Below, piece by piece: positions 1 through 64,000 of a stretch of DNA of 64,000 bases. The notes under the pieces were generated by a model. That model ran no database searches and had not been told where the DNA came from. It saw only the letters and a program-made list of their open reading frames with translations. The translations under genes were made by a program, and so were the position numbers. The stretch spans positions 4,030,001-4,094,000 of the forward strand of contig NZ_CP128360.1 of assembly GCF_030345095.1 (NCBI RefSeq). Direction: 5' to 3'. The stretch comes from Solwaraspora sp. WMMA2056. GTDB taxonomy: Bacteria > Actinomycetota > Actinomycetes > Mycobacteriales > Micromonosporaceae. Each line of letters opens with the position of its first letter. The first letter of the stretch is position 1.

Positions 1-690
1 GATGGAGAAACGGTCCGAGGGGCCGATCATCTTCCACATCCGCCGGCCGATCGGAATCGGCCACAGGATCGGTACGCCGGCCCGGGTGACCAGGTCGCCG
101 AGGATGTGCACGAAACAGCCCACGCCCATGGCGAAGCCGAGCATCGGATAGCCGCGGTCACCGGGCAGGTGCAGGTAGGTGAAGTACGCCGCACCGGCCG
201 ACACCAGCGTCACGATGACCCAGCCGGCCCGTTTCGCCCACTCGTCGAACAGGCCGCGCAACGCCAGGCCGATCATGAAGAACAGGATGCCGATCACCGC
301 CCACTTGCCGTACGCGGCGCAGAGCGCGGTGGTGCCCCAGCCGACCAGCACGGTGAACGGGATCGTGTGGGTCAGGGTGCGGTGGCCGTTGTTGCGGTGC
401 GGGTCCTTGCTGAGCTTCGTCGCGTGGTAGACGCCGAGGGAGATCTTCTCGATGACCTCGGCGGCGAACAGCGACACCACCCCGAAGGTCCGGGCGACCG
501 TCGCGCCGCCCTGGTTGCGGGTGACCTTGCCGGACAGGTCCAGGTCCGGGAAGAGTGCGCCGCCGGCGCAGACGGCGGTGCCGACCGCGATCATCAGCGG
601 CGACTGCTCGTAGCCGGCGAACTGGTCGAGCGCCCAGGAACCGGCGAGCCACACGGTGGCACCGGACAGCGCGTGGGACGGACCCATCAT
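1..690 (-). CDS. DUF457/YdjM-type membrane metal-dependent hydrolase (partial)
   Basis: The frame reads from ATG at 690 to the window edge without a stop (230 codons), so the C-terminus is missing. The protein opens MMGPSHALSG, with several hydrophobic segments and a central NNGHRTLTHT motif. The early His and the HRxLTHT motif are the conserved features of the DUF457 (YdjM, 'LexA-binding, inner-membrane putative hydrolase') family, which are polytopic proteins thought to bind metal. The start is chosen because GGAGG lies at 705-701, about ten bases upstream; the ATG at 700 would sit directly on this site. The substrate is unknown for the family. It stands alone, with no same-strand neighbour within 150 bp. 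Confidence 0.85.
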   Translation of the reverse strand, partial: MMGPSHALSGATVWLAGSWALDQFAGYEQSPLMIAVGTAVCAGGALFPDLDLSGKVTRNQGGATVARTFGVVSLFAAEVIEKISLGVYHATKLSKDPHRNNGHRTLTHTIPFTVLVGWGTTALCAAYGKWAVIGILFFMIGLALRGLFDEWAKRAGWVIVTLVSAGAAYFTYLHLPGDRGYPMLGFAMGVGCFVHILGDLVTRAGVPILWPIPIGRRMWKMIGPSDRFSI

Positions 691-840
691 GGTCGAGCAT
701 CCTCCAAGGTCATCTTCTCGGCGGAGGTCACTCTGTCATGTGCCCGCGTGTCGGCGCGCACCGCACCCACCACTTAGGGCCAGCCGGCGGCCGACCCTTG
801 GGGCCGGCCGACAGCCGACGATGGTCCACTGTGTATCAGG

Positions 841-1608
841 TCAGAGCACGCGGGTGACACCCTCGGTGCCGACACGTACGTCGAGCAGGTCCGGGTCCAT
901 GTTGACGCACACCACCACCGAGGCGCCGACCGTGAGCGGTGCCAGCAGCCAGAACAGCGGGTGCTCGTGCTGGTCGGCATCGACGAGCACCCGGTCACCG
1001 GCGGTGATGTCGTGCTGCTCGGCGATCCCCAGCGCGACCGTGCGCAACTGTGCGTAGCTGGTCCCGTCGACACTCGCCGGGTCACCGGGGCTGATCAGCG
1101 CGTACTGCGGGGCCAGGCCGGCGTACCGGGCCGCCTCGGCGAGGAAGTCCCGGTAGCCCTCCGGCGGTGGGGCGCCCGGCGTGGCCCGGGCACCGACGTC
1201 GAGCACGAACCGGTGCCGGGCCTCGGGTACGTCCTCCAACCAGTCGTCGACCCGGCCGCGCGCGGCGAACACCGCGTCCAGCGGCTCGTCCGCACCCGGC
1301 TCCAGCACCGGCAGGCCGGCGGTCGCGGCCAGCCGGATCGACACCGACACCCCGATCGACCAGGCGCCGAGCAGCACGGCGGCGCTCTGCCAGTGCGGTG
1401 GCAGCAGCATCGCCGCCCGGTCGCCGGCACCGAGGCGGCACCCGTCACGCAGCAGCGCCGCCGTCCGGGCCGACCACGCCCCGAGCGCCGTCGCCGACAA
1501 CTCGGCGCGCTCCCCGGTCGCATCGTCGTAGCAGGTCAGCAGCGGTGCGCCGGCGTCAGCCGGCAGCCGGCGCCGACCCGGGGCACTGGCGAGAACGGAT
1601 GCGTCCAT
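841..1608 (-). CDS. TIGR03089 family protein
   Basis: The predicted protein of 255 aa matches the actinobacterial TIGR03089 family, a short relative of the N-terminal part of adenylate-forming enzymes. Recognisable segments are LLTCYDDATGERAELSA near the start, GDRAAMLLPPHWQSA (the AMP-ligase-like 'GD.V...lpn' segment) and GDRVLVDADQHEH towards the end. It lacks the full AMP-binding signature and the C-terminal lid domain, so acyl-adenylate synthesis is unlikely; the family function is unknown. ATG at 1608 is preferred over ATG at 1620 because GGAG sits six bases before it. It is the last gene of a minus-strand series after the kinase at 1649-2542. Confidence 0.8.
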   Translation of the reverse strand: MDASVLASAPGRRRLPADAGAPLLTCYDDATGERAELSATALGAWSARTAALLRDGCRLGAGDRAAMLLPPHWQSAAVLLGAWSIGVSVSIRLAATAGLPVLEPGADEPLDAVFAARGRVDDWLEDVPEARHRFVLDVGARATPGAPPPEGYRDFLAEAARYAGLAPQYALISPGDPASVDGTSYAQLRTVALGIAEQHDITAGDRVLVDADQHEHPLFWLLAPLTVGASVVVCVNMDPDLLDVRVGTEGVTRVL

Positions 1609-1648
1609 CACAGACTCCACGGTCGGTGCGGGCTGGTCGCTGCCGACC

Positions 1649-2542
1649 CTACCGGGTAGAGGTGCCCGGCACCCGTAACCGCGAGGCTACGTGGCGCAGT
1701 AGCGGCCAGGTCGGCGTCACGGGCCGCTCCGGTACACCGACGACCCGGCGCAGCAGCCGGTCGGCCTCGTCGGCGTCGATCCGCCGACGCGGGTCGCGCC
1801 GGAGCAGCCCGGCCAGCACCGGCCGCAGCGGGCCGGCCCGGGGTGCCGGGTCGGGCGGGGCGGTGGCCAGCGCCGTCAGGGTCGCCATCGGAGTGGACCG
1901 GGCGTATGGGGCGTGGCCCTGCACGGCGGCGTACAGCGTCGCGCCGAGCGACCACAGGTCGGCGGCCACGCTCGACACGCCGTCGCGGGCCCGCTCCGGG
2001 GCGATGTACTGCGGTGAGCCGAGTACCAGCCCGGTGCGGGTGAGCGATCCTTCGTCGTCGAGGGTGGCCAGTCCGAAGTCGGTCAGCACCACCCGGCCGT
2101 CCTCGCCGATCAGCACGTTGTGCGGCTTGACGTCGCGGTGCAACACGCCGCCGGCGTGGGCGGCCCGCAGCGCGGCCAGCACCCGCCGGCCGATCGCCGC
2201 CACCCGTACCGGGGGTAGCGGGCCGTCCTCCGCGACGACCTGGTGCAGCGAGCGCGACCGGACGTACTCCATCACGATCAGCGGGCTGGCGCCGACGTTG
2301 CGGATGTCGTAGATGCGGACCACGTGCGGGTGGTTGAGCCGGGCGGCGCTGCGGGCCTCGCGCAGCGTACGGTGGCGCAACGCGTCGCGTTCGGCGTCGG
2401 TCAGCCCGGTCGGCGGGTGCAGCTCCTTCACCGCGACGTCCCGGTGCAGGGCCTCGTCGCGGGCCAGCCAGACGCGACCCATCCCGCCGCTACCGATCGG
2501 TCGGACCAGCCGGTAGCGGTCCGCGATCAGGTCCGGTCGCAC
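1649..2542 (-). CDS. Soluble serine/threonine protein kinase (PknB-type)
   Basis: A complete Hanks-type kinase domain fills most of the 297 residues: glycine loop GSGGMGRVW, AVKEL lysine, catalytic loop HRDVKPHN, TDFG, and an APE-type motif (IAPERA). A short basic tail follows, ending RLRVPGTSTR. There is no transmembrane segment or PASTA domain, so it should be cytosolic. GTG at 2542 is chosen as start because TAGGAGA lies about eight bases upstream; the frame could extend to ATG at 2578, but that would lie inside the hairpin at 2563-2591. It lies downstream of the GT4/debranching genes on the same strand, separated by a 190-bp gap with that hairpin. Substrates cannot be read from the sequence. 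Confidence 0.9.
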   Translation of the reverse strand: MRPDLIADRYRLVRPIGSGGMGRVWLARDEALHRDVAVKELHPPTGLTDAERDALRHRTLREARSAARLNHPHVVRIYDIRNVGASPLIVMEYVRSRSLHQVVAEDGPLPPVRVAAIGRRVLAALRAAHAGGVLHRDVKPHNVLIGEDGRVVLTDFGLATLDDEGSLTRTGLVLGSPQYIAPERARDGVSSVAADLWSLGATLYAAVQGHAPYARSTPMATLTALATAPPDPAPRAGPLRPVLAGLLRRDPRRRIDADEADRLLRRVVGVPERPVTPTWPLLRHVASRLRVPGTSTR

Positions 2543-2562
2543 GATCCGGTCTCCTAACGTCA

Positions 2563-2591
2563 ACCCGCGACTACACAAGGTAGTCGCGGGT
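2563..2591. terminator. Perfect 12-bp hairpin ahead of the kinase
   Basis: Positions 2563-2574 and 2580-2591 form a perfect 12-bp inverted repeat with a 5-base loop. It lies 140 bp after the end of the glycosyltransferase gene and ends about eight bases before the ribosome binding site of the kinase, both on the minus strand. There is no T-run after either arm. It may end the upstream transcript in the actinomycete manner, act as a 5'-UTR structure for the kinase, or be an operator; the sequence alone does not decide. Confidence 0.5.
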
Positions 2592-2732
2592 GTGACGTCG
2601 CTGTATCAGCTGGAAACCCGGCGAACTTCCACCGTTTCGCTCCGGCGGAATACCGTTTCGCTCACCCGGCCAGCCGGTTCGCGCAGGCCAGCGAGCTGAT
2701 CGCGCGAACCGGCCACCGGACAGCGGTGCGGG

Positions 2733-4064
2733 CTACGACGCCGCCCCGGCGGCCGCGAGCAGGTTCCCCTCCGGCACGACGACCTTGCGGGCGTCCCCGG
2801 CCAGCTGGGCGGCGGCCCGCCGGGTGTTGAAGCCCGGTGCCTCCCGGACCGCGGTGGCGTACGTGGCGGCGGTCTGCGCGGCGATCGTCGACCAGCCGTA
2901 CTTTCTGGTCACCTGCTGACGGGCGGACCGGGCCACCCGCCGGGCGAAGATCTCGTCGGAGAGCAGCGCGTGCACCGCCTGCGCCAACCCGTGGGTGTCC
3001 TGTGGCCGGAACGTCGTACCGGTCACGCCCGGCTCGACGATCTCCGCCAGACCGCCGGTGGCCGACACCGCCAGCGGCGCGCCGGCCGACGCCGCCTCCA
3101 ACGCCACCATGCCGAACGGTTCGTACAGGCTCGGTACGACCGTCGCGTCGGTGGCCCCCAGCAGCGCGGGCAGCTGCGACTCGGTCATGAAGCCGGCGAA
3201 GTCGATCAGGTCGGCGACGCCGAGCCGCTCGGCCTGCGCCTGCAGCTCACCCCGGTACGGGCCGTCGCCGGCGATCACCACCCGCATCCCGGGATGGCGT
3301 TGGCGCAGCCACGGCAGGGCGGCGATCAGGTGCTGCACGCCCTTCTCGTAGACCAGCCGACCGGCGAATCCGACCAGCGGCCCGTCCGCCGCGTACCGCT
3401 GCCGAGCCGCCGCGACCGCCCGCGCCGACGAACGCCACACCCGGTCGTTGACCCCGTTGGCGATCACGTCCACCCGCGACGCCGGCAGCTCCAGCAGGTG
3501 GCTGACCTCCCACCGCATGTACTCCGAGCAGGCGATCACCCGGCACGACTCGTGGCCCAGCCAGTGCTCGATGGAGTGGATTGACTTGTTCATCTCGTCG
3601 GGGAGCCAGCCCTGGTGGCGGCCGGCTTCGGTGGCGTGGATGGTGGCGACGAGGGGGATGTCGAGGTGTTCCTTGAGGGTGATGGCGGTGTGGGTGACGA
3701 GCCAGTCGTGGGCGTGGATGACGTCGTATTCGGCGGACTGGGTGGCGCGTAGGGCGGCGCGGGTGAGGGTGTGGTTGAAGGCCATGGTCCAGGCGAGGAG
3801 GCTGGGGGTGGCGAGGGGGAACAGGGGTGGGTCCTCGGCGGCGCGGATGATGCGGACGCCGTCGGCGTATTCCTCCAGGGGTGCGCCGGGGGCGTGGCGG
3901 GTGACGACGGTGACCTCGTGGCCGGCGTTGGCGAGGGCGACGGAGAGGGCGTGGACGTGTCGGCCGAGGCCGCCGACCAGTACCGGCGGGTACTCCCAGG
4001 ACAGCATCAACACCCGCTGCGACCGTGGTGCACGGATGTCGATCACGTCGGCGGTAGGTGACAT
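2733..4064 (-). CDS. GT4 glycosyltransferase (glycogen synthase-like)
   Basis: A GT-B fold glycosyltransferase of family 4, 443 aa. The N-terminal half has LMLSWEYPPVLVGGLGRHV, the nucleotide-sugar enzyme glycine motif also seen in glycogen synthases. The C-terminal half has GRLVYEKGVQ, the donor-contacting R/K pair, and EPFGMVALEA, the E-x7-E motif. It probably transfers glucose from a nucleotide donor in glycogen or alpha-glucan synthesis; the linked debranching enzyme and GH63-type glucosidase support this. ATG at 4064 is chosen because GAGGGGGGT precedes it by six bases; ATG at 4100 has no such site. Roughly 3590-3980 has different synonymous codon use from the rest of the gene (see findings). 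Confidence 0.88.
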   Translation of the reverse strand: MSPTADVIDIRAPRSQRVLMLSWEYPPVLVGGLGRHVHALSVALANAGHEVTVVTRHAPGAPLEEYADGVRIIRAAEDPPLFPLATPSLLAWTMAFNHTLTRAALRATQSAEYDVIHAHDWLVTHTAITLKEHLDIPLVATIHATEAGRHQGWLPDEMNKSIHSIEHWLGHESCRVIACSEYMRWEVSHLLELPASRVDVIANGVNDRVWRSSARAVAAARQRYAADGPLVGFAGRLVYEKGVQHLIAALPWLRQRHPGMRVVIAGDGPYRGELQAQAERLGVADLIDFAGFMTESQLPALLGATDATVVPSLYEPFGMVALEAASAGAPLAVSATGGLAEIVEPGVTGTTFRPQDTHGLAQAVHALLSDEIFARRVARSARQQVTRKYGWSTIAAQTAATYATAVREAPGFNTRRAAAQLAGDARKVVVPEGNLLAAAGAAS

Positions 4065-4214
4065 CGACAGACCCCCCTCAATATGGTCGGTGCCGGGCAT
4101 GCGTGATCAAACACCATTAACGGGTGCTCACGCATCTTTGGGTTGCCGACAATCCTGCCGGCATCGGGATAACCAGGGAAGACATTCGCGTTGCGCTGAT
4201 GTAACGACAGCGGA

Positions 4215-6146
4215 TCAGTCGGGTCGCACCCGCAGGAGTTCGGCCACCGACCACGCCTGGAACGGGCAGCCCGTCGCGCCGTGCGGCGGATCCCCGTCAG
4301 CCGTTTCGCTGACCGAGCCCAGCCCGTACTCGCTCAGGTGCGCGGTCAACCCGGTGAACACGTCGGACACGTCCAACCCGGCCCGGCGGGCCGCCGACAC
4401 GTACGGGCCGATCAGCCACGGCCAGACCGTCCCCTGGTGGTAGGCGCCGTCGCGGCGGGCCGGCCCACCCCGGTGCGCGCCCAGGTAGCCGGCCGAGTCC
4501 GGGGCCAGGCTGCGCAACCCCAGCGGCGTCAGCAGCGCCGCGCCGACCGCCCGCAGCGCCGCCGGATCCGGCTCCAACGGGGCGTACGGCAGCGACCAGG
4601 CGAGCAGCTGGTTGGGGCGCAACGCGTCGTCGTCGGCGTGCGAATCCCCGCCCAGCGGGTACTGCGCCGGAGTGTCCAGCACGTCGTAGAGCCACCCCGA
4701 CGGGGCCGGATACCGGGACCGGAACGACTCGTACGCCTTCGGGTGGACGGTCGCCGCCGCCCCCGGGTCGCCCCCCACCAGCTGCGCCAGCTCCGCCACG
4801 ACGGCCAGCCCGTTGACCCACAACGCGTTGACCTCGACCGGCTTGCCCTCCCGGGAGGTGATCGGCACCCCGTACACCCGGGCGTCCATCCAGGTCAACG
4901 CCTCACCGGCGGCACCGCCGGTGAGCAGCCCGTCGGAGTCGTCGACCCGGATGCCGTACCGGGTGCCGCGCAGGTGCGCCGCCACCACCTCGCGCAGCGC
5001 CGGCAGCAGCTCGGCGGCCAGATCCAGGTCACTGGTCGCGGCGACGTGCCGGTCCACCGCGTGCAGGAACCACAGCGTGCCGTCGACGGTGTTGTACTCC
5101 ACGTGCCCGGTGTCGGCGGTGTTCGCCAGCATCCCCTCCGACAGCGTCGCCGCGTAGCCGCGCAGCAGCTCACGGCCCTCGTCGGCGCGCCCGGTGGCCA
5201 GGAACAGCCCTTCGTAGGAGGTCATCGTGTCCCGCGACCAGGTGCCGAACCACGGGTAGCCGGCGACCACGTCCGGCCCGGTCGACGTGCGTACGACGAA
5301 CGCGTCGGCGGCCAACGCCAGCGTGGCGTCCACCGCGTCGGCCGGCTTCGCCGCCGCCACCACCGCCCGGTGGCGGACCCGGGCGGCCTCGACGATCACC
5401 GCCGCCGGCTCCGGCCGTCGGTCCAGGTGCTCGGCCCAGGCGGTCACCTCGGCGGTGTCACCGGGGGAGTGCAGCGTGGCGGTGAAGCTGCCAGCGTACC
5501 ACAGGTCCTCCTCGGCCAGCAGTCCGCGCGCCGCCTCCTCGCGGTGATGGACCCCGTCCCACCAGTTGCCCGCCGGCACCCAGTCCGGGCCGTGCAGCCG
5601 GAACGCCCCCTCGACGACCACCCCACCGTCGACGTTGTCCATCTTCGGCGGGGGAGCGTCGCCGTGTCGCTCGCCGTGCGCGTCCCGCCACGTGGTCACC
5701 GCCGACAGGGTCAACGTCACCGGGCCGCCGCTGACCAGCCGGTGGGTCACCGCCACACACGGCGAGCCGTGCGTCATCGCGACCTCGCGCTCGATCACCA
5801 CGTCGCCGACCCGCCACCGCCAGCGCGGCACCCCGTCGGCCAGGTCGAACCGCTCCAACAGGGTGTGACCGGGCGGGTCCACCACGCCGGAGGACCATTC
5901 GTGCACCCCGAGCCGGACCTGCGCGCCGGACGGCAACGTCACCGCCGGATCCAGGCTGACCAGCCCCACCCGCCGGGCCGCCGGAGTCGCCCCGGCCACC
6001 ACCAGCAGACCGTGGTACCGCCGGGTCCGCAGCCCGTTGACCGTACCCATCGCGTAGCCGCCACGACCGTCGGTGACCAGCCACTCGCGGGCGGCCCCGG
6101 CGGTCAGATCGCCGCAGACCTGCGGTCCGAAGCTGATGTCGAGCAA
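4215..6146 (-). CDS. Amylo-alpha-1,6-glucosidase (glycogen debranching)
   Basis: Predicted 643 aa. The N-terminal beta-rich domain (REWLVTDGRGGYAMGTVNG, then RTRRYHGLL) is typical of bacterial and archaeal-type debranching enzymes. The C-terminal GDE_C (alpha/alpha)6 barrel contains YPWFGTWSRDTM and YHQGTVWPWLIGPY, the acidic active-site surroundings of the family. It should hydrolyse alpha-1,6 branches of glycogen-like glucan in the cytosol. I place the start at TTG 6146, four bases after GGAGG, because family members begin at this LLDISFGPQ segment; the frame is open back to 6245 but that part looks non-homologous. It is upstream of the GT4 gene on the same strand (150 bp gap) and divergent from the gene at 6267. 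Confidence 0.88.
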   Translation of the reverse strand: MLDISFGPQVCGDLTAGAAREWLVTDGRGGYAMGTVNGLRTRRYHGLLVVAGATPAARRVGLVSLDPAVTLPSGAQVRLGVHEWSSGVVDPPGHTLLERFDLADGVPRWRWRVGDVVIEREVAMTHGSPCVAVTHRLVSGGPVTLTLSAVTTWRDAHGERHGDAPPPKMDNVDGGVVVEGAFRLHGPDWVPAGNWWDGVHHREEAARGLLAEEDLWYAGSFTATLHSPGDTAEVTAWAEHLDRRPEPAAVIVEAARVRHRAVVAAAKPADAVDATLALAADAFVVRTSTGPDVVAGYPWFGTWSRDTMTSYEGLFLATGRADEGRELLRGYAATLSEGMLANTADTGHVEYNTVDGTLWFLHAVDRHVAATSDLDLAAELLPALREVVAAHLRGTRYGIRVDDSDGLLTGGAAGEALTWMDARVYGVPITSREGKPVEVNALWVNGLAVVAELAQLVGGDPGAAATVHPKAYESFRSRYPAPSGWLYDVLDTPAQYPLGGDSHADDDALRPNQLLAWSLPYAPLEPDPAALRAVGAALLTPLGLRSLAPDSAGYLGAHRGGPARRDGAYHQGTVWPWLIGPYVSAARRAGLDVSDVFTGLTAHLSEYGLGSVSETADGDPPHGATGCPFQAWSVAELLRVRPD

Positions 6147-6266
6147 TTTTCCTCCAGGGCAGATCAACCGACGGACGGGGCTGTGGTGTCGGGCACCGAC
6201 GCTGGTGCGCCGACAAGGTGACGGTCCGACAAGTGCCGGAAACACGTCCCAGGAAGAATGACCCTC

Positions 6267-8942
6267 ATGGTCAACTCCAGGCGGACGTATCGTGATCCGG
6301 AGCGCACCCGATTGGCGGAAGCCGACGCGGGCGAGCAGCCGTGGCGGGCGTGGGGACCCTACGTGTCAGAACGGGCATGGGGCACGGTGCGGGAGGACTA
6401 CAGCGAGCACGGTACGGCGTGGGACTACTTCCCGCATGATCATGCACGATCGCGGGCGTACCGCTGGAACGAGGATGGCATGGCCGGCGTCTGCGACGAC
6501 CGGCAGACCTTCTGCTTTGGGCTGGCCCTGTGGAACGGGCAGGACCCGATCCTCAAGGAACGCATGTTCGGCCTCGGCGGCGACGGCGGCAACCACGGGG
6601 AGGACGCCAAGGACTACTGGTGGTACGAGGACTCCACCCCGACCCACTCCTGGATGCGCTGGCGCTACCACTACCCGCAGGCCGCCTTCCCCTACGATGA
6701 CCTCGTCGCGGTCAACGGTATGCGCGGCCGCGACGAGACCGAGTATGAACTGGTCGACACCGGCGTGTTCGACGACGACCGGTACTGGGCGGTAACCGTC
6801 GACTACGCCAAGGCCGGACCGACCGACCTGTGCATCGAGATCACCGTCGCCAACCGGGGCGACACCGACGCCCGCCTGCACGTACTGCCCAGCCTGTGGT
6901 TCCGCAACACCTGGGCGTGGGGGCTGCCCGGCCGCGACCAGATCCCGGTGCTCACCGGCGAACGCGACCGGCTCGTCGGCCACCACTGGGTGCTCGGGCA
7001 GCTGGTGCTGCAGGGTGACGGCAACCCGACACCGCTGCTGTGCGACAACGACAGCAACGCCGAGCGGCTCTGGGGGCTGCCGTCGCGCACCCCGTACCCG
7101 AAGGACGGCATCAACGACCACGTCGTCGACGGCGCCGACACCGTCAACCCCGACCGGACCGGCACCAAGGGGGCGCTGTACTACGTCCTCGACGTACCCG
7201 CCGGCGGCGAGGACCGGATCCGGCTGCGGCTGACCCTGACCGCGCCCCCACCGGGCAACACCCCGCCGCCCCGGCTCAACCTCGGCGCCGGCCACGCCGC
7301 GACGCTGGCCGCCCGACAGGCCGAGGCCGACCGCTACTACGACACCGTGATCCCGGCCGCCGCCACCGACGACGAACGCCTCGTCGCCCGCCGGGCCCTG
7401 GCCGGCGTGCTCTGGGGCAAGCAGTTCTATCACTTCGACGTCGCCCAGTGGCTCGCCGGCGACCCGGCCAGCCCGCCGCCACCGGAAGGCCGCACCCACG
7501 GGCGCAACGCCGCCTGGTGGCACATGAACAGCTTCGACGTCATCTCCATGCCGGACCCGTGGGAATACCCCTGGTACGCCGCCTGGGACCTGGCGTTCCA
7601 CTGCTCCACCCTGGCCCGGGTCGACCCCCAGTTCGCCAAGGACCAGCTGCTGTTGCTGCTGCGCGAGTGGTACATGCACCCCAACGGGCAGATCCCCGCG
7701 TACGAGTGGGCGTTCGCCGACGTCAACCCGCCGGTGCACGCCTGGGCCGCGCTGCGGGTGTTCGAGATCGACGGCCGGCGCGACTTCGAGTTCCTCGCCC
7801 GGATCATGCACAAGCTGCTGCTCAACTTCACCTGGTGGGTCAACCGCAAGGACATCAACGGCAACAACGTCTTCGAAGGCGGCTTCCTCGGGCTGGACAA
7901 CGTCGGACCGTTCGACCGGTCGGCGGCGCTGCCGGTCGCCGGTGTCCTGGAACAGTCCGACGGCACCGGCTGGATGGCGACGTACGCGCTGAACATGCTC
8001 GACATGGCCCTCACCCTGGCCGTGCACGACCACACCTACACCGACATCGCCACCAAGTTCCTCGAACACTTCGCCTACATCGCGGCCGCCGCCTACGACC
8101 AGGGGCTGTGGGACGAGGAGGATTCGTTCTTCTACGACCAGCTGCGGCTGCCCGACGGTGACACCCTGCCGCTGAAGGTCCGTTCGGTCGTCGGCCTGCT
8201 GCCGCTGGCCGCCACCACCACCCTGCATTCGGGCACCATCGCCCGGCTCCCCGAGCTGGGCGCCCGGCTGCGCTGGTTCCTGACCAACAAGCCGGAGTAC
8301 GCCGACGTGATCGGTGCCCGCCGGCTGGCCGGCGACGGCCGGCAGCACCGGCTGCTGTCGATGGTCGGCCCGGACCAGATCGTACGGATCCTCGCCCCGA
8401 TGCTCGACGAGGAGGAGTTCCTCTCCCCGTACGGGCTGCGCACCCTGTCGCGGCGGCACCTCGACGAGCCGTTCACCGTCTCCCTCGGCGGGCAGGACTT
8501 CACCGTCGGCTACGAGCCGGCCGAGTCGGCCAGCGGCCTGTTCGGTGGCAACTCCAACTGGCGTGGCCCGATCTGGATGCCGACCAACTACCTGCTCGTC
8601 TGCGCACTGCGCGACTTCGCCACGTTCTTCGGCGACGACCTGCTGATCGAGTACCCGACCCGGTCGGGCACCAAGCGCACCCTCAACGCCATCGCCGACG
8701 ACCTGTCGCACCGGCTGATCTCGCTGTTCCTGCGCGACGGGTACGGCCGGCGGCCGATCTACGGGGCGGCGGAGAAGTTCCAGCAGCACCCCGACTGGCG
8801 GGACCTGATCGCCTTCCCGGAGTACTTCCACGGCGACAACGGTGCCGGACTGGGCGCCTGGCACCAGACCGGCTGGACGGCGCTGGTCGCCGACCTGATC
8901 CTCACCGTGCGCGCCGACCGCCCCGACGGCCCGCCCGACTGA
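6267..8942 (+). CDS. GH63-type / MGH1-like glucosidase
   Basis: A large (about 890 aa) cytosolic glycoside hydrolase of the GH63/MGH1-like group. Landmarks are the N-terminal [21 protein letters not shown] segment, [10 protein letters not shown], the barrel segment [15 protein letters not shown] and the C-terminal [16 protein letters not shown]. No signal peptide is present. Relatives act on alpha-glucosides such as glucosyl- or mannosyl-glycerate and alpha-glucans, so the exact substrate is uncertain. ATG at 6267 is preferred over 6258 since AGGAAG at 6251-6256 is correctly spaced only from 6267. The 120-bp gap to the divergent debranching gene must hold both promoters. The location suggests a role in storage-glucan or compatible-solute turnover. 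Confidence 0.85.
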
Positions 8943-8959
8943 GCCGACCGTCGGTCGGC
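8943..8959 (+). terminator. Short GC hairpin after the GH63-type gene
   Basis: Directly after the TGA stop, 8943-8949 and 8953-8959 form a perfect 7-bp stem with a 3-base loop. No T-run follows. It lies between two converging genes and could serve as a U-less terminator, which is common in actinomycetes. Confidence 0.4.
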
Positions 8960-9008
8960 GTCGGGCGATCCGGTGCCGGCCGACGCGGCCGTGGGCGTGG
9001 GCGACGGG

Positions 9009-10244
9009 TCAGGCGGATGTGGCCGGGCGGCGGGCGAAGGCCGGCGCGTGCTCGGGGCGCGGCCCGATGCCGATCAGGTAGGCCGGCAGCAGGGTCACCT
9101 GTGGCAGCCGGCGGGCCAGCGTGAGCACCGGTGCCGGTGGACCGGCCCGCCGACCGGCCAGGATCGGTTCCACCAGGTTGCGGTGCATCGCCCGCTGCAC
9201 CGACTGGACAGCTGCCGTCGGCAGGGCCCGGCGGGCCCGGACCCGGTCCAGCTCGGCCGGGCTGACCCGACCCCGGCGCAGCGGCCCGGCCAGTCGGGTC
9301 GCCGCGGCGACCGCGTCGGCGACGGCCAGGTTGATCCCGACCCCACCGACCGGGCTCATCGCGTGTGCCGCGTCACCGATGCAGAGCAACCCGTCGAGGT
9401 GCCAGCGGCGCAGCCGGTTCACCCGTACGTCGAGGTGCTTGACGTCGTCCATGCCGGTCAGGGCGTCGACCCGGTGGGCGAGCCAGGGTGCGATCGCCGC
9501 CACGTCGCGCCGGAACGCCTCGACACCCCTGGCCCGCAGCTGCGCATCGACGCCCTTGCGGCCGACGTAGGCGATCTGCAGATGGCTGGTGCGGGGGATC
9601 ACCACCAGGAACGCGCCCCGGCCGGCGGCCGGCAGCAGACCCGGCAGTTGCTCGCCGTCGTACCGGGGCAGCCGGAACCACCAGGCGTCGATCGGCACCG
9701 GAAACTCCCGTGGCCGCATCCCCGCCGCCCGTCGGACCGTCGACCACCGCCCGTCGCAGGCCACCGTCAACGCCGCGTGGATCTCGTCGGTACCGCCGTC
9801 GGCGGTCCGCACCCGCACCCCGGTGATCCGGTCGCCGTCACGCAGCACCCCGGTGACCTCGGTGCGCATCCGGATCGTGAACGTCGGCTCCTCGGTGGCG
9901 GCCTCGGTGAGCAGGTTGAGCAGGTCCCACTGCGGCACCATCGCGATGTACGGGTGCGGGGTCCGTAGGCGACGCAGGTCGCCGACGACGATCCGTCCAC
10001 CGTCGCCGGTCGGGAAGGCGATCTGCTCGATCCGGCTCTGCGGCAGGGCTGCGAAGCGGGCGCCCAGGCCGAGCTCGTCGAGCAGCCGCATCGTGGCCGG
10101 GTGCACGGTGTCGCCCCGGAAGTCGCGGAGGAAGTCGGCGTGCTTCTCGCAGACGACGACCCGCACCCCGGCCCGGGCCAGCAGCAGCCCGAGCATCACC
10201 CCGGCGGGACCGCCCCCGGCGATGACACAGTCGGTGTCGTCCAT
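9009..10244 (-). CDS. FAD-dependent aromatic-ring-type monooxygenase
   Basis: A 411-aa class A flavoprotein monooxygenase (PHBH/UbiH-like). Seen directly: the Rossmann FAD motif CVIAGGGPAGVMLG at the N-terminus, the central ACDG segment of the DG motif, and GDAAHAMSPVGGVGIN, the second FAD-binding motif. It would use NAD(P)H and O2 to hydroxylate a small, probably aromatic, substrate that cannot be named here. ATG at 10244 follows GGAAGGG by six bases. The frame stays open to 11600, but that extension is antisense to the DUF4394 gene and is not coding. It is monocistronic and converges with the GH63-type gene. Confidence 0.88.
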   Translation of the reverse strand: MDDTDCVIAGGGPAGVMLGLLLARAGVRVVVCEKHADFLRDFRGDTVHPATMRLLDELGLGARFAALPQSRIEQIAFPTGDGGRIVVGDLRRLRTPHPYIAMVPQWDLLNLLTEAATEEPTFTIRMRTEVTGVLRDGDRITGVRVRTADGGTDEIHAALTVACDGRWSTVRRAAGMRPREFPVPIDAWWFRLPRYDGEQLPGLLPAAGRGAFLVVIPRTSHLQIAYVGRKGVDAQLRARGVEAFRRDVAAIAPWLAHRVDALTGMDDVKHLDVRVNRLRRWHLDGLLCIGDAAHAMSPVGGVGINLAVADAVAAATRLAGPLRRGRVSPAELDRVRARRALPTAAVQSVQRAMHRNLVEPILAGRRAGPPAPVLTLARRLPQVTLLPAYLIGIGPRPEHAPAFARRPATSA

Positions 10245-10535
10245 GGACAGCCCTTCCGTCGATGCCGTCGACCGGGGCACTGGACCCGACGACCTGTCCA
10301 TCGCATGTTTCCGCGTGCGGTCGGCGCGACGCAAGGGCGCGAAGTTGCGGCTGCGGGTAAGCGGGACCACTGGTGCCGGTAGCAGCTCAGGGTGCGCAGT
10401 GCGACCAGTGCTTCCCGATTCCTCCAATGGGCGAACTGGTGTTGTTCCAGTTACCTGGTGTTCTGCGAGATGTTCCCATCTTCCCAGGTCCGGGAGCCGG
10501 GCCGCCGTCACCACATCGGGAAGAAGAGGTATGAC

Positions 10536-11537
10536 ATGGCAAACAAGTTGCTCAACCGTGGCTTGGTGCTCGCGGGCCTCGCGGGCCTGGTCGGCGTGGC
10601 CGTGACCGTCACCACCACGCTCACGGCGGCGCCGGCCTTCTCCGACAGCGGAGCTGAGCCGCAGGTCGAGTCGGCGACCGGGCCTGACCGGTCCGGCTGC
10701 GCGGTGCAGCGAGGCGGCGCGGGCGGGGGTGCGAAGGACAGCGGTGGCAGGGACCACCACGGCAAGGACCACCACGGCAAGGGCGGGCTCATCTCGGTCG
10801 GGCTCACCGTCCACCAGAAACTGGTCATCTTCCATGTCGACGCCCCAGGAAAGGCACACGACATCGGCACGGTCGGCGGCGATCTTGAGGGTGACGACTA
10901 CCTGCTCGGTATCGATTACCGGGTGCAGAACGGCGAACTGTACGGGGTCGGCAACGTCGGCGGCATCTACCTGCTGGACCTGTGCGCCGTCACCGCGGAG
11001 AAGGTGAGTCAGCTCAGCGTCGCACTGGAGGGCAAGTACTTCGGTGTCGACTTCAACCCGGCCGCGGACCGGCTGCGGGTCATCAGCGACGCGGGCCAGA
11101 ACCTGCGCCACGACGTCAACCCGGGCGGCTCCACGGTTGTCGACGGCACTCTGACCTACCCGCCGGCGCCGGAGACCGCGACCGGACTGTCCGGTGCCGC
11201 GTACACCAACAACGATCTCGACCCGGCGACGGCCACGACCCTGTTCGACCTCGACACCAACCTCGACCAGATCGCGCTCCAGTCTCCGGCCAACTCGGGC
11301 CAGCTCGCCGCCACCGGCGCGCTCGGCGTCGAACCTCACCCGAACGCCGGCTTCGACATCTACAGCACGGTGCGGGACGGCCGTACGGTCGCCGTGCAGG
11401 GCTTCGCCGCCATGGACGCCAACGGTCACAGCAGCCTTTACAAGATCAACATTCTGACCGGTGCGGCCGAGAAAGCCGGCGACTTCCCGAAGAAGTACCA
11501 CGTCACCGACCTGGCCCTGCCACTGAACCAGCTCTGA
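10536..11537 (+). CDS. Secreted DUF4394 domain protein
   Basis: Predicted 333 aa. The N-terminus (MANKLLNRGLVLAGLAGLVG) is a basic stretch plus hydrophobic core, a Sec-type signal peptide ending near TAAPAFS. After a His/Gly/Lys-rich spacer (HHGKDHHGKGG) comes a domain with repeated GIDYRVQNGELYGVG and GVDFNPAADRLRVISD segments, typical of DUF4394, which probably folds as a beta-propeller. The function of DUF4394 is unknown. ATG at 10536 is supported by AAGAAGAGG six bases upstream. The 290-bp gap upstream is shared with the divergent monooxygenase; I see no clear operator in it. Confidence 0.85.
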   Translation: MANKLLNRGLVLAGLAGLVGVAVTVTTTLTAAPAFSDSGAEPQVESATGPDRSGCAVQRGGAGGGAKDSGGRDHHGKDHHGKGGLISVGLTVHQKLVIFHVDAPGKAHDIGTVGGDLEGDDYLLGIDYRVQNGELYGVGNVGGIYLLDLCAVTAEKVSQLSVALEGKYFGVDFNPAADRLRVISDAGQNLRHDVNPGGSTVVDGTLTYPPAPETATGLSGAAYTNNDLDPATATTLFDLDTNLDQIALQSPANSGQLAATGALGVEPHPNAGFDIYSTVRDGRTVAVQGFAAMDANGHSSLYKINILTGAAEKAGDFPKKYHVTDLALPLNQL

Positions 11538-11640
11538 CCTGCCAACTGACCCAGGTGCAGCCGCCCGGGTAGTCGCCAGCCGTGGCGGCCACCCGGGCAC
11601 CCTGCTGCCTGGTGGCCGCAGCGGCGCGGCGGGATGCTGG

Positions 11641-12525
11641 TCAGCCCGCCAGCGTCCGGGCGGCGATCACCAGGTAGATCGCGCCGCCACCGGCCACGGC
11701 GAGGCCGGCGATCAACGGCATCCGGGCTACCAACGCCCGGACCGGAGCCCAACCACCGCCGCGTCCCGACAGTGTGGACCAGCCCCGGATGGTGAGCGCG
11801 CCGACCGCGGTCAGCGTGGCGGCCATCCCGACGCCGAAGGCGCCGACGAGCACGATCGCGTCGAACGCCCGCCCGGTGAGCAGGCCGCTGACCAGCACCA
11901 GGAACGCCGAGGGTGACGGGAGCAACCCGCCGGAGAGGCCGATGGCGACCAGCCCGCGTCGTGACCACGGATCGGTCAGGGCCACCTCGTCGTGGTGATG
12001 GTGGTGGTGCGCCACCGGCCGGGCCCGTACCGCCACCGACCCGGCGCCGTCGTGCCGGGTCTCCAGCGGATGATCGTGGTGACGGTGCGCGCCCCCGTGG
12101 TCGTGGTGGTGGTCGCCGTGGTCGTGGTCGCCATGCTGATGGTCGTGGTCGTGGTCGTGGCCGCGCAGCTGCCGGTACGCCAGGTGCAGGCCCACCCCGA
12201 TCACCACCAGCCCGGCCAGCACCTGCATCCAGGCGGTGATCCGTTCGGTGCCCACGCTCGCGACGCCGCTCAGCCCGACCCAGCCGATCGCCAGAACCAG
12301 CACCGACACGGTGTGCATCAGCGCCACGATCACCCCCAGCCGCAGCGCGTCGCGGTACCGTCCCCGGGTGCCGACCAGGTACGCGGCGGTGATGCTCTTG
12401 CCGTGACCGGGCGCGACGGCGTGCGCGGCGCCGACGCCGAGGGCGACCAGCAGCGCCAGCCAGAAGACGGCACCGCTGTCGAACATCTCGATCAGCCGCG
12501 CCTCGAAACCACTGATCCCGGTCAC
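11641..12525 (-). CDS. NicO-family nickel/cobalt transporter with His-rich loop
   Basis: A polytopic membrane protein of 294 aa resembling NicO/RcnA metal transporters. The first helices contain GVGAAHAVAPGHGKSITAAYLVG with the conserved His residues; the C-terminal half has GLSGGLLPSPSAFLVLVSG. Between them is a long loop made largely of His and Asp, including a natural run of six His. GTG at 12525 is chosen: AAGGAGG lies five bases upstream, and it overlaps the stop of the preceding gene by four bases (GTGA), implying translational coupling. Metal specificity and direction (export or import) cannot be decided; the His-rich loop suggests Ni, Co or Zn binding. Confidence 0.86.
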   Translation of the reverse strand: MTGISGFEARLIEMFDSGAVFWLALLVALGVGAAHAVAPGHGKSITAAYLVGTRGRYRDALRLGVIVALMHTVSVLVLAIGWVGLSGVASVGTERITAWMQVLAGLVVIGVGLHLAYRQLRGHDHDHDHQHGDHDHGDHHHDHGGAHRHHDHPLETRHDGAGSVAVRARPVAHHHHHHDEVALTDPWSRRGLVAIGLSGGLLPSPSAFLVLVSGLLTGRAFDAIVLVGAFGVGMAATLTAVGALTIRGWSTLSGRGGGWAPVRALVARMPLIAGLAVAGGGAIYLVIAARTLAG

Positions 12526-13184
12526 CGGGTCCTCCTTCCGCGTAGCGTCCGCCACGCGATCAACACGGCCGTACCGCCGGCGGCGGCCAGGCCGGCGGCC
12601 ACGGCCCACACCGTCGCCAGCGGGCCGGTGGTGCCACCGTCGGTCAGCGACACCCGGTGGGTGGTCCGCGTCGCGGTGAACAACGCCTGCGCCGGGACCA
12701 TCGCGGTGTCGGCGGTGAGCACCGTCCGGTACGCGGTGTGCAGGTCGGTCAACGCGTCGAGGCGCACCTCTACGTCGGTCACCGGCAGCGGGCAGTCGAA
12801 CCGCAGCCGGGCACCGTGGCGCAGCAGGTCCGCCAGCGGCAGGACGGTCGGCGCGCAGGGCTCACCGGCCTGCCGTACCGCGATCCGTTCGGTCAGGTAG
12901 TCCCGGACCTGCGCGGAACGGGCGAGCTTCTGTTCGCCGGTCAGCGTGGTGTCCACCGGACCCGTGGTCGGATCCTCGAACGCCCCCAGCGACTGACCCA
13001 ACGCCACCCAGTCGTCCTCGGCGGCCTGCCAGGTGATCTCCACCTCGGTGCCGTCGACGTCGATGCGGGCGGTGGCCGGCGGGCCGAACGGGTGGGCGGC
13101 GGCCGGCGTCGTGGTGGCGGCCTGCGGCACCGGGACGAGCAGTGCGCTCGCCGCGACGGCCAGCAGGGTACGGCGGAGTTTCAC
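12522..13184 (-). CDS. Exported, membrane-anchored partner of the NicO transporter
   Basis: Predicted 220 aa, GTG start six bases after GGGAG. It has a Sec-type signal peptide (MKLRRTLLAVAASALLVPV...), an extracytoplasmic domain with two Cys (EPCAPTV and FDCPLPV) and a C-terminal transmembrane helix followed by a basic tail (WRTLRGRRTR). I do not recognise a named domain. The four-base overlap with the NicO gene argues that the two act together, for example as a metal-capture or accessory subunit; this is inference from position and topology. Confidence 0.75.
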   Translation of the reverse strand: MKLRRTLLAVAASALLVPVPQAATTTPAAAHPFGPPATARIDVDGTEVEITWQAAEDDWVALGQSLGAFEDPTTGPVDTTLTGEQKLARSAQVRDYLTERIAVRQAGEPCAPTVLPLADLLRHGARLRFDCPLPVTDVEVRLDALTDLHTAYRTVLTADTAMVPAQALFTATRTTHRVSLTDGGTTGPLATVWAVAAGLAAAGGTAVLIAWRTLRGRRTR

Positions 13185-13276
13185 GATCGACTCCCTGTCC
13201 CAGGTACGGTCCCGCCGGACGTTCGGCCGAGGCGGCCGGCCGGCGGCACCGTACCCGGGCGGTTGGCGGGTGGTGC

Positions 13277-14935
13277 CTACTTGGTGACGGTGATCAGCGG
13301 GCTGGTGATCTGCTGGTTCTCGCTGACCAGGTTGATGTGGTGGGTGCTGCCGTTCTTCGCCGTCGACGGGATCGCGAACCGCTGCTCGACGCGGCCGAGT
13401 TCGTCGGCGACCAGGTTCATCACGAAGACGCCGTTACGGCCGTCGGCGGCCTTGGTGTTGCGCAGGTAGACGGCGATCTTCTCGTCCGGGTCGTACCCGG
13501 CGGCCGAGATGGTGACCAGGCCCTCCATCGGCAGCGTGGTGCGGTCGACGCGGACCTGCTCGCCGGTGGTGTTCTCCGGCGTGCGGATCTCGTTGACGGT
13601 GCGCTCCCCGGCGGCGTTCTTGCGGATCAGGAACCCGTCGTGGTGCTCGCCGTTGGCGTACCGGGCCTCGAAGCGGATGCTGTCCGCCTCGACGTCGATC
13701 ATCTGGTACAGCTGGGTGTTCTGCGAGCTGCTGACCACCTCGGCACCGTTGCCGGTCCAGTTGGTCCCGCCGTTGAGGGTGTACATCTTGCCGCCGGAGA
13801 CGGACACGACGTAGACCACGCCGTTGTGCACGGCGGCGGACTCGCGCGCGGTGGCCACGTTGCCCCGGCCGTACGAGTGGTCGTGGCCCTGCAGCACCAG
13901 GTCCACGCCGTAGCGTTCCAGCAGCGGGCTCCACTGGGCGCGGACGTTGGGGTTGTTGCGGCTACCGGTGGTCGAGTAGACCGGGTGGTGGAAGGTGACG
14001 ACCGTCCACTTGTGCGGGTTGCTGGACAGCACCTGCTCCAGCCACGCGGTCTGCGCGGCCATCAACGTGGCGTTGCTCTGGTGGTTGGTGTCCAGACCGA
14101 TGAACCGCACACCCTGGTAGTCCAGGTAGTACGCGGTCTGCTTGAGCTCCTCGTTGCCCGGGCCGTTGTCCGGGTACGGGAACTGCGGCCGCCAGAACGT
14201 CGACAGGCCACCGCTGTACTCGTGGTTGCCGGGGATGGAGATGCTGGCGACCTGCTGGTTGATGAAGCCGTCGGCCTTGTGCCACTGGCCCCACTGCTCT
14301 TCGCTGTTGGCGTTGTCGATCAGGTCGCCGGCGTTGACGACCAACTTGGCCTCGGGACGGTCGGCGAACGCCTGGCGGAACACCCGCGGCACCGCGCTGT
14401 CGAGGTTGTTCTGCGCGTCGCCGTAGTAGATGAACGAGAACGGGTCGAAACCGTCGGCAGCGGTGGTGAAGTCGATCCACTCGCTCCAGTTGGTGCCGTC
14501 GCCGACCCGGTAGGTGTAGCGGGTGTCCGGCTTCAGCCCGGTGAACTCCACCTCGTGGTAGGTCGAGGCGTAGCCCAGGGTGGTGTTGACGGCGCTGGTG
14601 TTGCGCGCCATCACCCGGGTGACGGTGGCGTCGGCGGCCGGTACGCCGCCGACCAGGGCACGTGGGGCCTCGAGGATCTCGGCCTGCGCCCAGTCGGCGG
14701 GCGCGTCGGCCCGCCAGGTCACCTTCTGCGAGGTGGCCGGGGTGGTGGTGGGGATGAGCATGATCCGGTCCGGGACCGGGGTCGGCTTGTGGATCTCGGC
14801 GGCCGGGTAGCGGGCGGGCGGTGCGTCACCGATCGCCGGGCTGACCGCGAAGCCGCCGATCAGCGTGGCGGCCGCACCGGCAGCAACCAGCTGCGCGGTC
14901 CGGGACCGGCTGGTCAGGGCTCGTCTGACGGACAC
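13277..14935 (-). CDS. Secreted purple acid phosphatase-like metallophosphoesterase
   Basis: About 552 aa. After a signal sequence (MSVRRALTSRSRTAQLVAAG...) comes a fibronectin-III-like domain (THEVEF-type GLKPDTRYTYRVGDG), then a calcineurin-like phosphoesterase domain with all metal motifs visible in order: YYGDAQNN, NAGDLIDN, IPGNHEYSGG, TFHHPVYS and LQGHDHSYGRG. A C-terminal beta domain ends ITSPLITVTK. It should hydrolyse phosphomonoesters outside the cell, for example to scavenge phosphate. GTG at 14935 lies nine bases after GAGGGGG; the frame continues upstream to 15055 but without support. I see no convincing PHO box in the 260-bp upstream gap. Confidence 0.88.
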   Translation of the reverse strand: MSVRRALTSRSRTAQLVAAGAAATLIGGFAVSPAIGDAPPARYPAAEIHKPTPVPDRIMLIPTTTPATSQKVTWRADAPADWAQAEILEAPRALVGGVPAADATVTRVMARNTSAVNTTLGYASTYHEVEFTGLKPDTRYTYRVGDGTNWSEWIDFTTAADGFDPFSFIYYGDAQNNLDSAVPRVFRQAFADRPEAKLVVNAGDLIDNANSEEQWGQWHKADGFINQQVASISIPGNHEYSGGLSTFWRPQFPYPDNGPGNEELKQTAYYLDYQGVRFIGLDTNHQSNATLMAAQTAWLEQVLSSNPHKWTVVTFHHPVYSTTGSRNNPNVRAQWSPLLERYGVDLVLQGHDHSYGRGNVATARESAAVHNGVVYVVSVSGGKMYTLNGGTNWTGNGAEVVSSSQNTQLYQMIDVEADSIRFEARYANGEHHDGFLIRKNAAGERTVNEIRTPENTTGEQVRVDRTTLPMEGLVTISAAGYDPDEKIAVYLRNTKAADGRNGVFVMNLVADELGRVEQRFAIPSTAKNGSTHHINLVSENQQITSPLITVTK

Positions 14936-15195
14936 GAGTGAGGTCCCCCTCAGGATCTCGGCTGACCCGCCACCGGATGTGTGGCGGGACCACCGCATTG
15001 ATTCGTGGCCCGGCGACCGGCGACCGACACGGCGGTGACCTGGGGATGAACTCATGATCGACTAGCTGGGGAGGTAACCGACGGGTCGCCCCGCAGCCAC
15101 CCGCCCGACGGCCGCCGTTGGGCCACTGTCCGGTTCCCGCTGCCTACGATCTGTGCTGCCCGACCCGTCGAGCGAATCGCAGGTGACCAGCGAAG

Positions 15196-15732
15196 ATGAC
15201 GGCCCGCGCAACCCGCCGTACCGCATCGGCGACCAACCCTGGACGGTGGCCGCAGCCGACCCGCACGGCCGCCGTGGCCGTCGTCGCGATCGCCGCGTCG
15301 CTGAGCCTGACCACCGCGCAGCCCCACTCGGGCGCCCAGGTCAAGGACGACCGGTTCCTCACCGCACAGACACCCGGGGTGCTGCATATCGACGCCGGCG
15401 AGTGTTTCAGCGATCCGTTCTGGTATCCCCGGGCCGGTGAGGTCGTCGTCATATACACGCCGTGTGACCAGCCGCCGGTGGACAACCAGGTGTACGGGTT
15501 CGTCGACGCGCCGGACGGACCGTGGGACGCCGACCGTCTCGCCGAGTTCGGTGACCGCCGCTGCGCCGAGGGCTTCGCCCACTACTGGCCCGACGACACC
15601 CGGCCCGACCTGGACCACTACCCGGTGCTGCCGACCGCGCAGACCTGGGCCGACGGCGACCGCACGGTGATGTGCGTGGTCTACGACCGCTCCGGCCCGA
15701 TGGCCGGCTCCGCACTACCCCGGGCCCGGTGA
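15196..15732 (+). CDS. Septum formation family protein (secreted/anchored)
   Basis: A 178-aa protein with a basic N-terminus and one hydrophobic segment (AAVAVVAIAASLSL) followed by an extracytoplasmic domain with four spaced Cys: GECFSDP, YTPCDQP, RRCAEGF and VMCVVYD. This Cys pattern and the DAGECF opening are typical of the actinobacterial 'septum formation' (Septum_form) domain, found in small exported or membrane-anchored proteins. The biochemical role is not established. It is monocistronic; the ATG has only a weak ribosome binding site. Confidence 0.75.
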   Translation: MTARATRRTASATNPGRWPQPTRTAAVAVVAIAASLSLTTAQPHSGAQVKDDRFLTAQTPGVLHIDAGECFSDPFWYPRAGEVVVIYTPCDQPPVDNQVYGFVDAPDGPWDADRLAEFGDRRCAEGFAHYWPDDTRPDLDHYPVLPTAQTWADGDRTVMCVVYDRSGPMAGSALPRAR

Positions 15733-15768
15733 TCCTGGGCGCCGCGCCGCCGACGGTGCCGCTGGGCG

Positions 15769-16647
15769 TCAGCCGACGAGGACCGGGAGCAGGGTGAGCG
15801 AGTTGACCGCGCCGTGCACCGCGACGATCGCCCAGATGTTGCGGTACCGCGACCACAGGTAGCCGAGGAACAGGCCGAGTCCGCCGTTGAACATCAGCAC
15901 CACGGCGACGGTGTCGCCCGCCGGCCCGTCCCCGAGCCGGTGGGTGTGCATCGCCGCGTACAGCAGCGCGGTCGCGGTGATCGCCGGCCAGTGGCCGTAC
16001 AGCGCCTCCCACCGGGTCTGCAGCAGCAGCCGGTAGAAGACCTCCTCCAGCACGCTCGCGGTGAGGAAGGTCAGCACCATCGCCGTGACCAGCACCGCCG
16101 GGTCGTACGCGCGGTAGCCGGACAGGTCGGCCGGGCCGGCCAGCGGGCTGTAGTAGGCCAGCCACGCCCAGGCGGCGACCGCCGGCACCGGGCCCGGCCA
16201 GTACCAGCGCGCCGGTAGGGCCCGCCGGTGCTCCCGACCGCCCGGCGGCGGCGCCGGCCAGGCCCGCACCACCCACCACGCGCCGCCGAGCAGCAGCGCG
16301 ACCTTCACCGGCCCGTACCAGACACTGCCGGGGCCGAGCAGCAGTGCCGCCACGGCGAACGCCACCGCGATCGCGGCCAGGCCGAGCGCCTGCCGGGCGA
16401 TGGCCGCCCTCGCGTCGGCGGGTGCCGGCCGCATCGTCGGCAGCCGCGGCGGCACCAGCCTGGTCAGCGCGATCCCGACGGCCAGCGGCAGCAGCACCGC
16501 GAGGACCGGCACCGGTGAGGCCTCGGCGTCCGCCGAGGTCGTCACCTCGGTACGGCCGGTCGCCAGCAGCCACAGTGGTGCGCCGCCGATCACCGCCAGA
16601 CCCAGCCCGGTCACCAGGTGGCGCGGGGTCACGGCGCGCAGCGTCAT
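15769..16647 (-). CDS. CPBP-family intramembrane protease
   Basis: Predicted 292 aa with about eight hydrophobic segments. The signature of the CPBP (CAAX protease/bacteriocin-processing, ABI) family is present: EEVFYRLLLQ (the EExxxR motif), then YAAMHTH and a later FLGYLWSRYRNIWAIVAVHG with the second conserved His. These are the metal-ligand residues of the Rce1-like fold. Bacterial members process or degrade membrane peptides, but the target here is unknown. The start at ATG 16647 gives a protein beginning MTLRAVTPRHLVTG; longer forms would run through the promoter and coding region of the divergent thioredoxin-like gene. Confidence 0.87.
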   Translation of the reverse strand: MTLRAVTPRHLVTGLGLAVIGGAPLWLLATGRTEVTTSADAEASPVPVLAVLLPLAVGIALTRLVPPRLPTMRPAPADARAAIARQALGLAAIAVAFAVAALLLGPGSVWYGPVKVALLLGGAWWVVRAWPAPPPGGREHRRALPARWYWPGPVPAVAAWAWLAYYSPLAGPADLSGYRAYDPAVLVTAMVLTFLTASVLEEVFYRLLLQTRWEALYGHWPAITATALLYAAMHTHRLGDGPAGDTVAVVLMFNGGLGLFLGYLWSRYRNIWAIVAVHGAVNSLTLLPVLVG

Positions 16648-16740
16648 GGGCCCGAGGGTAGCCAGCGGGCGCACCCCGCCGTCTGCGGCAGGGTCCCGTC
16701 GTCCCGGCTGCGGCCGGCCCGCACGGGTAGGGTGACCGGC

Positions 16741-17301
16741 ATGGCTGTCACCTCCGAAATGGTGCCGCTGGGCACCCCGGCCCCCGATTTCGCGCTCACC
16801 GACCTCGCCGGCCAGGTGGTCCGGCGCGACGACTTCGCCGAGGCGCCGGCCCTGCTCGTCGCGTTCGTCTGCAACCACTGCCCCTACGTGCAGCACATCG
16901 AGGCGGTGCTGGGCACGGTGCTCGCCGACTTCCCGTCGTTGGCCGTGGTCGGCATCTGCACCAACGACGCCGACGCCTATCCCGACGACGCCCCGGCGAA
17001 GCTCGCCGAGCAGGCCGGGCGGGCCGGTTGGCGGTTCCCGTACCTGGTGGACGCCACCCAGCAGGTCGGCCGCGCCTACCGGGCGGTGTGCACTCCGGAC
17101 TTCTTCCTGTACGGCGCCGACCGGACCCTGGCCTACCGCGGTGCGTTCGACGATTCGACGCCGGGCAACGGCAAGCCGGTGACCGGTGCCGCGCTGCGGG
17201 CCGCGATCGAGGCGGTGCTCGCCGGCGCGGCGGTGCCCGAGCCGCACCAACCCAGCATGGGCTGCTCGATCAAGTGGCGGGCGGAGGCCGGGCACCGGTA
17301 A
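16741..17301 (+). CDS. Thioredoxin-like (AhpC/TSA-redoxin) protein
   Basis: A 186-aa cytosolic protein with a redoxin fold: MVPLGTPAPDFALTDLAG at the N-terminus, then VAFVCNHCPYVQHIEA, where CNHC is a CxxC active site, and CTPDFFLYG with the cis-Pro loop (CTP). This subfamily ('thioredoxin family protein' with CNHCPY) is widespread and probably reduces disulfides or peroxides; the exact substrate is unknown. It starts 93 bp from the divergent CPBP gene and is 31 bp ahead of the lipoprotein gene, possibly in one transcript with it. Confidence 0.87.
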   Translation: MAVTSEMVPLGTPAPDFALTDLAGQVVRRDDFAEAPALLVAFVCNHCPYVQHIEAVLGTVLADFPSLAVVGICTNDADAYPDDAPAKLAEQAGRAGWRFPYLVDATQQVGRAYRAVCTPDFFLYGADRTLAYRGAFDDSTPGNGKPVTGAALRAAIEAVLAGAAVPEPHQPSMGCSIKWRAEAGHR

Positions 17302-17332
17302 ACCCCGGCCGCTCCCCGCGCGTCAACCGGCC

Positions 17333-18088
17333 ATGAGCCGTCTGCGCGCACCGATGATTGTCTGTCTCGTCGCCGCCCTGTTGGCCCTCGCCGGCTGTGG
17401 TGGAGCCACCGGGCAGGAGGCCGCCGACCGGACCGGACCACCGCCGAGCTGGTCCTGGCAGGACAGTGGACCACCACGGGACGGCTCCCGGCCGCCGGAC
17501 CGACCCGCCGGACCGGAGGTGGAGTTGACCAGTGCCGGTCCGGACAGTCCGAGTGCGACGACCACCGACGTCTATCGCACCCGGTACGGCTGGGCGGTGC
17601 CGACCGCGCCGGTCGTCGTCGGTCACGAGGTGCGGCCACCGGTGGCCCGGTGGCCGCAGCCGCCGTTGCCGTACCTGGTCGAGATCGACGCGGCGGCGCA
17701 CCCGGCGGTCGACCCGGCCTTCAGCCGGGTGACCTTCGCCTTCCGGTCCGGCTTCCCGTCGTACGAGGTCGGATACGTGCCGACGGTCGTCCTCGACGGC
17801 AGCGGTGACCCGCTCGACCTGCCGGGCAACTGCTACCTGCAGGTCCGGTTCGTCACCGCCCAGGCCCACGACGAGCAGGGGCGGGTGTCGGTACGCCGGT
17901 CGCCCCGGCCGGAACTGGGGCTCGGTAGCCTACGGGGGTACGGATTCGCCGGTGACTTCGAGGGCCGGGTCACCTACGGTCTGGGTGTCCAGGTGGCTGG
18001 CGACTCCGACCACCCGCCGGCGGTACGGATCGCCGAACGCACCCGCGACGGTCTGTACGTCGTCGCGGTGGACGTCGCCCATGGCTGA
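17333..18088 (+). CDS. AMIN-like domain lipoprotein
   Basis: A 251-aa lipoprotein: the signal peptide ends in the lipobox LALAGCGG, so Cys would be acylated and the protein tethered outside the membrane. A Pro/Ser-rich spacer leads to a beta-rich domain with FSRVTFAFRSGFPSYEVGYV and LDGSGDPLDLPGNCYLQVRF, which resembles the actinobacterial 'AMIN-like' domain. The role is unknown, perhaps binding a cell-wall component. It follows the thioredoxin-like gene and is followed 15 bp later by the DAAO gene, so a three-gene operon is likely. Confidence 0.78.
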   Translation: MSRLRAPMIVCLVAALLALAGCGGATGQEAADRTGPPPSWSWQDSGPPRDGSRPPDRPAGPEVELTSAGPDSPSATTTDVYRTRYGWAVPTAPVVVGHEVRPPVARWPQPPLPYLVEIDAAAHPAVDPAFSRVTFAFRSGFPSYEVGYVPTVVLDGSGDPLDLPGNCYLQVRFVTAQAHDEQGRVSVRRSPRPELGLGSLRGYGFAGDFEGRVTYGLGVQVAGDSDHPPAVRIAERTRDGLYVVAVDVAHG

Positions 18089-18103
18089 TCGGAAGGTGGG
18101 CAG

Positions 18104-19123
18104 GTGGCCGACGTGGTGGTGGTCGGTGCGGGGATCATCGGGCTGACCTGCGCGCTGCGGTTGCAGCAGCGCGGCCTGCGGGTCACCGTGGTGTACGCCG
18201 AACCGCCCGCCCGGACGGTCTCCGCGCTGGCCGCCGCCGTCTGGTACCCGACCCGCACCGACGCCGCACCGGCCGTGCTCGACCAGGCCGGCCGCACCTT
18301 CGAGGTGTTCGCCGGACAGGCCGGCGAGCGGGTGCCCGGTGTGACGATGCGACCCACCCGGATGCTGCTGCGGGCCGGGGTCGACGGACCGCCGTGGTGG
18401 TCGCCGGCCGTGCCGGACCTGCGGTACTGCGCCGTGGTGGCGGCGTCCGACCCGGCACCGGCGGCGCCTGACCCGGTGGCGCCGGCGCCACCGACCGGTG
18501 CTGGCCCGGTGGTCGCCGAGTGGCGCTGCACCGTGCCGGCGGTGGAGATGCGCCCGTACCTCGACTGGCTCGTCGATCGGCTCGTCGCCGGTGGGGCCGT
18601 GCTGCGGCAGCGTCGACTGGCGACGCTGGCGCAGGCGGCGCAGTTCGCGCCGGTCGTGGTGAACGCGTCCGGGCTGGCCGCCGGGGTCCTCACCGACGAC
18701 CCGGCGGTGCACCCGGTACGGGGGCAGGTCGTGGTGGTCGCGAATCCGGGCGTCACCACGTCGGTACGCGACGAGGCGCACCCGGACGGGCCGACGTACG
18801 TCCACCCCCGCGCCCACGACGTGGTCCTCGGCGGCACTTTCGAGCCCGACGCGGACGCCGCGCCGCCCGATCCGGCGACCAGCCGGGCGATCCGCCAGCG
18901 GTGTGTCGCGTTGGTCCCGCAGCTGTCCGGTGCCCCGGTGCACGGCGAGTACGTCGGGCTGCGTCCGGCCCGCCGCGGTGGTGCCCGCGTCGGCGTCGAT
19001 CCCGACCCGCCGCCCGGCGTCACCCGGCTGGTGCACTGCTACGGCCACGGCGGAGCCGGGATGACGTTGAGCTGGGGCTGCGCCGATCAGGTCGCCGCGC
19101 ATGTCACCGGTCAGGTCGGCTGA
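18104..19123 (+). CDS. D-amino-acid oxidase-family FAD oxidoreductase
   Basis: A 339-aa flavoenzyme with DVVVVGAGIIGLTCALRLQQ at the N-terminus (FAD Rossmann motif), VNASGLAAGVL, VHPVRGQVVVV and a C-terminal CYGHGGAGMTLSWGCADQ, the conserved DAAO/DASPO C-terminal flavin segment. It would oxidatively deaminate D-amino acids to 2-oxo acids with O2, giving H2O2 and ammonia. GTG at 18104 follows GGAAGG by seven bases. It is the last gene of the probable operon 16741-19123. Confidence 0.87.
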   Translation: MADVVVVGAGIIGLTCALRLQQRGLRVTVVYAEPPARTVSALAAAVWYPTRTDAAPAVLDQAGRTFEVFAGQAGERVPGVTMRPTRMLLRAGVDGPPWWSPAVPDLRYCAVVAASDPAPAAPDPVAPAPPTGAGPVVAEWRCTVPAVEMRPYLDWLVDRLVAGGAVLRQRRLATLAQAAQFAPVVVNASGLAAGVLTDDPAVHPVRGQVVVVANPGVTTSVRDEAHPDGPTYVHPRAHDVVLGGTFEPDADAAPPDPATSRAIRQRCVALVPQLSGAPVHGEYVGLRPARRGGARVGVDPDPPPGVTRLVHCYGHGGAGMTLSWGCADQVAAHVTGQVG

Positions 19124-19135
19124 CCCCACCTGCGG

Positions 19136-19429
19136 TCAGGCCGGCTGGCCCTGCACGATCGCGGCGGCGAGCCGGCAGAACTGCGCCATGTCCGGTTGGA
19201 AGCTGACGGCGATGTCCGGATGCAGCGCGGCACGGGTCTCCTCGAGAAGCCACTGGCACACCTGCTGCTCCGGCTCACCGGCGTACCGCTCCCGGACCCG
19301 TTCGGAGGCCAGCTGGACCGCCGAGGTCAACTGCTTCTCCAACGGATCGTGCAGGTGCCGGGTAGGCGCCGGCAGACTGGCGGGGTCCAGCTTCACCTGC
19401 GGCTGGGGTACGACCCGAGACTCGGACAT
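19136..19429 (-). CDS. Small conserved hypothetical protein
   Basis: A 97-aa protein with no recognisable domain. It has a polar N-terminus (MSESRVVPQPQVKLDPASL) and a helical, charged remainder (LEKQLTSAVQLASERVRERY, WLLEETRAALHPD). GGAAGGGAGCGCC immediately upstream of the ATG is a good ribosome binding site, and the third codon positions are strongly G/C, so it is very likely real. It lies 56 bp downstream of the RusA-like gene on the same strand; a joint function is possible. Confidence 0.65.
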   Translation of the reverse strand: MSESRVVPQPQVKLDPASLPAPTRHLHDPLEKQLTSAVQLASERVRERYAGEPEQQVCQWLLEETRAALHPDIAVSFQPDMAQFCRLAAAIVQGQPA

Positions 19430-19485
19430 GGCGCTCCCTTCCGGCGTTGCGGTACCCGCGACACACCGGCCGGCAAACCTGCCTG

Positions 19486-19908
19486 CTAGTCGAGCGCGGC
19501 CACCTTGACCTGGTACGACGGCTCGTCGGCCGGCTCCTCCCGGTAGTTGATCTGCTGGATCTGCCGGTCGTCGACAAACAACGCCACGTCGACGAGGACC
19601 CCGAGGTGGGCGACCGAGCCGGGCGGCACCCGATGCTTGTCCTGCAGCACGTCGCCGATGCCGCAGAGGAAGTTCGTCGCCTCACCGAGGTGCTGCTCGG
19701 GCGGTCGCCGTACCACGACTCCCAGTGCGACCGGCGCGGTCAGCGGGGTCCAGCCGGTGCGCTGGGCGGCGTCGCATGCGGCGGTGAGCAGTGTCCGTAC
19801 CCGGGTGGCCTGCCGGCTGCCGGCGGTGAAGATCGACAGGGCGGGGCTGCGCAGCGGTGGCAGGCCGGGGACCTCGAACGTCAACACGGGCGCCGCGGGG
19901 TCGCGCAT
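19486..19908 (-). CDS. RusA-like protein with substituted active site
   Basis: A 140-aa protein. The N-terminus FEVPGLPPLRSPAL resembles the 'vpGxPxpk.R' opening of RusA Holliday-junction resolvases. Residues 76-88 (EATNFLCGIGDVL) align by eye with the RusA catalytic segment 'D-x-D-N-L-x-K-x-x-x-D-x-L', and DDRQI at 113-117 matches the second RusA acidic motif. Two of the catalytic Asp would be replaced by Glu76 and Thr78 and the Lys by Cys82, so activity is doubtful. AGGAGG precedes ATG 19908. No phage gene lies nearby. The family assignment is mine from pattern alone and needs a profile search. Confidence 0.6.
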   Translation of the reverse strand: MRDPAAPVLTFEVPGLPPLRSPALSIFTAGSRQATRVRTLLTAACDAAQRTGWTPLTAPVALGVVVRRPPEQHLGEATNFLCGIGDVLQDKHRVPPGSVAHLGVLVDVALFVDDRQIQQINYREEPADEPSYQVKVAALD

Positions 19909-20339
19909 GGCGTACCTCCTTGATGGACAGACGGTGCGGTCCGCGTCGGTCCGGCGGACAGCCGCCGGGCCGGCGTGTGTCGACGTCGCCGGCGACCAGG
20001 CTGTAACGAAAACTACCCACTTCGTTAACGCCTCGCCCAGGGTCCGTTCGTTCACAATCCCGGATCCAGAGTGGTGAGCAGTGGCGGCGGACGTTCGACG
20101 GCGGGAGCGCACCGTCGCCGGGCGACCGGCCTCAGCCGTCCACTGTCAGCGGTTGCCGTAGCCGAGCAGGCCGTCGACCAGCCCGGCCACGTCGGCGGCC
20201 CGGCGCACGTCCAGTCGAACGAACCGTCGTGTCGCGTGATGCCTCCGGACGGTGAGGTGGGCAGGTCCGACGTTTGCCACCGCGACAAACGGGTAGCGCG
20301 GTATCCGGGCAGCCCCGAGCCGAACCTAAGGAGTGACCC
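19909..20339. other. 431-bp intergenic region before wrbA
   Basis: Divergent control region between the RusA-like gene and wrbA. It holds one possible small gene (20146-20280, minus) and an inverted repeat CGTTTG-N9-CAAACG at 20271-20291, about 50 bp upstream of wrbA, that could be an operator. An AT-richer stretch near 20002-20060 may hold the promoter of the minus-strand pair. Nothing else was seen. Confidence 0.4.
20146..20280 (-). CDS. Possible 44-aa protein
   Basis: A GTG-started frame of 44 codons with strongly G/C third positions. It encodes MANVGPAHLTVRRHH at the start and ends GLVDGLLGYGNR. No ribosome binding site is visible, so it would be leaderless, and its start lies inside the inverted repeat 20271-20291. 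It resembles nothing I know. It may be a remnant or a non-coding frame; it is listed because the codon pattern is as good as that of neighbouring genes. Confidence 0.25.
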   Translation of the reverse strand: MANVGPAHLTVRRHHATRRFVRLDVRRAADVAGLVDGLLGYGNR

Positions 20340-20960
20340 ATGGAGGATCCGATCAAGCTGTCGGTGATCTACTACAGCGCGACCGGTACGACGCACAAGA
20401 TGGCCCTGACGGCGGTCGAGGCCGCGGAGAAGGCCGGTGCCCAGGTTCGCCTGCGCAAGGTACGCGAACTGGCCCCGGAGGAGGCCGTCCGGTCCAACTC
20501 CGGCTGGCACGCCCACCGGATGGAGACCGAGGACGTCATGGAGGCCGAGATCGACGACCTGGCCTGGTCGGACGCGGTCATCTTCGGCACCCCCACCCGG
20601 TACGGTGTGATGGCCGCCCAGCTCAAGCAGTTCATCGACGGCAGCGGACCGCTGTGGGCCAAGGGTGCGCTGGTCAACAAGGTGTTCTCCGGGTTCTGCT
20701 CGACCGCGACCGCACACGGCGGGCAGGAGGCCACCCTGCTGTCGCTGTACACGGTCGTCTACCACTGGGGCGGGATCGTGGTCACCCCTGGCTACGTCGA
20801 GCCGAGCCAGTTCGTCGGCGGCAACCCGTACGGCGGCTCCCACACCAGCAACAACGGCGAGATCCCGCCGGACGACGCGGCGTTGACCGCGACCGCGCTG
20901 ACCGCCCGACGGGTGGTCGAGATCGCCACGGCGGTCAAGCGGGGCCTGGCCGCGTCCTGA
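20340..20960 (+). CDS. wrbA: NAD(P)H:quinone oxidoreductase, WrbA type
   Basis: A 206-aa flavodoxin-like protein. The FMN phosphate loop is seen in YYSATGTTHKMA, followed by FGTPTRYGVMAAQLKQFID and STATAHGGQEATLLSLYTVV, all characteristic of WrbA quinone reductases, which carry out two-electron reduction of quinones and protect from oxidative stress. AAGGAG six bases upstream supports the ATG at 20340. It converges with trpEG, with only 22 bp between stops. Two arms of a CGTTTG/CAAACG inverted repeat lie about 50 bp upstream and may be the site of its regulator. Confidence 0.9.
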   Translation: MEDPIKLSVIYYSATGTTHKMALTAVEAAEKAGAQVRLRKVRELAPEEAVRSNSGWHAHRMETEDVMEAEIDDLAWSDAVIFGTPTRYGVMAAQLKQFIDGSGPLWAKGALVNKVFSGFCSTATAHGGQEATLLSLYTVVYHWGGIVVTPGYVEPSQFVGGNPYGGSHTSNNGEIPPDDAALTATALTARRVVEIATAVKRGLAAS

Positions 20961-20982
20961 CCCCACCTGACCGCTGTACGCC

Positions 20983-23049
20983 CTACCTCGCGGGCAGCCC
21001 CGTGGGGAGCAGCGCCACGAGCAGGTCCCGCAGGATCGCCAACCCGTCCGGGCTGAGCACCGACTCCGGATGGAACTGGACACCGGCGAATCCCGGCCCG
21101 ACCAGCGCGTGCACGGCGCCGTCGGTGGCGTCGCGGCACAGCCGGACCGGACCGTGCCCGGTGACCAGCCGGTCGGCCGTCGCCGTAGCCGTGTAACTGG
21201 AGTAGAAGCCGACCCGTCGGCCCACGCCGAAGAAGTCGATCTCACGCTGCAGACCCTGGTACGGCGACGTCCGGCGGGTCACCGGCAGTCCCAGCCGGTC
21301 GGCCAGCACCTGGTGCCCCAGGCAGACGCCGAGCAGTGGCTGCCGGCGACCCAGCGCGGCGTCGACGATGTCGCGCAGTGCTGCCATCCTCGGCTGCGCC
21401 GGATCCCTCGGATCGCCCGGTCCGGGACCGGCCACCAGAATCTGGGCCGCGACCAGCGCGCCCGCGTCCACCCGGTCCCAGGCCGCCACCCGGACCCGCA
21501 GGCCCAACGCGCGCAGCAGATGGGCGAGCATCCCGGTGAAGCTGTCCTCGGCGTCGACCACGAGCACGTCCCGGTCACGCAGCCGGGGCTCGACCAGCGC
21601 CCCGGGAGCGCGCTGGTCGAGCCAGAAGCCGGCCAGCCGTGCGTTGCGGGCGGCCAGGGCGCGGACCACGTCCGGGTGTTCCGGCCGGGCGAGTGTGGCG
21701 AGCACCCCGGTGGCCGGGGACGCATCGGTGCCTGCTGCGTGACCGACCGGGCCGGCGGCGACGTCAGCCGGGTCGGCTGCTTCGGCGGCCGGGCCGGCCG
21801 GGTACCCGGCCGACGTCGGACCGACCACCGGCCCGGACCGCAGACCGAGCGAGGCGAGCACCGCCGAGGCCTTGGCGTGGGTCTCGGCGACCTCGCCGGC
21901 CGGGGTCGAATGCCGTACCAGGGTCGCGCCGACCGGCACCCGCACCTCGCCGTCCATGGTGATCTCGGCCGCCCGGATCAGGATCGGCGCGTCCATGGTC
22001 TGCGCGCCGGTGTCGTCGTGGCCGAGCAGGGCCAGCACGCCCGCGTAGTAGCGCCGTCCACCGGGGGTGTAACGGGCGATGACCCGACAGGCGTTCTCGA
22101 TCGGGCTGCCGGTGACGGTCGGCGCGAACATCGTCTGCCGCAGCACCTCGCGCACGTCGTGGCAGTTGCGGCCGGCGAGCAGATACTCGGTGTGGCTCAA
22201 CCGGGACATCCGTTTGAGATACGGGCCGATGACCTGGCCGCCGTGCTTGGCCACCGTCGCCATCATCTTGAGCTCCTCGTCGAGGACCATGTAGAGCTCC
22301 TCGACCTCCTTGGGATCGTCGAGGAACGCCAACAACGTGGCGACGTCGGGTTCGCCGGACGGGTGCCGCAGCGTGCCACTGATCGGATTCATCATCGCCA
22401 GGCCGTCGCTGACGCTGACGTGGCGCTCCGGGGTGGCGCCGACGAGCACCCGGGCGCCGGTGTACACCAGGAACGTCCAGTAGGCGCCGCGTTCGTCGCA
22501 CAGCAGCCGCCGCAACGCGCTGAACCCGGCGGCGATCGCTGCGGCGCGGCCGGGTCCGGCCAACGTGGCCCGGTAGGTGCGGTGCAGGACGAAGTTCGCA
22601 CCGGCACCGTGGCCGATCTCGTCGCGCAGCACCCGGGCGACCAGATCGGCGTAGGCGTCGTCGTCGATGTCGAACCCGCCGACGGTGGTCGCGACCGGGG
22701 CGTCGGGCAGGGCGGCGACGACGTCGCGGACGGGCACCAGCTGACAGCCCGACACCTGGATGCACTCCAGCGGCACCCCGTCGTCGACATGGGCGAAGCC
22801 GCGTTCGGCGAGCTGCCGGTACGGGACCACCGCCAGGGTCGCCGGGCCAGTCGTCCCACCGGGATCGACCGGGATGTCCGCCAACCGGTCGACCTGCTGG
22901 GCGGTGCCGACCAGCACCTCCACCTGGTCGGCGTCGGCGCGGCGCAGCAGCGCGAACGGGCCGGGATCGGCGTCGGTGCGGGTAGCGGCCGGACCCGCGT
23001 CCGCGCCGGCGCCGACCGCGGCCAGCAGGCGGGACAGGTGATCGTTCAT
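20983..23049 (-). CDS. trpEG: Fused anthranilate synthase (TrpE-TrpG / PhzE type)
   Basis: A 688-aa fusion. Residues 1-430 form a chorismate-binding TrpE/MST domain (GANFVLHRTYRATL, MNPISGTLRH, DEELKMMATVAKHGG, PTVTGSPIENACRVI). After a linker, residues 490-688 form a class I glutamine amidotransferase with LLGVCLGHQVLA (catalytic Cys) and VQFHPESVLSPDG (His-Glu). It converts chorismate plus glutamine to anthranilate; PhzE homologues instead make 2-amino-2-deoxyisochorismate. The Trp-codon leader and attenuator upstream (23112-23205) favour tryptophan biosynthesis. GAGGGG precedes ATG 23049. No phenazine or other trp genes are in the window, so it is a stand-alone gene regulated by charged tRNA-Trp. 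Confidence 0.92.
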   Translation of the reverse strand: MNDHLSRLLAAVGAGADAGPAATRTDADPGPFALLRRADADQVEVLVGTAQQVDRLADIPVDPGGTTGPATLAVVPYRQLAERGFAHVDDGVPLECIQVSGCQLVPVRDVVAALPDAPVATTVGGFDIDDDAYADLVARVLRDEIGHGAGANFVLHRTYRATLAGPGRAAAIAAGFSALRRLLCDERGAYWTFLVYTGARVLVGATPERHVSVSDGLAMMNPISGTLRHPSGEPDVATLLAFLDDPKEVEELYMVLDEELKMMATVAKHGGQVIGPYLKRMSRLSHTEYLLAGRNCHDVREVLRQTMFAPTVTGSPIENACRVIARYTPGGRRYYAGVLALLGHDDTGAQTMDAPILIRAAEITMDGEVRVPVGATLVRHSTPAGEVAETHAKASAVLASLGLRSGPVVGPTSAGYPAGPAAEAADPADVAAGPVGHAAGTDASPATGVLATLARPEHPDVVRALAARNARLAGFWLDQRAPGALVEPRLRDRDVLVVDAEDSFTGMLAHLLRALGLRVRVAAWDRVDAGALVAAQILVAGPGPGDPRDPAQPRMAALRDIVDAALGRRQPLLGVCLGHQVLADRLGLPVTRRTSPYQGLQREIDFFGVGRRVGFYSSYTATATADRLVTGHGPVRLCRDATDGAVHALVGPGFAGVQFHPESVLSPDGLAILRDLLVALLPTGLPAR

Positions 23050-23111
23050 CGGGTTCCCCTCGGGGTGCGGGGCCGGCCCGACGAGAACGTGGACCCGGTG
23101 GGAATCCCGGA

Positions 23112-23180
23112 CGGCCGCCTCGACGGGCGGCCGGATGGATGCGCGCTAGACGCGGGGCAGGGCCGCCTGATCGGCGGGCC
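23112..23180 (-). promoter_or_regulatory. trp-type transcription attenuator
   Basis: On the transcript (minus strand) four segments can pair alternately. Region 1 (23180-23173, GGCCCGCC) lies in and after the tandem Trp codons. Region 2 (23167-23161, GGCGGCC) can pair with region 1 or, perfectly, with region 3 (23133-23126, CGGCCGCC). Region 3 can instead pair with region 4 (23119-23112, GGCGGCCG) to form an 8-bp, 6-base-loop hairpin. This is the classical layout: a ribosome stalled at Trp-Trp covers region 1, 2:3 forms and transcription continues into trpEG; otherwise the 3:4 hairpin ends it. No U-run follows region 4, as often in actinomycetes. Confidence 0.8.
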
Positions 23181-23205
23181 ACCAACGGCGAGTGAGCGCG
23201 AGCAT
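23146..23205 (-). CDS. trpL: Trp leader peptide (attenuation)
   Basis: A 19-codon frame, MLALTRRWWPADQAALPRV, with two adjacent Trp codons at positions 8-9. It ends 97 bp before trpEG on the same strand. Leader peptides with runs of Trp codons (typically 'TR-x-WW') precede trpE or trpEG in Streptomyces and relatives and act as sensors of charged tRNA-Trp. The ribosome binding site is weak. The alternate hairpins described for 23112-23180 support the role. The divergent FGGY kinase gene starts 49 bp away, so the promoters must be very close. Confidence 0.85.
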   Translation of the reverse strand: MLALTRRWWPADQAALPRV

Positions 23206-23253
23206 GGCGAGAGCATACCGGTCGGGTGTCACGGCTGGGTACCGTAACCGACG

Positions 23254-24669
23254 ATGAGCATCCTCGCCCTGGACCTCGGCACCTCTTCGGTGCGTGGCCT
23301 GATCCTGGACAATGCCGCCGTACCGCAGCCGGACGCGTTGGCCCGGCGCAGGGTCGCGCTCGCGGTCGACCGGGACGGAGCCGCCACCCTCGATCCGGCC
23401 GACTACCTCGCCGCTCTCATCGACTGTCTCGACGACCTCAACGCCGCAGGTCAGCTCGACGGCGTCGAGCTGGTCGCCACGGCCGCCCAATGGCATTCGG
23501 TGCTGCCGCTGGACGTCACCGGCGCGCCGATCGGTCCGCTGATGACCTGGCTCGACACCCGCCCGACCAGCCCACCCGGGTCGGTCGGGCCGGCCGACGC
23601 CGACGACTTCCACCAGCGCACCGGGGCCTGGTGGCACCGGTTCTACTGGACTGTCCGGCTGCCGTGGCTGCGCCGGCACTGGGGCGGCCGGCCGGCCCGG
23701 TTCGTCGGCCTGCCCGAGTACGTACTGGCCGGCCTGCTCGGCGCCGCCCCGATGTCGGTGTCGCAGGCGTCCGGCACCGGGATGCTCGACCTGGTCACCA
23801 TGACCTGGGACGACGAGGCCGCCGAGTTGGCCGCCGTACGCCCCGGGGAGCTGCCGGAGCTCGCGCCGGCGCACTGGCGCGGGCAGCTGCGCGAGGAGTT
23901 CGCCCGCCGGTGGCCGGCCCTCGCCGGTGTGCCGTGGTCACCGCCGATCGGCGACGGCGCCGCCTCCAACATCGGCTCCGGCTGCCTCGACCCGACCCGG
24001 GCGGCGGTCACCGTCGGCACGTCGGCGGCGGTGCGGCTGGTCCAGCCCGCCGGGGCCGGCGTGCCGCTGCCGCCGCTACCCGACCAGTTGTGGCGCTACC
24101 GGGTCGACCACACCCGGATCGTCACCGGCCGGGCCTACTCCGCCGGCGGCAACCTGTTCGGCTGGGCCAACCGGGAACTGCGGCTGCCCCAGGGCGCGGA
24201 ACTGGACCAGGCCCTCGATCTGATCGAACCCGGCGAAGGGGTGCCGGCCGATCCACGCTTCGGCGGTGACCGGCCGCCCGGACTTGCCCCCGCCGGGGTC
24301 GGCGAACTACGGGGACTCGGCTTCGGCACCACGGCGGTCGACATCCTCGCCGGCCTGATGGAAGGCGTCTGTCGGCAGGTCGCCGGTGACCTCGTCCAAC
24401 TGGAGTCGATGGTGGACGCCCCGGTGGCGGAGGTGGTCCTCGGCGGGGGCGCGCTCGCCGCGTCCGGATGGTGGCGGCGGGCGTTCGGCACGGTTCTCGC
24501 TCCGCGGCAGGTCAGCAACATGCCAGAAGCGGAGGTCGGTGCGATCGGTGCCGCCCTCGTCGCTCTCGGTCGACATGACGGTCCGGGGCCGGCCCGCGAC
24601 ATCGGCCGGACGGACGATGGTGACTCGGCGAGTAAGCTACCCGCCAGTCAGCCGCTGTATCCTTCGTGA
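23254..24669 (+). CDS. FGGY-family carbohydrate kinase
   Basis: A 471-aa sugar kinase: LALDLGTSSVRGLILD at the N-terminus is the phosphate-1 motif, TAAQWHSVLPLD and WLDTRP line the sugar site, TVGTSAAVRLV the phosphate-2 motif and VVLGGGALAASGWWRRAFG the adenosine motif. The overall pattern is closest to gluconokinase/xylulokinase-like members; the actual sugar is uncertain. There is no ribosome binding site before ATG 23254, so the mRNA is probably leaderless. It is divergent from the trp leader and followed after 100 bp by the conservon-like genes. Confidence 0.87.
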   Translation: MSILALDLGTSSVRGLILDNAAVPQPDALARRRVALAVDRDGAATLDPADYLAALIDCLDDLNAAGQLDGVELVATAAQWHSVLPLDVTGAPIGPLMTWLDTRPTSPPGSVGPADADDFHQRTGAWWHRFYWTVRLPWLRRHWGGRPARFVGLPEYVLAGLLGAAPMSVSQASGTGMLDLVTMTWDDEAAELAAVRPGELPELAPAHWRGQLREEFARRWPALAGVPWSPPIGDGAASNIGSGCLDPTRAAVTVGTSAAVRLVQPAGAGVPLPPLPDQLWRYRVDHTRIVTGRAYSAGGNLFGWANRELRLPQGAELDQALDLIEPGEGVPADPRFGGDRPPGLAPAGVGELRGLGFGTTAVDILAGLMEGVCRQVAGDLVQLESMVDAPVAEVVLGGGALAASGWWRRAFGTVLAPRQVSNMPEAEVGAIGAALVALGRHDGPGPARDIGRTDDGDSASKLPASQPLYPS

Positions 24670-24769
24670 GTCTTCCCGCAGGTCGCCACGTTGACAGCGC
24701 AACCTGGCCTGGTTGGATGGACTCCGCTCCTCGGCCTGGCCGGTGCCGGGGAAACTGCGAGGAGGCGTG

Positions 24770-27478
24770 GTGGTTGCTCCCGGTGACCCGTCCGACAAAA
24801 TGGTGTCCAGTCCACGCCGCCGTCCGCTCGACACCGACGGGGTGACCCCGCACCGTCGACGACTGCGCCTGCGACCCCGCGACTGGCGGATGGGGGCGAA
24901 ACTCGCCGCCGTCCTGGTCGTCCCCTCGGTGGCGTTCCTCGTGGTCGCCTCGGTCCAGACCGGCTCCCTGGTGGGGCAGGCGACCGTGCTCAACGAGTTC
25001 GCCGACCAGGTCCGGGTCAGTGAGCAGGCCACCGCGTTGATCCACGAGTTGCAGCAGGAACGGGACCGGTCGGCCGGGGAACTCGCCGCCCGCGAAGGCG
25101 GCGCGTTGTTCGACCCGGCGGCCAGCAGCGAGGCGCTGCAGGAGCACTACGACGCCGTCGACCGGCGCATCGCCGACTTCCGTGCCGTCACCGATTCCCA
25201 GTCCGGCGGTGACGCCGCCTGGCAGGTGGCGTACAACGCGGTCCTGGAGTCGTTGACACAGCTGGTGCCGCTGCGGGCCTCGATCGCCAGCGGCGTGGTC
25301 GGCGCCGACACGGCCTTCGGCAACTACACCCGGGCCATCGAGGCGTTGCTGACCCTGATCGCCGAGCCGTCGCCGGGCCTGGAACGACCCGAACTGACCC
25401 AGGCCGTGCTGCGCAACGTACAGCTGTCCCGGGTCAAGGAGATGAGCTCGCGGATCCGGGCGGAGCTCTACGCCGCGGCCCGGGCCGGCGAATACAGCCC
25501 GGAGGCCCTGACCGGGTTGACCGACCTACGGGCCCAGCAACTGACCCTGCTGGCCGACTTCCGGATCACCGCCACGAGCAACCAGATCGCCCGCTACGAG
25601 CAGGTGACCGCCGACCCCCGGTTCGTCGCCGCCGTAGAGCTGGAGGAGACCACCATCGCCAGCGGCTCCGGCCCGGCGGCGGTGCTGGAGCCCAACGGAT
25701 GGTGGACCGCCAGTCAGGACCGTCACCAGCTGCTGCGACAGATCGAAGCGACCGTGCTCGGCGACGCCATCCGGCTGGCCGACTCGCGCAGCGACCAGCA
25801 GCTGCAGCGCACCCTGCTGGTCGCCGGCGCGGTACTCAGCGTACTGTTCATCGCCCTGCTGACCTCGGTGGTGATCGGCCGGTCGATCGCCCGGTCGCTG
25901 CGGGCCCTGCGTGGCCAGGCGTTGCAGGTCGCCCAGCTGGACCTGCCGGAAGCCCTCGAACGGCTGCGTGCGGTGGACGCGGGGGTACCGCAGATCGACG
26001 TCGCGCCGGCGGCGGTCCGCACCCGCGACGAGATCGGTGAGGTGGCCGAGGCGTTCGTCGCCGTGCACCGCAGCGCCGTCACCGTCGCGGTCGAGCAGGC
26101 GGTGATGCGTCGCAACGTCAACGCGATGTTCGTCAACCTGGCCCGCCGCAGTCAGGTGCTGGTGGAGCGGCAACTGGAGCTGCTCGACGAACTGGAGCGC
26201 GACGAGAGCGATCCGGACCAGCTGGAGTACCTGTTCAAGCTCGACCACCTGGCGGCCCGGATGCGCCGTAACGACGAGAGCCTGCTGGTGCTCGCCGGCA
26301 CCGAGGCCAGCCGGCGGTGGGGCCGACCGGTGGCGTTGTCCGCCGTCACGCTGGCCGCCGCCGCCGAGATCGAGCAGTACCCGCGGATCCGCCACGACGT
26401 CGAGGAGCGGCTGCACATCGTCGGGCACGCGGTGGGCGACCTGGTCCACCTGCTCGCCGAACTGCTGGAGAACGCCACCGCCTTCTCCCCGCCGTACACC
26501 AACGTGCACGTCACTGGGCACGAGTACGCGCCCCAGGCGGTACTCATCGAGATCACCGACGAGGGCATGGGGATGTCCGCCGAGGCGATCGACCAGGCGA
26601 ACGTGACGTTGGCCGAGCCGCCCGCCGCCGACGTCGCCGCCTCCGAGCGGATGGGTCTGTTCGTCGTCAGCCACCTGGCTGCCCGCCTCGGCGTGCGGGT
26701 GCGACTGCGGGCCGCCGCGCGGGGACTGGTGGCCAACGTCTGGCTGCCGGCGGCGGTCCTCGCCCCACCGCCCGAGCAGGACCTGCCGTACGCGGTGCCG
26801 GCGGGACGCAGGAACACCGACTATCCGACCCGGGAGATCCGTGCGGTCGGTGCGGCTGCCCGGGCCCTCCCGGACGAACCCGTCGCGGGTCGCCCGCCGG
26901 CCATCGTCGGCGCCGGCTTCGGCCCGGCGTTCGCCGCGCCGGCACCCCGCCAGCCCGGCGAGGCCGAGCCGGTGGTGGTGTCCGCTCCACCGGCGGTCGC
27001 CGGGCAGCGGCTCGCGGTGGCTCCCCAGCAGCGGGCGGCGTTGCCGGCCGGTCCGGTGGCGGCCACCGGTCGGACGGCACCGGTACGCCGGGCCGGCAAG
27101 CGCCCGACCTCGGCACGGGCCGAGGACATCCTCGCCTCGGCCGGCGGCGTCGCGGTGACCGGCACCGGCAGCGTCTGGTGGGAGCGGCAACGTGGGCCGA
27201 TCGCCCCGCTGCCGCCGACCCCCGCGCCGCCGGTGGTGCCGGTCACCGCCGGGACCAGTGACAAGGGCCTGCCGGTACGGGTGCCGATGGCCTCGCTGCC
27301 GGTCGCGGCCGAACCCGTACCGCCTGCTCCGCAGGCACCCCGAGACGAACCGGACCCGGACGCGGTGAGCAGCATGCTGTCGAGCTTCTACGGCGGCGTG
27401 CGACGGGCCGAGTCCGAAGATCCCGGTGAGATGACCCTGGCGCCGGTCGGCCGCCGTGTTGAGGAGGAACGACAGTGA
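24770..27478 (+). CDS. Conservon-type sensor kinase-like protein (CvnA) with NIT domain
   Basis: About 900 aa. Order: short basic N-terminus; TM1 ([20 protein letters not shown]); extracytoplasmic nitrate/nitrite-sensing (NIT) domain with the [14 protein letters not shown] segment; TM2 ([19 protein letters not shown]); HAMP linker; [15 protein letters not shown] region; HATPase_c domain with [12 protein letters not shown] (N box), ITDEGMGM (G1) and [14 protein letters not shown] (G2); a long Pro/Ala-rich tail. This is the architecture of CvnA proteins. GGAGG at 24761-24765 places the start near GTG 24770; ATG 24713 and 24800 are alternatives. It overlaps the roadblock gene by four bases. Conservon genes normally continue with DUF742 and GTPase genes, absent here. 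Confidence 0.87.
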
Positions 27479-27897
27479 GAACGCTGAGCCAGGAGGCACG
27501 CGACCTCAGTTGGTTGGTGAGCGCGTTCGCCGAACGCGTGCCGGGAGTCGCCCACGCCATCGTGGTGTCGTCCGACGGGCTGCTCGTCGCGGTCTCGGAC
27601 CACCTGCCACGTGACCACGCGGACAAGCTCGCCGCGGTCACCTCCGGGTTGATGAGCATCACCACCGGTGCCGCGCAGATGTTCGACAACGACGTGGTCA
27701 AGCAGACCGTGGTGGAGATGGGCCGTGGCTACTTTCTCATCATGAACATCCGGGACGGCTCGATCCTGGCCACCCTGGCGGCCAGTGACGCCGACATCGG
27801 CGTGGTCGGCTACGAGATGGCGCGGCTGGCCAAGCAGGCGGGGGAGATGCTGACCCCGGCGTTGCGCGCCGAACTCCAGCAGGCGCTGCCCCGCTGA
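27475..27897 (+). CDS. Roadblock/LC7 domain protein (CvnB)
   Basis: A 140-aa roadblock/LC7 protein with [50 protein letters not shown] and [18 protein letters not shown]. Such proteins are the second gene (cvnB) of actinobacterial conservons, where they act as partners of a small Ras-like GTPase and the CvnA sensor. GTG at 27475 overlaps the cvnA stop (GTGA) and GAGGAGGAA lies just upstream, so the two are translationally coupled. The expected cvnC (DUF742) and cvnD (GTPase) genes do not follow; the next gene is a kinase on the other strand. Confidence 0.9.
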
Positions 27898-27965
27898 ACC
27901 GGCCGGCCATCGGGCCGGGTGGCGTGTCCGCCGGCCCGGTCACCGGCCCGGTGGCGTGCGCCGGT

Positions 27966-29504
27966 TCAGTCACCGGCCCGGGCCACCAGCGCGGCGAGCA
28001 TCAGGTCCAGGCTGATCGCCACGTCGATGTCGACGGCGCCCGCCTGCCGGTGGTCGGCGAGCCGGGTCCGCAACTGACCCACCTGGCCGCGCAGGTGCTC
28101 GGTGGTGGTGCCGTCGGCGACCACGAGCCGCAGCTGGTCGACGGCGGTACGCAGGTCGACGGCCGCGTCGGCGCGGACCGATCCGGTCGCGGCGGCGTCG
28201 GCGACGGCCAGGTCGAACTGCTCGACGACCGACGCCGCCGCCACCAGCAGCTCGGGTGCGGCCAGCCCTGGCCCCACCGGTGTGGTGGACACCGGCGGGG
28301 TGCCCACCGCCGTCGGCGCCACCTGGCTGTCCTCGACCGGTGTCGGGGCGATCAGGAACGCGGCGGCGACGACCGTGGCCGCCATGAGCGCGGCCGCACC
28401 CGCGCCTGCCAGGCCGACCATGGCCAGTGCGGGCCGTCGACCGGGGCCGTCGGCGGTGCCGGCCGGCCCGGGGTCGGCTTCGACGACCGGTGACCGGGCC
28501 GAGACGGCCCGGGGTGGTCGGGCGGCGGCGACCCGGGCCGGGCCGGCCACTCCGGTGGCAGGAGTGCGTTCGACCAGGGTCCGGTCGCCGCGACGGGGCG
28601 CCCCGTCGACGACGCCGGGCCGAGCCGCCCTGCCGCTGGGGGCCGGGATCGGCAGGTCGACCTGCACACCGAGCAGAGCGTGCAACGCCGCCGCAGCCTC
28701 GGCGGCGCTCGGCCGGGCCGCCGGGTCGCGACGTAGGCAGGCCAGGCATAGGTCGGCCGCCGCCGGCGGCAGTCCGGGCGCGGCCGGCCGGACCGGGTCG
28801 GCCGCCCGCCGCAGCTGCTGCGCCGCTTCCGACCAGCTGCGCGCCGGTGACGGCGGCGAACCGGTCAGCATCTCGTAGTACAGGACGCCGAGGGCGTACA
28901 CGTCGGCGGCCGGATGCGCCGGGCCGTGGCCGAGCAGCTCCGGAGCGGCGTACGTCGGGGTGCCGAGCAGCCAGCCGGCCTCCGGTGCGGGCGGGCCGTC
29001 CGGAGCCGGTGCACCGTCGACGACGGCGGCGATACCGAAGTCGAGGATCTTCGCCCCGGTGGCGGTCAGCATGACATTGCCGGGCTTGACGTCGCGGTGC
29101 ACCACGCCGATCCGGTGGGCGGCGGCCAGCCCGCTGGCGACCTGCGCGGCGAGCCACCCGGCTGCTGGCCAGGGCAGCGGCCCGTCGGCGAGGCGTGCGG
29201 CCAGATTTTCCCCGTCCACCAGTTCGAGCACCAGGTACGGGACCACCTCGTCGCCGGCCAGACACGCCTCACCGTAGTCGTACACCTGGGTGACGTGCGG
29301 ATGGGTGATCCGGGCCGCCGCACGGGCCTCCTGTCGACAGGCCGCGCGTACCGCTGGCGCGACCGGCGGCGTCAGGGCCTTGACCGCGACCGTCCGGTCG
29401 AGCAGTTCGTCGTCGGCCCGCCAGACCTGCGACATGCCGCCCAGCCCGATCAGGTCGGCGAGCACGTACCGGCGGTCCAACCGCAGACCGGGCGCGAACA
29501 CCAT
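27966..29504 (-). CDS. Transmembrane serine/threonine protein kinase
   Basis: A 512-aa PknB-type kinase. Kinase domain about residues 10-270: IGLGGMSQVW, AVKAL, HRDVKPGNVM, LDFGIA, GTPTYAAPE. A Pro/Ala/Arg-rich juxtamembrane linker follows, then one transmembrane helix (ALAMVGLAGAGAAALMAATVVAAAFLIA is the hydrophobic stretch around residue 380, here quoted only to locate it: core AGAGAAALMAATVV) and an extracellular helical domain with no PASTA repeats. It may sense a cell-envelope signal. The start at ATG 29504 gives MVFAPGLRLDRRY; no strong ribosome binding site is visible. It converges with the cvnB gene and may phosphorylate local partners, which is inference. Confidence 0.9.
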   Translation of the reverse strand: MVFAPGLRLDRRYVLADLIGLGGMSQVWRADDELLDRTVAVKALTPPVAPAVRAACRQEARAAARITHPHVTQVYDYGEACLAGDEVVPYLVLELVDGENLAARLADGPLPWPAAGWLAAQVASGLAAAHRIGVVHRDVKPGNVMLTATGAKILDFGIAAVVDGAPAPDGPPAPEAGWLLGTPTYAAPELLGHGPAHPAADVYALGVLYYEMLTGSPPSPARSWSEAAQQLRRAADPVRPAAPGLPPAAADLCLACLRRDPAARPSAAEAAAALHALLGVQVDLPIPAPSGRAARPGVVDGAPRRGDRTLVERTPATGVAGPARVAAARPPRAVSARSPVVEADPGPAGTADGPGRRPALAMVGLAGAGAAALMAATVVAAAFLIAPTPVEDSQVAPTAVGTPPVSTTPVGPGLAAPELLVAAASVVEQFDLAVADAAATGSVRADAAVDLRTAVDQLRLVVADGTTTEHLRGQVGQLRTRLADHRQAGAVDIDVAISLDLMLAALVARAGD

Positions 29505-29647
29505 GACCACAGTGTGTCGCCGCGCCGACGCGGTACGTGGGCGTTCCTCGCTTCCGGTCGCCGGGTTCCACCGGAGGGTGGACCTTGCGGGGGCGACAGG
29601 GCGGACCTTGCCGAGCCCGGCGACCGTGTCGAGCGGGTGGCCGCAGG

Positions 29648-31078
29648 TCAGACCGCGTGTTCGGTGATCACCCGCCGGTACCAGTGTGCGCTGCGCTTGA
29701 GGATCCGTCGTTGACTGGGATAGTCGACGTAGATCAGGCCCCAGCGCTGTTCGTACCCCTCGGCCCATTCGAAGTTGTCCATCAACGACCAGACGTGGTA
29801 GCTCTCCACCGGCACTCCGGTGCCGATCGCCCGGTGCACGGCCGCGAGGTGGTCGCGCAGGAACATGATCCGGCCCGGGTCGTCGACGGTGCCGTCGGCC
29901 CCGACGCGGTCCGGGGTCGGCAGCCCGTTCTCGGTGATCGTGATCGGCACCGCGCCGTAGTCGCGGTGCACCCTGGTCAACACGTCGAACATGCCGTCGG
30001 GGTAGATCTGCTGCCAGTCCGCTTCCGACGTGGTCCACCGGTTCACGGTGGTGCCGTCGGCGGTGACGTACAACGGGGTGTAGTACTGCACCGCGAGCAG
30101 ATCCACCGGCGCCGCGATGATCTCCAGGTCACCGTCGCGGATGCCACGGGCCATCCGGCTGTCCGGGCCGAGGTCGGCCAGGACGTCGGCCGGGTAACTT
30201 GCCAGGAAGATGGAGTCGAGGTAGAGCCGGTTCTCGTACCCGTCGTAGAGGCGCGCCGCAGCGGCCGCGCCGGCGCTGTCGTCGGCGGGATAGCACGGAT
30301 GCAGGTTCAGCGCGGGGCCGATCCGGCACGCCGTACGGCTGGCGCGCAGCGCCTGCACCGCCAGACCGTGCGCGAGTTGCAGGTGATGGGCGACCAGGTA
30401 CGCGGCGTCCGGGTCGGGCAGGCCAGGCGCGTGGTGTCCGGTGAGGTACCCGTTCTGCACCACGGTCTTCGGCTCGTTGATCGTCAACCAGACCCCGACG
30501 GTGTCGCCGAGTGCCCGGAACAGGATCTCCGCGTACTCGGCGAACCGGTACGCCACGTCGCGCGACTCCCAGCCGCCGGTGTCCTGCAGGGCCTGGGGCA
30601 GGTCCCAGTGGAACAGCGTGGCCATCGGCGCGATGCCCCGGTCGAGCAGGCCGTCGACCAACCGGCGGTAGAAGTCCACGCCGCGCTGGTTCGGTGCGCC
30701 GGTGCCGTCCGGCTGGATCCGGGGCCAGGAGATGGAGAAGCGGTAGCTGTGCAGCCCGAGATCGCGCATCAGATCGAGGTCGGCGTCGTAGCGGTGGTAG
30801 TGGTCCGCGGCAAGGTCGCCGTTGTCGTCGCCACGGATGCGCCCGGGGGTGTGGCTGAAGGTGTCCCAGATCGATTCGCCGCGACCGTCCTCCTTGGCAC
30901 CACCCTCGATCTGGTACGCCGATGTCGCCGCGCCCCACTGGAAGCCGTCCGGGAAGTGCAGGCCCAGCGGTCGCTCCGGGGCGGGCCGCAGCTGCGGCGG
31001 CTCGGTGCCGGCGCCAGCCGGACCAGCGGCGGAGCGCTCTGCCCGGCGCTGCAGGTGCCGGTGGGAAAGTGCGGCCAT
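29648..31078 (-). CDS. GH1 beta-glucosidase
   Basis: A 476-aa family 1 glycosidase: FPDGFQWGAATSAYQIEGG at the N-terminus, the acid/base Glu in LTINEPKTVV, and the nucleophile Glu in ITENGLP. It has no signal peptide, so it acts in the cytosol on imported cellobiose or short beta-glucosides, releasing glucose. GAGGAG before ATG 31078 fixes the start. The gene is divergent from the GH48 cellulase across a 990-bp region holding two CebR-like palindromes, so cellobiose-responsive repression of both is likely. A 12-bp hairpin lies in its presumed 5' leader. Confidence 0.93.
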   Translation of the reverse strand: MAALSHRHLQRRAERSAAGPAGAGTEPPQLRPAPERPLGLHFPDGFQWGAATSAYQIEGGAKEDGRGESIWDTFSHTPGRIRGDDNGDLAADHYHRYDADLDLMRDLGLHSYRFSISWPRIQPDGTGAPNQRGVDFYRRLVDGLLDRGIAPMATLFHWDLPQALQDTGGWESRDVAYRFAEYAEILFRALGDTVGVWLTINEPKTVVQNGYLTGHHAPGLPDPDAAYLVAHHLQLAHGLAVQALRASRTACRIGPALNLHPCYPADDSAGAAAAARLYDGYENRLYLDSIFLASYPADVLADLGPDSRMARGIRDGDLEIIAAPVDLLAVQYYTPLYVTADGTTVNRWTTSEADWQQIYPDGMFDVLTRVHRDYGAVPITITENGLPTPDRVGADGTVDDPGRIMFLRDHLAAVHRAIGTGVPVESYHVWSLMDNFEWAEGYEQRWGLIYVDYPSQRRILKRSAHWYRRVITEHAV

Positions 31079-31318
31079 CGGGACTCCTCGACAGTGGTAT
31101 CCCTTCCACTGCTGATGCGGCACGGGCACGGTGTGCCGGACGGGGTCGCGTGAGTGGGGGATTCGGCTGACTGTGAACGGGCGAGGGAACGGCCTCGCCG
31201 CCGGGTGCGGTGGACCGGGAGGTGCCGTACGGGCGGGCACGTGACGGTCCGGACGTCGGCCGGACGGCGGCCCGGGTTGCCGGGTCGACCGATTCCCCGT
31301 GGTGATCAGAAAACTAGT

Positions 31319-31350
31319 GTGGGGACGGGGAGGGCAACCCCCGTCCCCAC
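31319..31350 (-). terminator. 12-bp hairpin with T-run on the minus strand (terminator/attenuator)
   Basis: 31319-31330 and 31339-31350 are a perfect 12-bp inverted repeat with an 8-base loop. Read on the minus strand it is followed by ACTAGTTTTCTG, so it looks like an intrinsic terminator lying 240 bp upstream of the GH1 start codon. A short frame ends two bases before it. No complete gene upstream needs ending, so premature termination in the GH1 leader is an option. Confidence 0.5.
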
Positions 31351-31580
31351 CATCAGTTGCTTCCACGCACGAGCGGTTTGGCGTCCAGGTCGTGCGTGAC
31401 GCGCGGGAGCCGGGCCACGCTAGTGGCTCTGGATCCACCTCCTCTCCCGGGTGGTGTCCGCAACCGCCGACGGAGTCCGGGCTGGCCCGCCGGCGGTGGT
31501 GCGTCCGGTAGCGGCGCTCCGCCTCGGACGGCGGTGCACCGCAAGTACGGTGTAGCATCAACTACTGCCAAGTCTGTCGA

Positions 31581-31594
31581 TGGAAGCGCTCCCA
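31581..31594. promoter_or_regulatory. CebR-like operator, GH1 side
   Basis: TGGAAGCGCTCCCA matches the Streptomyces CebR (cellobiose-responsive LacI-family repressor) palindrome TGGGAGCGCTCCCA at 13 of 14 positions. It lies upstream of the GH1 gene on the minus strand. No cebR gene is in the window. Confidence 0.8.
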
Positions 31595-31773
31595 TCGACG
31601 TTGGTTTTGGACTGTAGTCCCCGTCACGGGTTTGTGAAAGACCCAAAACGAGATCGAAACATGTCGGTAGGTGGTGTGGCGCGGGTCGCCGGTGCCCGCC
31701 CCGGGGTGAACGCCCAGCTCGGGCCGGTCAGATCCGCGTCCGAGGGCAAGGCCGTCGATGTTGCCACTTGATG

Positions 31774-31787
31774 CGGGAGCGCTCCCA
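31774..31787. promoter_or_regulatory. CebR-like operator, GH48 side
   Basis: CGGGAGCGCTCCCA matches the CebR palindrome at 13 of 14 positions. It lies 282 bp before the GH48 start codon, which implies a long leader or a promoter further downstream. With the box at 31581 it probably places both genes under cellobiose control. Confidence 0.8.
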
Positions 31788-32068
31788 TGTAACACTGTCG
31801 ACCATCGCGGTGGGAGCCAGCAGACCGCGCGACAGGGGTAGCCGAGGGCATCCGGCGTCACGCCGGTACGGCACCACGCACATGTTCCGGATTCGCCGGT
31901 TCAGGCGCTTCCGGCCGTACGCCGACCCCGGTCCGGGACGGGTTCCACCAACAAATCCGGCGCCTTGCGTCCCGCGCGCTGCTCCACGACATCGCCCACC
32001 GCGCATCAGGCGCCAAGCCGAGCCGTACCCCCACTGTCTCGGCCTGGTCCGCGAGGAGAACCCCGCAC

Positions 32069-34981
32069 ATGAGATTGACCGCTACGAGACGACGGTTGGC
32101 GATGCTCGCCGCCGGCGCGATGGTCGTCGGAGGTGTCGCCGTCGTCCCCGGCGTCGCCAACGCGGCCACCGCCTGCAACGTCGTCTATGCGACCAACGAC
32201 TGGAACAACGGCTTCACCGCCAACGTGACGATCGAGAACCTTGGCGACCCGCTCACCGGCTGGACCCTGCGGTTCACCTTCCCCGGTAGCCAGCGGGTCA
32301 CCCAGGGCTGGTCGGCCAACTGGACGCAGTCCGGCAACGTGGTGACCGCCACCAACGCCGGCTGGAACGGCAATCTCGCCACCGGCCAGTCGACCAGCAT
32401 CGGCTTCAACGGAAGCCACACCGGGTCGAACCCCAAGCCCACCTCGTTCTCCATCAACGGCGTGACCTGCAACGGCGCCCAGCAGAACCAGCCACCGACA
32501 GTCGGCCTGACCGTCCCGTCGGGGCCCTTCACCGCCCCCGCCGACGTGCCGCTGACCGCCACCGCGAGCGACCCCGACGGCACCATCGACCGGGTCGAGT
32601 TCTACCGCAACGGGATGCTGGTCAACACCGACACCACCAGCCCGTACCAGTACGTCCTGGAGGACCTGCCCGCCGGCAGCTACACGGTCCAGGCCCGGGC
32701 GTACGACAACGCCGGTGCCACGGCGACGGCCGAACGGGCCTTCACCGTCGGCCGGGCCAACCCCGGTCCGACGTTGGTCGCGACCCCGTCGTCGGTCAGC
32801 GTCGACGAAGGCGGCAGCGCCACCTTCAACCTGCGGCTGAGTTCCGCGCCGACCGCGAACGTGCCGGTCACCCTGGCCATCGCCGGTGACAGCAGCATCA
32901 CCCGGTCGCCGTCGTCGGTTACCCTCACCCCGAGCAACTGGAACACCGGGGCGACGGTCACCGTGTCGGCCGCCGAGGACGAGGACACCGTCAGCGGTAC
33001 GGCGACGATCACCGCGACGGCGACCGGTATCGCGCCGCTGTCCATCGTGGTGACCGAGATCGACAACGACTCGCCCGGTGGCGACAACGAGTACATCGAG
33101 CGCTTCCTGGAGCAGTACGGCAAGATCAAGAACTCCGGGTACTTCAGTCCCGAGGGTGTGCCGTACCACTCGATCGAGACGTTGATCGTCGAGGCCCCGG
33201 ACCACGGCCACGAGACCACTTCGGAGGCGTTCAGCTTCTGGATCTGGCTGGAGGCCAGCTACGGCCGGGTCACCGAGAACTGGGCGCCGTTCAACAACGC
33301 CTGGACCGTGATGGAGCGCTACATCATCCCCGGTACGGCGGACCAGCCGACCGCAGGCGTCGCCGGCACCCCGCAGTACGCCGCCGAGTACCTGCAGCCG
33401 AACCAGTACCCGTCCCGGCTGAACCAGAACGTGCCGGTCGGCGTCGACCCGCTGCGCAACGAGCTGCAGTCGGCGTACGGCACCGGACAGATCTACGGCA
33501 TGCACTGGCTGCTCGACGTCGACAACGTCTACGGGTTCGGTCGCTGCGGCGACGGCACCACCCGGCCGGCGTACATCAACACCTTCCAACGCGGCCCGCA
33601 GGAGTCGGTGTGGGAGACGGTTCCGCAGCCGTCCTGCGACACCAAGCGTCACGGCGGCCCTAACGGCTACCTCGACCTGTTCGTCGCCGAGGCCAACGCC
33701 CCGGCGTCACAGTGGAAGTACACCAACGCCCCCGACGCCGACGCCCGCGCGATCCAGGCCGCCTACTGGGCGCTGATCTGGGCCCGTGAGCAGGGCAAGC
33801 AGGCCGACGTCGCGGCGACCGTGGCCAAGGCCGCCCGGATGGGCGACTACCTGCGGTACGCGATGTTCGACAAGTACTTCAAGCGCATCGGCAACTGCGT
33901 CGGCGCGACCACCTGCCCGGCCGGTACCGGCAAGGACTCGGCGCACTACCTGATGTCCTGGTACTACGCCTGGGGTGGCGCCACCGACACCTCGGCGGCG
34001 TGGTCGTGGCGGATCGGTTCCAGCCACAACCACATGGGCTACCAGAACCCGTTCGCGGCCTGGGCGCTGACCAACGTTCCCGAGCTGCGTCCGCGCGGTG
34101 CCACGGCGAACCAGGACTGGACACAGAGCTTCAACCGGCAGATGGAGTTCTACCAGTGGCTGCAGTCCGCCGACGGCGCGATCGCCGGTGGTGCCACCAA
34201 CAGCTGGAACGGTTCCTACGCCCAGCCGCCGGCCGGCACCCCGACCTTCTACGGCATGTACTACACGGAGCACCCGGTCTACCACGACCCGGGCAGCAAC
34301 GAGTGGTTCGGCATGCAGGTCTGGTCCCTGCAGCGGGTCGCTGAGGTCTACCACGTCACCGGCGACGCACGGGCCAAGCGGATCCTGGACAAGTGGGTCC
34401 CGTGGGCCATCTCGCACACCGAGATCGGCACCGGCGGGGAGTTCTCCATCCCGTCGACCATGCGGTGGAGCGGCGCGCCGGACACCTGGAACGCGACCAA
34501 CCCCGGCGCCAACAGCAACCTGCGCGTCGAGGTCACCGGTTACGGCCAGGACGTCGGTGTCGCCTCCGCCTACGCCCGGACCCTGATGTGGTACGCGGCG
34601 CGATCGGGCAGCACCGCCGCCCGGGACACCGCCAAGGGTCTGCTGGACGCGTTGCACGCCAACGCCGGCCCGAAGGGTGTCACCACGGTGGAGACCCGGG
34701 GCGACTACCGCCGCTTCGACGACGTCTACAACGCCTCCACCGGACAGGGGCTCTACATCCCCAACGGCTGGCGGGGCACCATGCCCAACGGTGACGTCAT
34801 CGAGCCGGGCAAGAGCTTCGTGGACATCCGATCCTTCTACAAGGACGACCCCGACTGGCCGAAGGTCGAGGCGTACCTCAACGGTGGACCGGAGCCGCAG
34901 TTCGAGTACCACCGGTTCTGGGCACAGTCGGACCTGGCGATGGCCTTCGCGGACTACGCCCTGCTGTTCCCGGGCAACTGA
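32069..34981 (+). CDS. Secreted GH48 exocellulase with CBM2
   Basis: 970 aa. Signal peptide 1-32 with twin Arg (TRRRLAMLAAGAMVVGG, cleaved near ANA-AT); family 2 cellulose-binding module about 33-133 (ACNVVYATNDWNNGFTANV, two Cys); an Ig-like domain about 140-230 (VEFYRNGMLVNTDTTSPY); a Calx-beta-like domain about 233-345 ending VVTEIDND; GH48 catalytic domain about 350-970 (EYIERFLEQYGKIKNSGYFS, then APDHGHETTSEAFSFW, the segment with the proposed acid Glu). GH48 enzymes release cellobiose processively from reducing ends of cellulose. GAGGAG precedes the ATG. A 17-bp terminator hairpin follows. The Calx-beta-like spacer between CBM2 and GH48 is less usual than FN3. Confidence 0.95.
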   Translation: MRLTATRRRLAMLAAGAMVVGGVAVVPGVANAATACNVVYATNDWNNGFTANVTIENLGDPLTGWTLRFTFPGSQRVTQGWSANWTQSGNVVTATNAGWNGNLATGQSTSIGFNGSHTGSNPKPTSFSINGVTCNGAQQNQPPTVGLTVPSGPFTAPADVPLTATASDPDGTIDRVEFYRNGMLVNTDTTSPYQYVLEDLPAGSYTVQARAYDNAGATATAERAFTVGRANPGPTLVATPSSVSVDEGGSATFNLRLSSAPTANVPVTLAIAGDSSITRSPSSVTLTPSNWNTGATVTVSAAEDEDTVSGTATITATATGIAPLSIVVTEIDNDSPGGDNEYIERFLEQYGKIKNSGYFSPEGVPYHSIETLIVEAPDHGHETTSEAFSFWIWLEASYGRVTENWAPFNNAWTVMERYIIPGTADQPTAGVAGTPQYAAEYLQPNQYPSRLNQNVPVGVDPLRNELQSAYGTGQIYGMHWLLDVDNVYGFGRCGDGTTRPAYINTFQRGPQESVWETVPQPSCDTKRHGGPNGYLDLFVAEANAPASQWKYTNAPDADARAIQAAYWALIWAREQGKQADVAATVAKAARMGDYLRYAMFDKYFKRIGNCVGATTCPAGTGKDSAHYLMSWYYAWGGATDTSAAWSWRIGSSHNHMGYQNPFAAWALTNVPELRPRGATANQDWTQSFNRQMEFYQWLQSADGAIAGGATNSWNGSYAQPPAGTPTFYGMYYTEHPVYHDPGSNEWFGMQVWSLQRVAEVYHVTGDARAKRILDKWVPWAISHTEIGTGGEFSIPSTMRWSGAPDTWNATNPGANSNLRVEVTGYGQDVGVASAYARTLMWYAARSGSTAARDTAKGLLDALHANAGPKGVTTVETRGDYRRFDDVYNASTGQGLYIPNGWRGTMPNGDVIEPGKSFVDIRSFYKDDPDWPKVEAYLNGGPEPQFEYHRFWAQSDLAMAFADYALLFPGN

Positions 34982-34987
34982 TGGACC

Positions 34988-35027
34988 GGTGTCCGGGTGG
35001 GCGGCCGGCCCCGCCCACCCGGACACC
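34988..35027 (+). terminator. Strong 17-bp terminator of the GH48 gene
   Basis: 34988-35004 and 35011-35027 form a perfect 17-bp stem with a 6-base loop, starting seven bases after the GH48 stop codon. There is no T-run, but the stem is long and GC-rich, as in many actinomycete terminators. Confidence 0.8.
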
Positions 35028-35074
35028 TCGACACCCGCATCACCCACATACCAACCGCCCCACCCTCGCGAGTC

Positions 35075-35193
35075 GGGCACTCCGGTGACGGAGTGCCCGG
35101 ACCGCCCGCAGACGGCCTGATTCCCACGGTCAGGCCCGCCCGTGGTGGGTCGGCCGGGATCGGCCAACGCAGCGATCCCGGTCGGCCCACCAC
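35075..35193. terminator. Three further hairpins between converging genes
   Basis: 35075-35098: perfect 10-bp stem with GTGA (GNRA) loop. 35114-35136: 7-bp stem with 9-base loop. 35142-35193: 21-bp stem with 10-base loop and two G-U wobble positions. They lie between the GH48 gene and the converging gene ending at 35242. The last probably terminates the minus-strand transcript; the others may block read-through or protect mRNA ends. Confidence 0.65.
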
Positions 35194-35241
35194 ACCTTCG
35201 GTTGGACGGTAGGCCGGCCGGCAGTTGCCGGAGCGGTCACG

Positions 35242-36375
35242 TCAGCGTCGGTAGCAGCGCCAGCTGAACGGATCCCGGCGGTCGCCGGCCTCGGCGTACG
35301 CCGGTTCCCCGTAGCGGGTGACGCAGGCCCGGCCGACGTCGAGATCGTGGTCGTCACTGGTCCACGGCCGGACACACTCCCAGTCGTTGCCGGACCCCGG
35401 CCAACTCCTGGGCCAGGCCATCCACGGGCCGCCGAAACGCTGCTTGCAGTAGTCGTCGAGCATCCGACGCAGGTCGTCGTCGGAGTCGGGGCCGAGCCGC
35501 ACCGGAGCGGCCGCCGGAGGAGCCGCACTGGCCGGCGGCGGCGTGGGCACCGGAGTCGGCGCCACGGACGGGGCCGGCGACGACGGCGGCCGGGCGACGC
35601 CCTGCGGGTCACCCGCCGGTGCCGCCGGTTCGCCGTCGCGGCCCGCCCCAGCCGCCGGTGACACCTCGGTCGTCTGCGGGGTCGGCGGTGGTGCGGACTC
35701 GCTGACCGTCGGTGCCGGCGGCGACGGGGTCAGCGACGAGTCCGCCGGAGTCCAGGTCAGTCCGTTGCCGGACACGAACGGCGCCGAGCAGAGCAGCACC
35801 ACCGTCGCGACCGCGCCCGCCGCCGCAACCCACCCGTACCGACGGACCACCGCGATGAACCGGTCCGGCTCGTCCGGTGGTGCCGTCGGCGTCGACCGGC
35901 TCGACGCACCCGCCGGGGTGGGGGTCGGGGCCGCTGCGGTCGCGACGTCCACCGGCTCCGGCTCCGGCTGTCGTGCCTGTGGCACCGGTTGTGGTGCCGG
36001 TTGTGGTGCCGATCGCGCCGGTTGTGGTGCCTGTGACGTGTGTGGTGCCGGTTGTGGTGCGCCGGCCGACGCGGCTGCGGGGGCCGGCGAGGCCGAACGG
36101 TTCGCCGCCGGCGCGGATCTGGGCCGGACGACCGGCTGCTCCACGGTCGGCTCGTCGAGTCCGTCGGCGGCGCGGTCCGCCGGACCAGCCTGCCGTTGCG
36201 GTGGACCGCCCGGTCGACGGACGATCGGTTGTTCGACCGTCGGCTCGTCGTAGCCTCCGGCGGCCACCCGGCCGCCGAGCACGTTCAGCTCGACCGTCGG
36301 TTGAGCGAGGGCACCTTCCGCAGCCGGGCCACCGCGTCCAGCGGCACCAGCAGGGTCAGCGGGTTTCTCGGCCAC
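35242..36375 (-). CDS. Pro/Ala-rich single-pass membrane protein with DEPTVEQP repeats
   Basis: 377 aa, GTG start eleven bases after GAGGAGG. N-terminal cytosolic part contains two near-identical motifs, DEPTVEQPIVRRP and DEPTVEQPVVRPR, and a related QPTVELNVLGG. Then a Pro/Ala/Gln tract, one transmembrane helix (YGWVAAAGAVATVVLLCSAPF), a Pro/Ser/Thr-rich extracellular spacer and a C-terminal domain of about 75 residues with three Cys (DDYCKQRFGG, DWECVRPW, RACVTRYG) and a final RCYRR. I do not recognise the C-terminal domain. The Thr in an acidic TVE context could be sites for the Pkn-type kinases, as in other actinobacterial phospho-Thr/FHA systems; that is speculation. Confidence 0.7.
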   Translation of the reverse strand: MAEKPADPAGAAGRGGPAAEGALAQPTVELNVLGGRVAAGGYDEPTVEQPIVRRPGGPPQRQAGPADRAADGLDEPTVEQPVVRPRSAPAANRSASPAPAAASAGAPQPAPHTSQAPQPARSAPQPAPQPVPQARQPEPEPVDVATAAAPTPTPAGASSRSTPTAPPDEPDRFIAVVRRYGWVAAAGAVATVVLLCSAPFVSGNGLTWTPADSSLTPSPPAPTVSESAPPPTPQTTEVSPAAGAGRDGEPAAPAGDPQGVARPPSSPAPSVAPTPVPTPPPASAAPPAAAPVRLGPDSDDDLRRMLDDYCKQRFGGPWMAWPRSWPGSGNDWECVRPWTSDDHDLDVGRACVTRYGEPAYAEAGDRRDPFSWRCYRR

Positions 36376-36600
36376 GAATCGCCGGCCTCCTCGGACAGGG
36401 ACATTGGGACAGCGACGTCACTCTAGTCACACCCGAGGGGCGGTGGTTCAGGCGGCGAGCCCGTCGGCATCCGCAGATCGGCCGGACGGTCCTCGCCGGA
36501 CGGTCCGTTGCCGGCGGCCGGGTGGCGAGGTGCCGGCAGCCGGCTGGCGCGGCCCCTGGCCCGGTCCGGGCGGCATCGTCAAAGCTGGCCGGGGGCGGCG

Positions 36601-37350
36601 TCAGGAGCCCGGTCGGGGCACACTGTCCGCGGTGTCGGTCACGCTGGCCGGCCGGGGTGCCGTGATCGGTGCCGTGGCCGGCGCCGGGTCAGCGGGGGAC
36701 ACCGTACTGGACCGGGGGTGACGTAAGCCAGGGTGCGTGGCCGGCAGTGACCGGCGGACGACCCACCAGCTCACCGCCAGGCAGGTGGCGACCAGTGGCC
36801 AGCTCAGCCCGGCCCGGGCGACCACCAGCGCCACGACCTGGTCGGCGTGGTACAGCGGGACGAAGACCGCGACCCGGACGACGTACTGACCGACCCACAC
36901 CCAACTGCCGCGACCGTACGCCCGCAGCAGCTCCGGGTCACGCCGCCACCGGCCACGCTGGCCCAGCACCCCACCGACCACCACGCCCAGCAACGGCCAG
37001 CGCACCACGATGCTGACCATCCAGACCAACGCGCTCGCCGCGTTGGAAAGCAGTTGCAGCAGGAAGAAGTCGGTGGCCCGGCCGGTGTAGAGCGCGATGA
37101 TCGCCGCCACACAGACCGCGAGCAGCCCGATCAGCACCGAGCGGGGCCGGTCGTCGCGGCGCAGCCGCAGCGCCGCGATCAGCACACCGGTGGCGACCGC
37201 CGCGATGACGCCGATCCAGATCGACTGCCCACCCAGCGCCCACCCGAGTCCGAACGCCACCGGTGGTGCGGTCGCGTCGACCGCGCCACGCCGACCGCCG
37301 AGCAGCTGTGCCAACGACTCTGTCCGGGTGTCCTCCGACGTTGCGGTCAC
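36601..37350 (-). CDS. DUF3159 polytopic membrane protein
   Basis: A 249-aa protein with about six hydrophobic segments. Features of DUF3159: ESLAQLLGGRRGAVDATAPPVAFGLGW at the N-terminus (core LGGRRGAVDATAPP), VLIGLLAVCVAAIIALYTGRATDFFL, and RWRRDPELLRAYGRGSWVWVGQYVVRV. Function of the family is unknown. The start is GTG 37350, seven bases after GGAGG; the frame continues upstream through the iron box. That box (37376-37394) lies about 25 bp upstream and suggests repression by an IdeR/DmdR-type regulator under iron sufficiency. Confidence 0.85.
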   Translation of the reverse strand: MTATSEDTRTESLAQLLGGRRGAVDATAPPVAFGLGWALGGQSIWIGVIAAVATGVLIAALRLRRDDRPRSVLIGLLAVCVAAIIALYTGRATDFFLLQLLSNAASALVWMVSIVVRWPLLGVVVGGVLGQRGRWRRDPELLRAYGRGSWVWVGQYVVRVAVFVPLYHADQVVALVVARAGLSWPLVATCLAVSWWVVRRSLPATHPGLRHPRSSTVSPADPAPATAPITAPRPASVTDTADSVPRPGS

Positions 37351-37375
37351 CGTTCCGCCTCCCGTCCACCAACGC

Positions 37376-37394
37376 TTAGGTAAGCCTAACGTCA
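37376..37394. promoter_or_regulatory. IdeR/DmdR-like iron box
   Basis: TTAGGTAAGCCTAACGTCA matches the actinobacterial iron-box consensus TWAGGTWAGSCTWACCTWA at 17 of 19 positions, with a perfect TTAGG/CCTAA core. It overlaps the stop codon of the TgpA-like gene and is 25 bp upstream of the DUF3159 start, where a repressor would block transcription of that gene. Confidence 0.75.
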
Positions 37395-39722
37395 GTGGTG
37401 ACCGCGCCGGTATGTCGGCGACCCTCGCCGGCGCCAGCGCAACGGCCCCGGATGCAGCGACCAGAGGATCCGTCGCCACCACGGGCGGCGCGAACGCAGC
37501 GCTGCCACGTACTCGGTGGCGTACGTCCCGGCCCTGGTCGCCTGCCCCTGGTCGGCCTGCCTGGGTGCGAACGTGGCGAGGTTCACCACCTCGGCGAGTG
37601 GTGCCAGGCTCGGCAGCGGCCCGCCCGGCAGCGACCCGCTGTGCCGGGTCACCTCACTGGCGGACAGATGTGCGCCGGCCGGATGACCAGCGAGCCGCAG
37701 GGCGTCGACCACCTCCAGCCAGGCCCCGGCGATCCGGTCCGCCGGTGCCCCGACTGCCAACCGGTGCCGCCGCTGCCGGCGGCGTAGGACCAGCACCGCG
37801 ACGATTCCCCCGGCGAGGACGGCGACGATGGCGCCGCCGGCGGTGGAGATCAGCCACCCGTCGCCACGCGCGGGAGGCGACCCGCCTGCCGCCGCCGACG
37901 GGGGAGTGGGTGCCGCGTCGACCTCGGGCAGCGAGGTCGGCTCCACCGGCGGTGTCGACTCGACCGGCGCCGGCCGGAAATCCTCCTCGACCGGGCGGGG
38001 GGTGGAGTCCGGTCGAGGCAGTGGATCGAACGGTACCCAGCCGACACCGGCGAACAGCACCTCCGGCCAGGCGACCGCGTGCACGCCCTGCACCATCCCG
38101 CCACCGGGCGGCCCGACGAACCCGACGACGACCCGGGTCGGCAGGCCCATCAGCCGGCCGAGCAGGGCGTACGCGGTGGCGAACTGCTCGGAAGTGCCGC
38201 GTTGGCCGCCGGCATCGCGGGGGCCGAGCAGGAAGAAGCCCAGATTCGGGTACGCGTGCCCACTCGGCGCGTCGGCGACCAACCGGTAGTGCTCGGCGAG
38301 GAACTGTTCGGCGGCCAACGCACGCTGATACGGTGCACCGTTGTCCTCGGCGAGCTGCCGGGCCAGCCGGCTGATGTCGGCCGGTACGCCGTCGGCGACT
38401 CGCAGCACCCGCGCCACCGACTCGCCGGCCGGTACGTCGGCCGTGGTCAACGCGTTCAGCGCGGGCCGTGGCGGCACCGATTCGACCTGATAGCTCACCC
38501 CGGCGGTGAGCCCTTCCGGGTGCAGCAGGGTGCCGCTGGTCGCGTCGTAGGCGACCCGGACCCCGTCCACCCGCGACGGGGTCGGTATCGCGGGCAGCAG
38601 CCGACCGGTCAGCTGCGCGACGGTGATCCGCTGGCGGACCGGCCGACTCTCGGCGTGGGCCAGCGTGATCCCGTCCGACGGGGACTCCGGCAGGACCCGG
38701 CCGGCGTTGCGGTAGGTGCCGCCGACCCGCCAGGTCACTCCGTCGTAGTCGTGCAGCACCGCCAGCCGTAGCCGTGCCGGGCCGGCCTGTGCCGCCGGTC
38801 CGACCGGCGCTTCGTCGCTGCCGCCGGCGACGGCGGTGACCTGTACGTCGAACAACGGCTGGTCCGGGTTGAGCGCCCAACCGGAGATCCGACTCAACGG
38901 ATTCTCGTCGAGACTGTCCACCTGCGGTGGGGTGACGTAGCGCCGGGGATCGACGCCGGTGGTGGCGATCCGGGCGACCAGCACCGGGGCGGTCAGCGCC
39001 ACCACGAGAAGCACCGCACCGGCACCGGCGGCGGACAGCGCCGCCGAACGCAGCCGCAGCGCACCGACCCTCGTCGGCGTCGGCCGGCTCCCGCCCGACG
39101 CCGACGCGACACCCGCCTGCGGCGTCGCCGTCCCACCGGCGCGCGCCTCTGCGGTGAGAGCCAGACCGAGCGCCGTCGCCGCGATGAAACCGACCGCCGG
39201 CCAGTGTGCCGGCTCGGCGTTCGGGCCGACGACGAACACCGCGGCACCGAACAGCAGCACCGGCGGCAGGCAGCCGAGCAGCATCCGCCGGCCCCGGACC
39301 GCGAGCTCGGTCGCGGTGAAGCCGGCGAGCCAGCTGGCGACGACCGGCACCAGTACCGTGTCCGGCACCGGCTCCATCGGGATCATCGCGGTCAACAGCC
39401 GGGGTACACCGTTGACCGCGGCCTCGGCCAGCAGCACCGACACCGGACCAGGTAGCTCGGACCGACGCGCCGTCCACCACCCGGCGGCCAGCAGGTAGCC
39501 GGCCATCGACATCACCGACAGCGGAGCCACCTGCCAGTTCGGCAGCCGCCGGGCGACCGTGCCGACCACGACGGCGCTTCCGCCGGCACCGGCGACGAGC
39601 CAGGTGGCCACCGGCCCGTCATAGATCCGCCCGAGCAGGGCCGCCGCGCACCCGATCAGCACGATCAGCACCGCCGGCACCGCCAGCCGATCGACTCCGC
39701 TCCTGCGCCGGGTGCCGTTCAC
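37392..39722 (-). CDS. TgpA-like membrane protein with degenerate transglutaminase domain
   Basis: 776 aa. Five or six N-terminal transmembrane helices, a DUF3488-like extracytoplasmic region, a transglutaminase-like domain about residues 460-580, one more helix (STAGGAIVAVLAGGIVAVLVL) and a cytosolic tail. In the core motif GTSEQFATAYALLGRLMGLP the catalytic Cys position (normally C-E-x-F-A) is Ser; the His (GVHAVAWPEVLF) and Asp (VPFDPL) positions remain. It is therefore probably not a thiol transglutaminase. ATG at 39722 overlaps the DUF58 stop by four bases. It forms an operon with DUF58 and MoxR genes, as such proteins usually do. Confidence 0.85.
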   Translation of the reverse strand: MNGTRRRSGVDRLAVPAVLIVLIGCAAALLGRIYDGPVATWLVAGAGGSAVVVGTVARRLPNWQVAPLSVMSMAGYLLAAGWWTARRSELPGPVSVLLAEAAVNGVPRLLTAMIPMEPVPDTVLVPVVASWLAGFTATELAVRGRRMLLGCLPPVLLFGAAVFVVGPNAEPAHWPAVGFIAATALGLALTAEARAGGTATPQAGVASASGGSRPTPTRVGALRLRSAALSAAGAGAVLLVVALTAPVLVARIATTGVDPRRYVTPPQVDSLDENPLSRISGWALNPDQPLFDVQVTAVAGGSDEAPVGPAAQAGPARLRLAVLHDYDGVTWRVGGTYRNAGRVLPESPSDGITLAHAESRPVRQRITVAQLTGRLLPAIPTPSRVDGVRVAYDATSGTLLHPEGLTAGVSYQVESVPPRPALNALTTADVPAGESVARVLRVADGVPADISRLARQLAEDNGAPYQRALAAEQFLAEHYRLVADAPSGHAYPNLGFFLLGPRDAGGQRGTSEQFATAYALLGRLMGLPTRVVVGFVGPPGGGMVQGVHAVAWPEVLFAGVGWVPFDPLPRPDSTPRPVEEDFRPAPVESTPPVEPTSLPEVDAAPTPPSAAAGGSPPARGDGWLISTAGGAIVAVLAGGIVAVLVLRRRQRRHRLAVGAPADRIAGAWLEVVDALRLAGHPAGAHLSASEVTRHSGSLPGGPLPSLAPLAEVVNLATFAPRQADQGQATRAGTYATEYVAALRSRRPWWRRILWSLHPGPLRWRRRGSPTYRRGHH

Positions 39723-40891
39723 CGGGCACCCACCGCGTCCCAGCCGGCGGCGAACTCGGCACCGTCGGCGGCGTCGACGACCAGTACGCCGGCGAGCGGC
39801 ACCGCGCCGGCCCCGGCTGCCGGGGCCGGCGTACCCGTGATCCGACCGACCAGCACCACCGGGAACACCGACTTCAGGGCACCGACGCGCGCGACGGCCT
39901 CGCTGTCGCCGGCACCGGTCAGGTAGACCAGCGTGTCGCCCGGTCGTTGCTGACGTAGCTGGTCGCAGACCTGCCGGACCGGGTCGGGTCCGGCGAGGCG
40001 CCCGGCCGGGGCCAACGTCACCGCGGCCAACCTGTCCAGCGGGTGGCCGTCGACGGGCGTCTGGTCCACCACCATCCGCAGCAGTACCGGCAGTTCCGCC
40101 CGGATCGCGGCGTCGACGACCGACGCGGCGGCCTCGCAGGCCGCCTCGAACGTGAGCGAACCGTCGCTGGTGCTGTCCGGGTGGGCGAGTATCCGGTTGT
40201 CCAGTAGCACCACCAGCCGGGGCAGGCTGGTGTCCACCTGCTCACGCACCATCAGCTGGCCGATCCGGGCGCTGGTGCGCCAGTGGACCCGACGGAGCTC
40301 GTCGCCGACGACGTACTCCCGCAGTAAGTCGAAGGTGATGCTGCCGTGCGGGACCCGGTCGATCTGCCCGTCGAGGCTGCGGGCGACCCCGGCCGGCACC
40401 GCCTGCAACGGGTGCACCTGCGGCCGGATCCAGACCTGGACCGGATCACCGTACCGGCGGGCCAGGGCGACCAGCCCGAACGGATCCCGGCGGGACACCT
40501 GCAGCGGGCCGACCGTCAGCACCGCGCGCCGGTCGGTCGGCACCGGGTAGCGCACTGTCGTCTGCGCCCCGGGTCGCAGTCTGACCAGCGGCACCGTGAG
40601 CCAGCGCGGTCCGCAGCGTTCCTCGGCGAGCAGACTCGCCGACCCCCAGCGGCGCTGGTTGTCGATCACCAGGGTCGCGACACACTCGTCGCCCCGGTTC
40701 ACCCGGTCCGGCTGCACGCTGCGGCGTACCGCCAGACGAGGCTGCCAGGACACGGCGGCGGCGGCGTAGCCGATCACGACCAGCCCGGCGGCGCCGAGCA
40801 GCACCAGCTCGGCGTACCCGAGCACGGAGCCGACGACGGTGAGCAGCGCCGAAGCGACACCGAGGCCGAGACAGCGGGACGTGACGGTCAT
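39719..40891 (-). CDS. DUF58 domain protein
   Basis: 390 aa with two N-terminal transmembrane helices (LGLGVASALLTVVGSVLGYA and a second) and the DUF58 signature GDELRRVHWRTSARIGQLMVRE, followed by a von Willebrand A-like region with VVLLDNRI. DUF58 proteins are constant partners of MoxR AAA+ ATPases and are thought to help assembly or activation of complexes. The start is ten bases after the MoxR stop; its stop overlaps the TgpA-like start (ATGA). Confidence 0.88.
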   Translation of the reverse strand: MTVTSRCLGLGVASALLTVVGSVLGYAELVLLGAAGLVVIGYAAAAVSWQPRLAVRRSVQPDRVNRGDECVATLVIDNQRRWGSASLLAEERCGPRWLTVPLVRLRPGAQTTVRYPVPTDRRAVLTVGPLQVSRRDPFGLVALARRYGDPVQVWIRPQVHPLQAVPAGVARSLDGQIDRVPHGSITFDLLREYVVGDELRRVHWRTSARIGQLMVREQVDTSLPRLVVLLDNRILAHPDSTSDGSLTFEAACEAAASVVDAAIRAELPVLLRMVVDQTPVDGHPLDRLAAVTLAPAGRLAGPDPVRQVCDQLRQQRPGDTLVYLTGAGDSEAVARVGALKSVFPVVLVGRITGTPAPAAGAGAVPLAGVLVVDAADGAEFAAGWDAVGAR

Positions 40892-40901
40892 GGCGGCCGG
40901 C

Positions 40902-41897
40902 TCAGACCGGCGTCGGCGCGGGCTGGCCCGAGGGCAGCGGCACCGGCACCGCGCGGGTCGCCTCGGCGAGCACCTCGGCGGCGGTGACGCCCCGCAGTTG
41001 GGCGTCGGCGGTGAGCAGCAGCCGATGGGCGAACACCGGCTCCACCAGCGCCTTGAGATCCTCCGGCAGGACGAAGCCGCGCCCGTTGACGAGCGCGTAC
41101 GCGCACGCGGCACGGGTCAACGCGATCACCCCCCGTGGACTGACCCCCACCCGGACCTGAGGATGTGACCGGGTGGCGGTGGCCAGCCGGACGGCGTACC
41201 CGTAGAGCGGGTCGGCGATGTGCACCCGCTGGGCCAACCGGATCAGCTCGCCGACGGTGGCGGTGTCGGTGACCGCTTCGAGTGCGTCCGGAGAGCGCAG
41301 CGTTGCGCCACGGAGCACCTCGATCTCGGTCTGTTCGTCGGGATAGCCCACCGACAACCGGACCAGGAAGCGGTCCAGTTGCGCCTCCGGCAGCCGGTAC
41401 GTGCCGTCCATCTCGACCGGGTTCTGGGTGGCGACGACGAGGAACGGCCGGGGGACGGCGTGCCGCACCCCGTCGACGGTGACCGTCCGTTCCTCCATCA
41501 CCTCCAGCAGCGCGGACTGGGTCTTCGGGGAGGCCCGGTTGATCTCGTCGGCGATGACGATGTTGGCGAACACCGGTCCCGGGTGGAACTCGAAACCCTG
41601 GGTCGACTGGTTGAAGATGGTCACCCCGGACACGTCGGCCGGCAGCAGATCGGGGGTGAACTGGATGCGCCGCCAGTGGCCGTGCACCGTGGCGGCGATC
41701 GCCCGGGCCAGCGTCGTCTTGCCCACCCCTGGTACGTCCTCCAGCAGCACGTGCCCCTGGGCGAACAGGGCCGTCAACGCGAGCCGGACCACCTCGGGTT
41801 TGCCCAGCACCACGGTGGCGATCCGGCTGGCAAGGCGGGTGGCGACCGAGGCGAAGCCGGCCACCTCGGACGGAGTCAAGGGTGCGGTCGCGGTCAC
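40902..41897 (-). CDS. MoxR-family AAA+ ATPase
   Basis: 331 aa. Walker A in LLEDVPGVGKTTLARAIA, Walker B in NIVIADEINRASPKTQSALLE, sensor 1 in LVVATQNPVEMDGTYRLPEAQLDRF and the lid domain with VRVGVSPRGVIAL. MoxR ATPases act as chaperone-like activators of VWA/DUF58 partners. GTG at 41897 is chosen because AAGGAG lies nine bases upstream; a longer frame from 41981 lacks a site. It lies between the FN3 gene (97-bp gap) and the DUF58 gene (10-bp gap). Confidence 0.92.
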   Translation of the reverse strand: MTATAPLTPSEVAGFASVATRLASRIATVVLGKPEVVRLALTALFAQGHVLLEDVPGVGKTTLARAIAATVHGHWRRIQFTPDLLPADVSGVTIFNQSTQGFEFHPGPVFANIVIADEINRASPKTQSALLEVMEERTVTVDGVRHAVPRPFLVVATQNPVEMDGTYRLPEAQLDRFLVRLSVGYPDEQTEIEVLRGATLRSPDALEAVTDTATVGELIRLAQRVHIADPLYGYAVRLATATRSHPQVRVGVSPRGVIALTRAACAYALVNGRGFVLPEDLKALVEPVFAHRLLLTADAQLRGVTAAEVLAEATRAVPVPLPSGQPAPTPV

Positions 41898-41994
41898 GGG
41901 GTCGTTCTCCTTGCCGAGCGGATCGTGGCCGGTTGGGTGACCGGCCGGGCGTGCTGGGCCACGGCGGGCCGGGCTGACCACCCGGGCCGGGTGG

Positions 41995-44688
41995 TCAGCA
42001 GGTGGGCAGTGCGTTCAGGTTGTCGCCGCCGGCCAGGTTCAGCCAGGCCCACGGGATGTAGTTTTGGCCGGAGTACTCGACCCGGATCCACCAGGTGCTG
42101 GCCTTGTTCCCGTTGTAGATCCAGGCGTCGACGTGCTCACCGGACCGCCGGCACAGCGCGGTCAACCGGGTGCCGTTGGGCACCCAACCCACCTGACGGT
42201 CGTTGTCCTGCTCCGGTACGGCGAAGATCTCGTTGCCGTTGCGCCCCGGCACGTCGGAGTCGCAGTACGTCCGCTGTTCGCCGTCCGGTCCGTTCACGCA
42301 GGTGGCGGTCCCCTGGAGGGCGGCGGTCGCCCGGGTGTGGCCGGCCGTGCCGGTGCCGGCGGCGTTGCTGGCACGCACAGTGAGGGTGTACGACCGCCCC
42401 GGCCACAGCCCGGTCACCCGGATGCTGTCGCATCCGCCGGTGACGGTCGGCCCACCGTCGACCCCGGCACTGCAGCTCGGCTGCCCGCCACCGGCGTCGA
42501 CGGTGAAGGCCAGAGTCACCGAGTTGGTGTCGGCGGTGGCCCCGGTGACGGTGACCTTCGGCGGTGCGACGGTCCGGGCGGTGGTGGTGACCGCCGGTCC
42601 GTCGCCGGCCTCGTTGACCGCGTGGACCGACACCGGGACGTCGGCACCGTCGCCGAGCCCGGTGACGGTGACCCCGGTGCCGTCGGCGACGTCGGTGCGT
42701 CGGTCACCGGCGACCACGACGTACCCGGTCACCGGACGGCCGTTGCCGGCAGCCGGCTGCCAGCCGACCCGGATCGCGCCGCGCTGGTCGGCCACGGTGC
42801 TGGCGGTCACCGACCCCGGCTCACCGGGAACCGTGAACGGCACGACCGTGTTGCTCAGCGGCGACGCCGTCGAGTGGGCACCCTGGTCACTGACGGCGAC
42901 GACGGTGAACGCGTACTGCGTACCGTAGTCGAGGGTGCCGGGCGCGACGACCAGCTCGGTGCCGTCGGTGTCGCCAGCCGGCGCGTCGGACTGCGCAGAC
43001 CCGGCCGTCACCACGTATCCGGTGACGGTGTTGCCCTGCCCGTCGGCGGCCGGCCAGCTGACCAGGACCGAACCGTCCGGGCGGGCCTCGGCTGTGACAC
43101 TGGTCGGGGCGTCGGGAACCGCCGCGGTGGGCACGACCGGATTGGACTCCCGGCGCGGGCCGGCACCTTCGGCGTTCACCGCGTGTACGGAGAACCGGTA
43201 GGTGTCACCGTTGGTCAGCCCGGTGACGTCGAACGACCGTTGGTTGGCGCCGACCTCGACGGTGGTGCCGGCACCGGTGATCACGTACCGCAGGATGCTC
43301 GCGCCGTTGTCCGGTGCCGCACGCCAGGTGACCCGCGCCGTGGTGTCGCCGGCGGCGGCGGTGACGTTGCGTGGGGCGCCCGGCGGGCCGACCGTCGGTG
43401 CCGGCGGCGGAGGCGGTGGCGGGGGCGCCGGTGGCGGGTCACCGCCGAGGATGTCGTTGACGTACTTGTCGACCTCGTGCACCTCGTGCTGGTCGGTCAC
43501 GACCCGGGCGGTGGCCGCGTCGGGTGCGTTGATGAACAGATGGTTCTCCCGGACCTCCAGCTCAAGGGGGCCGGATGCCTCGGGGATGCCGATCGTCGTC
43601 GGTGCCGCGCCGGAGGCGTCGAAGGCGTAGACCTCGCGGGCGCGTTCGTCGGCGCAGTAGATCCGGCCGGCCCAGGCGACCGCGGCGCGCAACGCCGTGC
43701 CCTCGCCGGGCACCGTCAACTCGCTGACCGCGCCGGCGGGATCGATCATCAGCACCCGACGTCGCTCCGGCACGGTCACCACGAGCTGATCGCCGGTGGA
43801 CCGGGTCGGCATGATCCCCGGACCCCGCAGGTCCAGGCGGATCTCGCGGGTGGTGTCGCCACGCAGCACGGTCACCGTGCCGGCCGTGCGGTTGAGCACC
43901 GCGACCCCGTCGTCGAGTGCGGACAAGGCGAGCTCGTTGCGGGGCGGCGCGACGGCGACCGTCCGGACCAGGGTGGGCCCGGGCAGCCCGGCGGTGGCGT
44001 CCGGGGTCGTCGGCGTCGCAACGGGCAGGGAGGAGTCGAAGACCGTGTCCGGAGCACCCTGCGCGGGCGCCTCCGGCAACGGGGCGGCGGTGATCGCCGA
44101 CACGGTACCTTCGCTCGGCACCCCGATCCACAACCGGCCGGCCCCGTCGAAGTACCCGCCGGTGATCCCCGGGGGGTAGCGCACCGGCTCACCGACCGGC
44201 TGCAGCGACCTCGGGTCGATCTGACGGACCACTCCCTGCACCGCGTCGACGATGAAGGCCGCGTCGTCATGCAGGGCGACGCTGACACCGAGGCCGGTGG
44301 TGCTGCGGGTCGTCGCGCTGATCTGCAGGGTGGCGAGATTGAGGGAGCTGATCTGACCGGTCGCGAGGTCCCGCAGAACGAGGAACTGGTCGGTCTGGAC
44401 GATCTGCATCTGATGGCTGCGGGAGTCGGCGACCTCCACGCGGGTGTCGACCCGACCGGTCAGCCCGTTGACTCTGGCCAGCTCGCTGCGCGCGGAACTC
44501 CACAGCCAGGAACTCGCGTCGTAGCCGGCGACCGCGTGGTCGGCGGCACCGAGCCCCAGCACGGTCAGACCCATCCCGGCGACCAGGGCCGTCACCGTAC
44601 CGATCGTGACCAGCGCGCCCCGGCCGCGCAACGGACGTCGGACCGCCGCCGCAGTGCCCTGCGTGATGCCTTTGCCGGTACGTGACAC
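41995..44688 (-). CDS. Large exported fibronectin type III repeat protein
   Basis: About 897 aa. After a short cytosolic N-terminus there is one hydrophobic segment (ALVTIGTVTALVAGMGLTVL), then a probable beta-propeller of about 350 residues (repeated 'VVRQIDPRSL', 'GRLWIGVPSEGTVSAI' style segments), a Pro-rich hinge with a run of eight or more Pro, three to four FN3 domains (PGAPRNVTAAAGDTTARVTW and similar) and a C-terminal 80-residue domain with Cys pairs and WWIRVEYSGQNYIPWAWLNL. GTG at 44688 is preferred (GGGAGG nine bases upstream) over GTG 44790. It is the first gene of the MoxR/DUF58/TgpA operon; a cell-surface structural or sensing role is inferred. Confidence 0.85.
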   Translation of the reverse strand: MSRTGKGITQGTAAAVRRPLRGRGALVTIGTVTALVAGMGLTVLGLGAADHAVAGYDASSWLWSSARSELARVNGLTGRVDTRVEVADSRSHQMQIVQTDQFLVLRDLATGQISSLNLATLQISATTRSTTGLGVSVALHDDAAFIVDAVQGVVRQIDPRSLQPVGEPVRYPPGITGGYFDGAGRLWIGVPSEGTVSAITAAPLPEAPAQGAPDTVFDSSLPVATPTTPDATAGLPGPTLVRTVAVAPPRNELALSALDDGVAVLNRTAGTVTVLRGDTTREIRLDLRGPGIMPTRSTGDQLVVTVPERRRVLMIDPAGAVSELTVPGEGTALRAAVAWAGRIYCADERAREVYAFDASGAAPTTIGIPEASGPLELEVRENHLFINAPDAATARVVTDQHEVHEVDKYVNDILGGDPPPAPPPPPPPPAPTVGPPGAPRNVTAAAGDTTARVTWRAAPDNGASILRYVITGAGTTVEVGANQRSFDVTGLTNGDTYRFSVHAVNAEGAGPRRESNPVVPTAAVPDAPTSVTAEARPDGSVLVSWPAADGQGNTVTGYVVTAGSAQSDAPAGDTDGTELVVAPGTLDYGTQYAFTVVAVSDQGAHSTASPLSNTVVPFTVPGEPGSVTASTVADQRGAIRVGWQPAAGNGRPVTGYVVVAGDRRTDVADGTGVTVTGLGDGADVPVSVHAVNEAGDGPAVTTTARTVAPPKVTVTGATADTNSVTLAFTVDAGGGQPSCSAGVDGGPTVTGGCDSIRVTGLWPGRSYTLTVRASNAAGTGTAGHTRATAALQGTATCVNGPDGEQRTYCDSDVPGRNGNEIFAVPEQDNDRQVGWVPNGTRLTALCRRSGEHVDAWIYNGNKASTWWIRVEYSGQNYIPWAWLNLAGGDNLNALPTC

Positions 44689-44933
44689 AGTCGCTCGCCT
44701 CCCGTGACGTCGCCGGATCGTCCGTTGTGCCTCATCGTCGTCCGCCGTTGCCGTGTCGCTGCTGCCGAACAGGTCGGACGGCGCGTACACCCAGGCTGAC
44801 CGCAGGTCATCCTATGGGCCCTGCGGTCAATGCGTAAAACCCGTGCACCAGCCCTGTGGACAACTGTCGGACCCGGTCTGTCGAATGCGCGTGACATTCA
44901 CATCCGTGCAGGCCAGCCGAGGGATCCGAATGT

Positions 44934-46037
44934 TCAGTCCGGATTCTGGCGACCGGTGCACACCTGATCGGACGGTAGGTACTCGTCGGCAGAGTAGACA
45001 GCCAGCACCGCGAAGCAGTAGTCGGCCTCGGGATTGAGACCGTTGACGGTAAACGTCGTCGTGCCGGGCGGGACCGTGGCCAACGCGCCGAGTTGCTGCC
45101 CGCTGCGGCCGCTGGCCACGATGAACGGCACCGTTCCCGCGGTCGGATCGGTCCAGTTGATCGTGATGGCGGTGCGGTCGTCGGTGAGCCGTACCCCGGT
45201 CGGTGGATCTGCCCCCGTGCCCGCCGGATCAGGCCGCTGGGGTGTCCCGGTCGGACTGGTCTGCCTGTCGAGCAGGACCGTCATTCCCACCATGACCACG
45301 ACGACGGCGGCGATCACCGCGGCTGCGGCGGCGCCGATCGCCACCACGGCCGGTACACCGGACGTACCTCGGACGTTCGGTGCCGCCGGGACGACGACGG
45401 GGTCGGGCGGCGGCGCCAGCGACCGGCCCGGCGCAGCCGGCGCGGGGTCGTGGTCCGGCCGGGGCAGCGTCGTCGGTGGGTCCGACGGGACAGATCCGGG
45501 CGGTGTGGCCTGTCCGGGCGGGACAGTTCCGGGCGGTGTGGCCTGTCCGGGCGGGACAGTTCCGGGCGGTGCGGCCTGTCCGGGCGGTGCGGCCGGTGCT
45601 GCCTGCGGCGACCACTGGCGCAGAAGGCGCACCGCCTCGGTCACCTGCCAGTGGTCGGCGCCGAGCACCGTCGCGCCGGCGTCGGCGACCCGTGTCATGT
45701 TGCGGCGGGCCTCGTGCCGGTTGCCGAGTTCGTCGGCGACCAGGCCCAGGTCGAACGCGATGGCGAGCATGGCGGGGTGGGTCTCGCCGAGACGGCGTTC
45801 GCCGGCGGCCAACGTCTCCTCGAGCACCCGGCGGGCCGCCGGCGGATCATCCTGGGCCCGGTACAGGTCGGCAAGCAGGTGGCCGGTGCGCAGCACCTCG
45901 GGGTCGTCGTCGCCGAAGGTGCCGCGTCCGGCGGTCAGCGCGCGGTGCAGATAGTCGACCGCGGTAGGCAGTTCGCCCGCGTCGCGCATCGCTCCCGCGC
46001 GTCGACGTACCTCGGTGAGTGGGGAAGGTTGTGCCAC
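44934..46037 (-). CDS. TPR protein with membrane helix and C-terminal FN3 domain
   Basis: About 367 aa. N-terminal kinesin-light-chain-type TPR repeats (AVDYLHRALTAGRGTFGDDD, ARRVLEETLAAGERRLGETH, EARRNMTRVADAGATVLGADH), a Pro/Gly-rich linker with three 11-residue repeats, one transmembrane helix (VVAIGAAAAAVIAAVVVVMV) and an extracellular FN3-like domain (PPTGVRLTDDRTAITINWTD). GTG 46037 is the likely start although its ribosome binding site is poor. It precedes the FN3 gene on the same strand by 245 bp and may signal with that envelope operon. It diverges from the megasynthase genes. Confidence 0.75.
   Translation of the reverse strand: MAQPSPLTEVRRRAGAMRDAGELPTAVDYLHRALTAGRGTFGDDDPEVLRTGHLLADLYRAQDDPPAARRVLEETLAAGERRLGETHPAMLAIAFDLGLVADELGNRHEARRNMTRVADAGATVLGADHWQVTEAVRLLRQWSPQAAPAAPPGQAAPPGTVPPGQATPPGTVPPGQATPPGSVPSDPPTTLPRPDHDPAPAAPGRSLAPPPDPVVVPAAPNVRGTSGVPAVVAIGAAAAAVIAAVVVVMVGMTVLLDRQTSPTGTPQRPDPAGTGADPPTGVRLTDDRTAITINWTDPTAGTVPFIVASGRSGQQLGALATVPPGTTTFTVNGLNPEADYCFAVLAVYSADEYLPSDQVCTGRQNPD
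45487..45585. repeat. Three tandem 33-bp repeats in the TPR gene
   Basis: Units 45487-45519, 45520-45552 and 45553-45585 differ by only one or two bases. They encode three copies of the 11-residue unit PPGQATPPGTV (with Ala/Ser variants) in the linker between TPR and membrane helix. Copy number probably varies between strains. Confidence 0.85.
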
Positions 46038-46523
46038 GCCGCCATGCTGCCGGTCGACCACCCCGCCGCGCCAGCGCCACGCGCCATGATCGAGGCGAAC
46101 AAACATCGTCCTGACCGATGACACAGTGCTGACTCCGGTCGGACCGACGCGGAGGGGCGGGCGTCCGGAGCCGGTCGCGGTGGCGACCGGTCGGCACGTC
46201 CGGGTCGCAGATGATCCGACTGCCGCGCGCGGCTGCGCGGACAACCCCCAGCCGCGGTCGTCGCCCAGACGTTCCATGATGGACCGCCAATGTTCACTGG
46301 TCGGCGGGGTCGGTCAGCTCTCGGTCAGCTGGCTCGAAACTGACCGCGCAAGATCCAGTTTGTTGGTCGCGAAAGTTCACACCGCCGTAACTGAACGCCG
46401 CTAGGTTTCTCCGAGGAGTGACATCCAGGGATGGAAAATTTTCGCTCCAGGCTGCCGTGACGACACGATTCTCCGGCGGTCAGCACAGTATCCGCCGACC
46501 ACTGCCCACCGAGCGGGAGTCTG
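46038..46523. promoter_or_regulatory. 486-bp control region of the megasynthase cluster
   Basis: No gene seen. It contains direct heptamers TCGGTCA at 46310-46316 and 46321-46327 (11-bp period, the spacing used by SARP activators), with the second also forming an inverted repeat CGGTCAG-N11-CTGACCG (46322-46346). An AT-only-core palindrome GAAAATTTTC lies at 46434-46443. GCGGGAG at 46513-46519 is the ribosome binding site of the first megasynthase gene. Confidence 0.5.
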
Positions 46524-49500
46524 ATGAGTACTGCACTCGAGCCGCGCGAACTGGTGATCGCCTACGACCCGTGCGGCCACATCGAGTCGAGCCCACGCAT
46601 CGCCGGTGCGGTGCGCCGGGGCGGCGGAATCGGCGTGCTCGACCTGGCTGACGGGTCGGCACGCTCCATGCGCGCGTTGGACCAGCTCGTCGCCTGGTCG
46701 GCGGAGCCGGTCGCCGTCCGGGTGCCGGCCAACTGCCTGGCCTCGCTCGACGACGTCGAGCAGGTCACCGGCGGCCGGATCGATCTGGTGGTGGTCACCG
46801 GCGAGCTGCCGTGGCGCCTCGACCACCTGGTCGCCCGCTACCGGGTGCTCGCCGAAGTGACCAGTCTCACGGCCGCCCGTACGGCGGTCGGAGCCGGCGT
46901 GCACGGCCTGATCGCCCGGGGCATGGAGTCCGGTGGCGAGGTCGGCGAGCTGAGCACCTTCATCCTGGTGCAACAGTTGGTGGCGGCCGACCTCGGCGTA
47001 CCCGTCTGGGCCCTAGGCGGCATCGGCCCGCACACCGCCGCAGCCTGCGTGGCCGGCGGTGCGGCCGGCGTCGTGCTGGACACCCAGCTCGCGCTGATGC
47101 CCGAATCGGACCTGCCCACCGACGTGCTGGCCACGATCGGCCGGATGGACGGATCCGAAGCCGTCCTGGTCGACGGCTTCCGCGGCGTCGCCCGGACCCC
47201 CCGACGCCCCGGCACGACCGCGCCACCGCAACGCGCCGATCTGCTGCCCGTCGGTCAGGACGGCTGGCTCGCCGCCGAGTTCCGGCGACGGTGGGCCGAC
47301 AGCGCCGCCGCCGTACGGGGCCTGCGGGCCGCCATCGTCGAGGCCGTGACCGACGGCACCGCCGCCGACGTACTGCGACCCGACGGCCCCCTGGCCCAGG
47401 CACTGGGGCTGCGGGTGCCGGTCGCCCAAGGACCGATGACCCGGGTCAGCGACGAGGCCGGCTTCGCCGCGGCGGTCGCCGCCGACGGAGCCCTGCCGTT
47501 CATCGCGCTGGCACTGGCCACCGCCGGGCGTACCGAGGAGATGCTCACCGCGACCGCCGCCCGCCTCGGTGACCGACCGTGGGGTGTCGGTGTGCTCGGC
47601 TTCGCCCCCGACGACATCCGCACCGCGCAACTGGAGGTGATCAGGCGGGTCCGCCCCGGGTTCGCGATCATCGCCGGCGGGCGGCCGCCTCAGGCCAAGG
47701 AGCTGGAACGGGAGGGGATCCGCACCTTCCTGCACGTGCCGTCGCCCGGCCTGCTGCGGCAGTTCCTGCGGTCCGGGGCACGGCGGTTCATCTTCGAAGG
47801 CGCCGAATGCGGCGGCCACGTCGGTCCACGGGCCAGCTTCCCGCTGTGGGAGGCGCAGCTGGCCGTCCTCGCCGACCATCTCGACACCGTCCCGGCCGAG
47901 CAGGCCGCCGACGTGCAGGTGTTCTTCGCCGGTGGCATCCACGACGACCGCTCGGCGGCGATGGTCGCCGCCATGGCGGCACCACTGACCCGACGCGGGG
48001 TGCAGATCGGGGTGCTGATGGGCACCGCCTACCTGTTCACCACCGAGGCGGTCGACCATGGTGCGATCCGTCCGGCGTTCTCCCGGATGGCCCGCTCGGC
48101 GACCCGCACCGCGCTGCTGGAGACCGCTCCCGGGCACGTGACCCGCTGCCTGCACAGCGACTTCGTCGATGACTTCCACGCCCTGCGGGTCGAGCTGGAG
48201 TCGGCCGGGCTGGCCAACCGGCAGATCTGGGAGCACCTCGAACTGCTCAACGTCGGGCGGCTGCGGATCGCCAGCAAGGGCAAGAAGCGCGACGGCGACG
48301 CTCTGGTCGAGGTCGACGAGGCCACCCAGCTCAGTGAAGGGCTGTTCATGGCCGGGCAGGTCGCGGTGCTGCGCGACAGCGAGACGACGGTGGCCGACCT
48401 GCACCGTACGGTCACCGACCAGGCGGCCGCCTTCCACCAGATCCGTGCCGGGACGCTGCGTGACGCCTGGGCCGCGCCGGTACCGGAACAGGACGCCGCG
48501 CCGCTGGACATCGCCGTCGTCGGGATGGCCTGCATGCTGCCGAACTCGCCGGATCTGGCGGCCTTCTGGCGGACGGTGCTCGACAGCGTCGACGCCGTCA
48601 CCGAGGTCCCGCCCCACCGCTGGAATCCGGACATCTACTACGCGCCAGAGGTCGGCCCCGGCCAGACCGGCCGGATCAGCGTCTCCAAGTGGGGCGGCTT
48701 CCTCGCCGAGGTGCCCTTCGACGCGATCGCGTACGGGATCCCGCCCGCCGCGCTGGCCAGCATCGACCCGACCCAGCTGCTGGCCCTGGAGGTCTCGCAG
48801 CGGGCCCTGGTCGACGCCGGCTACACGCCCGGTCACGACGGGGTCGACCATTCCCGGACCGGTGTGATCTTCGGCGCCGAGGCCGGCAGCGACATGGGGC
48901 ACGCACAGACGCTGCGGACGATGCTGCCGGCGTACCTGGCGGACGTCCCTGCGGAACTGGACGACCAGCTGCCGACGGTGACCGAGGACTCGTTCCCCGG
49001 CATCCTGGCCAACGTCATCGCCGGACGGGTCGCCAACCGGCTGGACCTCGGCGGACCCAACTACACGGTCGACGCCGCGTGCGCCTCGTCGCTGGCCGCC
49101 ATGGACGCGGCCTGCAAGGAACTCGCCTCCGGCGGCAGCGACCTGATGATCTGCGGCGGTGCCGACCTGCACAACGGCATCAACGACTACCTGATGTTCA
49201 CCTCGGCGCACGCCCTGTCGCCGACCGGTCGCTGCCGGTCCTTCGACAGCACCGGCGACGGCATCGCGCTCGGCGAGGGCGTCGCCGCCGTCGTGCTCAA
49301 GCGACTGTCCGACGCCGAGCGGGACGGGGACCGGATCTACGCGGTGATCAAGGGCCTCGGTGGCTCCAGCGACGGTCGGGCACTCGGCCTGACCGCGCCA
49401 CGGGCGGACGGCCAGCGGCGCGCGTTGGACCGCGCGTACCGACAGGCCGGGGTCTCCCCGGCGCAGGTCGGCCTGATCGAGGCGCACGGCACCGGAACCG

Positions 49501-52500
49501 TCGTCGGCGACCGTACCGAGCTGGAGACGTTGACCACTGTGTTCAACGAGGCCGGCGCGACACCGGGCAGCTGCACCCTCGGCTCGGTGAAGTCGCAGAT
49601 CGGCCACACCAAGTGCGTCGCCGGACTCGCCGGCCTGATCAAGGCCTCGCTGGCGCTGTACACCGGCGTACGGCCACCGACCCTGCACCTGACCCGGCCC
49701 AATCCAGCATGGCACCCCGACCACAGCCCGTTCGCCTTCTACACCCAGGCCCGGCCGTGGGCCACGCCGGCGGCCGAGCGGATCGCCGGGGTGAGCGCGT
49801 TCGGCTTCGGCGGCACCAACTTCCACGCGGTGCTCGCCGCGTACCCCAACGCCCCGGAGCCACGGCACGCCCGGGACGACTGGCCGGCCGAGCTGTTCTG
49901 CTTCCGCGCCGGGGACCGGGCCGGTGCCCACCAGGGCGTTCGGCAGCTGCTGGCCACCTTCGACACCCGCGACCGGATGGGTCGGCGCTGGCGGCTGCGC
50001 GACCTCGCCGCCGCCCAGTCCCGCGAGAGCGAGACCCGTTCCGGGCCGGTGCAGGTCGCCGTCGTCGCCAGTGACCTCGACGAACTCGCCGGCCTGCTGC
50101 GGCGGGCGCTCGACGGTGACCACGACCCGGCCGTCGGCCTGCACCAGCCGGCCGCTACCCAGACCGGCGGCAAGGTCGCCTTCCTGTTCCCGGGCCAGGG
50201 CAGTCAACGGCCCGGCGCGCTGGCCGACCTCTTCGTCGCCTTCCCGGAGCTACGCCGGTTCCTCGACCTCGGTCGTGATCTCGCCGGTCCGCTGTTCCCA
50301 CCGGCCGCCTTCGACCCCGAGGGCGACCGTGGCCAGCAGGAGCGGGTCCGCGACACCCGGGTCGCGCAACCCGTACTGGGAATCGGCGGGCTGGCCATGC
50401 ACCACCTGCTCGGCCGGGTCAACGTGCGTCCCGACCTGGCCGGCGGACACAGCTACGGCGAACTGGTCGCCCTCTGCGCCGCCGGCTCGTTCGACGACCG
50501 TACCCTGTTGACCTTGAGCCGGCAGCGGGCCGAGGCGATTCTCGCGGCGGCCGGCACCGACCCCGGCACCATGGCGGCGGTCGCCGCCACCGCGGACCGG
50601 ATCAGCGAGATCCTGTCCGCAGCAAGACTGTCCGACGAGGTCGTCCTGGCCAACCACAACGGCCCGCAGCAGGTGGTGATCTCCGGACCCACGTCGGCGG
50701 TACGTCAGGCGGTGACCGCGCTCAAGGCGGGCGGTGTCTCAGCGCGGCCGATCCCGGTGGCCTGCGCGTTCCACAGCCCGGTGGTGGCCGGCGGTGTGTC
50801 GGCGTTCCGGTCCGTCCTGGCCGGCCACCGGGTGGCCGCGCCGGCCTTCCCGGTCTGGTCGAACCGCACGGCCGACAGCTATCCGACCAACCCCGAGGCG
50901 GTACGCGACGAGCTGGCCGGCCAGATCGCCGCACCGGTGCGGTTCGTCGACGAGATCGAGTCGATGTACGCCGCCGGGGCCCGGATCTTCGTCGAGGCCG
51001 GCCCAGGTCAGGTGCTCAGCCGGCTGGTCGACGCGGTACTCGGCGAGCGGCCGCATCTGGCCGTGTCCGTCGAAGGCCGGCGGGACGGCGGGCTACGCGG
51101 TTTCCTGTCCACCCTCGCCGAGCTGGCGTGCGCCGGTGTCCCGGTGCAGACCGGCTGGCTGTTCCGGGGCCGTCGGACCGCCGAGGTCACCGCATCGGCC
51201 TCGTCGACCCGGCCGATCTGGACGGTCGACGGGCAGTTGGTCCGCGATCAGCACGGCCGGCCGCTGCCCGGCGGCATGACGCCTCCCCGACAAATCAAGG
51301 AGCTGTCGATGACTGCATCCACCGAGGCCGGAAACGGCCATGGTCATGGCATCGTGTCCGGTGACGGTAACGGGGCCGGGCCGCTGGCCGGCAACGGCAA
51401 CGGCAACGGTGTCGCGCACGTGGCCGGCAACGGCAACGGAATCAGCCATCATCCAGGCACCGGCGACGGTGTCCGGCATGTCGCTGGTGCCGTGGCTGGT
51501 TACCGGGACGGGCGCGACGAACTGATCAGCGAGTTCCTGCGGACGAGTCGGGACCTGATCGCCTCCCAACGGGACGTGCTGCTGGCGTACTTCGGGGAGC
51601 GGCCGACAGCCGGCAACGGGTGGGTCGAACCTGCGGCGTACCAGTCGATGGTGGCCCAGCCGGCGATCGCCGCGCCGAGCCACTATCCCGAGGTGGTGGT
51701 GCCGCCCAGCGCGGCGACGGTGACGGACGCGCCAACCATCCCAGCGTCGCCTGCTGTCTCGTCGGCACCGCCGGCACCCGCCGTCCGCCCGGCTCCGCTG
51801 GCACCCGCCGTCCAGCCAGCTGCGTCGCCGCGTGCGGAGGTGGCCGAGGACCCGGCGGTCGCCGGTAGTGCCGTTCGGGCCGTGGCCGCCGCGCCGGTAG
51901 CGGCCCCTGCGGCCCCGGTCACAACGGCGACGGTGACCGCGACGGTCGCGGTACGGCCGTCGGTGGAGGTGGCGCAGTTCCAGGAGGCGATCCTGGCGGT
52001 GTTGAGTGAGCGGACCGGGTATCCGGTGGATCTGATCGAGTTGGATCTGGATCTTGAGGCGGATCTGAGTATTGATTCGATCAAGCGGGCTGAGGTTGCG
52101 GGTGAGGTGGCGACCCGGTTGCGGTTGTCGGTGGATGGTGACGAGTCGGAGTTGGAGGATCTGGTGCGGGCCCGGACGGTCCGGACCATGGTGGCGTGGC
52201 TGGCCGAGAAGATGGCCGCCGCACCCACCCCCGTCGCACCGGCCGCACCGGTGACCGCACCGGACCCGGCACCTGCTGTCACGGCACCTGCTGTCACGGC
52301 GACCGCTGTCCCCACGCATGCTGCCGCTGCGCCGGCTGTCGCCGCGCCGTCGCCGGCTGCGGTTCCGGTTCCGGCGTCGGCGCCGTCGGTGGAGGTGGCG
52401 CAGTTCCAGGAGGCGATCCTGGCGGTGTTGAGTGAGCGGACCGGGTATCCGGTGGATCTGATCGAGTTGGATCTGGATCTTGAGGCGGATCTGAGTATTG

Positions 52501-54161
52501 ATTCGATCAAGCGGGCTGAGGTTGCGGGTGAGGTGGCGACCCGGTTGCGGTTGTCGGTGGATGGTGACGAGTCGGAGTTGGAGGATCTGGTGCGGGCCCG
52601 GACGGTCCGGACCATGGTGGCGTGGCTGGCCGAGAAGATGGCCGCCGACCAGGCACCCGAGGCGGCTCCGGCGGCGGCCGCCCCGCCGACCGGGTCCGGC
52701 CCCGACCGCGCCGCGGCACCCCGTCGACTCGTCGCTCGGCCGGTGCCGGCCACCGGCGCGGTGGTCGCGCCCGAGGCGCTCGCCGGCACCCGCTTCCTGA
52801 TCACCGGCGGGTCAGCGGCGCTGGCACCGCTGGCCGAGCAGCTCGCCCAGCGCGGCGCGGCAGGTGCCACCGGCTCGATCCACGCTGGCGGGACGGACCA
52901 GGTGGCCGGCTACGACGGCGTGATCATCCTGGACGGGCTGAGCGACAGCGGCGGACCGCTGCTGCCCGGCATCTTCCCGTTCATCAAGCAGGCCCTCGCC
53001 GGTGGGGTGCGGTGGCTGATCGCGGCCGGCACCGCCGGTCCGCGTACCGACGGTTTCGCCGGTCTGTTCCGCACCATCAGCCGGGAGTACCCGCAGGTCT
53101 CGGCGACCTACCTGGAAGTGCCAGCGGGTGCCGACCACAGCCGCCTTGCCACCGGTCTGGTCACCGAACTGCTCAGCGGCGGGCAGACCCCGATCGTCAC
53201 CTGGTCGACAACCGGCCGGCAGACCGTCGACCTGGCCTCGGTCGATCTCGGCCCGCTCGCCGCAGGCGGTGCCGGCCCGGCCGGTGACGGCGCCGCCGAG
53301 GCCCAGGCGATCGGTCTGGACCAGGACTCGGTGGTGGTGCTCGTCGGCGGTGCCCGAGGCATCACCCCCTGGTTCGCCCGTACCCTGGCCGCCGCGAGCC
53401 GATGCCGCATCGAGCTGGTCGGCCGGACCCCGCTGCCGGAGGAGACGGAGCCCCCGGCGCTGGCCGCCGCCGCCGACAAGCCGGCGCTGCGAGCCGCGCT
53501 GGTGGCCCAGGGGATGCGGGCACCGGCGGAGATCGACCGCGCGGCGACGGCGATCCTGGCCGCCCGGGAGGTCCGCGCGACCCTGGACGAACTTCGGGAA
53601 CTCGGCAGTCAGGTGCGCTACCACAGCCTCGACGTCACCGACGCCGACGCCACCCGGCAACTGCTCAAGGAGATCCAGGGCGAGCGCGGACGCATCGACG
53701 GTCTGGTCTACGCGGCCGGCCGGATCGAGGACAAGCTGATCGCCGAGAAGGACCCCGCGTCGTTCGACCGGGTGTTCCAGACGAAGGTGCAGGGCGCGAT
53801 GACGGTGCTCGACGCACTGCGCGACGGTGCCGATCCACGCTTCGTGGTGCTGTTCGGCAGCATCGCAGCCGCGTACGGCAACCGGGGCCAGAGCGACTAC
53901 GCCGCCGCCAACGACGCGCTCGACCGGATCGGCGGCCGCTGGGCGGCCGACACCGGGGTGCGCTGCCTGACCGTGCACTGGGGGCCGTGGGCTCCGGGCT
54001 CCGTACACGGCGGGATGGTCAGCGCCGAACTGAGCCGGGAGTACGCCCGCCGGGGCATCGACCTGATCGATCCCGAGGAGGGCGCGCTGAGTCTGCTGCG
54101 TGAGCTCGCCTGGGGCGACCCGGCGGTCACCTCCGTGGTCTACACCGCCTCGGGATGGTGA
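46524..54161 (+). CDS. Multidomain lipid/polyketide synthase: NMO-like x2, KS, AT, ACP, ACP, KR
   Basis: 2545 aa. Residues 1-225: nitronate-monooxygenase (PfaD/ER)-like barrel, partial (RGMESGGEVG, LGGIGPHTAA). 290-640: second, full NMO-like barrel (EGAECGGHVG, LMGTAYLFTTEA), probably the FMN enoyl reductase. KS about 661-1105 with Cys853, His988, His1028. AT about 1218-1510 with Ser1310 (GHSYGE) and His1417. Gly/Asn-rich linker 1600-1665. ACPs 1813-1895 and 1955-2037 with Ser1852 and Ser1994 in LSIDSIKR, the PUFA-synthase-type motif. KR about 2270-2545 (GGARGIT, Ser2446, Tyr2459) preceded by a truncated SDR-like part. It should build a chain iteratively with reduction. It overlaps the next gene by a few bases. 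Resembles PfaA plus PfaD fused; product unknown. Confidence 0.9.
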   Translation: MSTALEPRELVIAYDPCGHIESSPRIAGAVRRGGGIGVLDLADGSARSMRALDQLVAWSAEPVAVRVPANCLASLDDVEQVTGGRIDLVVVTGELPWRLDHLVARYRVLAEVTSLTAARTAVGAGVHGLIARGMESGGEVGELSTFILVQQLVAADLGVPVWALGGIGPHTAAACVAGGAAGVVLDTQLALMPESDLPTDVLATIGRMDGSEAVLVDGFRGVARTPRRPGTTAPPQRADLLPVGQDGWLAAEFRRRWADSAAAVRGLRAAIVEAVTDGTAADVLRPDGPLAQALGLRVPVAQGPMTRVSDEAGFAAAVAADGALPFIALALATAGRTEEMLTATAARLGDRPWGVGVLGFAPDDIRTAQLEVIRRVRPGFAIIAGGRPPQAKELEREGIRTFLHVPSPGLLRQFLRSGARRFIFEGAECGGHVGPRASFPLWEAQLAVLADHLDTVPAEQAADVQVFFAGGIHDDRSAAMVAAMAAPLTRRGVQIGVLMGTAYLFTTEAVDHGAIRPAFSRMARSATRTALLETAPGHVTRCLHSDFVDDFHALRVELESAGLANRQIWEHLELLNVGRLRIASKGKKRDGDALVEVDEATQLSEGLFMAGQVAVLRDSETTVADLHRTVTDQAAAFHQIRAGTLRDAWAAPVPEQDAAPLDIAVVGMACMLPNSPDLAAFWRTVLDSVDAVTEVPPHRWNPDIYYAPEVGPGQTGRISVSKWGGFLAEVPFDAIAYGIPPAALASIDPTQLLALEVSQRALVDAGYTPGHDGVDHSRTGVIFGAEAGSDMGHAQTLRTMLPAYLADVPAELDDQLPTVTEDSFPGILANVIAGRVANRLDLGGPNYTVDAACASSLAAMDAACKELASGGSDLMICGGADLHNGINDYLMFTSAHALSPTGRCRSFDSTGDGIALGEGVAAVVLKRLSDAERDGDRIYAVIKGLGGSSDGRALGLTAPRADGQRRALDRAYRQAGVSPAQVGLIEAHGTGTVVGDRTELETLTTVFNEAGATPGSCTLGSVKSQIGHTKCVAGLAGLIKASLALYTGVRPPTLHLTRPNPAWHPDHSPFAFYTQARPWATPAAERIAGVSAFGFGGTNFHAVLAAYPNAPEPRHARDDWPAELFCFRAGDRAGAHQGVRQLLATFDTRDRMGRRWRLRDLAAAQSRESETRSGPVQVAVVASDLDELAGLLRRALDGDHDPAVGLHQPAATQTGGKVAFLFPGQGSQRPGALADLFVAFPELRRFLDLGRDLAGPLFPPAAFDPEGDRGQQERVRDTRVAQPVLGIGGLAMHHLLGRVNVRPDLAGGHSYGELVALCAAGSFDDRTLLTLSRQRAEAILAAAGTDPGTMAAVAATADRISEILSAARLSDEVVLANHNGPQQVVISGPTSAVRQAVTALKAGGVSARPIPVACAFHSPVVAGGVSAFRSVLAGHRVAAPAFPVWSNRTADSYPTNPEAVRDELAGQIAAPVRFVDEIESMYAAGARIFVEAGPGQVLSRLVDAVLGERPHLAVSVEGRRDGGLRGFLSTLAELACAGVPVQTGWLFRGRRTAEVTASASSTRPIWTVDGQLVRDQHGRPLPGGMTPPRQIKELSMTASTEAGNGHGHGIVSGDGNGAGPLAGNGNGNGVAHVAGNGNGISHHPGTGDGVRHVAGAVAGYRDGRDELISEFLRTSRDLIASQRDVLLAYFGERPTAGNGWVEPAAYQSMVAQPAIAAPSHYPEVVVPPSAATVTDAPTIPASPAVSSAPPAPAVRPAPLAPAVQPAASPRAEVAEDPAVAGSAVRAVAAAPVAAPAAPVTTATVTATVAVRPSVEVAQFQEAILAVLSERTGYPVDLIELDLDLEADLSIDSIKRAEVAGEVATRLRLSVDGDESELEDLVRARTVRTMVAWLAEKMAAAPTPVAPAAPVTAPDPAPAVTAPAVTATAVPTHAAAAPAVAAPSPAAVPVPASAPSVEVAQFQEAILAVLSERTGYPVDLIELDLDLEADLSIDSIKRAEVAGEVATRLRLSVDGDESELEDLVRARTVRTMVAWLAEKMAADQAPEAAPAAAAPPTGSGPDRAAAPRRLVARPVPATGAVVAPEALAGTRFLITGGSAALAPLAEQLAQRGAAGATGSIHAGGTDQVAGYDGVIILDGLSDSGGPLLPGIFPFIKQALAGGVRWLIAAGTAGPRTDGFAGLFRTISREYPQVSATYLEVPAGADHSRLATGLVTELLSGGQTPIVTWSTTGRQTVDLASVDLGPLAAGGAGPAGDGAAEAQAIGLDQDSVVVLVGGARGITPWFARTLAAASRCRIELVGRTPLPEETEPPALAAAADKPALRAALVAQGMRAPAEIDRAATAILAAREVRATLDELRELGSQVRYHSLDVTDADATRQLLKEIQGERGRIDGLVYAAGRIEDKLIAEKDPASFDRVFQTKVQGAMTVLDALRDGADPRFVVLFGSIAAAYGNRGQSDYAAANDALDRIGGRWAADTGVRCLTVHWGPWAPGSVHGGMVSAELSREYARRGIDLIDPEEGALSLLRELAWGDPAVTSVVYTASGW
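51956..52221 (+). repeat. First copy of 266-bp identical ACP repeat
   Basis: Identical, as far as I can read base by base, to 52382-52647 (offset 426 bp). It encodes the first internal ACP. It uses many T-ending codons and TTG (GTT, GAT, ATT, CTT, GGT), unlike the surrounding gene. Confidence 0.93.
52382..52647 (+). repeat. Second copy of 266-bp identical ACP repeat
   Basis: Second copy of the repeat at 51956-52221, encoding the second internal ACP. Identity includes all synonymous sites, which indicates recent duplication or ongoing gene conversion. Confidence 0.93.
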
Positions 54162-57100
54162 ACCGGATGTCGGACCTGACTGACCCTCACCAGACCATCG
54201 CGATCGTCGGTATGGCGGCGCTGATGCCCGGTGCCCCCGACCTCGACGCCTACTGGCGCAACCTGGTCGACGGCGTCGACGCCATCACGGACGTGCCGCC
54301 GCACCGCTGGGACGACGAGTTCTACGATCCGGAGCAGGCCCACCGACCGGACCGGCTGTACTGCCGGCGGGGTGGCTTCGTCGACGACTTCGCCACCTTC
54401 GAGCCACTGCGGTTCGGCATCATGCCGACCTCGATCGGCGACATCGAACCGGACCAGCTGATCACCCTGCAGGTGGCGGCCGCTGCGATCGACGACGCCG
54501 GCGGCCAGGACCGTCTGCCGGACCGGGACCGGATCGGCGTACTGCTCGGCCGGGGCGGGATCCTGAGCCCGGCGCAGGCGCGGTACGCCCAGCGGGTCCG
54601 GATGTCCAGCCAGGTCATCGGCATCCTCAAGGAGCTGATCCCGGACCTGCCGCCGGAGAGCCTCGACCGGGTCCGGCGCAAGTTCGACGAGCGGCTCGGC
54701 CCGCAGCAACCCGAGGGCACGATCGGGCTGGTGCCCAACCTCGCCGCCTCCCGGGTGGCCAACCGGCTGAACCTGCGTGGTCCGTCGTACACCATCGACG
54801 CCGCCTGCGCCTCGTCACTGATCGCGGTCGACCAGGGCATGACCGAACTGCGGGCCGGCCGGTTGGACGCGGTGCTCGCCGGTGGGGTGCACCACGTGCA
54901 CGACATCAGCTTCTGGTCGGTGTTCAGCCAGCTCCGGGCCCTGTCGTGGCAGGGTGAGATCCGTCCGTTCGACTCGTCGGCGGACGGCCTGCTGATCGGC
55001 GAGGGCACCGGCATCGTGGTGCTGAAGCGGCTGTCCGACGCGCTGGACGCCGGCGACCGGGTGTACGCGGTGATCCGCGGCAGCGGCGTCTCCAGCGACG
55101 GCCGGTCGGCGAGCATGTTCAACCCGGCGAGCAGCGGACAGTCGCTGGCCATCCGGCGGGCCTGGCAGGCCGCCGGGCTGGATCCGACCGCGCCGGACGC
55201 GCTGGGTCTGCTCGAGGCCCACGGCACCGGCACGCCGACCGGGGACGCCGCCGAACTGGTCACCGTCGCCGAGGTGTTCGGTGGATACCAGGGTGGGCCA
55301 CGTCCGGTGATCGGCTCGGTCAAGTCCATGATCGGGCACACCATGCCGGCGGCCGGGATCGCCGGCCTGATCAAGGCGACCCTCGCCGTGCACCGCGGCG
55401 TCCTGCCGCCCACCCTGCACTGTGGGCAGCCACGGGACGAGATGGCCGCGACCCGGTTCGCGCCGATCGCCGCCGCACAGCCATGGGAGAGCGACGGACC
55501 GCGCCGGGCCGGGGTCAACGCGTTCGGCTTCGGTGGGATCAACGCCCACCTGATCGTCGAACAGCCGCCGTCCGCCCCGTCGGCCTGGGCGGCCGTGCCG
55601 AACGGCACGGCCGGGCAACCGGCCCGCTCGGCCGCCGTCGAGGTCGCCGAACCGGACCAGGTGCTGTGGTTGGCCGCCGCCGAACCGGCCGGCCTCGCCG
55701 CACTGCTGGACCGCGACGATTCGACGGTACGGCGTGACGGTGCCGCGTTCGCCGACGGTCCGCAGGCCCACGGCGCGCCACCGTGCCGGATCGGGGTGGT
55801 GGACCCGACCGACAAGCGGCTGGCCACCGCCCGCCGCGCGGTGAGTCGGGGAGAGCCCTGGCGTGGTGCCCGGGACATCTGGTTCACCACGGCTGGGCTG
55901 CTGACCGCCGGCGGGAAACTGGCGTTCGTGTTTCCTGGACTGGAGGCCGAGTTCACGCCGCGTACCAAGGATCTGGCCGCGCACTTCGGGCTGGCGGACC
56001 GGGAATGGTCCGCCGCCGACCTGGGCCGGCACGGTGCCGGTCTGATCGAGGTGGGCAAGTTCCTCGACGAGGTGCTCGGCCGGATCGGGATCCGCCCGGA
56101 CGCGGTCGCCGGGCACAGCATCGGGGAGTGGTCCGCCGCAGCGGTGACCGGGCAGGTCAGTACCACCGACATGGACGGCTTTCTCAAGTTGTTCGACGCC
56201 GACTCGGTGGCGGTGTCCGGCTACGTCTTCGCCGCCGTGGGCGCCGGTGCCGACCAGGTGACGCCGGTGCTCGGCGACTTTCCGGGAGTGGTCCTGTCGC
56301 ACGACAACGCGCCAGCGCAGTCGGTGGTCAACGGTCCCGAGGAGCAGGTCGACCGGCTGGTCAACGAACTGCGTCGGCGCAACGTGCTGTGTCAGAAGTT
56401 GCCGTTCCGGTCGGCCTTCCACACCCCGGCGTTCGCCGACGGGTTGCGGTCGATTGGGGCTGCCCTGCAGTCCTGGCGGGTACATCCGACGACGGTCCCG
56501 GTCTGGTCGGCGACCCTGACGGCGCCGTTCCCCACCGACGAACAGCAGGTCAACCAGATCTTCGTCCGGCACATGATGGAGCCGGTCTGGTTCCGGCAGC
56601 TGACCGCCGCGATGTACGACGCCGGTTTCCGGGTCTTTCTGCAGGTCGGCGCGGGACAGCTGGCGTCGTTGGTCAGCGACAACCTGCGGGGTCGGGAACA
56701 TCTCGCCATGCCGGTCAACGTGGGCCACCGTACCGGTCTCGACCAGTTGCGCCGGGTCGCCACCGCGCTGTGGGTGGAGGGCGCGGCACCGGACCTACGG
56801 GCGCTGCGGCCACCCGCCGCCGCACCGGCCGCTCCGGCTCCGGCGCCACCGGCTGCTCCGGCGCGTCGAGGGCCGAAGATCCAGCTGGACCTGGGCGGTC
56901 CGCTGGTGCGCCTCGGACCGGGTGCCGACACCCTGCTCGGCCTGCCCGACCGGCCGGCGCCCCAGCCGTCCGGCCCGCCGTCGGGCCAGGCACTGCCGCC
57001 GGCCAGCACCGCTCAGGAACCACCTGTGCCACCGGCTGTGCCCCGCCCGTCGGTCGGGACCGAGCCGTCGGTCGAAGCCGAGCCGCCGGCTGCCGCGCGG

Positions 57101-58981
57101 CCGTCTGCTGTCGCCGAGCCGGCGGCCGGTTCGCTCAGCGCGTTGCACCGGCTCGCCGGCCGGTCCAAGGCCGCCGCGGAGCTTGCCGCGTTGCTACGGG
57201 ACACGGCGGACGGCGCGGTGACCGTGCTGGACGCCGCCACCCGGCCAGCCGATCCGGTGCCGGCGCCCCCGGCCAGGTCGGCTGCCGTACCGGCGGCTGA
57301 GACCCGGTCGGCCACCGTACCGGCCGCCGCCGGGCCGGCACCGACGGCACCGACCACGACGGCACCGACCACGACGGCACCGACCACGACGGCAGCGGCA
57401 CCGAAGGTCGGCCCGCCGCCCCGCACCGAGATCGCCCGGACCACCCTGCGGGTCTCCGTACAGACCATGCCCTACCTGCTCGACCACTGCTTCTTCGTGC
57501 AGCCGGCCGACTGGCCCAACCCCGAGGACCGGTGGCCGGTGGTACCGGCGACGACCGTCGTCACGCACATGATGGACGCGGTCGCGCAGGCCGTCCCCGG
57601 TCTGCGGGTGGTCGGTGTACGGGACGCCCGGTTCAACCGGTGGACCATCGCCGCACCGGCGCAGGACGTCGAGATCGTGGTCCGGGCAGCCGGTCCGGAC
57701 TCGTACGCGGTGAACTTCGGCAGCTTTGCCCGGGCGACGGTCGACGTGGCCGCCGACTATCCGGCCCCGGTCAGCGCGCCGTGGACACACGACCCGGCCA
57801 CCGAGACCGCTCCCCGGATCAGCGCCGAGGAGATGTACGCGGAGCGGCTGATGTTCCACGGTCCGCAGTTCCACGGGGTCACCACGGTGCACGCCCTCGG
57901 CGAGATGCACGTACGCGGCGTCGTCACCGCGCCCGTTCCGCCGGGCGCGCTGCTGGACAACGCCCTGCAGCTGATCGGAAACTGGCTCATCACCACCCAG
58001 CCGATGCGGACCGTGGCGCTACCGGTCGGGCTCGGCCACGTCCGGTTCTTCGGCCCACCGCCCGAGCCCGGTACGGCGTTCGAGTGCGTCGCCCGGGTCC
58101 GGTCGATCGACGACGCCCAACTGGTCGCGGACACCCAGCTCTCCGTCGGCGGCCGGGTCTGGGCGCAGATCGACGGCGCGGTCGACCGTCGGTTCGACAG
58201 CCATCCGCAGGCACGGCCAGCCGAACGTTTCCCGGAACGTTTCCCGATGTCGGTCCGTCAGCCGGAAGGGTGGACCGCCGTCTTCGACTGCTGGACCGAT
58301 CTGGTGACCCAGTCGATGGCCGCGCGGGGCATCCTCGGCACCGCCGCGTCCGTCGACTACGAGCGGCAGCCGGGGAAGGCCCGTAAGCAGTGGCTGCTCG
58401 GGCGGATCGCGGCGAAGGACGCGGTGCGCTTCCGGCAGTGGGACGCCGGGCACACCGACGTCTACCCGATCGAGCTGACCATCGCCAACGATCCGAACGG
58501 CCGGCCGCGGGTGGACCTGCGCCCCGGTCGGGGACTACGGGACTGCGACCTTTCCCTGGCGCACTGTGCCGAGGCCGCCGTGGCGATCGCCGGCCCGGCC
58601 CGGTCGACGCCGGACGGCCCCGGGGTCGGTATCGACATCGTCGAGGTCACCGACCGGCCGGCCAGCACGATCGACTACGCCCTGTCCGGTACGGAGACCG
58701 CGTTGCTCGACCAGGTCTGCGCCGGCGGGGACCGGCAGTTCTGGTTCGCCTGCTTCTGGGCTGCCAAGGAAGCCGCCGGCAAGGCGGAGGGGACGGGACT
58801 GGACGCGGCGCCCCGCCGGCTGAGGGTGGTCGCCGTCGACACCGGCACCCTGCTGGTCGAGGTCCCTTCCGGCAGGTCCTACCGGGTCACCTGCCGGAGT
58901 CTGGAGAACCCGCCCGATCTGCCGCAGCGACGCTACGTCGTCGGTTGGACCTGGGGCCCGGAACCTGCCCGGCATGCCTGA
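54155..58981 (+). CDS. Multidomain lipid/polyketide synthase: KS, AT, DH, PPTase
   Basis: 1608 aa. KS about 8-475 with intact Cys218 (DAACASS), His356 (EAHGTGT), His395 (IGHTMPAAG). AT-like about 588-890 with Ser655 (GHSIGEW). Pro/Ala-rich linker about 890-1090 with TTTAP repeats. Double-hotdog DH about 1095-1375 with His1111 (LLDHCFF) and Asp1268 in DNALQ (DxxxQ). Sfp-type phosphopantetheinyl transferase about 1380-1605 (WLLGRIAAKDAVR, GVGIDIVEV, WAAKEAAGKAEG), able to load the ACPs. The start may be ATG 54155, GTG 54158 (GTGA overlap with the previous stop) or ATG 54167; all imply coupling. The set resembles PfaC/PfaB/PfaE functions in one chain. A C-terminal PPTase is otherwise typical of enediyne PKSs, but the two-KS, two-protein layout differs. 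Confidence 0.9.
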   Translation: MVNRMSDLTDPHQTIAIVGMAALMPGAPDLDAYWRNLVDGVDAITDVPPHRWDDEFYDPEQAHRPDRLYCRRGGFVDDFATFEPLRFGIMPTSIGDIEPDQLITLQVAAAAIDDAGGQDRLPDRDRIGVLLGRGGILSPAQARYAQRVRMSSQVIGILKELIPDLPPESLDRVRRKFDERLGPQQPEGTIGLVPNLAASRVANRLNLRGPSYTIDAACASSLIAVDQGMTELRAGRLDAVLAGGVHHVHDISFWSVFSQLRALSWQGEIRPFDSSADGLLIGEGTGIVVLKRLSDALDAGDRVYAVIRGSGVSSDGRSASMFNPASSGQSLAIRRAWQAAGLDPTAPDALGLLEAHGTGTPTGDAAELVTVAEVFGGYQGGPRPVIGSVKSMIGHTMPAAGIAGLIKATLAVHRGVLPPTLHCGQPRDEMAATRFAPIAAAQPWESDGPRRAGVNAFGFGGINAHLIVEQPPSAPSAWAAVPNGTAGQPARSAAVEVAEPDQVLWLAAAEPAGLAALLDRDDSTVRRDGAAFADGPQAHGAPPCRIGVVDPTDKRLATARRAVSRGEPWRGARDIWFTTAGLLTAGGKLAFVFPGLEAEFTPRTKDLAAHFGLADREWSAADLGRHGAGLIEVGKFLDEVLGRIGIRPDAVAGHSIGEWSAAAVTGQVSTTDMDGFLKLFDADSVAVSGYVFAAVGAGADQVTPVLGDFPGVVLSHDNAPAQSVVNGPEEQVDRLVNELRRRNVLCQKLPFRSAFHTPAFADGLRSIGAALQSWRVHPTTVPVWSATLTAPFPTDEQQVNQIFVRHMMEPVWFRQLTAAMYDAGFRVFLQVGAGQLASLVSDNLRGREHLAMPVNVGHRTGLDQLRRVATALWVEGAAPDLRALRPPAAAPAAPAPAPPAAPARRGPKIQLDLGGPLVRLGPGADTLLGLPDRPAPQPSGPPSGQALPPASTAQEPPVPPAVPRPSVGTEPSVEAEPPAAARPSAVAEPAAGSLSALHRLAGRSKAAAELAALLRDTADGAVTVLDAATRPADPVPAPPARSAAVPAAETRSATVPAAAGPAPTAPTTTAPTTTAPTTTAAAPKVGPPPRTEIARTTLRVSVQTMPYLLDHCFFVQPADWPNPEDRWPVVPATTVVTHMMDAVAQAVPGLRVVGVRDARFNRWTIAAPAQDVEIVVRAAGPDSYAVNFGSFARATVDVAADYPAPVSAPWTHDPATETAPRISAEEMYAERLMFHGPQFHGVTTVHALGEMHVRGVVTAPVPPGALLDNALQLIGNWLITTQPMRTVALPVGLGHVRFFGPPPEPGTAFECVARVRSIDDAQLVADTQLSVGGRVWAQIDGAVDRRFDSHPQARPAERFPERFPMSVRQPEGWTAVFDCWTDLVTQSMAARGILGTAASVDYERQPGKARKQWLLGRIAAKDAVRFRQWDAGHTDVYPIELTIANDPNGRPRVDLRPGRGLRDCDLSLAHCAEAAVAIAGPARSTPDGPGVGIDIVEVTDRPASTIDYALSGTETALLDQVCAGGDRQFWFACFWAAKEAAGKAEGTGLDAAPRRLRVVAVDTGTLLVEVPSGRSYRVTCRSLENPPDLPQRRYVVGWTWGPEPARHA

Positions 58982-58990
58982 ACCAGGCCC

Positions 58991-59070
58991 TGATCGACGT
59001 GCCGACAAGCCGATCGACGTGCCGACAAGCTGATCGACGCCCTGACAAGCCGACCGACGTCCCGACAAGG
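58991..59070 (+). repeat. Four tandem 20-bp repeats before the ACP gene
   Basis: Four units (58991-59010, 59011-59030, 59031-59050, 59051-59070) with the pattern YGAYCGACGYSCYGACAAGS. They fill the 100-bp gap between the KS-AT-DH-PPTase gene and the ACP gene; the last unit supplies the AAGG of the AAGGAG ribosome binding site. Function unknown. Confidence 0.9.
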
Positions 59071-59081
59071 AGACCCGCATC

Positions 59082-59396
59082 ATGCCCGCCGACCACGACA
59101 CCATCCTGACGGAGATCTCGCAGATGCTGCGCGCGGTGCTGCCCGGGATCGATCCGGACGAAGAGATCACGATGGACACCAGCTTCCGTGACGACCTGGA
59201 GATGGAGAGTATCGACGTCATCTCGCTGGCCGGGCGGCTGCAGGCCCGGTACGGCGACTCCGTCAACTTCGCCCAGTTCGTCGCGGGGCTCGACGTGGAC
59301 TCGCTGCGCGCGCTGCGGGTCGGTGAGCTGGTCGGGCACATCTGCGCGGCGCTGGACGGACCGCCGGCGACGGTGGCGCAGGTGGCCGGCCAGTGA
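59082..59396 (+). CDS. Discrete acyl carrier protein
   Basis: A 104-aa ACP of the PP-binding family: helix 1 ILTEISQMLRAVLPG, the DTSFRDDLEMESIDVISLAG segment with the phosphopantetheine Ser in E-S-I-D (around residue 43) and a helical C-terminus. The residue before the Ser is Glu rather than the usual Asp, and the context differs from the LSIDSIKR of the internal ACPs, so it is probably recognised by other partners. AAGGAG precedes ATG 59082 and it overlaps the hydrolase gene by four bases. It may carry a starter unit or the finished chain to the hydrolase or sulfotransferase; that is inference. Confidence 0.9.
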   Translation: MPADHDTILTEISQMLRAVLPGIDPDEEITMDTSFRDDLEMESIDVISLAGRLQARYGDSVNFAQFVAGLDVDSLRALRVGELVGHICAALDGPPATVAQVAGQ

Positions 59397-60262
59397 CAAT
59401 GGTCCAGGTCAACGGCCTGGTGACGCACGTCCAGGAGCTGCCGGCGGTGGTGGCCGATCCGCCGGCCGGCGGACCGGCCACCAACCCGGGTGGCGGTCCG
59501 GCTGCCGAAGCCGTCGCCGGCCGGCCGGTCGCGGTCCTGATTCACGGTATCGGGCCGGACAGCCTGGCCAGCTGGTATCTCAGCCTGGCGCACCCACTGT
59601 CCGACGCCGGATTCCGAGTGATCATGTACGACCTGCGGGGCCACGGACGGACCGAGCGGCCGCCGACCGGCTACCGGATGGACGACCTGGTCGACGACCT
59701 GGTCGGGCTGCTGGACCGGCTCGGCGTCGACGTACCCGTGCATCTGCTGGGCAACTCGCTGGGCGGTTCCATCGCTTTCGGATACGCGGCCCGGTACCCG
59801 GACCGGGTCGCCTCGGTGGTCGCGGTGGAGTCGGCACCGGCGACCGCCCAGTGGCTCGCCCGGGTGGGCCGGCAGCTGGTGCGGGCCGCGCAGCCGGACG
59901 GCGACGGCGGTCCGCTGGAGATGGCCGCCCGTGGCGGTGAGCGGGGTGCCCGCTACGCCGCGGCGGTCCGCCAGCTTGTCGTCGCCACCACCGCCGGTCG
60001 GGACCTGCCGGCCAGCACCCCCGCCGATCCGGCGGCGATACGGGCGATCACCTGCCCGGTGCTCGGCATCTTCGGTAGCGACTCGTCCGCCGCCGATCTG
60101 GCGCCGGCACTGGTCGAGCTACTGCCGCAGACCGAGCTGGTGATCGTCCCCGGGCACCGGCACGCGGTGCTGATCACCGCCCGCGACCAGGTCCGCAGCC
60201 AGGTGCTGCCCTGGCTCGCCCGGCAACTCGCCGACACCGGACGGCCCGCCCTGCGTGGTTGA
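59393..60262 (+). CDS. Alpha/beta hydrolase (possible release enzyme)
   Basis: A 289-aa alpha/beta hydrolase: oxyanion segment LIHGIGPDS, MYDLRGHGRTE, nucleophile elbow LLGNSLGGS (Ser122), acid Asp230 (GSDSS) and His in PGHRHAV (255 or 257). The start GTG 59393 overlaps the ACP stop (GTGA); ATG 59399 is an alternative. An N-terminal insertion rich in Gly/Pro/Ala (residues 20-42) is unusual for the family. Next to the ACP and synthases it may hydrolyse or transfer the acyl product; substrate not known. Confidence 0.87.
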   Translation: MTMVQVNGLVTHVQELPAVVADPPAGGPATNPGGGPAAEAVAGRPVAVLIHGIGPDSLASWYLSLAHPLSDAGFRVIMYDLRGHGRTERPPTGYRMDDLVDDLVGLLDRLGVDVPVHLLGNSLGGSIAFGYAARYPDRVASVVAVESAPATAQWLARVGRQLVRAAQPDGDGGPLEMAARGGERGARYAAAVRQLVVATTAGRDLPASTPADPAAIRAITCPVLGIFGSDSSAADLAPALVELLPQTELVIVPGHRHAVLITARDQVRSQVLPWLARQLADTGRPALRG

Positions 60263-60290
60263 CGTCGTCGTTCTCACCCAGGAGGTTCCG

Positions 60291-61250
60291 ATGCAGTTCG
60301 AGGCGCCCGGCCGGGCGATCATCATCAGCAGCGGGCGGTGTGGCTCCACGCTGCTGTCCGACCTGATCGTCGAGGAGCCGTCGACCCTGTCCGTCCAGGA
60401 GTTCTTCATGGCCACCCCGTCGTGGGCGAAGGCCACTGAGCCGATCACCGGGGCGGCGTACTGGCAGGTGCTGAGCAGCCCGAAGCCGGAACTTGCCACC
60501 CTGTTCGCCATCGGCCTGCCGCCGAAGGAGGTGCGCTATCCGGCGGACGGCCGGTGGGCCGGCAACCTGACCGAGTTGCCGCAGCTGCTGGCGATCACCC
60601 TGCCGAAGCTCACCGACGATCCGGACGGCCTGTTCGACCAGCTCGCCGGAGAGGTACCGGACTTCCCCGAGCAGCCCTTCGTCGACCACCACCGGATGTT
60701 CCTGGACCTGCTCGCCCGGTTGACCGGCCGGCGTCGCTGGGTGGAGCGCTCCGGCGGATCAAGCCAGATCGCCCCGTACCTGCTGCGGTCCTTCCCGGAC
60801 ACCCGGATCGTCTATCTGACCCGCAACTGGGCGGACACGGCGCGGTCGATGAGCAGGCATTCGTCGTTCCAGCTCATCCAGCTGCGGCTGGAGTTCGTCT
60901 CCCGGTGCGGCGTGGACCCCTTCCAGATGGGCCCGGACCAGCGGGTGCCGGCGGATCTCGAGCATCTGCTACCCGACCGGATCACCGCCGACCTGCTCCG
61001 CGAGCGGGGCGAGGACAGCACCCGTTACCTCGGGCTCTGCGCGTTCATGGCGGCGCAGGCGGAGCAGGCACTCGCCGACAACCCGCCGGCGCACCTGCTC
61101 ACCATGACCTACGAGGACCTGGTCGCCGACCCGGAGCCGCAGTTGGCCCGGCTGGGTGAGTTCCTCGAGTTCGACGACCCGTCCGGCTGGGCCCGACAGG
61201 TCGCCGGCCGGGTGGGCAGGGGCGCGGTACGGCAGACCGCCGCCGTGTGA
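60291..61250 (+). CDS. PAPS-dependent sulfotransferase
   Basis: A 319-aa sulfotransferase of the Sulfotransfer_3-like group. The 5'-phosphosulfate loop is IISSGRCGSTLLSDLI at the N-terminus; the 3'-phosphate site is FPDTRIVYLTRNWADTARSMSRHS with the conserved Arg and Ser; MTYEDLVADPEPQLARLGEFL is the C-terminal helix typical of the family. It should move sulfate from PAPS to a hydroxyl or amine. AGGAGG five bases before ATG 60291 decides the start; the frame extends to 60255 inside the hydrolase gene. Linked to a lipid-type synthase it suggests sulfation of the product or of its carrier molecule. Confidence 0.9.
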   Translation: MQFEAPGRAIIISSGRCGSTLLSDLIVEEPSTLSVQEFFMATPSWAKATEPITGAAYWQVLSSPKPELATLFAIGLPPKEVRYPADGRWAGNLTELPQLLAITLPKLTDDPDGLFDQLAGEVPDFPEQPFVDHHRMFLDLLARLTGRRRWVERSGGSSQIAPYLLRSFPDTRIVYLTRNWADTARSMSRHSSFQLIQLRLEFVSRCGVDPFQMGPDQRVPADLEHLLPDRITADLLRERGEDSTRYLGLCAFMAAQAEQALADNPPAHLLTMTYEDLVADPEPQLARLGEFLEFDDPSGWARQVAGRVGRGAVRQTAAV

Positions 61251-61300
61251 CCCGCAGACATTCCGCACCAGCAAACCACAGTAGAGGGAGAGAGTGTGTG

Positions 61301-63148
61301 ATGCGTAGGTTGCGTCCCTTCGCGGGTCGAGGCCGGCCGGTCGTCCAGCCGGGAGCCGCTGCTCGGCCGACAGCGGTGGTACTGCTCGTCGGACTGTTGC
61401 TGGCGGCCGGTCCGGCTGCGGCGGCACCGGTCGCCGGGCCCGACGCTGCGGGCGGCGGCCATGGCGGCCATGGCGGGCTCCGGCACGAGCGGACCCTGTT
61501 GGCGAAGGCCCCGGTCGACGAATGCTTCGTCGACATCGGCATCGACTATCCGGCCGGGCCGCCGTGCGAGACCGGGCAGGCCAAGGTCAACCAGTCGTAC
61601 GTCTGGGGACTCACCCGCCACAAGCACCGGTTGTGGTTCGGCACCGGGGCCAACATCAACTGTATGACCAGCGGCAACAATCTGCGCAACACGACCCCGA
61701 CCCGCAACGCCGACTGGGTCTGCGAGTACGGCCAGAGCGAGATCGCCCGCCGTAACCCGCAGCTGCCGCCGACTCTCGGCGACCACCGTACCCCCAGGCT
61801 CTACACGTACGACACGAAGAGCCGGCAGATGATCGAACGCACCGACGCGGTCCGCGCCGCCTCGCCGGACGACGCCAACCGGTTGACCACCACCGCCGGT
61901 ATCCGGGCGGCGGGAAACCACCGCGGCGTGGTGTTGTTCGGCGGTCCCGCGCTCGGCGCGACGCTCAACCTGTTCGCGTTCGACGCCGACACCGGTGCTT
62001 TCCTGGGCTCGCGCAACTACACCGAGTACGGCAACATCCGGCACTTCCTCGTCGCCGACGGTGAGCTCTACACCGGTGTCGGGGTGGGACCCAACGGTGG
62101 TGAACGCGGCCTGGTGCTGCGCTGGACGGGCAGCAAGTCGGATCCGTTCAGCTTCACCGAGGTGGCGAACCTGCCGGCGCAGGCGGTGGACCTCGCCGCC
62201 CACCAGGGCCGGATCTACGTCACCACCTGGGTCGGTGCGGAGGCCGCGGTGGCCACCTCGGCCGGCCCGGTGTCACCCACGGCGGACATCGCCGACGCGC
62301 CGACGGCCGACGACCCGACCCCACCGAACGTCGCCGGGGTCTGGATGAGCCCGAAACTGTCCAACAACGGCCCAGGGCTGGACGAGCGGGACGCCGACGG
62401 GTGGACCCGGGTGTGGAGCGTGCTGGACTACGAGCCGGATCCGATCATCGCCCGGACCTACGGTCTGGGCGGCCTGGCCTCCTACAACGGCAAACTCTAC
62501 TGGGGCACGATGCACGTGCCACTGAAGTCGACCACCGTACACCTCGCGGTCTACCCACCTACCGATGAGCAGGGGGTCCGCGACTCGGTTCGCAACACCC
62601 AACGGGCGATCGGCATCTTCCGGGGCAGCTTCCACGGCCATCACCAGCAGGTCGAGCTGCTGTACGGGGCGCCGCAGCTGCCTGCCTACGATCCGGCGGC
62701 GAACGACGGCGCGGGGCAGTGGGTCACCACCTCGACCGGGTACACCCCGCTGTACGGGCCGTCCGGGTTCGGTAATCCGTTCCTGAACTACACCTGGAAG
62801 ATGGTGGTGGCCGGTGGCCGGCTCTACGTCGGCACCATGGACTGGGCCTACCTGGCCAAGGAGTTGCAGCAGCCGGAGGCTCCGCCGGCCGCTGCCGACG
62901 ACGAGGAACCGGATTTCGGTGCGGACCTGTACGTCTTCGAGTCCACCCACAAGGCAGCCACCGCCGTGGACACCACCGGCCTCGGCAACTACCTCAACTA
63001 CGGGGTCCGCAGCATGGTCGTCGACGGCACCACGGTATACATCGGAACGGCCAACCCGATGAATCTGCGGACTGACCTGACAGACGATGTCCCGGAAGGC
63101 GGTTGGGAGTTGCTCAAGTTGACCCCGAAACACGGTCCGAAGAAGTAG
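61301..63148 (+). CDS. Large secreted protein of unknown family, propeller-like
   Basis: About 615 aa. The basic N-terminus and hydrophobic stretch (TAVVLLVGLLLAAGPAAAAP) form a signal peptide; a Gly/His-rich spacer (GGGHGGHGG) follows. The mature part has Cys in DECFVDIG, GPPCETG, INCMTSG and WVCEYG and repeated beta-strand segments of the type 'GGLASYNGKLYWGTMH', 'VAGGRLYVGTMDW', 'VVDGTTVYIGTANP', suggesting a beta-propeller. I recognise no named family or catalytic motif. AGGGAGAGAG precedes ATG 61301 (GTG 61298 possible). It is 50 bp after the sulfotransferase and 7 bp before the esterase gene, so probably in the same transcript. Confidence 0.75.
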   Translation: MRRLRPFAGRGRPVVQPGAAARPTAVVLLVGLLLAAGPAAAAPVAGPDAAGGGHGGHGGLRHERTLLAKAPVDECFVDIGIDYPAGPPCETGQAKVNQSYVWGLTRHKHRLWFGTGANINCMTSGNNLRNTTPTRNADWVCEYGQSEIARRNPQLPPTLGDHRTPRLYTYDTKSRQMIERTDAVRAASPDDANRLTTTAGIRAAGNHRGVVLFGGPALGATLNLFAFDADTGAFLGSRNYTEYGNIRHFLVADGELYTGVGVGPNGGERGLVLRWTGSKSDPFSFTEVANLPAQAVDLAAHQGRIYVTTWVGAEAAVATSAGPVSPTADIADAPTADDPTPPNVAGVWMSPKLSNNGPGLDERDADGWTRVWSVLDYEPDPIIARTYGLGGLASYNGKLYWGTMHVPLKSTTVHLAVYPPTDEQGVRDSVRNTQRAIGIFRGSFHGHHQQVELLYGAPQLPAYDPAANDGAGQWVTTSTGYTPLYGPSGFGNPFLNYTWKMVVAGGRLYVGTMDWAYLAKELQQPEAPPAAADDEEPDFGADLYVFESTHKAATAVDTTGLGNYLNYGVRSMVVDGTTVYIGTANPMNLRTDLTDDVPEGGWELLKLTPKHGPKK

Positions 63149-63155
63149 GTGGGCG

Positions 63156-64000
63156 ATGTCGTGGTACCGGCGCAGGCTGGCCGTCCTTGTCGTGACAGGT
63201 GCACTGGTGGCACCGGTCGCGGGCTGTACGTCGGCGCCGGACCCGGCACCGCCACCGACCTCGGCGCCGTCGGGCGGCGTACCGACCGACCCGACCGGGC
63301 CGGGCGGGACGCCGCCTCCGGCCGGGTCGTCGGCGCAGGAGATCACGGTTGACGGCTACGCGCGGACCTACCGGGTGTACCGACCTGCCAACCTGCCGAC
63401 CGACGGCCCGGTTCCGCTGGTGGTTATGTTGCACGGCCTGCTCGGCAGCGGGGAACAGGCCGAGTCCTGGTACGGCTGGAACTCCGCCGCCGACGCGGGA
63501 GGGTTCGTGGTGGCGTACCCGGACTCGCGCAACCGGGCGTGGGCGGTGTCGCCGGAGTGCTGTGGCGTGTCGGCGCGGGACGGAGTCGACGACACCGCGT
63601 TCGTGGCGGCGGTCGTGGAGTCACTGCGCGGCCGGTTGCCGGTGGACCCGCGTCGGACCTATGTCGCCGGCATCTCCAACGGCGGCATGCTCGCCTACCG
63701 GCTGGCCTGCGACACGTCGATCTTCGCTGCGGTCGTCGCGGTGTCGTCGACCATGCTGGGGGACTGCCCGGCACCCGAACCGATCTCGGTGCTGCACATC
63801 CACGGCACCGCCGACGAGACGATTCCGTACACCGGGGGACCGGGGCGATGGGACGGTGCCGGTCGCGACGGGGTACCGGGCACCGTCGACGGACCACCCG
63901 TACCCGATCTGGCGCAGCGCTGGCGGCAGATCGACCAGTGCGCTGCCCCCCGGACCAGCACCGAGGGGACCGTCACCACGGTGACGGCCAGCTGCCCCGA
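63156..64000 (+). CDS. PHB-depolymerase-like lipoprotein esterase (partial)
   Basis: The frame runs from ATG 63156 to the window end without a stop (281 codons). The signal peptide ends with lipobox VAGCTS, so it is a lipoprotein. After a Pro/Ser-rich spacer comes a PHB depolymerase/feruloyl-esterase-type alpha/beta hydrolase: RTYRVYRPANLP, LVVMLHGLLGSGEQAE, nucleophile Ser174 in GISNGGM, LHIHGTADETIPYTGG with the acid Asp. The C-terminal His is beyond the window. It starts seven bases after the preceding stop, so translation is likely coupled. The natural substrate is probably an extracellular ester; a role in handling the cluster product is possible but unproven. Confidence 0.85.
   Translation, partial: MSWYRRRLAVLVVTGALVAPVAGCTSAPDPAPPPTSAPSGGVPTDPTGPGGTPPPAGSSAQEITVDGYARTYRVYRPANLPTDGPVPLVVMLHGLLGSGEQAESWYGWNSAADAGGFVVAYPDSRNRAWAVSPECCGVSARDGVDDTAFVAAVVESLRGRLPVDPRRTYVAGISNGGMLAYRLACDTSIFAAVVAVSSTMLGDCPAPEPISVLHIHGTADETIPYTGGPGRWDGAGRDGVPGTVDGPPVPDLAQRWRQIDQCAAPRTSTEGTVTTVTASCP

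Follow-up and report, generated by a model that had tools for sequence, protein, structure and literature searches.

The window analysed here is a 64,000-nt stretch of the Solwaraspora sp. WMMA2056 genome (GCF_030345095.1, contig NZ_CP128360.1, positions 4,030,001 to 4,094,000), to which all coordinates refer. The five genes described by the first-pass annotation, i.e., two multidomain synthase genes (PKS1 and PKS2) and those for a discrete ACP, an alpha/beta hydrolase and a sulfotransferase (ST), were found at the positions and with the domains it had assigned (Table 1). Two further genes, encoding a secreted protein (SEC) with no Pfam or NCBIfam match and an esterase (D2), are possible members of the same operon. 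Homologues of an ABC ATPase and an ABC-2 permease lie 0.3 to 2.2 kb past the window end (3.3 to 5.2 kb of locus L093). The SEC, esterase and ABC genes are absent beside some ST loci.

Table 1. Genes and domains of the synthase locus, with positions in the 64,000-nt window
Feature	Position	Strand	Basis and remarks
PKS1, fused PfaD-PfaA type, ERa-ERb-KS-AT-ACP-ACP-KR, 2545 aa	46524..54161	+	
ERa, first NMO/FabK-like half	46524..47363	+	NMO 1.4e-9; profile match to ERb 96.7%; AF2 beta/alpha segment
ERb, FabK-like FMN enoyl reductase	47376..48467	+	
KS1, Cys853/His988/His1028	48507..49853	+	invariant in 74/74 rows
AT1, malonyl-type, Gln1225, Gln1282, Ser1310, Arg1335, His1417	50172..51053	+	
ACP1 domain of PKS1	51975..52229	+	
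ACP2 domain of PKS1	52401..52655	+	near-identical to ACP1, 249/255 nt
KR domain of PKS1	52701..54158	+	KR 2.4e-33; motif columns
PKS2, KS-AT-DH-PPTase, 1608 aa	54155..58981	+	
KS2, Cys218/His356/His395, catalytically intact, not CLF	54194..55579	+	70/70 rows; own clade 100/100
AT2, Ser655/His756 present, oxyanion Gln replaced by Leu, without malonyl-binding Arg	55922..56704	+	70/70 rows
DH, PS-DH type, His1111/Asp1268	57452..58189	+	PF14765 2e-12; both residues in 70/70
PPTase domain	58382..58978	+	PF01648 1.3e-10; motifs NGRP, LSLAH
Discrete ACP, Ser43	59082..59396	+	Ser in 75/75 rows
Alpha/beta hydrolase, Ser122, His257, acid Glu146 or Asp230	59393..60262	+	
Sulfotransferase (ST)	60255..61250	+	PF13469; alignment; AF2 pLDDT 83.7; fold match
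SEC, secreted protein	61247..63148	+	4-base overlap with ST; at 9/11 ST loci
D2, secreted/lipoprotein esterase, PHB-depolymerase-like	63156..64000, runs past window end	+	PF10503 4.4e-10 (full gene); at 9/11 ST loci

In PKS1, a structure search identified ERb as FabK-like, with matching rows mainly over residues 209 to 649, and this fused enoyl reductase is conserved in 20 relatives (46 to 68% identity to that of the window over the ER region). ERa, we infer, is degenerate or structural. All five malonyl-type residues of AT1 are present in 74/74 rows (68/68 without six dropped loci), and KS1 falls within the PfaA-like superclade of the KS tree. ACP1 and ACP2 are the outcome of a recent duplication. 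Tandem ACPs were rejected as a hallmark of the family, a single ACP being found in 54/74 PKS1 rows by a regular-expression motif count that divergent copies may escape.

Conservation in PKS2 was counted over 70 rows, leaving out L029, L036, L054, L080, L089 and L091, where the called gene is PKS1. The claim that all key catalytic residues are present calls for a reservation on AT2, which in all 70 relatives retains Ser and His and lacks both the oxyanion Gln and the malonyl-binding Arg. Opposite the malonyl Arg the main alignment has Phe, Tyr or Leu and a small realignment has a gap, Arg appearing in neither. The second-gene ATs of the PfaA/PfaBC comparators show a similar loss against intact first-gene ATs, with one PfaBC keeping the motif I Gln. 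By analogy, AT2 is a putative PfaB-like transfer AT; counting against such a role, it also keeps GHSxG and an xAFH-like motif, i.e., malonyl-AT features. No PfaB model was among the matches listed for PKS2 (25 of 29 NCBIfam).

PKS2 has a single KS with an active Cys, followed directly by the AT, and no CLF; a second KS-like stretch is present in the comparator PfaBC second genes. Up to an E value of 10, PS-DH and PKS_DH_N were the only DH matches detected in the window's synthase, from which a FabA-like DH is absent; the two PfaBC comparators scanned have three FabA-like stretches each. In the PPTase, motif hShxH occurs in 66/70 relatives and (F/S)NxSH in 0/70, the NGRP of the window conforming to xGxP. 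The active-site columns of this domain are less conserved (D1494 in 63/70).

The alpha/beta hydrolase is a probable chain-release thioesterase/acyltransferase; the CurM thioesterase was absent among the matches listed for it (60 of 282). The ST, translation of which may in fact begin with the Met of codon 13, carries SGRCGSTLL and R190..S198, which we take to be PAPS-type motifs. The best fold matches of its AF2 model were CurM/Ols-type STs, tied with tyrosylprotein sulfotransferase, while the sequence match was marginal (E 0.11).

The position downstream of the hydrolase was compared across 84 loci, 74 of which were assessable; the 10 dropped for want of ACP/hydrolase matches comprised eight early-ending contigs and two Type P loci. 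This slot holds a glycosyltransferase (GT) in 63/74 and an ST in 11/74, with no locus having both or neither, and all 11 ST-bearing loci are from Micromonosporaceae. The DH-PPTase half was found in 74 of the best 80 loci, the other six lying on early-ending contigs. As the loci behind the 63:11 split are the best 80 of a longer list and hence no random sample, family and phylum searches were added. The PKS1-PKS2-ACP-hydrolase core, which is conserved among the actinomycete loci and in a single genome of the Acidobacteriota, was present in 33/180 genomes of the Micromonosporaceae, the family of the window. An ST scoring >470 bits occurred in 31/180 (4 of these 31 matches with an in-frame stop) and accompanied the core in 30, in every case on the same strand and 1.03 to 1.49 kb away. 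In the remaining 3/33 core-bearing genomes a GT occupies the slot. Across the phylum sample, the core was detected in 9/396 genomes, two with an ST and seven with a GT.

The tight linkage of the synthase to the ACP, hydrolase and ST recognised by the first-pass annotation is borne out and is conserved in 30/33 core-bearing family genomes; what it had overlooked is the GT that takes the same slot in relatives. With 30 pairs within 1.5 kb and slot exclusivity in 74/74 loci, the ST was rejected as a chance neighbour. The ST-linked synthases form one KS1 clade (100/100), nested among GT rows by backbone forks of only about 81 to 86%. In the Micromonosporaceae, these sequence comparisons suggest, a sugar-attaching enzyme seems to have been replaced by a sulfate-attaching one.

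The layout had been thought to match no characterised product. Indeed, no product for Type M-like synthases and no report of a GT/ST switch was found in open-licence PMC papers; the layout itself, however, has precedents. In a 2026 paper, fused pfaDA plus pfaBC with a PPTase is described in Aquimarina and Flavobacterium as closely resembling an uncharacterised Renibacterium cluster (PMC13291983). Shulse and Allen 2011 place Renibacterium among the Type M organisms, along with Frankia, Actinosynnema mirum and Streptomyces avermitilis, with product unknown, and define the Type M PPTase by xGxP (P1a), hShxH (P1b') and no (F/S)NxSH (PMC3098273). The window has the same fused PfaD-PfaA gene, followed by a PfaB/C-like gene with a C-terminal PPTase, and the same P1a and P1b' motifs, in a mostly actinobacterial group. 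It differs in having an ST instead of the GT of the relatives examined here, SEC, the PHB-like esterase and the ABC-2 exporter downstream, and the ACP duplication. Actinosynnema pretiosum (L087; one such core in the genome) groups with the window in the KS tree, from which the named Type M strains are absent.

The first-pass annotation had named, as what would refute it, a KS phylogeny putting both proteins in a characterised family with a known product and the same gene neighbourhood; no such product emerged from the literature searched. In the KS tree, the three enediyne-type rows fall into a clade of their own (100/100), and an enediyne PKS was rejected; a separate enediyne cassette is present elsewhere in the same genome (L094). 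The nearest characterised relative in the tree is ArsA/ArsD (Type P; Azotobacter, Beijerinckia), which makes the C22-C26 chains of phenolic lipids. The Type P domain set (ER-KS-AT-ACP-KR plus PS-DH and PPTase) is complete in the window: both NMO-like halves are shared, at 43% identity over ERa and ERb, and the ArsD-like protein in Beijerinckia likewise consists of a PS-DH and a PPTase. In contrast to Type P, the window has an extra KS-AT fused to the DH-PPTase, a discrete ACP, a hydrolase and the ST/GT slot, and lacks a type III PKS among the six products of 46524-63148, the five upstream from 37392 and the six downstream (locus L093); Beijerinckia has two. Judged from sequence, the locus is probably the ST-bearing Micromonosporaceae form of the Type M secondary-lipid synthase, a new form of a known layout, with a product that is probably sulfated.

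The evidence supports an iterative, PfaA-related synthase that is self-loading and complete in ER, KR and DH; it does not support the label "PUFA-type". The DH is a PS-DH, a CLF is missing, the PPTase carries P1b', a motif not of the PUFA kind, and TIGR02813 scored 918.3 bits against a cut-off of 1010.1, which is passed by 3/296 phylum genomes. PUFA PfaA-E and actinobacterial PfaA/PfaBC synthases share with the window the KS-AT-ACPs-KR order and a second-gene AT without oxyanion Gln and malonyl Arg; the window differs by its fused N-terminal ER and fused PPTase, and by the lack of a CLF and of a FabA-like DH, the enzyme that makes cis bonds.

On balance, we consider it probable that the synthase builds a long reduced chain that AT2 passes to the discrete ACP, after which a hydroxyl is sulfated and the hydrolase releases the product; chain, acceptor hydroxyl, order of steps and export are all predicted from gene content. 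The PPTase of PKS2 would load the ACPs, AT1 would supply malonyl units, and KS1, perhaps with KS2, would extend the chain iteratively. Because KR, PS-DH and the FabK-like ER would reduce it, the chain is expected to be long and mostly saturated, like those of ArsA/ArsD. Going by its residues, AT2 is not expected to carry malonate, but its Ser-His dyad is intact; by analogy with PfaB, it would then transfer the completed acyl chain onto the discrete ACP. There the PAPS-dependent ST would sulfate a chain hydroxyl, most likely the beta-hydroxyl from the last KR step. Relatives would glycosylate the same position; counting against this, the GT could act on a carboxylate. The alpha/beta hydrolase would subsequently free the product, which the downstream ABC-2 transporter may export.

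A different outcome is conceivable for the same genes. In the ACP-ST-TE modules of curacin (CurM) and olefin synthases (Ols), the ST sulfonates a beta-hydroxyacyl-ACP, and hydrolysis, decarboxylation and sulfate loss, set off by the hydrolase, give a terminal alkene. The discrete ACP, hydrolase and ST might be a split version of such an end, yielding a long 1-alkene. The three functions do occur together, and these enzymes are among the best fold matches of the ST; in the window, however, they are separate genes, sequence similarity is marginal, and the hydrolase is kept with the GT too. We regard an alkene as unlikely. Slightly more doubtful is the extended proposal that the switch reveals a shared long beta-hydroxyacyl intermediate on the discrete ACP, glycosylated in most actinomycete clusters, which the Micromonosporaceae sulfate en route to a long terminal alkene via a dispersed CurM/Ols module.

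A polyunsaturated or polyene product, as the PUFA comparison or RerA/RerB would suggest, appears just as unlikely as the 1-alkene. KS1 does sit in the PfaA-like superclade, and RerA/RerB (Type Q, Rhodococcus erythropolis PR4), likewise iterative with tandem ACPs (in RerA) and a dedicated PPTase, makes polyenes up to C22 (PMC11563203). The Rer system, however, pairs a KS-AT-ACP2-KR-DH protein with a PPTase-Y-TE protein, and the text consulted (PMC11563203) names no ER, whereas the window and its relatives conserve a fused FabK-like ER. A PS-DH in place of a FabA-like DH, and tandem ACPs that are no family trait, also argue against a polyene.

Least likely of all, the synthase would act as described while the ST sulfates another, merely co-regulated surface molecule: the assignment of the ST to the synthase product rests on genomic context, one family genome (G552) carries an ST homologue but lacks the core and six other genomes have weaker homologues (177 to 230 bits), but the mutual exclusion of GT and ST and the close spacing of all 30 co-occurring pairs speak against it.

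The preferred reading, a sulfated reduced lipid, concerns a group of synthases that, as the best 80 loci and the phylum sample (9/396 genomes) indicate, extends across many actinomycete genera and yet has no product found in print. The clade-wide replacement of a GT by an ST in one slot predicts hydroxylated lipids with interchangeable head groups. If the ST were instead CurM-like, the locus would represent a new route to long-chain alkenes and, should the alkene reading prove true, a secondary-lipid synthase extended into an alkene pathway.

The first-pass annotation had described a set of five genes encoding PKS1, PKS2, a discrete ACP, an alpha/beta hydrolase and a sulfotransferase, in that order. 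The set was confirmed, with all five genes at exactly the positions it had given. Pfam scanning resolved PKS1 into two NMO/FabK-like halves, KS, AT, two ACPs and KR, and PKS2 into KS, AT, a PS-type dehydratase (PS-DH) and a PPTase. The genes overlap by 7 bases (PKS1/PKS2), 4 bases (ACP/hydrolase) and 8 bases (hydrolase/sulfotransferase), PKS2 and the ACP gene being 100 bases apart with no overlap. The ACP repeat in PKS1 suggests a recent duplication or gene conversion. The 633-aa secreted protein that follows had no match in either Pfam or NCBIfam scans; just beyond the window lie stretches that resemble an ABC ATPase at 67% and, with a Pfam match as well, an ABC-2 permease at 65%. The genes upstream of PKS1 lie on the opposite strand and are of unrelated kinds (TPR/FN3, MoxR, DUF58 and transglutaminase-type). 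The genome (7.01 Mb, single contig, window at positions 4030001-4094000) also carries a separate enediyne cassette (L094), with 40-78% identity to the annotated cluster of a Streptomyces plasmid.

Features of the synthase region and of stretches elsewhere
Feature	Coordinates	Strand	Remarks
PKS1	46524..54161		fused PfaD-PfaA-type protein
ACP repeat of PKS1	51956-52681		two ACP domains as 300-nt direct repeat, 94% DNA identity
PKS2	54155..58981		KS1/AT1 in PKS1, KS2/AT2/DH in PKS2
PKS2-ACP gap	58982-59081		imperfect repeat, about four copies of a GATCGACGTGCCGACAAGC-like unit of some 20 bases
Secreted protein, 633 aa	61247-63148	+	4-base overlap with sulfotransferase gene
PHB-depolymerase-like esterase	directly after secreted protein gene	+	Pfam on full gene
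L094, enediyne cassette	G000:C1:2853000-2872000		PKSE, TE, UnbV-like, flavin reductase, two DUF1702 homologues
L159, sulfotransferase	G552:C2:4269000-4288000		62% identical to the window's; no synthase match within these 19 kb
Sulfidibacter corallicola (Acidobacteriota)	G575:C1:2921103-2922485		second, more distant DH-PPTase core copy

The position after the ACP and hydrolase genes is occupied by one of two enzymes. Related loci numbered 84 (the best 80 of a longer genome-scan list plus four plasmid loci), 10 of which were left out for want of an ACP/hydrolase match (eight on contigs ending early, two Type P). In the 74 assessable loci this slot held a glycosyltransferase in 63 and a sulfotransferase in 11, never both and never neither. 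The glycosyltransferase is GT1-type (PF00201/PF06722 in the one representative scanned), and all 11 sulfotransferase loci of this best-80-plus-4 set are Micromonosporaceae by their titles.

The slot was also counted in genome samples; no P value is attached to any of the counts, because related genomes do not represent independent draws. The window's family is taken here as Micromonosporaceae, since the same-family genome G204 groups with Micromonospora rows in the KS1 tree described below. Among 180 evenly drawn genomes of this family, 33 carried the DH-PPTase core (E <=1e-60) and 37 a sulfotransferase match (E <=1e-50), 31 of the latter above 470 bits, with an in-frame stop inside four of these 31. 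Core and sulfotransferase occurred together in 30 genomes, on the same strand and 1.03-1.49 kb apart by match coordinates. The three genomes with the core but no sulfotransferase (G454, G460 and G473) all have a glycosyltransferase in the slot, and their core scores were 468-563 bits versus 758-854 in the 30 others. One genome, G552, had the sulfotransferase without the core (locus L159): the cluster may have been lost or have moved, or the enzyme may have another role. In the phylum sample the core was present in 9 of 396 genomes (slot sulfotransferase in two, glycosyltransferase in seven), and in the genus sample core and sulfotransferase were found in 7/7.

An 86-row KS1 tree places all 11 sulfotransferase rows in a single clade (100/100), together with one row from a contig that stops short of the slot; because that row is unlabeled, two label changes are counted rather than one. 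Among the glycosyltransferase rows are Acidobacteriota and deep lineages, and the three genomes of the window's family that carry a glycosyltransferase fall outside the sulfotransferase clade. A single replacement of glycosyltransferase by sulfotransferase is the simplest history, though not a proven one, since support for the backbone forks reaches only about 81-86% and the tree is midpoint-rooted.

The first-pass annotation had all key catalytic residues present, a statement that has to be qualified for AT2. The Cys/His/His triads of KS1 (74/74 aligned rows) and KS2 (70/70) are invariant, which excludes a chain-length-factor role for KS2. DH His1111 and Asp1268 of PKS2 are kept in 70/70 rows, all five diagnostic AT1 residues in 74/74, and AT2 Ser and His in 70/70. 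AT2, however, has Leu or Val for the oxyanion Gln and Phe, Tyr or Leu at the malonyl-binding Arg position in 70/70 rows, and retains the motif I Gln in only two of the 70. According to a 2026 paper that includes a crystal structure of PfaB (PMC12895367), this terminal acyltransferase has lost these same three residues. As a control, the first-gene PfaA-type ATs of six loci keep all three (6/6). Second-gene ATs from five of the six (L098 read only partly, as a split match) lack the oxyanion Gln and Arg in 5/5 and the motif I Gln in 4/5, L167 keeping it; none was found in the stretch of L168 that was covered. Because AT2, unlike PfaB, retains GHSxG and an xAFH-like motif, the analogy would tentatively be a functional one. 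Six glycosyltransferase-type loci (L038, L039, L042, L048, L077 and L079) have Cys for Ser as the hydrolase nucleophile (GNCFGG), and their enzymes may catalyze acyl transfer instead of hydrolysis.

The PUFA label given at first pass is not supported. PKS1 scored 918 bits against TIGR02813 (cut-off 1010), and PKS2 has a PS-DH rather than the FabA-like type, of which two PfaBC comparators have three stretches each (one with a PS-DH match besides). Since a Beijerinckia ArsD-like protein likewise combines PS-DH and PPTase, PKS2 resembles a DH-PPTase of the ArsD type preceded by a KS-AT. In a 63-row KS tree, in which the long branches flagged do not include the window's, KS1 falls in a 24-row clade (100/98) of actinobacterial relatives and Sulfidibacter; this clade and the Type P synthases from Beijerinckia and Methylosinus make up a group of 28 rows (97/90) adjoining the PfaA rows; KS2 forms a separate 18-row clade (100/100), and enediyne KSs lie away from both. 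Shulse and Allen (PMC3098273) defined 20 secondary-lipid synthase types, Type M including Frankia, Actinosynnema, Renibacterium and S. avermitilis members of unknown product. In its motifs the window PPTase fits the Type M-T branch; Type M membership in our tree is by proxy, as the tree contains no named Type M sequences. A 2026 survey (PMC13291983) reports that two Flavobacteriales have a fused pfaDA together with a PPTase-bearing pfaBC, an arrangement closely resembling the uncharacterized Renibacterium cluster. The synthase layout itself is thus already described and not new, but no product of such synthases was found in the literature searched, in keeping with the first-pass statement.

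New here are the clade-specific sulfotransferase form and the glycosyltransferase/sulfotransferase alternation, of which the literature searched held no earlier report. The companion genes, counted in flanks of 6-9 kb (shorter in a few glycosyltransferase loci), differ as well. Among the 63 glycosyltransferase loci, a methyltransferase comes next in 41, an ABC protein in 10, both in two and neither in 10; the 11 sulfotransferase loci have the secreted protein and esterase in nine and an ABC protein in six. On these counts, the predicted head-group and exporter genes change in sets while the core stays constant.
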